A DNA stretch of 20,533 nucleotides from a virus: IMG/VR virus record IMGVR_UViG_3300020207_001855, positions 1-20,533 of that record. One strand, given 5' to 3'. The position numbers were made by a program, and so were the translations under genes. The notes beneath the pieces are model-generated. The model was not told where the DNA came from. It saw nothing but the letters and a program-made list of their open reading frames with translations, and made no database searches. Shown here piece after piece: positions 1 to 20,533 of this stretch (its first letter is position 1; the number at the start of each line of letters is the position of its first letter).

Positions 1-323
1 AGTTTTTCGAAGTACCTATCTCTTCCATAAAGTTTAACGCCATTGACCGAAATGTTGGTTGCAAAGACAACATCCTTGTTGTCAACGTTTTCATCCCACA
101 GATCATTATACATGTTTTGAAAAGGAATTTGTTCGTTTATAACTTTCTGATCAAGATCTTTATACCAACGTCTTTGTTGTTCGACGCTCTCGCCGTATCT
201 CAATTTCCAATAACAATGTTTTCTACGAAAAGACTCTTTGTACCTTTCGTATTGTATGTGATATTTTCCATCAAATGTATTGTGATCGTGCAAGTTTAAA
301 GGTTGCGCAAAAATCTTCTTCAT
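1..323 (-). CDS. hypothetical protein, C-terminus cut by window edge
   Basis: An open frame starts with ATG at 323 and stays open to the left edge, giving 107 residues beginning MKKIFAQPLNLHDHN. The start overlaps the stop of the upstream radical-SAM gene as TAATG, so the two are probably translationally coupled. The visible part is polar, rich in Lys, Arg, Tyr and Trp, has a single Cys near residue 37, and shows no membrane segment or signal peptide. I do not recognise a family. Position at the downstream end of the radical-SAM block suggests it belongs to the same operon. The frame is well supported by coupling and by the absence of stops; its function is unknown. Confidence 0.7.
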   Translation of the reverse strand, partial: MKKIFAQPLNLHDHNTFDGKYHIQYERYKESFRRKHCYWKLRYGESVEQQRRWYKDLDQKVINEQIPFQNMYNDLWDENVDNKDVVFATNISVNGVKLYGRDRYFEK

Positions 324-1132
324 TAACCCACCATTCTATCAAGGATCTTTTCCATCATTATAGCTTCTATTTCGGGTTCTCTTCTTGAAAGTTTTTCGAC
401 ACAGTTCTGACAATATCTCTCAAACTCAAACAATTCAAAGTTCATCATCTTGTCGATGTTTTCTTTAGTAACATCGAAGTGACGAGAACCGTTAATAACT
501 TTCTTACTGCAGTGCCTGATTTTTTTGATTTCAAAATCAATAACTGGAACACGAGGAAACAAAGAACAGATGCGTCTTGTCATCTCTGGTTCTTGTTCGA
601 ATGTGTCGTAAGTTGGAGATCTAGAATTGTACTCTTTGAACTTGGTGTTTTTGTGATACAGATGCATCAACCCATGTTTCTTTCTATACTCTTCAAAGTT
701 AGGCGTCATGATAATCAGATTATAGTTGTGATTATCATTTGGGCCAAAGAAGTCATAGTTACCCAACTTCTCAATACGATCATCATAAAAGTCCAACACT
801 AAGTGTTCTACATAGTGGACTTCTGGATCTTCTAAGATGTGAGGATAAAACTTCCTTATTAGACTGTTAGATAGGACAACTGGTGTGAGGTTAGGGTACT
901 TCTTAATCTCTGCAATAACTTCATCTAAGTTTTTACATAGAGCAGGTTCTCCGCCAAGTAGATTAATTCGTGCATTGTAGGGACTCAACCACTCCAATAG
1001 GGGTGCAGCGAACTCCATGTCCACTGTTAGGTTGCGCATCTCTGTTGTCCACGCTGTGCAGTAGTGACAGGATTTGTTACACGACTTTGTTAAGTAAAAG
1101 TCGATACCCAATCCATAAGCTTCTGAACTCAT
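323..1132 (-). CDS. radical SAM protein with C-terminal SPASM-like cysteines
   Basis: A 269-residue protein with the radical-SAM iron-sulfur signature CNKSCHYC at residues 18-25 (Cys18, Cys22, Cys25, spacing x3/x2) and the SAM-binding strand GGEP at 60-63. More cysteines in the C-terminal third (an IC pair before an arginine-rich strand, HCSKK, and a CQNC pair) look like a partial SPASM/twitch cluster that would hold an auxiliary Fe-S centre. Family knowledge: such enzymes cleave SAM to a 5'-deoxyadenosyl radical and modify peptides, sugars or cofactors. The ATG at 1132 overlaps the stop of the DegT aminotransferase gene as TAATG, which suggests linked functions, as in amino-sugar pathways where radical-SAM and DegT enzymes act in sequence. 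Substrate unknown. Confidence 0.9.
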   Translation of the reverse strand: MSSEAYGLGIDFYLTKSCNKSCHYCTAWTTEMRNLTVDMEFAAPLLEWLSPYNARINLLGGEPALCKNLDEVIAEIKKYPNLTPVVLSNSLIRKFYPHILEDPEVHYVEHLVLDFYDDRIEKLGNYDFFGPNDNHNYNLIIMTPNFEEYRKKHGLMHLYHKNTKFKEYNSRSPTYDTFEQEPEMTRRICSLFPRVPVIDFEIKKIRHCSKKVINGSRHFDVTKENIDKMMNFELFEFERYCQNCVEKLSRREPEIEAIMMEKILDRMVG

Positions 1133-2235
1133 TATAAAATTCCTGTAATTGATTCTATAACTGTATTTATTTCGTCCTCAGTAAGCCATGGATTGATAGG
1201 AACTGACATGATTGTACGTGCAGCGTGAAGCGCATTTGGTGTGTCGTCCATACGAATTTCCACTCCATCCCACACTTTATTTTCAGTCAATGCCATATCA
1301 TAATGAATCTTGGGATTCCACTTTTTAGATTGTTTAATGCCCTGCATCACAAAGTGTCTTGTTTCCGTATCTTCAAAACGCACCACATACTTGTGATAGT
1401 TGTGTTGCAGTGTACTACGAGGTTTTTGTGCTTGGGTAATTAAGGGCAAGTCTTTAAATGCAGAATCATATTTCTTTGCAATCTCTTGTCGTTTGGATTG
1501 CCATACTGTAAGATTTTTAAGTCTTAGATTAATAACCTCTGCGTTAGGTACATATAGTTTTGAATTCATAGATCTTTGTACTACAAACTCTTCTCCGATC
1601 TTACCATGTCGACGCATAGATTGTACTTTTTCTGCCATGTCTTTATCGTTGGTCATGAACATACCACCACCAGCGATACCAGATACGACTTTATTTGAAT
1701 TGAAACTATAAACACTGCAGTCACCAATGGTTCCTGCTTTGCGTCCGTCTAGTGAAGAACCAAGAGATTGCGCTGCATCCTCTATGAAAAGAATGTCGTG
1801 TTCTTTACACCATTCTTCAATCTCTCTGGTGTCTGACATAGAACCGAAAAGGTGAGTGTAGATCAACGCCCTTGTGTGTTTTGACACCATACGTTTAATA
1901 CTGTCAAAAGACATATGATATGTGTCTAGGTCAATATCGCAGAACACAGGCGTTGCGCCCGCACGTGTGATACATGTCGCAGAAGAAATCCAAGAGAAGT
2001 TTGTAACCAGAACTTCGTCACCATATCCAATATCATTCGCTACCAATGCGAAATACAACGCATCTGTTGCGTTCGCCACACCTACTGCATAGTACCTACC
2101 AGTAAACACTTCGATGTTCTTTTCCAAGAAATCGACTTTACCGTCATAGTCTTTTTTCATCGTCTTTTCAAAAAGGGTGTGATATGATCCCTCGTTGATT
2201 TCATATTCACGGTCCCATGCATCGTATGGTATCAC
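1132..2235 (-). CDS. DegT/DnrJ/EryC1/StrS family PLP aminotransferase
   Basis: A 367-residue, full-length member of the DegT/StrS sugar aminotransferase family. Visible motifs are the N-terminal GVANATDAL stretch, IEDAAQSLGS with the PLP-ring Asp at residue 153, and SFNSNKVVSG followed by a glycine run, in which Lys182 should form the Schiff base with PLP. These enzymes usually transfer an amino group from glutamate to a keto-sugar nucleotide. The start is GTG at 2235: an AAGGAG ribosome-binding site lies seven bases upstream, and a promoter (2268-2296) lies just ahead, so this gene opens its own transcription unit within the block. The stop overlaps the start of the next radical-SAM gene. 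Family assignment is firm; the exact sugar is not known. Confidence 0.92.
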   Translation of the reverse strand: MIPYDAWDREYEINEGSYHTLFEKTMKKDYDGKVDFLEKNIEVFTGRYYAVGVANATDALYFALVANDIGYGDEVLVTNFSWISSATCITRAGATPVFCDIDLDTYHMSFDSIKRMVSKHTRALIYTHLFGSMSDTREIEEWCKEHDILFIEDAAQSLGSSLDGRKAGTIGDCSVYSFNSNKVVSGIAGGGMFMTNDKDMAEKVQSMRRHGKIGEEFVVQRSMNSKLYVPNAEVINLRLKNLTVWQSKRQEIAKKYDSAFKDLPLITQAQKPRSTLQHNYHKYVVRFEDTETRHFVMQGIKQSKKWNPKIHYDMALTENKVWDGVEIRMDDTPNALHAARTIMSVPINPWLTEDEINTVIESITGIL

Positions 2236-2267
2236 TTTTTCACTCCTTCATACAATTCTATTTTTGT

Positions 2268-2296
2268 ACTATATCATATCGTGCGTTAATTGTCAA
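2268..2296 (-). promoter_or_regulatory. sigma70-type promoter for the DegT / radical SAM pair
   Basis: On the minus strand, TTGACA (2296-2291) and TATAGT (2273-2268) are separated by exactly 17 bases, in the 65-base gap between the PP-loop/radical-SAM gene and the DegT gene. Expected start is about 2261, leaving a leader of roughly 25 bases with the AAGGAG site. The match is 11 of 12 to the host vegetative consensus. Confidence 0.8.
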
Positions 2297-2300
2297 CAAA

Positions 2301-4610
2301 TTATATCAAATTGTCGTGTTCTTTTTCTAATTCTTCAACTTGTTTGCCCCATGACGTAAATAGTTCTTTTCTTTCATCTGTCATAGGTCTGTTCTCATAG
2401 AACTTCTCTAACTCTGGGAAAACATCAAACAAAGACATTTCCCATCTAGTGCCTTCATAATATTTATCTTGAAGCAATAGGTAATCAAAAATGTCCTGAA
2501 GATCAACGTCTGGTTCTGGCGGTCTAGACAACGCTGCTTGAATATCAGGCCATTCTTCATACTTTGGAATCAATTCATCTTTAAGTTCTTGTGGAAGGTT
2601 ATTAGTTCTTAGATGTGGTGGGTTCTCTAACATCGCCCAATTAAGTTGGTCAATCACAGGATGATCTTTGCACCAATCAACCACTTCATAGAAACGCATA
2701 ACACTAAGGAAAGACACCAGACCATTAAAGTCAACAACTGCGTTGTCAAACTGACCACAGAGTTCAACGTTCTTTACAACTTTATCCCAATCAGTTCTTC
2801 GACGCATGTATTCAATTACAGGACCAATACCATCAACGGATGCAACCACTGCAACGTGATCGAAGTAAGGAATATAGGTTAGTAGGTTATGTTTACCAGC
2901 TTTCGTCTCTGTTAAGTTTGTTTGATATTTCAAAGAGATTTTTGGCGCATGACCCGAATCAATCAACGCATCCAACATCTCATATTGTTTTTTCATAATC
3001 AAAGGTTCACCACCAATGATTTTAATACTCTTGATATATGGCGCAAGTTGAATGATCTGTTCAACAGTACCCTCTGTTTTATCTTTCATGACGTGTTGAA
3101 TGAGTCTACCCTGCGGGTTCGAATGTCTTCCATGCACATAAGAAGGCCACACTTTATCCGTAACAACACCCTTTTCCAAACTCTTCATTCGTGTAGTTGA
3201 GTTGATGTAGTCACACATATAACAATCAAGGTTACATTCTGATCCGTAGATTTTCAACTGAACTTCAAAGATCCTTTCACTTGGACCTCGTAAATTTTGA
3301 TCCATGTAGCGAGAGTTCTTAATTCTGAATTCACCAGTTTTTCTATATCTCTCAACCTTAGCAGCAATCTTATTCCAGAATGGCGGATCGTTCGTATGAA
3401 TTTTTAAACAGTTTGTTCTTCTTGATCTTCCGTATCTTTCCTCATCGGTATAACACCTCTGACAAATTCTTTTTACGTTTTTCAAATCAGATCCAACCGT
3501 GGTCATTTCACGACGAATACTATTCATGTATTCGCTGTTCTCCATCCAATCTACAAGACCTACTTCTTCAACAGATACGCCGCTTGAGGCGCCAAAACAA
3601 CATGCTTGGTACATACCGTCTAGTTCTGCATAAATCTGTGTAAAGGGAATGGTGCAGAAATATATGTCTTTTGCTTTTGCAAGTTGAACAATAGAATTAT
3701 CTTGGGCTGCCACCATTTCGCCCTTCTCATCCATGTTTCTCCACCACGCAGAAGTACTAATGTTGCCTGGCGTATTCTTATCGCCTGGACCGCCCTTGAT
3801 CAAATGTGGCGGCAGTTCTTTCCACACAATTGGAAGATCTCCAACTGGCCAATCCCATGCCCATGCTTTCTCTTCACACCAGAAACACTGTTTACACTCT
3901 TTAGTGAAGTTTGCAGTCAACACAGGCGAAGTTCCAACACAGGATCTTGTAATTGGAAATAGATCGTGCATCAAATTGTTTTCGATATAAACGCCTGCAA
4001 CGAACTTCTTATCAACATTACAGTATGGTTGATAGATACTGAAAGGACCCCATTTACCACTCACTCTCCACTCTTCAATAGGATCGTGTTCTTGATCTCT
4101 ACGTCTTTCTGCTTTGTGATAGAAATCCCATTTCATCATTTCATCGCTAGGAGGATTCCTAGTCATCGCATCAATTCTGATTGCATCTGGATAAAGTTCT
4201 AATGCACGTTCCATCATCATCCAAGATATTCTATCAACTTGAATAATTTTAGAAACCTGTCTTCTTCTCATAGTCTTAAAGGTTTCGTTTTCTGCCATAA
4301 TGGCTTCAACTTCTTCATGAGTAATAAAGGTTTCATCTTTGTCGTTGAAGTCGTAAGTTTCAATAGGGGGGATGTTGTTTTCGGGAAACTTCTTTTGCAT
4401 CCATTCAACGATTTCTTTTGCAGCATCCGCATCTTTTGGTGCATTTTGATCTCGACAAGTGTAAGGAACCAATTGCACTTGAGGAAAATGTTTTGAAATC
4501 AAATAAAGCAAACTTGCAGAATCGCACCCGCCCGATATTGATATAGGACAAAGTTCAGGAATTTCATTTGGAAACAAATCAATTGTTTGATCGCCATGAG
4601 TAATTTTCAT
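2301..4610 (-). CDS. fusion: QueC-like PP-loop ATPase domain + twitch/SPASM-type radical SAM domain
   Basis: A 769-residue two-part protein. Residues about 20-250 carry a PP-loop ATP pyrophosphatase motif, SGGCDS at 26-31, and a four-cysteine set (Cys224, then CKQCFWC at 239-245) placed like the zinc site of QueC-type enzymes, though with a longer first spacing. From about residue 272 (KGGPGD) to the end it is homologous to the neighbouring 472-aa radical-SAM protein: an N-terminal SPASM-like cysteine region (319, 337, 338, 383, 386), then CNLDCYMC at 459-466 and GGEP at 533-536. Known chemistry: PP-loop domains adenylate a carboxylate or amide, and radical-SAM domains do radical chemistry. 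Substrates are not known, and it is not a recognisable QueE. ATG at 4610 has a GAGG site about ten bases upstream. Confidence 0.88.
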   Translation of the reverse strand: MKITHGDQTIDLFPNEIPELCPISISGGCDSASLLYLISKHFPQVQLVPYTCRDQNAPKDADAAKEIVEWMQKKFPENNIPPIETYDFNDKDETFITHEEVEAIMAENETFKTMRRRQVSKIIQVDRISWMMMERALELYPDAIRIDAMTRNPPSDEMMKWDFYHKAERRRDQEHDPIEEWRVSGKWGPFSIYQPYCNVDKKFVAGVYIENNLMHDLFPITRSCVGTSPVLTANFTKECKQCFWCEEKAWAWDWPVGDLPIVWKELPPHLIKGGPGDKNTPGNISTSAWWRNMDEKGEMVAAQDNSIVQLAKAKDIYFCTIPFTQIYAELDGMYQACCFGASSGVSVEEVGLVDWMENSEYMNSIRREMTTVGSDLKNVKRICQRCYTDEERYGRSRRTNCLKIHTNDPPFWNKIAAKVERYRKTGEFRIKNSRYMDQNLRGPSERIFEVQLKIYGSECNLDCYMCDYINSTTRMKSLEKGVVTDKVWPSYVHGRHSNPQGRLIQHVMKDKTEGTVEQIIQLAPYIKSIKIIGGEPLIMKKQYEMLDALIDSGHAPKISLKYQTNLTETKAGKHNLLTYIPYFDHVAVVASVDGIGPVIEYMRRRTDWDKVVKNVELCGQFDNAVVDFNGLVSFLSVMRFYEVVDWCKDHPVIDQLNWAMLENPPHLRTNNLPQELKDELIPKYEEWPDIQAALSRPPEPDVDLQDIFDYLLLQDKYYEGTRWEMSLFDVFPELEKFYENRPMTDERKELFTSWGKQVEELEKEHDNLI

Positions 4611-4623
4611 TTTTTATTATACC

Positions 4624-5208
4624 TCAGTCATTTATTCGTGCAAGATCTGTGACAAAATCGATATTCTCAACAACCCCTGCTTCTTTTGCCTTGCGCCAGA
4701 ACTCCGAAAACGCCACGTTGTTTCTTTCCATTTGAGTGACGCCTTCTGCTTCATATTCAGTACACATGTCAAGAAGTACTTTTACTTGATGTCCTTCTCT
4801 AGCCCATGCAAGTGCAGAGTACGGTGTCGCATCTAAAATACATCCTTTGGTGTTTGTACCACCAAAGATTACGTTTTTAGCAATTGTTTTTACATCCCAC
4901 AATAACTTTTCTATTTCAAGAATACTGTCGAACTTTACTGGATCAATATTAACCCATTTATGAATACCTGCTTCTTCAACGACCTTTCGAAACTCATTCA
5001 TCTTGTGGTCAAAGTTTCTATGATGATCGGACAAGATCACCATTCTCTTTTTACTTTCAAAAACCACCTTTCTTAGTGTACTCCACCGCAATGCTTCAGA
5101 ATACTCATCAGTCATAGTTGGTTTCCCTTCCATGTGAATAAGCATTAGTACATTTTTTGGGGTAGGTTTAAATTTGTTGTTTGCAGGATTTGCATTTTTC
5201 TTTGCCAT
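4624..5208 (-). CDS. isochorismatase-fold (cysteine hydrolase-like) protein
   Basis: A 194-residue protein whose C-terminal half matches the isochorismatase/nicotinamidase pattern: a strand, then GGTNTKGCILDATPYSALA with the expected nucleophile Cys123, a helix, and a second strand VKVLLDMC. Residues 20-26 (VLMLIHM) align with the usual VIDMQ strand, but the catalytic Asp is a His (His25). Lys92 in PVKFDSI is a candidate for the catalytic Lys. The N-terminal 18 residues are a Lys/Asn-rich tail. Family members hydrolyse amides or vinyl ethers; with the Asp replaced, activity may be altered or lost. It lies between two paralogous radical-SAM genes, 13 bases from one and 2 from the other, so it is very probably part of the pathway. 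Fold call moderate, function uncertain. Confidence 0.68.
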   Translation of the reverse strand: MAKKNANPANNKFKPTPKNVLMLIHMEGKPTMTDEYSEALRWSTLRKVVFESKKRMVILSDHHRNFDHKMNEFRKVVEEAGIHKWVNIDPVKFDSILEIEKLLWDVKTIAKNVIFGGTNTKGCILDATPYSALAWAREGHQVKVLLDMCTEYEAEGVTQMERNNVAFSEFWRKAKEAGVVENIDFVTDLARIND

Positions 5209-5210
5209 AT

Positions 5211-6629
5211 TTATATCAACCCTTGTTCATGAAGTTTATCATGCAAATCCTTTTGCAGATAATACTGTTTCAATTCTGGATATACATCAAAAAGATTCCA
5301 GTCCCATTTTGTGCCTTTATAAAATTTGTCCATCATTAACAAATAGTTTAACGTATCTTGATAGTCTATACCATAATTACTTTCCTTTAAAACATTTTGA
5401 ATATCAGGAAACTTTTCATACTTGGGTATCAATTCCTGTTTTAACTCGTAAGGCAAAATGTTTGCTTGAAGTTTTTCTGGGTTTCTAATATTAGACCAAT
5501 TAACTTGTTCAATCCAATCTTCGTTTTCTTCACACCACTCAACCAATTTATAAAACCTCAACACACTGAGGAAACTTATTGTGCCATTAATGTTTACTTG
5601 AACGTTTGGAAAATCTTTTACACGTTTTATATTCTCTATAATCGTATCCCAATCAGACTTTCGTCTAATATAGTTATTATATCTACCATAACCATCAAGA
5701 GAAACTGTAAACTCAAACATTTCGAACTTAGGGATGTAGTCAAGAAGGTTGTGTCCCTGCAAAGACAGAGAACTCATATTAGTCTGATATTTTACAAAAA
5801 TTTCTTTTGAATGCCCAGTCTCAATTATTCTATCAAACAATTCATAGAACATTTTCATCATAAGCGGTTCACCACCAATTAACTTTAGATTGCGGATATA
5901 CGGCGCAAGTTCTACAATCTGATCAATAAACTTATATTGATTTTGTCTTTTTGGTGATTGTGATGGTTCGATAGAACGTCCAACAAAAACATTTTGTGTT
6001 TCTAACGACTCGCTCGCCATAGTTTTTTCTCTCGTAGTAGAATCATAAGGCATACACATATAACAATCTAAATTACAAACATTACCAAATGCTTTAATTT
6101 GCATTTCAAAAATTCTATTTGTAATTCTACCTTTACCAGTTTCTTTAAAGATACGAACTGCATCTCTAATGCCTGGCCAAATACCGACATCGTTTGTTTG
6201 TATTTTTAGTGAAGCTTGTCGTCTTGAACGACCATAAAGTGCTTCTTGTTTTATACAGTTTCTACACACATCTTTGCAGACAGTCAAATCAGAATTTGGT
6301 GTTGTCATTTCTTGACGCATTTTGTTCAGTTTTTCATCATGAACAAAATAGTCACTAATAGTTTTATCTCTAATGTTTACCAAATCGTCGTGTTGATCAT
6401 ATGCCCAAGAACACGGAAAGAGATTGCCTCTTGTATCTGTGTACAACAATTGAAATGGTGCACTACAAAACCAGATATCTTGATTTTTAATTTGTTCTTC
6501 CAGAATATCCACGTGCTGAAACCAAGAACTAGTATCCACTAGTCCACCACCTAAGTAGTTATCGCCTGGACCACCTTTATAGATGTCAGACATATTAGTT
6601 TGAGTACTGAATTTCTGTTCGTATTTCAT
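5211..6629 (-). CDS. twitch/SPASM-type radical SAM protein
   Basis: A 472-residue protein co-linear with the C-terminal two thirds of the 769-aa fusion: both start this part with KGGPGD (here 18-23), have a SPASM-like cysteine region first (Cys55, 73, 118, 122, 125), then YGRSRRQASLKIQTNDV, the radical-SAM motif CNLDCYMC (185-192) and GGEP (252-255), and end with a shared region near LFDVYPEL. The two are clearly paralogues from a local duplication; this one lacks the PP-loop half. I start at ATG 6629, because AGAGA lies at good spacing; a TTG two codons upstream is also open, but would leave almost no spacing from that site. It follows the next radical-SAM gene by two bases. Reaction unknown. 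Confidence 0.9.
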   Translation of the reverse strand: MKYEQKFSTQTNMSDIYKGGPGDNYLGGGLVDTSSWFQHVDILEEQIKNQDIWFCSAPFQLLYTDTRGNLFPCSWAYDQHDDLVNIRDKTISDYFVHDEKLNKMRQEMTTPNSDLTVCKDVCRNCIKQEALYGRSRRQASLKIQTNDVGIWPGIRDAVRIFKETGKGRITNRIFEMQIKAFGNVCNLDCYMCMPYDSTTREKTMASESLETQNVFVGRSIEPSQSPKRQNQYKFIDQIVELAPYIRNLKLIGGEPLMMKMFYELFDRIIETGHSKEIFVKYQTNMSSLSLQGHNLLDYIPKFEMFEFTVSLDGYGRYNNYIRRKSDWDTIIENIKRVKDFPNVQVNINGTISFLSVLRFYKLVEWCEENEDWIEQVNWSNIRNPEKLQANILPYELKQELIPKYEKFPDIQNVLKESNYGIDYQDTLNYLLMMDKFYKGTKWDWNLFDVYPELKQYYLQKDLHDKLHEQGLI

Positions 6630-6631
6630 AT

Positions 6632-7462
6632 TCAATCTCTTTTATTGGGGTCCCAATCTGGTCTTTTCCAAGGCGCATTTTCTTCAATCATTTGAAGTTT
6701 ACTCTTTGGGGGTTCCTGCATTTTCAACCAACGTCTTCTTGGAAGTTTATGCCACTTATCCAACGCTTCAGTTCTATGAGCCCAATATTCTTTTTTGACT
6801 CTAAGTTGTCTAAACTTAGATGCGGGGGCTTCCAGTTTGAATTTAACATTATCTCTTAGTAAAGGGTTATCTGGTCTGAAACCTCTATTTGTGTTTACTA
6901 ACAATAATGCAAAGTCTTCTTTCTTAGCAATTTCAAGTGCTTCTTCAATTTCATGTTCGTTATACCCAAAGATAATATACTGCCAAACAATGCAGTGTCC
7001 CTTATCTCTACCTTCTTGCATACGTCTCCACACTTCTTTGAAGTTAGAACCAACACGATACCACTCACTTTTTTCGTCAATACCATCAACACCAAAGTAC
7101 CAAGCGTTTTCTCCAACACCATAACTGTATGCTTCTTCCCACCACTCGTCACTTTTACCACTACCAACAGTCGCAATCCGCACAGCTTTCTGTTGTCCAT
7201 CACACATTCTTAGTAGACTTAAAAAGTCTTTGTGATAGATTGGATCTGAGATCTGGCCACAGAATGTAATACTGTAATCATAATAGTCCAGAATTTTCTG
7301 AAATTGTTCTGGTTCCAAGTCAAAAGATCTACGGATCTGTTCTTGACTTGTGCTCTTTTGTCTAATACATTGCGGGCACTTAAAAATGCATCTGTGAGAA
7401 GTGTCTATGTTTGGACGACTTCGTTTTTGTTCTTGCACATATAAATCAGTAACTCGATTCAT
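6632..7462 (-). CDS. radical SAM core protein without a SPASM domain
   Basis: A 276-residue protein with the Fe-S motif CIFKCPQC at residues 25-32. The strand that normally reads GGEP is here TFCGQISDP (66-74), a variant seen in more distant radical-SAM proteins. Other core strands are visible (AVRIATVGSG, WYFGVDGI, WQYIIFGYNEHEIEEAL). The C-terminus is basic and Trp-rich and has no cysteine cluster. Its ATG lies inside the end of the upstream gene, with a 17-base overlap and a GGTGGAG ribosome-binding site, so the two are translationally coupled. Because the upstream protein ends in a SPASM-like domain, the pair may act as a split version of the SPASM-then-core order found in the two larger radical-SAM proteins. 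Substrate unknown. Confidence 0.87.
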   Translation of the reverse strand: MNRVTDLYVQEQKRSRPNIDTSHRCIFKCPQCIRQKSTSQEQIRRSFDLEPEQFQKILDYYDYSITFCGQISDPIYHKDFLSLLRMCDGQQKAVRIATVGSGKSDEWWEEAYSYGVGENAWYFGVDGIDEKSEWYRVGSNFKEVWRRMQEGRDKGHCIVWQYIIFGYNEHEIEEALEIAKKEDFALLLVNTNRGFRPDNPLLRDNVKFKLEAPASKFRQLRVKKEYWAHRTEALDKWHKLPRRRWLKMQEPPKSKLQMIEENAPWKRPDWDPNKRD

Positions 7463-8660
7463 GAAACTGCCACTCCACCTCTGTTTTTTCTTCTACTTTT
7501 AATGCATCTGTGTCTATGTTTACACCACACTTTTTCTTACACATATAAGATGCATTCTCTGGTTGCCAAAGCAATGTTTGAAAAAAGTTTTCCCACTGTT
7601 CAGACGTAAAGATGTCTTCCAGTTTTTCATTGTTAGCAAGTGCAAGTTCCTCGTCTTTTAATCCACAAGCCGTGATGTATCTGTGAACGGGCGGATCATC
7701 TAACCAACAACAAGGCAACATGTATCCATCTGAAGTATACGCTGCGCCTTTACTGATGTCCATGTGCGGTTTATTTTTTGAAAACAAAAATGATAAGCAT
7801 CTTGGTTGTATTTTCATAAGACTCTTCATCGCTTCTATAATAGGTTCAATTTTTGGGGTTTCGATTTCCCTTTCCCAATATACAGATCCACCATCGACAA
7901 CGTCTAGTTCTCTTTCATAGATCATATCTTTTCCATAATACTTACACTCCTGAATAATTCTAGGAGCTGGGTCCACATGATCTTTTGTGTAGACGTATGT
8001 ATTAAACAACCCTAAAAAATTATCTACTGGCACAAATACATTATTAAATGTAGGATTGACCCAATCCGCATCGTATGTAATAATGCCATGATCTTGATAT
8101 TTCGGTAGGTACTTAGATGCAACCTCATAATATCTTTCATTTGTTCCTAAGAACAAATATTCAAATTGCACGTCTTCTTGGAAATCTTTGTAAATGTCAA
8201 AGTTAATTCTTTTTTCGAATTGCAAACCTTGACCATTTGGATATACATCATGATCACAAAGATCAGCAATTTCTTTTGGTTTAAAGAATTCTATCGCAAT
8301 AGGATATTGCGTTGGATGGTTTTCTGAGTATACACTAATAAGTTTTCTAGAAAACAAATCTTTTAAAGTATCTTGTTGTTCTGGACGATAGTCTTTCCAG
8401 TTTCTCCAAGCTTGAGTAATCATGCTTCTACCCATAACCATTGTTATGAGAAGATTTTCATACCCAGTATCAAAAACTATGTTTTCACAATGAATATATT
8501 TACTTTCTATAACTTTTATATAATCAGAAGGTTTATATTTTCTATGGCACACAACAACTACACGTGCTTTAATACCCTCTTTATTCAAAAGGTCACAGTA
8601 TTCATAACTGTATAGAAATAGTCCATCGACTGGTTTGCTTGTCACAACAATATTAATCAT
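7446..8660 (-). CDS. GT-B-like domain with C-terminal stand-alone SPASM-like domain
   Basis: A 404-residue protein. Residues 1 to about 260 look like a degenerate GT-B glycosyltransferase: alternating strands and helices, with YTKDHVDPAPRIIQECKYYG (224-243) recalling the donor-site pRiieA...G segment. Residues about 285-382 look like a SPASM domain: AAYTSDGYMLPCCWLDDPP with Cys317-Cys318, a helix IFTSEQWENFF, and CKKKC at 374-378, but there is no radical-SAM core in this protein. Such a domain would bind an auxiliary Fe-S cluster. It overlaps the following radical-SAM core gene by 17 bases in a different frame. ATG at 8660 lies nine bases after the previous gene and has no strong ribosome-binding site. 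The glycosyltransferase part is a tentative fold call; the SPASM part is clearer. Confidence 0.68.
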   Translation of the reverse strand: MINIVVTSKPVDGLFLYSYEYCDLLNKEGIKARVVVVCHRKYKPSDYIKVIESKYIHCENIVFDTGYENLLITMVMGRSMITQAWRNWKDYRPEQQDTLKDLFSRKLISVYSENHPTQYPIAIEFFKPKEIADLCDHDVYPNGQGLQFEKRINFDIYKDFQEDVQFEYLFLGTNERYYEVASKYLPKYQDHGIITYDADWVNPTFNNVFVPVDNFLGLFNTYVYTKDHVDPAPRIIQECKYYGKDMIYERELDVVDGGSVYWEREIETPKIEPIIEAMKSLMKIQPRCLSFLFSKNKPHMDISKGAAYTSDGYMLPCCWLDDPPVHRYITACGLKDEELALANNEKLEDIFTSEQWENFFQTLLWQPENASYMCKKKCGVNIDTDALKVEEKTEVEWQFHESSY

Positions 8661-8668
8661 ATTTTAAT

Positions 8669-9247
8669 TCACGCTCTCTTTAATAGATATTTTGAAAACC
8701 AAGCTTGTTCACGTTTTAGTTCTTTGTAATGTTGATTAAACAAGTATACAGGCGCATCAGTTTCGTGAGGCACCGTCGAATAAGACACGTAATTATCTTC
8801 CTTCATGTACATATTAAATGTAGTATTTTCATAGATGTATTGATCTATGCCTTTTCTATACCACATTAAACACCAGTCCTCTTCTTCATGAAACGTTTCC
8901 GTAACATGTGATGCATCTCCTTTCCAAGAGATAATAGAAGAATTTAGGGGAGTATGGAATGGTTCACGCCAATGTGCGTGACATACTGTAAATTCATCTC
9001 TCAAAAAGTGGTTGCAATCTCCTTTAATCACAACGTCCAAATCAAAGTAAATATTCTGTCCGTCTCTATATTTATCAAACATCTGAAACTTATTGAACAC
9101 ACCATATACATCGTCATATATGTCATCGGTAATGCAGACAAACTCATCATATTCGAGGCCAGAGTAATTGTCTATCATGTGTTTCAGATTATCTTCGTAC
9201 CACTTTTCATACTTCGTTCCAGTACGAACACATATCACTCTCATCAT
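8669..9247 (-). CDS. GT-A fold glycosyltransferase-like protein (GT8-like)
   Basis: A 192-residue protein beginning MMRVICVRTGTKYEKWYEDN. It has a Rossmann-like first strand, a mid-protein strand ending in the metal-binding DxD motif IYFDLDVVIKGD (Asp69-Leu-Asp71), and then AHWREPFHTPLNSSI, which aligns with WWRDTLHPDYTLNGG in the next protein. Family knowledge: DxD GT-A enzymes transfer a sugar from a nucleotide donor using a divalent metal. It is shorter than usual for GT8 (about 250-300 residues). The start overlaps the upstream gene stop as ATGA (9244-9247); a second ATG one codon later is also possible. It is a sister of the following gene and lies next to the sugar-type biosynthetic block. 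Confidence 0.75.
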   Translation of the reverse strand: MMRVICVRTGTKYEKWYEDNLKHMIDNYSGLEYDEFVCITDDIYDDVYGVFNKFQMFDKYRDGQNIYFDLDVVIKGDCNHFLRDEFTVCHAHWREPFHTPLNSSIISWKGDASHVTETFHEEEDWCLMWYRKGIDQYIYENTTFNMYMKEDNYVSYSTVPHETDAPVYLFNQHYKELKREQAWFSKYLLKRA

Positions 9248-9945
9248 TTAGTATATTGATCCCAATATTTCCATCTGTGCGGCAGGTTGTTTTCGTGAGT
9301 GAAATGAACAAGTTTGATATCTTCATGGAAGTCTCCAAACCAACAGTATTCGTTACCAGTAGCATGTGTATACTTTGCATTGAAATGTTTTTGCCACTGA
9401 GTATAAATTTGAGGTGAAAGTTCGTCATCACTCAACCATCTACACTGCCATGAATTAGGCATATAGATTAGTTTTAATTTTTCTTTAACTGCGTCCTCTA
9501 CGAAATACTGTTCTCCATTAACTGGACCACTAGTGATACCAGCTTGGATATACAAACTCTGCCAATGATCTACATCAGCCATAAACTTTTCGTAAATGTA
9601 ATTGCAGTCTTTTGGATAGTATTTGTAGAATCCACCATTCAGAGTATAATCAGGATGAAGTGTGTCTCTCCACCACGCTCTCATGGCTAAAAACTCACCA
9701 CGTTCTACTGGGTAATCAAAACACTCTTTATAATCGTTAATCAGGAGCAAATCTATGTCAATTACGCACACTGGTTCTTCGTCTGGGAGATTCATCACAG
9801 ACATTTTGTTCCATTGAAGTTTTACGGATTTGTCATATGGTTCACGAATCCAAATCAGATCGTAATCGTCGCCCAATTTAGATTCTAGGTAGTCTTCGTA
9901 TTCTTGGCCGTATTTCTCGCCAATCCTCACAACAAAAATTTTCAT
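9244..9945 (-). CDS. GT-A fold glycosyltransferase-like protein, paralogue of its neighbour
   Basis: A 233-residue protein. First strand MKIFVVRIGEKYGQEYEDYL is homologous to that of the downstream neighbour. The DxD motif is VCVIDIDLLLIND (Asp63-Ile-Asp65). Later motifs are WWRDTLHPDYTLNGGFYKY, SGPVNGEQYFVEDAV (acceptor-loop-like GEQ) and LVHFTH near the end, a His often used for metal binding in GT8-like enzymes. It is more complete than its paralogue. ATG at 9945 lies five bases after the acidic protein's stop, with no obvious ribosome-binding site, so translation is probably coupled. It is the first of the leftward biosynthetic genes after the virion-type genes. Donor and acceptor sugars are not known. 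Confidence 0.78.
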   Translation of the reverse strand: MKIFVVRIGEKYGQEYEDYLESKLGDDYDLIWIREPYDKSVKLQWNKMSVMNLPDEEPVCVIDIDLLLINDYKECFDYPVERGEFLAMRAWWRDTLHPDYTLNGGFYKYYPKDCNYIYEKFMADVDHWQSLYIQAGITSGPVNGEQYFVEDAVKEKLKLIYMPNSWQCRWLSDDELSPQIYTQWQKHFNAKYTHATGNEYCWFGDFHEDIKLVHFTHENNLPHRWKYWDQYTK

Positions 9946-9950
9946 AATGA

Positions 9951-10490
9951 TTATTCAGACGTTGTTTCAACCTCTGCCTCTGCTTCTTGAGCTTCACTTG
10001 CATCTTCTTCAACTTCAGACGTGTTGATAGACATAACAATATCAATAACTTCTTTGTATGTCTTTGCTTGTCTGATAGCTCTTTTTACAGACGTATCTGT
10101 ACACTCGACGACTGCTTGGTTGTCAAATGCTTCAATTTTAAATTTAAACAACTCTTCCGCCCCGATTTCGTCTTCGGGTCTATTAAGGAAGTTAAAGACT
10201 TTAGTAAATCCAAGTTCTGTTGTATCAATGATACCTTCACGTTCTGCAATCAACATACATTCTTTTTCAAATGCTTTACGTGCACGACGACGATATTCTC
10301 TTGTTGATTCTTCAATCTTATCTTCGTCCCAACCCTCTGCGACAAGGTCACGATAGTTTGAATCCTTTTCATCAACGTTTACGAAGAATCTACGGATCTT
10401 TTCATCCTTGCCTCTCCACTCTACATTGATAATAGTTTTTTCTTGATCAAAGTAAAAAACATCAATGATGTTATCACTAAATTCTGCCAT
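9951..10490 (-). CDS. acidic phage protein of unknown function
   Basis: A 179-residue protein starting MAEFSDNIIDVFYFDQEKTI. The N-terminal half looks like a beta-rich fold followed by a charged helix (EESTREYRRRARKAFEKECM); the middle holds another mixed region; and the last 20-25 residues are a Glu/Ala/Ser tail, likely disordered. There is no signal peptide or membrane segment. ATG at 10490 has a good AGGAG site about nine bases upstream. It directly follows the two paralogous virion-type genes, so a role in tail or fibre assembly, or as an assembly chaperone, is possible but is inference only. I do not recognise a named family, though the style resembles short conserved proteins in T4-like marine phages. 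Confidence 0.7.
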   Translation of the reverse strand: MAEFSDNIIDVFYFDQEKTIINVEWRGKDEKIRRFFVNVDEKDSNYRDLVAEGWDEDKIEESTREYRRRARKAFEKECMLIAEREGIIDTTELGFTKVFNFLNRPEDEIGAEELFKFKIEAFDNQAVVECTDTSVKRAIRQAKTYKEVIDIVMSINTSEVEEDASEAQEAEAEVETTSE

Positions 10491-10513
10491 TGTTATTCAC
10501 TCCTATTTTCAAA

Positions 10514-11506
10514 TTATACTCTGACAACATATAAACCATATGTATTAATTGTAATTGGAACACCATTTGGAAACTCTTGTGATCTATAATCATCTGCATT
10601 TACCAATCGTGTATTATATCCCGCCGCACTTGTTCCGTTTAATCTCGTATCTACTATTGCACTACCAACAAGGTTGGCGGCTCCGCCTGTTGCAGTTGAT
10701 CCTGTACTAGTATCAAATTCGTAAGTCAGTCTGTATCCATTTTCTGACTCGACTGCATAACGAATAAAACCAGATAAGAAATTGTCCCAAGTCGCATCTG
10801 GTGGGGTTCTCAGATCTGTAACACCGCCAGTAATGTCAATCGTTAGAGGAACAAGAGCACCCGCAGCTGCATCTCCATTATAGACATGTAAGTAATAACT
10901 ATTTATGTCCTCTGGCTGGTCTACAGACTCTGGAATTGATGCCGCACTATACAACGTCAAGTCTGCACGAGTATCAACATAAACTGGGTTTGCGTCTACA
11001 AGAGTTGCGCCTGCTACAGAGTTCGATGTACTTAAGAAATAAATACCACCCTTGTTAGTTGAAGTTGCTTCTGTATTACCAGCTGCAAGATATCCAACCG
11101 CTTCATTTACAAATGTATCAATCATATCTTGTTGAGTCATTGCACGGATTTCCCCTGCAGTTGAATCCCAGTAAACAGGATAACTAATCAACGCATCAAC
11201 TGGGTATTGTGCAGGACCATTTGTTTGAAAAGTTACGTTTTGATGTGTTGTTGTCACAACAGAAATGTCTGCAGTTAAAGCTTCTGATACAAACGCCGTT
11301 GTGGATGTTGATGCTACACCCGCTTGCATTCTCGTGTCATCTATTGCAGTTAGATTACCAGTTCCTGCCGTATAGGTTAGAATTGCTGATGGGTTCAGAG
11401 AATACTGGTATATCATACGTTGACACACAGATGTAATCTGTGCTGCAGTCATTGCTCTCACATCTCCGTTAACTGTATCCCAATATAGTGGCGCTCTTAC
11501 TGCCAT
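10514..11506 (-). CDS. probable virion (tail/fibre-associated) protein, copy 2 of a tandem pair
   Basis: A 330-residue, Thr/Ser/Ala-rich, low-Lys protein paralogous to the gene just upstream. Both begin MAVR(A/S)PLYW and share modules that restart with PLYW or PVYW: near residue 6 (followed by VRAMTAAQITSV), near 112 (PVYWDSTAGEIRAMTQQDMID), near 174 (NPVYVDTRADLTLYSAASIPE) and near 220. Each is followed by beta-type sequence, and two modules end with a DTR motif (DDTRMQAG, VDTRLNG). Both end with a QEFPNG segment and a strand of the Y-x-L-x-V type. Tandem beta modules, composition and position before a tail-type gene fit a structural protein; no catalytic motif is visible. The ATG is three bases after the paralogue's stop. 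Exact virion position unknown. Confidence 0.75.
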   Translation of the reverse strand: MAVRAPLYWDTVNGDVRAMTAAQITSVCQRMIYQYSLNPSAILTYTAGTGNLTAIDDTRMQAGVASTSTTAFVSEALTADISVVTTTHQNVTFQTNGPAQYPVDALISYPVYWDSTAGEIRAMTQQDMIDTFVNEAVGYLAAGNTEATSTNKGGIYFLSTSNSVAGATLVDANPVYVDTRADLTLYSAASIPESVDQPEDINSYYLHVYNGDAAAGALVPLTIDITGGVTDLRTPPDATWDNFLSGFIRYAVESENGYRLTYEFDTSTGSTATGGAANLVGSAIVDTRLNGTSAAGYNTRLVNADDYRSQEFPNGVPITINTYGLYVVRV

Positions 11507-11509
11507 GAC

Positions 11510-12493
11510 TTAAGTTCTTTCTACGGTTAGATAATATGTTGTCTGAACAGCTTCAATACCGTTCGGAAATTCTTGGGTGAAATACGCATCAATACCCGCA
11601 AATCTTTCTTCTTTACCAGATGCAGAAGATCCAGTCAATCTGGTGTCGATCATCGTACCACGTCTATTAGTTGCAGTAGAGGATGTAGATATTGCGTATG
11701 TTATTTTATTACCAGACTGCAAAGACTCATGTCTTATTGCAGGAGTTAAAAGTTGATCGATTTGGTTATCACTGAATTCTCTTAGTTGTGGGTTTGTTGC
11801 TGATGTAAGATACAGAGGTCTTTCTAACATCGCAGGCGCAGATGATGCGCCTATGTACTTGTAAAGATAGTACAACTCAACATCTTTTGGTTGGTCTTTT
11901 GTTTCTGGAATACCAGCTGCAGTATACTTTGTTATATCTGCAATAGTGTTTGTAAAAACTGGAAAAGAACTAACCAGTTCTAAGTGTGCAGGGATTTCCG
12001 CTGGAAGAGGATTGAACTCTAAGTTACTGTGGATTTCATATGTCCCACCCTTTGAAGAATTACTAGATGAATTCTTTGTCATATTTACAATTGCGGGTGA
12101 TATAAACGTATCGATAAAGTCTTGTTGAGTCATCGATACAATATTACCATCTGTGTCCAAGTAAACTGGAAACGCAATATTGTTGGTGTCTGTAGGATAA
12201 CTTGTTCCAGATGCATTATTCTGACTAATATTATCCCATGTTTCCGTAACTAGTGAGATGTCTGGGGTTTCTGCTGCAGTACCAAATCTATCAACCCTAC
12301 TATACATATCACCCGCTTGAAATCTAGTATCGATCATCTCTGACAAATTGCCATTCGATGCAACACGTGTTAAAGTTACTGCAGGATTTTGCGCATACAA
12401 ATAGATGGCACGATCAGAGATCGTACCAACCTGAGTGCTGTTCATCGGTCTAAAACCGTCACCAGTCCAGTATAGAGGGGATCTTACTGCCAT
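11510..12493 (-). CDS. probable virion (tail/fibre-associated) protein, copy 1 of a tandem pair
   Basis: A 327-residue protein with the same plan as its downstream paralogue: PLYW at residue 6, PVYLDTDGNIVSMTQQDFID in the second module, FPVFTNTIADITKYTAAGIPE in the third, and RPLYLTSATNPQLREFSDNQ in the fourth, with IDTRFQAGD and IDTRLTGS at module ends and QEFPNG near the C-terminus. The best conserved stretch with its sister is MTQQD(F/M)IDTF. It has no signal peptide and no membrane segment. The ATG at 12493 has AAAGGAA about nine bases upstream. It lies 20 bases after a 61-aa tail-type protein, in what looks like a three- or four-gene virion operon. Virion role is inferred from composition, repeats and context. 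Confidence 0.75.
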   Translation of the reverse strand: MAVRSPLYWTGDGFRPMNSTQVGTISDRAIYLYAQNPAVTLTRVASNGNLSEMIDTRFQAGDMYSRVDRFGTAAETPDISLVTETWDNISQNNASGTSYPTDTNNIAFPVYLDTDGNIVSMTQQDFIDTFISPAIVNMTKNSSSNSSKGGTYEIHSNLEFNPLPAEIPAHLELVSSFPVFTNTIADITKYTAAGIPETKDQPKDVELYYLYKYIGASSAPAMLERPLYLTSATNPQLREFSDNQIDQLLTPAIRHESLQSGNKITYAISTSSTATNRRGTMIDTRLTGSSASGKEERFAGIDAYFTQEFPNGIEAVQTTYYLTVERT

Positions 12494-12513
12494 GAGGACT
12501 TATTCCTTTATCT

Positions 12514-12699
12514 TTAAGCTACAGGAGGTCCATAAACAGTCTTTAAAACAGTCCCATTAGAATCGTATATGATAATTTTGTTGTCTGCTTCTCTAATAGC
12601 GTCTTCAATTGTCTCAACTGTTACCGCATCCGTTGCCTCGATATTTTCGAGTTCTTTGGAGTTATCAATAACAGTTACTGTTCCAACTTTGAAAGCCAT
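12514..12699 (-). CDS. small phage tail-type protein
   Basis: A 61-residue protein starting MAFKVGTVTVIDNSKELENI. This type of N-terminal strand (xxVGTxTVIDNSRxLxNI) recurs in many phage tail-fibre and structural proteins. The rest is a helix of mixed charge and a final strand (IIIYDSNGTVLKTVYG) ending in GPPVA. ATG at 12699 has an AAGGA site eight bases upstream. It is the first gene after the NATAAATA motif at 12745-12752 and heads the minus-strand virion operon. The family resemblance is from memory of the motif; the virion role is inferred. Confidence 0.75.
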   Translation of the reverse strand: MAFKVGTVTVIDNSKELENIEATDAVTVETIEDAIREADNKIIIYDSNGTVLKTVYGPPVA

Positions 12700-12744
12700 G
12701 ATGTTCGTCCTTACAGATTTGTTTGTTTTATATGGGTTTCAAAA

Positions 12745-12752
12745 TATTTATG
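12745..12752 (-). promoter_or_regulatory. putative T4-type late promoter (CATAAATA)
   Basis: CATAAATA reads on the minus strand 46 bases ahead of the 61-aa virion-type gene and just past the tmRNA terminator. T4 late promoters have TATAAATA, and T4-like marine phages use a relaxed NATAAATA. Position fits; an eight-base AT-rich motif can occur by chance. Confidence 0.5.
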
Positions 12753-12754
12753 CC

Positions 12755-12793
12755 AAAAGTAAAATGTCACTTTTCTGTTGCTAGGTAAGTGAC
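12755..12793 (-). terminator. rho-independent terminator of the tmRNA gene
   Basis: On the minus strand, GTCACTT (12793-12787) pairs perfectly with AAGTGAC (12772-12766) across a 14-base loop and is followed by ATTTTACTTTT. It lies just after the tmRNA coding piece and before the late promoter motif. The loop is large and the upstream GGTGACC of the tmRNA could compete for the same strand. Confidence 0.6.
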
Positions 12794-12806
12794 CAACCCC
12801 CTGTGG

Positions 12807-12851
12807 TTACGCTGCTAGAGCGAACTCAGATGGTGCAAAGTTATCGTTTGC
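12807..12851 (-). other. tmRNA tag-peptide reading frame
   Basis: Fourteen codons and a TAA stop encode ANDNFAPSEFALAA, from resume codon GCA at 12851. The ANDN start is typical of alphaproteobacterial tags, and the hydrophobic ALAA end is the usual signal for ClpXP-type proteases. At 14 residues it is slightly longer than the common alphaproteobacterial tags, by a SEF-type insert. Confidence 0.92.
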
Positions 12852-12921
12852 AGTTAGTTTGTTTGACCGAATAACGTAGGTCACCACGGTAATCTCCACT
12901 CAACTAGCCCGCCTGTCGATC

Positions 12922-13065
12922 CTATTTCAGCCCCTTCATAAACACACGAATAAGTAATGGTCCAAACCTATAACTTTTATAAGGATTTCCATTATTTAAT
13001 CTAAATTCACCCCATTGAAAAGGTACTCCTCTAAACCAACTAATCCAGTGCCAATCCCAATTCAT
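12922..13065 (-). CDS. 47-aa ORF inside the tmRNA intervening segment
   Basis: A 48-codon frame starts with ATG at 13065 and has GAGG five bases upstream. It encodes a Trp/Phe/Arg-rich protein starting MNWDWHWISWFRGVPF and ending FGPLLIRVFMKGLK. It spans nearly the whole 149-base intervening segment and stops with TAG at 12924-12922, which is part of the conserved tmRNA 5' sequence GGGGCTGAAATAG. It is too short for the usual ORF cut-offs. A three-codon frame (ATG AGG ATA TAA, 13076-13065) overlaps its start as TAATG. Ribosome-binding site, uninterrupted frame and non-random, strongly aromatic composition support a real protein; no family is recognised. Alternatively the open frame is chance in a spacer. 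Confidence 0.6.
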   Translation of the reverse strand: MNWDWHWISWFRGVPFQWGEFRLNNGNPYKSYRFGPLLIRVFMKGLK

Positions 13066-13152
13066 TATATCCTCATGTGTTTATGGTGGAGCTGTGGGGT
13101 ACTGCCCCCCAGTCCAGTTCGTGTTCGCTTTGTTTCATCGATTACAATTTAC

Positions 13153-13181
13153 ATTATATGACATTTTTACTAATATGTCAA
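13153..13181 (-). promoter_or_regulatory. perfect-consensus sigma70 promoter for the tmRNA
   Basis: Minus strand: TTGACA (13181-13176), 17-base spacer, TATAAT (13158-13153), a 12 of 12 match. The expected start near 13146 is a few bases before the acceptor piece. This implies strong transcription by host RNA polymerase. Confidence 0.9.
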
Positions 13182-13194
13182 TACCCAATAGACC

Positions 13195-13206
13195 TATTTA
13201 TAAATA
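13195..13206. promoter_or_regulatory. palindromic TATTTATAAATA, putative bidirectional late promoter
   Basis: This 12-base perfect palindrome contains TATAAATA on both strands, the T4 late promoter sequence. On the plus strand it lies about 50 bases before the EF-hand/two-TM gene; on the minus strand it lies upstream of the tmRNA. A weaker plus-strand sigma70 reading also exists (ATGTCA at 13175, 18 bases, TATAAA at 13199). Confidence 0.5.
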
Positions 13207-13256
13207 AACTCAGTGATTTCTTCGGCATGTGATTTTTAATTATCAAGGAGATTTAT

Positions 13257-13583
13257 ATGTCTGAAGAAGATGTAAAAAATGCAGGTTATCACCCTGCAGA
13301 CGTAAACGGTGATGGTCAAGTAGACGACGAAGAAAAGGCCATGTACTTAGAATTTAAACGTAAAGCTCTTGAAGACCAAGATGCGCAACGAGATGCTATG
13401 CGTAATATGACTTGGTTCGCATTATTTGGGATGTTGTTGTATCCATTCGCAATTGTCCTAACATCATATCTAGGATTAGATCAAGCTGCAGACATTGTTG
13501 GTGATATCGCACCAACTTACTTTGTTGCAATTTCTGCATTGGTTGCCGCCTTCTTTGGTGCTGACGCAATTCGCAAGAAATAA
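13257..13583 (+). CDS. EF-hand plus two-TM small membrane protein (holin-like?)
   Basis: A 108-residue protein. Residues 15-26, DVNGDGQVDDEE, match a calcium-binding EF-hand loop (Asp/Asn/Asp/Gln/Glu ligand pattern), followed by a charged helix (EFKRKALEDQDAQRDAMRN). Two hydrophobic segments follow, about 52-72 and 86-104, and the chain ends in RKK. Small proteins with two membrane segments and a basic tail often act as holins, and the SleB-type hydrolase gene is about 860 bases away; but no holin family is recognised and the EF-hand is not typical. ATG has AAGGAG six bases upstream. It is a single plus-strand gene between minus-strand RNA units and is followed by a strong hairpin. Confidence 0.78.
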   Translation: MSEEDVKNAGYHPADVNGDGQVDDEEKAMYLEFKRKALEDQDAQRDAMRNMTWFALFGMLLYPFAIVLTSYLGLDQAADIVGDIAPTYFVAISALVAAFFGADAIRKK

Positions 13584-13584
13584 A

Positions 13585-13606
13585 AAAGGGGACACAAGTC
13601 CCCTTT
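13585..13606. terminator. strong bidirectional hairpin terminator
   Basis: AAAGGGGAC (13585-13593) and GTCCCCTTT (13598-13606) form nine perfect pairs around the loop ACAA. On the minus strand it runs into six Ts, a textbook terminator for the tRNA/63-aa transcript; on the plus strand it follows the EF-hand gene stop by two bases and ends in TTT. It lies between two convergent units. Confidence 0.88.
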
Positions 13607-13629
13607 CTCACTCTTTAACAATTCACCAC

Positions 13630-13821
13630 TTAATACAAAGAGTCTAATCTTGGTTCTTCTTTTCCAACGAGTAGACAAACTGCATCTTCATTAGATATAA
13701 ATTCTTTTTCCAAATCATCTAAAGCATTCCTACACAACCATTCGGTTTTGTATTCCCCATATCGTGTAAACTTGGGTTCTTCTTGTCCCATTACCATACT
13801 TATTACAAATAGAGTCCACAT
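13630..13821 (-). CDS. small secreted or membrane-anchored protein of unknown function
   Basis: A 63-residue protein starting MWTLFVISMVMGQEEPKF. I chose ATG 13821 because GGGGGGAG lies six bases upstream; a longer frame to 13875 would run through the tRNA-Thr gene. The first 12 residues are hydrophobic, like a short signal or anchor, and then the chain is polar with two cysteines (Cys30, Cys49) that could form a disulfide outside the cytoplasm. It follows tRNA-Thr by 20 bases and should be on the same transcript, ending at the 13585-13606 terminator. No family recognised; an envelope role during infection is only a guess. Confidence 0.65.
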   Translation of the reverse strand: MWTLFVISMVMGQEEPKFTRYGEYKTEWLCRNALDDLEKEFISNEDAVCLLVGKEEPRLDSLY

Positions 13822-13840
13822 AAATGACTCCCCCCTGTTA

Positions 13841-13916
13841 TGGTGCTGGTTGAGAGACTTGAACTCCCGGCCCACTGATTACAAATCAGTTGCTCTACCA
13901 TCTGAGCTAAACCAGC
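13841..13916 (-). tRNA. tRNA-Thr (anticodon TGT), CCA encoded
   Basis: A complete cloverleaf: acceptor GCTGGTT/AACCAGC, D stem GCTC/GAGC, anticodon stem ACTGA/TCAGT with loop TTTGTAA, T stem GGGAG/CTCTC with loop TTCAAGT, discriminator A and an encoded CCA. It reads ACA codons, which suit an AT-rich phage. Confidence 0.95.
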
Positions 13917-14173
13917 AAAATAAAATTGTGGGCAGGGTTAGGATCCTGCAACGTACCACTGACAAACTTCCTGTCTAAACTGGGCGTGTACCTACCTGCA
14001 TCCGCTAAGACGATCCGCTAAGATCCTTCGGTATTGCCTTATCCCCATTTGCAAGGGATTATTCAGCCACCACGATCCCACTCCGTCGAGTGAAAACTGA
14101 ATTTTGGCAGGTCTCTCCCTGCGGTCACCGTTAGCTCTACGGTCCAGCCTAGAGTTGAGCTCTAGATCCCATT
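13917..14173 (-). ncRNA. unidentified structured RNA segment between two tRNAs
   Basis: These 257 bases hold no credible gene or tRNA but are dense in hairpins: 14149-14165 (CTAGAG/CTCTAG, six pairs), 14127-14143 (ACCGT/ACGGT, loop of seven), 14107-14122 (GCAGG/CCTGC), an outer stem 14062-14066 with 14097-14101 enclosing 14079-14092 (CACTC/GAGTG), 14041-14059 (ATCCC/GGGAT), 13961-13975 (GACA/TGTC) inside GTAC/GTAC, and 13932-13949 (GCAGG/CCTGC). It must be transcribed with the tRNAs. I saw no RNase P, SRP, group I intron or hammerhead core. It could be a new phage RNA, a tRNA processing spacer, or decayed tRNA genes. Confidence 0.5.
14000..14023. repeat. tandem copies of the tRNA-Gly 5' end sequence
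   Basis: ATCCGCTAAGA occurs at 14000-14010 and 14013-14023, and its first nine bases recur at 14244-14252 across the 5' end of tRNA-Gly. On the minus strand the copies read TCTTAGCGGAT; the 14000 copy continues as GCAGGTAGG, similar to the tRNA's GTAGCTCAG. They look like remnants of tRNA-Gly duplication. Confidence 0.6.
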
Positions 14174-14249
14174 TGGAGCGGACGGTGAGTCTCGAACTCA
14201 CGACATTCAGATTGGAAATCTGACGCTCTACCAACTGAGCTACATCCGC
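14174..14249 (-). tRNA. tRNA-Gly (anticodon TCC), CCA encoded
   Basis: A complete cloverleaf: acceptor GCGGATG/CGTCCGC (one T-G pair), D stem GCTC/GAGC, anticodon stem TCAGA/TCTGA with loop TTTCCAA, T stem GTGAG/CTCAC with loop TTCGAGA, discriminator T and an encoded CCA. It reads GGA and related glycine codons. It is the first tRNA on the transcript from the 14381-14409 promoter. Confidence 0.95.
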
Positions 14250-14275
14250 TAATCTTGGCCCGACCTTATTTTCTA

Positions 14276-14364
14276 ACGTGGCGCAGGCTACCACAGACAG
14301 TAGATCTCTTTAAGTCGTTTTCCATACTTCAGCATGGGGGAGTCGACAACCACTCACTACTGTC
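14276..14364 (-). ncRNA. structured leader of the tRNA transcript
   Basis: Between the promoter and tRNA-Gly, GACAGTAG (minus strand 14364-14357) pairs with CTACTGTC (14303-14296) over eight bases. It encloses GTCG/CGAC and the hairpin CCATGC-TGAA-GTATGG (14337-14322), whose fifth pair is a G-U only on the minus strand, supporting a minus-strand RNA. A small GTGG/CCAC hairpin follows at 14278-14294. Its role is unknown; a processing guide or separate small RNA is possible. Confidence 0.5.
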
Positions 14365-14380
14365 TCGCTCTTACTTTATT

Positions 14381-14409
14381 AATATAGTACATCTAAAGTG
14401 ATTCGTCAA
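14381..14409 (-). promoter_or_regulatory. sigma70-type promoter of the tRNA operon
   Basis: Minus strand: TTGACG (14409-14404), 17-base spacer, TATATT (14386-14381); start expected near 14374. Four phased A-tracts lie immediately upstream. It should drive leader, tRNA-Gly, structured RNA, tRNA-Thr and the 63-aa gene, ending at 13585. Confidence 0.8.
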
Positions 14410-14412
14410 GCG

Positions 14413-14448
14413 TTTTTTTCAACTTTTTTCACTTTTTTTAATTTTTTT
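14413..14448 (-). promoter_or_regulatory. phased A-tracts (curved DNA / UP-like element)
   Basis: Runs of 7, 6, 7 and 7 A's on the minus strand (14413-14419, 14424-14429, 14433-14439, 14442-14448) are centred about 9-10.5 bases apart, close to one helical turn. They lie just upstream of the -35 box of the tRNA promoter and partly cover the stop codon of the hydrolase gene. Such phasing bends DNA and can raise promoter strength. Confidence 0.6.
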
Positions 14449-14974
14449 ATTCCCAACGATAATAGATGTGCGATCCTAAACGACCAACTTGTTGAAGTGT
14501 ACGTGCCCATGATGGGTTCACGTATGTCGCATGGTAGTGTGTTGCGCCTTCAGAGATCCCACGAAATTTTCCGTACTCCAACATCTGGTAAGCGATCAAT
14601 TGCGCTTCGTTCCAAAGATCTTCGTCTTGTGGATCATCTGCTTTACCATCACAATACCAAGAGAACTGACAACGGTTACGAACCATGACCATTTTGGTCT
14701 CGTCTTTCCAAGAAGGTTTTTGTTCTCCTTGATGAACAACTTCACAGATAGTATTTGGATATCGTGTATCGTTCATACGGTTCAGAACCACATCTGCAAC
14801 ACCTGCTTTATCTGCAAGGTTGCTACCACGGGCTTCATAATAAATATTCATCGCAAGACATTGGTGTTCCTGTGCATTGAATGCGTTTTCTTGCGAACTT
14901 GCATATATAGGCGCAGTAACGCCACCTAGTATCAGTGCACCAGTAAGTACACCACTTAAGATATGTTTCAACAT
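14447..14974 (-). CDS. secreted SleB/CwlJ-type cell wall hydrolase (Hydrolase_2)
   Basis: A 175-residue protein that should cut peptidoglycan glycan strands, probably for lysis. I start at ATG 14974: it begins a classic signal peptide (residues 1-25, a basic MLKH then a hydrophobic run ending PIYA before SSQ), while the longer frame to 15034 runs through the promoter. The domain starts with CLAMNIYYEARG, where Glu47 is the catalytic acid conserved in SleB. AGVADVVLNRM, then CEVVHQ, CQFSWYCDG and the closing GATHYHATYVNPSWA and IGSHIYYRW-like end follow the family pattern. Family length matches. The paired cysteines fit an exported enzyme. Export by signal peptide suggests Sec-dependent delivery in place of, or together with, a holin. 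Confidence 0.92.
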   Translation of the reverse strand: MLKHILSGVLTGALILGGVTAPIYASSQENAFNAQEHQCLAMNIYYEARGSNLADKAGVADVVLNRMNDTRYPNTICEVVHQGEQKPSWKDETKMVMVRNRCQFSWYCDGKADDPQDEDLWNEAQLIAYQMLEYGKFRGISEGATHYHATYVNPSWARTLQQVGRLGSHIYYRWE

Positions 14975-15005
14975 TTCAACCTGCTCATTTTTTATCTTAT
15001 GACTA

Positions 15006-15034
15006 ACAATATCACAACTAACATATCTTGTCAA
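15006..15034 (-). promoter_or_regulatory. sigma70-type promoter of the cell wall hydrolase
   Basis: Minus strand: TTGACA (15034-15029), 17-base spacer, TATTGT (15011-15006), start near 14999 and about 25 bases before the ATG. Its -35 box overlaps that of the divergent plus-strand promoter. Confidence 0.78.
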
Positions 15035-15056
15035 CCCCCTTTTTCATAAATATGAT
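15028..15056 (+). promoter_or_regulatory. sigma70-type promoter of the nitroreductase-to-symporter operon, overlapping a CATAAATA motif
   Basis: Plus strand: TTGTCA (15028-15033), 17-base spacer, TATGAT (15051-15056), start near 15063. The first gene's GAGGA site lies at 15076-15080. CATAAATA at 15045-15052 could serve as a late promoter as well. No other promoter was seen before the symporter. Confidence 0.65.
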
Positions 15057-15086
15057 AAGAAATTTAATTTTTTTGAGGAACTACAA

Positions 15087-15815
15087 ATGGTAGACAAAAC
15101 AGAACTACTCACGGCAATACAGAATACTTATCCTTGTCAGAGAAACTGGGATCACACCCAAACAATTCCGCAAGAAGACATCGATTTGATTTTGAATGCT
15201 GCGAGATTGGCCCCAACGAAACAAGGTGAAACACACTATAAAGTATACTGGACAACTGATCGTGCGAAGATTCAAGCAATCTACGAGAGAACTCCTTACT
15301 TTGCAGTATACGATCCTGCGAAAGACTATACTGGTATAGAAAACGAAGCAGGGGATTTTCCCCCAGAGTACAATGTTACAAACCCACAAGTAAACGCTAA
15401 CATGATTATTGCGTTGTGTGATGACTGGAACCCTGAGACAGCACGTGCAAGAACTCATATGGTTATCGATAACGAAACCATGACAGAAGACGTGTATACT
15501 CATATTGTTAAACACAGACAACTGGATCTTGGCGCAGGCATTGCAATGGGTAATGTTCTTCTAACTGCAAACCTACTTGGTTACAGAACAGGTTTGTGTT
15601 CTGCATTCAACGAAGATGAAGTTTTGGGCGTAGCGAATACGTTTTGTAAATGTATTGTAGGTATTGGGTTCCCAGATCCAAATCTTGATAGAAGAGTACA
15701 CCCAGATGTTTTGAATAGTGAAATTTTTGAAGAAAATATGAGAACTGGAGCAAATACCGAAAACTACATTTTCCCATCATTTGCGAAGGAAGATCCTGTT
15801 AACGAGATACCATAA
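15087..15815 (+). CDS. nitroreductase family FMN-dependent oxidoreductase
   Basis: A 242-residue protein of the nitroreductase fold. Visible marks are the N-terminal YPCQRNWDHTQTIP region (the usual RxR phosphate contact of FMN is changed), the helix ILNAARLAPTKQGETHYKVY (35-54; compare A-x-APSxxNxQPW), the long helix LDLGAGIAMGNVLLTANLLG (146-165) with GYRTGLCSAF after it, and a late strand CIVGIGFPDP. Family members use FMN and NAD(P)H to reduce nitro groups, quinones or enones, or to dehydrogenate cyclic intermediates; which applies cannot be read here. Length is normal. ATG has GAGGA about eight bases upstream. It is the first gene of the plus-strand operon; its stop abuts the next ATG. 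Confidence 0.87.
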   Translation: MVDKTELLTAIQNTYPCQRNWDHTQTIPQEDIDLILNAARLAPTKQGETHYKVYWTTDRAKIQAIYERTPYFAVYDPAKDYTGIENEAGDFPPEYNVTNPQVNANMIIALCDDWNPETARARTHMVIDNETMTEDVYTHIVKHRQLDLGAGIAMGNVLLTANLLGYRTGLCSAFNEDEVLGVANTFCKCIVGIGFPDPNLDRRVHPDVLNSEIFEENMRTGANTENYIFPSFAKEDPVNEIP

Positions 15816-16244
15816 ATGAATTTTTATATTACTGGTACACGCAGGGGTTTAGGAAAAGCCCTTGCGTGGAAACATGGCAATGTCGGTTCACTTGAACACT
15901 GTGATGTTTTTATAAACTGCAAACACGATGGTTTTGATCAAGTTAAACTTCTCTATGAAGCTGCAGAACTTGGAAAACGAATAATTAATATTGGTTCAAA
16001 CTCACCAGACGAAACCAAAAGAGTTCCTCACCTTTATCAAATAGAAAAGTTTGCTTTAGACAAAGCAAACGACCAACTATTTTATCAAGGTGTTAACACA
16101 ACAATAGTAAGATTTGGTTGGTTTGATAGTGAAAGAGTTGCACACGTCGAAGCAGAAAAGATGAGTATAGAATACTGTTGTGATGTCATCGATTTTGTTT
16201 TAGAACAACCATATAGAGTGAAGGAAATTACAGTATGCGTATAG
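15816..16244 (+). CDS. very short SDR-like NAD(P)-binding protein
   Basis: A 142-residue protein with core short-chain dehydrogenase marks: TGTRRGLGKAL at 6-16 (TGxxxGxG cofactor loop), the strand RIINIGSNS at 55-63 with candidate catalytic Ser61 or Ser63, and YQIEK at 74-78 (YxxxK). SDRs are normally about 250 residues; here the stretch between cofactor loop and Ser is only some 45 residues, so about 100 residues are missing. Either it is a minimal active form or a cofactor-binding remnant or regulator. The frame is intact, it starts directly after the nitroreductase stop, and its last ten bases overlap the next gene, so it is not obviously decayed. Confidence 0.78.
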   Translation: MNFYITGTRRGLGKALAWKHGNVGSLEHCDVFINCKHDGFDQVKLLYEAAELGKRIINIGSNSPDETKRVPHLYQIEKFALDKANDQLFYQGVNTTIVRFGWFDSERVAHVEAEKMSIEYCCDVIDFVLEQPYRVKEITVCV

Positions 16245-16702
16245 ATGTTCCAAGAATTATTGAAGAGATTGCACCACTCATGCATAAGATGGATGAGGAT
16301 GGAACAAACCAACTCATGCTTCAAGGCGTGAAAGGAATCGATGATCCTTATTATGGGTGTCATCACTTTAAAGATTTAAAACACATCGAATTTGAATTCA
16401 ATGTGCCTTTGCATGATAATATAGAATATACTAATAGTATAATTAAAGATCTAAAAATTCATCGTACACGTCTAATGAGACTAAGACCTCATACGTGTTA
16501 TTCTTACCACAAAGACGCTTCTCGAAGAATTCACATCCCTCTCGTAACTAGTGTAAACTGTTTCATAATTGTAGATGATATCCTAAACAGGTATCCTGCA
16601 GATGGTAGTTCATACCTTATAAATACTACTAAGATGCACACAGCAGTGAACGCATCTAATAATGATAGGTGGCATATAGTAGGTTGTGTGAGTAAACGAT
16701 GA
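16235..16702 (+). CDS. aspartyl/asparaginyl beta-hydroxylase-like Fe(II)/2-oxoglutarate dioxygenase
   Basis: A 155-residue, single-domain dioxygenase. The signature RLRPHTCYSYHKDASRRIHI (83-101 region) gives iron ligands His92 and Asp94, then RIHIPL; the third ligand is His135 in MHTAVN, and Arg145 or Arg98 could bind 2-oxoglutarate. This matches the cupin-type Asp_Arg_Hydrox family, which hydroxylates amino-acid side chains or free amino acids and also occurs in natural-product pathways. AAGGAA lies eight bases before ATG 16235. It overlaps the SDR gene by 10 bases and the methyltransferase gene by 4. Substrate unknown; a biosynthetic role is inferred from neighbours. Confidence 0.85.
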   Translation: MRIDVPRIIEEIAPLMHKMDEDGTNQLMLQGVKGIDDPYYGCHHFKDLKHIEFEFNVPLHDNIEYTNSIIKDLKIHRTRLMRLRPHTCYSYHKDASRRIHIPLVTSVNCFIIVDDILNRYPADGSSYLINTTKMHTAVNASNNDRWHIVGCVSKR

Positions 16703-17220
16703 ATGAACAAATTGTGAAGAAATATTTTGGTAATAGTTGGAAACCTGATTATGATAAGTTCAAATACAGCGGTTGGGAACTACTAAATCAAATTGATGAG
16801 AATGAAACTGTCCTCGACATTGGTTGCGGATATAACCTTTTCAAACCCCATTTCCCCTTTTTATATGGAATAGATCCTGCAATTGCAGACGCAGATGAAG
16901 TCGTGAGTATCGAAGACTTCAACTGCACTGGAAATCAATGGGACGTGGTTTTGTGTCTAGGAAGTTTAAACTTTGGTCCAAGAGAGACGGTTGAGCCACA
17001 AGTTGAGAAGGCAGCAAGTCTTACTAAAAAAGGTGGACGGATTTATTGGAGACAAAATCCAGGCGTAGGTGATCATCCTTGGAAGGGTGTTGATGAAGTT
17101 CAATTCTTTCCGTGGACGTTTGAAGACAACTACGAATGGGCGGAAAAGTTTGGATGTAAAGTCCATGATATCAAATGGGACACAGGTAATAGAATATACG
17201 CTGAATGGCATAAATTATGA
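16699..17220 (+). CDS. class I SAM-dependent methyltransferase
   Basis: A 173-residue Rossmann-type methyltransferase. Motif I is VLDIGCGYN (38-46); the next acidic strand is FLYGIDPA; then QWDVVLCLGSLNFG gives motif IV, and LTKKGGRIYWRQNPG the following strand. It is short, lacking an obvious extra substrate-binding domain, so it may act on a small molecule. Start ATG overlaps the dioxygenase stop (ATGA type), as does its own end with the next gene. No strong ribosome-binding site is seen, so translation is probably coupled. The methyl acceptor (O, N or C) is unknown. Confidence 0.85.
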   Translation: MNEQIVKKYFGNSWKPDYDKFKYSGWELLNQIDENETVLDIGCGYNLFKPHFPFLYGIDPAIADADEVVSIEDFNCTGNQWDVVLCLGSLNFGPRETVEPQVEKAASLTKKGGRIYWRQNPGVGDHPWKGVDEVQFFPWTFEDNYEWAEKFGCKVHDIKWDTGNRIYAEWHKL

Positions 17221-18101
17221 CAACATTGATTGTGGGTGGGTGTAGTTATACAGATCCAAACTATGTAATGTACAAAAAACAAAACATAGAAACTTGGCCT
17301 TCCCTTCTTGCAAAACACTACGGATATAATTTGGTAAACACTGCAACGAGTGGTTACGGTAATAGACATATCGTCAATAGTGTCATAGATGCAATTTTAG
17401 ATTATGAAATGAAAGATGATATTATCGTATGCGTTGCATGGACAGAACCGTATAGACTTTCTTTCATCGACGACACTGATTTAGATCATCCGATTTTTCT
17501 ATTCAGTGACGAAGAATATGAACGCAGAAAAACTTTCTCTGACGGACTGTCTGGATACTTTGATTTTGTCGAAGAGGGTAGACAACAACTTATCAAGTAC
17601 ATCAAGAAAAGACAGAAAAAAGTTGGTTCTAAAGACGACATCAAAAAAATTATTTCTTTGAATAGCAAGATAGTATCTCAATCTTTCAGAAACATTTGGT
17701 ATCTACAAGACTTTTGTCGTAATAGAAATATTGAAATGTTTCATATGCATACATTTGACCCATATCATTTCGATAAAAAGTTAGGTGTTGAAATGTATAT
17801 TGGTGAAGATAGCGTTGCAGAAAAAATAACTTCTGAATATGCAACGAGAGAAATAGAACAGTCAGTTTACTTCCGAAAAGTTAAAGATGACGTTGGGTAC
17901 ATGGGGCCTAAATATAATTTATACAATGATATATCGGAACAAAATCTTTTTATTGATGATAATGGTAAACCAAACTACCATCCAAATCAAAAAGGACATG
18001 AATGGATCTCTGATACATTTAGAGAGTTTATAGACCTTGGTGATCGTCTAGAAAATCACACGGAAAACTCTTACAGAGACATTTTATATTTATGGGAGTG
18101 A
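17217..18101 (+). CDS. SGNH/GDSL hydrolase-like protein
   Basis: A 294-residue protein. It opens with a strand and GGCSYTDP (block I, Ser10 as nucleophile), then NTATSGYGNRHIVN (block II Gly46 and Asn49), VCVAWTEPYR in place of block III, a long charged helical insert (about 95-165), a strand with MFHMHTFD, and near the end NYHPNQKGHEW (His255), corresponding to DxxHPNxxGH, but with Pro instead of Asp three residues before the His. SGNH enzymes are esterases, or add or remove acyl groups from sugars. The missing Asp suggests a two-residue or altered catalytic set. It overlaps the methyltransferase gene by four bases and lies three bases before the ANL gene. Confidence 0.75.
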   Translation: MTTLIVGGCSYTDPNYVMYKKQNIETWPSLLAKHYGYNLVNTATSGYGNRHIVNSVIDAILDYEMKDDIIVCVAWTEPYRLSFIDDTDLDHPIFLFSDEEYERRKTFSDGLSGYFDFVEEGRQQLIKYIKKRQKKVGSKDDIKKIISLNSKIVSQSFRNIWYLQDFCRNRNIEMFHMHTFDPYHFDKKLGVEMYIGEDSVAEKITSEYATREIEQSVYFRKVKDDVGYMGPKYNLYNDISEQNLFIDDNGKPNYHPNQKGHEWISDTFREFIDLGDRLENHTENSYRDILYLWE

Positions 18102-18104
18102 CAT

Positions 18105-19616
18105 ATGAATCCTTTTTATACACTAATACCAGACAATAAAATCGCACTTAGCGATATTAATGGTTCAATCACCTACAGAGACTTAATCGACCAAGCCATT
18201 CATAAGCGTGACTGGATGATGAGTTTGGGATATAAACGTGGTCACCGTATTGGCATCTCAGGAAAAAATGATATTAGAACATACATTTATTTTCTGGCAG
18301 GTCAGATGTTGAGTAGTGTTGTTGGACTTAGACCCAGAGATCAAAAAGAAAATGACTGGTCATATAAAATCCCTGCAGCCAACCTTAACGTAACTATTGA
18401 CTTGGGTAACTCCGAAGATGAGGTTGTTGTAGAACACAGACACTTTGACAAAGTCACAGAGTGCGAAAAAGAGTATGCAGTATATTTTAGTAGTGGAACC
18501 ACAAGTAACACTTGGGGCGTACCACAGTCAACTCCAATGGTTTGGGATGTAGACGATAATAACTGGGGTATGGGTATTGATATTGTAAATTACAACCGTA
18601 TGGTCATCAATCCATATTATCGTGAAAACAACACTATTAGACGTACAGATGATAACATCCAAATTCAACCTATGTGGTCATGGATTGGATGGGGACAAGA
18701 GTGTACCACTCTAAATTTAATCAAACATGGTCATACAGTTCTTGTCGGCGACATTTCCGAATGGGACGAACTTGTCGAAAAGTTCCAGCCAACATGGACT
18801 GTTATGTTCCCAATGATTGCGTTTAAGTTGATGGATCACAACAAGGGTGGCGGAAATCCAATCAAATGTGTTGAAATGTCTGGTTCACGAGTCACTGACA
18901 AACAAGTTCAACAGTTGAAACAGTTTTTTAATTGCGATTACTTTGTCAGTCATTATGGCACAAGTCAGAGCGGAAACTTTATGCACAATGCGGGAGATGG
19001 TAGTAACCTCCAAAACATTGGTAAACCATGTGAAGGATTCACACACGCATATGGTAAAGACTTTGTTCGTATTGGTAAAAAAGGAACGTTGGAAGTTAAA
19101 TGGCACGGCAGCCCTCCGCATTATTGTAACGACGATGGTTACTATGATACAAACGATGTTGTAGAGATGGGTTCTGATGGTAACTACATTTTCAAAGGAC
19201 GGGCGAATGAAATGTTGATGATCCGTGGTGGTAGTAAACTACTCTCTCCAACAATCGAAGACAGGATGTTAGAAAACTTAAACATAAAAGAAGCGTATGT
19301 TTTCCCTGTTCCAGAAAGTGAGACTAAAAATCCAACAGTTGAAATGTCTAGGGAAGAAATCGATGATGGGATTCTTTATCAAATCCCTGGCTTGTTGTAT
19401 TATGGTGATGTCACTATTGAAGATATTAAAAAACACATCGACGAAACCTTACCTGATTACCACAAACCTATCATAATTTACAGATTAAAAGATACTCTCT
19501 CATCATTCACTGACACAGGCCACTGGAAGGTGAGAAGATTAAGTATGCACGATACTTTGAAAGAAAACTACAAAGAATGGTGCGAAGAATATTTTATTGA
19601 TAATATGAAGGATTAA
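18105..19616 (+). CDS. ANL superfamily adenylating enzyme (acyl/aryl-AMP ligase)
   Basis: A 503-residue, full-length AMP-binding enzyme that should activate a carboxylate as acyl-AMP. Core motifs in order: YFSSGTTSNTWGVP (127-140; P-loop A3), VSHYGTSQSG (281-290; A5), GYYDTNDV (345-352; A7), FKGRANEMLMIRGGSKLLSP (363-382; A8) and C-terminal GHWKVRR with catalytic Lys475 (A10). The motif after SSGTT is unusual (SNT where T-G-x-P-K is typical). Whether the acyl group is passed to CoA, a carrier protein, an amine or a hydroxyl is not visible; no carrier-protein gene lies in the window. GGGAG is six bases before the ATG. Operon position with methyltransferase and dioxygenase suggests small-molecule assembly. 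Confidence 0.88.
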   Translation: MNPFYTLIPDNKIALSDINGSITYRDLIDQAIHKRDWMMSLGYKRGHRIGISGKNDIRTYIYFLAGQMLSSVVGLRPRDQKENDWSYKIPAANLNVTIDLGNSEDEVVVEHRHFDKVTECEKEYAVYFSSGTTSNTWGVPQSTPMVWDVDDNNWGMGIDIVNYNRMVINPYYRENNTIRRTDDNIQIQPMWSWIGWGQECTTLNLIKHGHTVLVGDISEWDELVEKFQPTWTVMFPMIAFKLMDHNKGGGNPIKCVEMSGSRVTDKQVQQLKQFFNCDYFVSHYGTSQSGNFMHNAGDGSNLQNIGKPCEGFTHAYGKDFVRIGKKGTLEVKWHGSPPHYCNDDGYYDTNDVVEMGSDGNYIFKGRANEMLMIRGGSKLLSPTIEDRMLENLNIKEAYVFPVPESETKNPTVEMSREEIDDGILYQIPGLLYYGDVTIEDIKKHIDETLPDYHKPIIIYRLKDTLSSFTDTGHWKVRRLSMHDTLKENYKEWCEEYFIDNMKD

Positions 19617-19619
19617 AAA

Positions 19620-20533
19620 ATGAGTGAACTATTTCCACTATTTGAACCATCGACAGGGTTCATTATTCTTTTGGTGTATGGGGCCTTCGCACTGTATATG
19701 ACACATCGTTATGCCAGGGGTTATAATGATTCAAAAACAAGTTTTCTTGTTGCACGTCGAGAACTGAATACTTTTCAAGGAAGTCTGAGTGTTGCAGCTG
19801 CATGGTTGTGGGCGCCAGGATTGTTTATTAGTACACAACAGGCGTATGTGAATGGTCTAGTCGGATTGTTCTGGTTCTGTTTAGGGAACTTCCTAACACT
19901 TATGGCGTTTGCATATTTTGCAAAACTAATTCGTAATAGAGAACCAAGCGGATTTACATTCAGTGGTTATTTGCGTGATAGACTAAGTCCAAGGGTTCAA
20001 TGGTTGTTCGTTACTGAGATGATCATCCTTGCCACTTGTGCATTTGCAATCAACCTTATTGCAGGATCCAGTACAGTATCAACGCTGACAGGTATTAACT
20101 ATACTCTTGCAACAGTACTGATGGCATTGATTGCTATTGCATATAGTTTCCGTAGTGGTCTAAAAGCAACAGTCGTAACAGAGATCATCAAGATCATTGT
20201 TGTATGGGCAGGCGTTCTTATTCTCGTGCCATGGGCGATCAGTTCAGCAGGTGGTTGGGATACCGTTGTCGCAGGACTAGGCGGCCGCACAGGCGAAGGT
20301 GCAGCGATCTGGGGTACACCATTTGCATGGGGGATCTTTACAGGGTTCGGTGCAGCTGCATTCCTTGGACACTTAGGTGGACCGTGGGGAGACAACAGTT
20401 TCTATCAACGTGCATTTAGTATCAAAGAGGGTTCGATCATTCCTAGTTACGTCATTGCAAGTTTTGTGTTCATTGTCGTACCAATTATGATGGGACTTCT
20501 TGGTTTCGTCGCTGCAGGCACAGGAATGGAGAT
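19620..20533 (+). CDS. sodium:solute symporter family (SSS) transporter, cut by window edge
   Basis: ATG at 19620 has AAGGA seven bases upstream and follows the ANL gene by three bases; the frame stays open to the right edge (304 codons). The protein starts MSELFPLFEPSTGF and shows at least seven hydrophobic segments. SSS features are ASSLSVAAAW-like SLSVAAAWLWAPG in the first repeat, YSFRSGLKATVVTEIIKI (the family GGLKAVxxTD region), and GDNSFYQRAFSIKEG (the family QxxxQRxxA region). Members use the sodium gradient to import sugars, amino acids, urea, organic acids or similar solutes; the substrate is unknown. Transporters are uncommon in phages, so this is likely an auxiliary metabolic gene feeding, or belonging to, the upstream pathway. 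Confidence 0.9.
   Translation, partial: MSELFPLFEPSTGFIILLVYGAFALYMTHRYARGYNDSKTSFLVARRELNTFQGSLSVAAAWLWAPGLFISTQQAYVNGLVGLFWFCLGNFLTLMAFAYFAKLIRNREPSGFTFSGYLRDRLSPRVQWLFVTEMIILATCAFAINLIAGSSTVSTLTGINYTLATVLMALIAIAYSFRSGLKATVVTEIIKIIVVWAGVLILVPWAISSAGGWDTVVAGLGGRTGEGAAIWGTPFAWGIFTGFGAAAFLGHLGGPWGDNSFYQRAFSIKEGSIIPSYVIASFVFIVVPIMMGLLGFVAAGTGME

Follow-up and report, generated by a model that had tools for sequence, protein, structure and literature searches.

The window analyzed here, a linear viral record of 20,533 bp that ends at position 20533 and probably represents part of a larger genome, contains an operon in which two layers of gene organization meet. The first is a conserved viral module that couples a methyltransferase (MT) gene to a transporter gene, a link that is well supported as genetics and is found in many phages without an adenylate-forming ligase (ANL). 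The second is a rarer cassette built around the ANL, which is present in six lineages. Seven genes on the same strand, separated by gaps of 0-3 bases or overlapping by 4-10, occupy positions 15087-20531 (Table 1); the ORF list and the sequence both agree with the tight coupling described in an earlier note on this DNA. The last gene, encoding an SSS transporter, runs open into the contig end, and the operon is therefore incomplete in the window. These genes are viral and linked, and as a set they form a mosaic.

Table 1. Positions of the operon genes, nearby elements and mini-ANL genes (window coordinates unless a locus label is given)
Feature	Position	Strand	Evidence or context
Permuted two-piece tmRNA, alphaproteobacterial type	12763-13185	-	RF01849 116 bits; RF04321 121 bits
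ATAAATA, T4-late-promoter-like	15046-15052	+	34 bp before NTR start codon
NTR, nitroreductase-fold flavoprotein, 242 aa	15087-15815	+	PF00881 1.2e-10
SDR, compact short-chain dehydrogenase-like, 142 aa	15816-16244	+	gap 0 after NTR; TGTRRGLG, S61/Y74/K78
AspH-type Fe(II)/2OG hydroxylase, 155 aa	16235-16702	+	overlap 10 with SDR; PF05118 (Asp_Arg_Hydrox) 8e-8
MT, class I SAM methyltransferase, 173 aa	16699-17220	+	overlap 4 with AspH; predicted fold
SGNH-like protein, 294 aa	17217-18101	+	overlap 4 with MT; Pfam weak, 0.055
ANL, adenylate-forming ligase, 503 aa	18105-19616	+	gap 3 after SGNH-like; PF00501 (AMP-binding) 3e-13
SSS/SSF transporter, N-terminal 304 aa, DUR3-like	19620-20531	+	gap 3 after ANL; PF00474 (SSF) 5e-15
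Mini-ANL genes	L242:1447-2157; L243:1435-2181; L244:1459-2169; L245:1474-2133; L069:7956-8630
Mini-ANL gene	L064:18161-18859	-

Evidence for the first layer comes from a search with MT alone, chosen to avoid the bias of SSS-based loci, which recovered relatives encoded by 524 viral stretches. Among the best 80 of these 524, a transporter gene part lies within 5 kb of MT in 68 (TctA in 42, TctC in 41 and SSS in 23), and many of the loci without one are shortened by contig ends. The association also holds from the transporter side: MT is present at 51 of the 70 viral loci of a TctA scan and recurs at 48 of 58 viral SSS loci, which have viral neighbours. A P-loop protein, C1, encoded beside SSS, recurs at 53 of the SSS loci and has no solid match among solved structures; relatives carry C1 and a 2OG gene after SSS. 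In 20 large viral records, MT is present in 18, mostly as a single copy, and the DUR3-like SSF (9 records) and TctA (8 records) are single-copy and never occur together. One of the two lies at most 3.4 kb from MT in 16 of 17 records against 1.4 expected, a contrast whose p-value is only indicative, since the records are related and were picked mostly via SSS, TctA or MT matches. The exception is G034, with a spacing of 38 kb, and both transporters are absent from the two records that lack MT. Another record (G049, 127 kb; locus L157) has MT with neither TctA nor SSF, and there two genes that resemble TctC-type binding proteins by eye (L157:1032-1940 and 6115-7089) flank MT.

In an annotated phage collection, tblastn returned no match for MT or ANL and a single one for SSS. 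The three best MT relatives in bacterial MAGs (L254-L256) were rejected as bacterial; their contigs carry mostly genes common to the phage loci and are probably binned phage.

The SSS protein combines the PF00474 domain with DUR3 as its nearest solved relative, as determined via a full-length homologue from L003 whose best match is to DUR3 urea-proton symporters (6.6e-16), followed by choline transporters. Identity to DUR3, itself of the SSS superfamily, is low, and the W-x-W-A region aligns. This relationship suggests small polar amines as the predicted substrate class. A gene for a glycine-betaine-type binding protein occurs near the cassette in L064, L066 and L067. SSS and TctA are equally frequent with and without ANL, and the transporter may thus have no part in the ANL cassette; MT likewise has no preference for ANL lineages.

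The identities proposed in the earlier note held at Pfam cut-offs for the nitroreductase, the 2OG oxygenase, the ANL and the SSS transporter. MT falls below the cut-off (1.9e-3) and is assigned by its predicted model (pLDDT 88.8), which has a class I methyltransferase fold with 3h2b as best Foldseek match (2.2e-9); the other matches are generic small-molecule and tRNA methyltransferases and do not narrow its substrate. The SDR and SGNH-like assignments, neither of them supported by Pfam, draw on motifs kept in relatives. The short SDR receives no Pfam call and only weak SDR matches from NCBIfam, and it carries the glycine-rich TGxxxGxG (as TGTRRGLG) and S-Y-K triad of its superfamily, with S61 and Y74xxxK78 invariant in four sequences at 30-73% identity. 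AspH has the H92-x-D94...H135 iron triad and R145 of 2OG oxygenases, invariant in four sequences. SGNH-like relatives contain G-x-S-Y-T and H-x-N-Q-x-G-H; Ser (GDSYT in L069) and His are retained, and no Asp stands in the usual D-x-x-H position. Active-site motifs are mostly intact across the operon.

Gene order is also preserved in part. A second viral contig (L002/L061, IMGVR_UViG_3300023109_001535) keeps NTR-SDR-AspH-MT-SGNH-ANL at 63-82% protein identity, and its order agrees with the window from a radical SAM block through a cell-wall hydrolase gene to NTR and on to ANL. L002 ends inside ANL, and the ANL-SSS junction is seen in the window only. In L066/L069, ANL, SGNH, MT, AspH and SDR are reshuffled, and TctA/TctC and ProX take the place of SSS. 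NTR has orthologues in L002 (68% identity) and L062 (59%) and is missing from most ANL lineages; in L062 it is followed by other enzymes and adjoins the same cell-wall hydrolase gene as in the window. A second, divergent nitroreductase (L088:6062-6694, minus strand; 33% identity to the window NTR) belongs to an extensive radical SAM cluster that also holds SDR-like and cytidylyltransferase-like genes, on the L064 contig.

Relatives of the ANL at 58-82% identity were found in L002, L064, L065, L066, L067, L068 and L069, all viral contigs, and merging near-identical loci gave the six lineages. Matches in L070-L073 cover only 23 aa and were discarded as chance. One pattern-based, non-exhaustive scan of bacterial genomes (genome_contigs) confirmed no relative. 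Among the loci compared, the cassette enzymes accompany ANL more often than chance would predict, and four genes are concentrated in the ANL lineages: SDR (3 of 6 with ANL versus 0 of 91 without), AspH (4 of 6 versus 2 of 91), SGNH (3 of 6 versus 1 of 91) and mini-ANL (4 of 6 versus 2 of 91), contrasts that are inflated by the 10-kb flanks of ANL loci against 5-6 kb for many others and that include related, non-independent phages.

By profile, the nearest solved relative of the ANL is coronafacate ligase Cfl (1.4e-13); the predicted structure (pLDDT 37) was left out of the analysis. The phage proteins share the A7, A8 and A10 motifs with Cfl and other ANL enzymes (A7 Asp351, A8 Arg366 and the A10 Lys; seven sequences, with L002 cut before A10). 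They differ in that the PKG Lys of the A3 P-loop is missing and Gln288 replaces the A5 Glu in 7 of 7 sequences; because both residues are missing, adenylation may be impaired. A further difference is that a mini-ANL of 208-248 aa is often encoded alongside. It begins at or shortly before A3, covers only about 165-377 of the AMP-binding model, and keeps the P-loop Lys, A5 Glu, A7 Asp and A8 Arg without the N-terminal and C-terminal parts. The two genes share several operons and also occur far apart within one genome, separated by 141 kb in G031 (204 kb) and by 97 kb in G034 (184 kb); G026, G031 and G034 encode divergent full-length ANLs. Neither the window nor L002 shows a mini-ANL, and each of these contigs stops at or near ANL.

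The mini-ANL is often accompanied by a small DUF6356-type membrane protein and a GNAT-like protein of about 180 aa (the latter read by eye), and often also by an HxxG protein of about 250 aa, a recurring gene group. In L065, a gene resembling the alpha subunit of ring-hydroxylating oxygenases (7727-8794; PF00848 4e-9) comes directly after the tmRNA and ahead of the mini-ANL and ANL genes.

The single promoter assumed earlier for the operon was not borne out, as sigma-70-like sites occur at chance level (23 versus 23.4 expected). ATAAATA-type, T4-late-like sites number 13 in the window against 6.4 expected, and the one before NTR is a plausible alternative promoter. A permuted tmRNA, preceded just upstream in the window by a 12/12 sigma-70 consensus (13181-13153), is found near five of the six ANL lineages: it is also present in L002 and immediately precedes the operon in L065, L066, L067 and L069, whereas a search of L064 and L088 did not recover it. 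Its tag reads ANDNFAPSEFALAA in the window, as translated, and ANDNFAPSELRLAA in L002. Because this tmRNA near the operons is of the permuted alphaproteobacterial type, it suggests a host in that group. A T4-type portal (PF07230) is encoded by 4 of 25 records, one of them G025, a contig with the ANL operon, and was not seen in the 20.5-kb window. The 91-kb contig of L069 unites the reshuffled cassette with such a portal (4.9e-168) and with other genes that appear T4-like by eye.

We tentatively read the operon as an auxiliary metabolic island predicted to import and remodel a small molecule, a reading we hold with somewhat less than even confidence; its carrier is probably a large T4-like marine phage with an alphaproteobacterial host. 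In this scheme, where a shared pathway, all substrates, all activities and the direction of transport are predicted, the phage DUR3-like transporter would enter the host inner membrane and import a small polar metabolite, perhaps urea or another small amine, to guess from the transporter family. TctA/TctC would fill the same slot beside MT in relatives. The linked MT would methylate either the imported metabolite or a compound derived from it. In the window phage and about five other lineages, the extra cassette would work on the same pool: AspH would hydroxylate, SDR and NTR would carry out redox steps, and the SGNH-like protein would de-esterify. The ANL would activate a carboxylate to an acyl-AMP and join it to an amine or thiol with no carrier protein; its nearest solved relative, coronafacate ligase, makes amides.

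A bolder version, which we consider unlikely, is that large marine phages have a dedicated system for remodelling metabolites, that in it one MT is wired to interchangeable, unrelated importers (DUR3-like SSS or TctA/TctC) and that some lineages add a two-part adenylation machine, in which the mini-ANL would keep exactly the ATP-site residues lost from the full-length ANL. The natural-product or acyl-tailoring pathway proposed in the earlier note survives in part: the genes are indeed viral and linked, and the idea of a single pathway finds no support in that form, the gene set being a mosaic. Neither a carrier protein nor a condensation or ketosynthase domain was present among the operon proteins scanned, on a contig that ends inside the operon, and no complete pathway is recognizable in this gene set.

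Auxiliary metabolic islands in T4-like cyanophages are variable and carry 2OG oxygenases along with other enzymes, features that they share with this operon. The cyanophage sets concern photosynthesis, phosphate and carbon, whereas in the present phages a single MT has secondary transporters as partners, and a viral ANL family occurs as well. Phage nutrient genes have been reviewed (PMC6359870). The closest report among the open papers searched is a SUP05 viral contig on which tctA, a gene of the tripartite tricarboxylate transporter, is listed beside a 2OG-Fe(II) oxygenase as putative auxiliary metabolic genes of unknown role (eLife 2014, PMC4164917). It resembles the MT-transporter phages in carrying this transporter gene; the likeness is a domain match only, and the available portions of that report describe no MT module, SSS swap or ANL cassette (PMC4164917). 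A search confined to openly accessible papers found no mention of the viral ANL family, its mini-ANL companion or the MT-transporter module, in agreement with the earlier impression that this is not a known phage module. If our reading is correct, many uncultured ocean phages control host import through a conserved methyltransferase-transporter unit, within which two unrelated transporters replace each other, and this unit makes it possible to test how lytic phages feed an infection in waters low in nutrients. The enzymes of the viral ANL family, the mini-ANL and the products of their partner genes have no described function in the sources searched.

The main and closest rival to the import-and-remodelling reading, possible though on balance rather unlikely, is that unrelated, functionally independent auxiliary genes, each of them useful, are stacked in a hypervariable-island slot and share a late promoter; only MT and its transporter would then form a true unit. 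Such stacking fits the strong differences in order and content among relatives, the independence of SSS and TctA from ANL, and the retention of NTR alone beside the hydrolase gene in L062. It is harder to reconcile with the strong enrichment of SDR, AspH, SGNH and mini-ANL in ANL lineages, or with ANL and mini-ANL co-occurring even at the long distances found in G031 and G034.

We regard it as improbable that the operon, with neighbouring genes, makes or modifies a glycan or lipid for surface or virion decoration, for instance as a barrier to superinfection. Glycans are among the possible targets of SGNH proteins, and the window also encodes a DegT aminotransferase, several radical SAM proteins and two products that look glycosyltransferase-like by eye with no Pfam match (8669-9945); the L062 slot likewise holds epimerase-like and glycosyltransferase-like genes, again by eye. 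However, the block of radical SAM genes runs on the opposite strand and has no counterpart next to the ANL operons of L065-L069, and MT has an inner-membrane importer as its conserved partner. The block itself (323-10490, minus strand), which comprises the radical SAM genes, the aminotransferase and the two possible glycosyltransferases, is conserved in L090/L061 and includes a 769-aa fusion of a QueC-like/PP-loop domain with a twitch-domain radical SAM protein (N_Twi_rSAM 1.4e-79). The L002 phage also has, in its accessory island, a gene that looks heme-oxygenase-like by eye (L090:6884-7420, minus strand).

Nucleotide or DNA hypermodification, with the transporter supplying a precursor, is very improbable: thymidylate-synthase-like genes and others for nucleotides precede the ANL operon in L064, L065 and L069 (by eye), but such genes are usual in T4-like genomes, the operon has no base-modifying transferase, and the fold matches of MT are generic.

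We give almost no credence to chimeric assembly or host DNA, since the G+C of 0.47 from 20001 against 0.35-0.39 in the rest of the operon is outweighed by the independent contig L002/L061, which keeps the radical SAM genes joined to the operon as far as ANL and rules out a chimera for the NTR-ANL stretch, by the viral neighbours of the 58 SSS loci, and by the ANL set on a portal-bearing contig. Neither a chimeric join nor relatives devoid of linkage, the two outcomes set against the operon in advance, was thus found. The raised G+C lies in part of the SSS gene (20001-20533), compared with about 0.38 elsewhere, and could reflect recent acquisition or membrane-protein composition.
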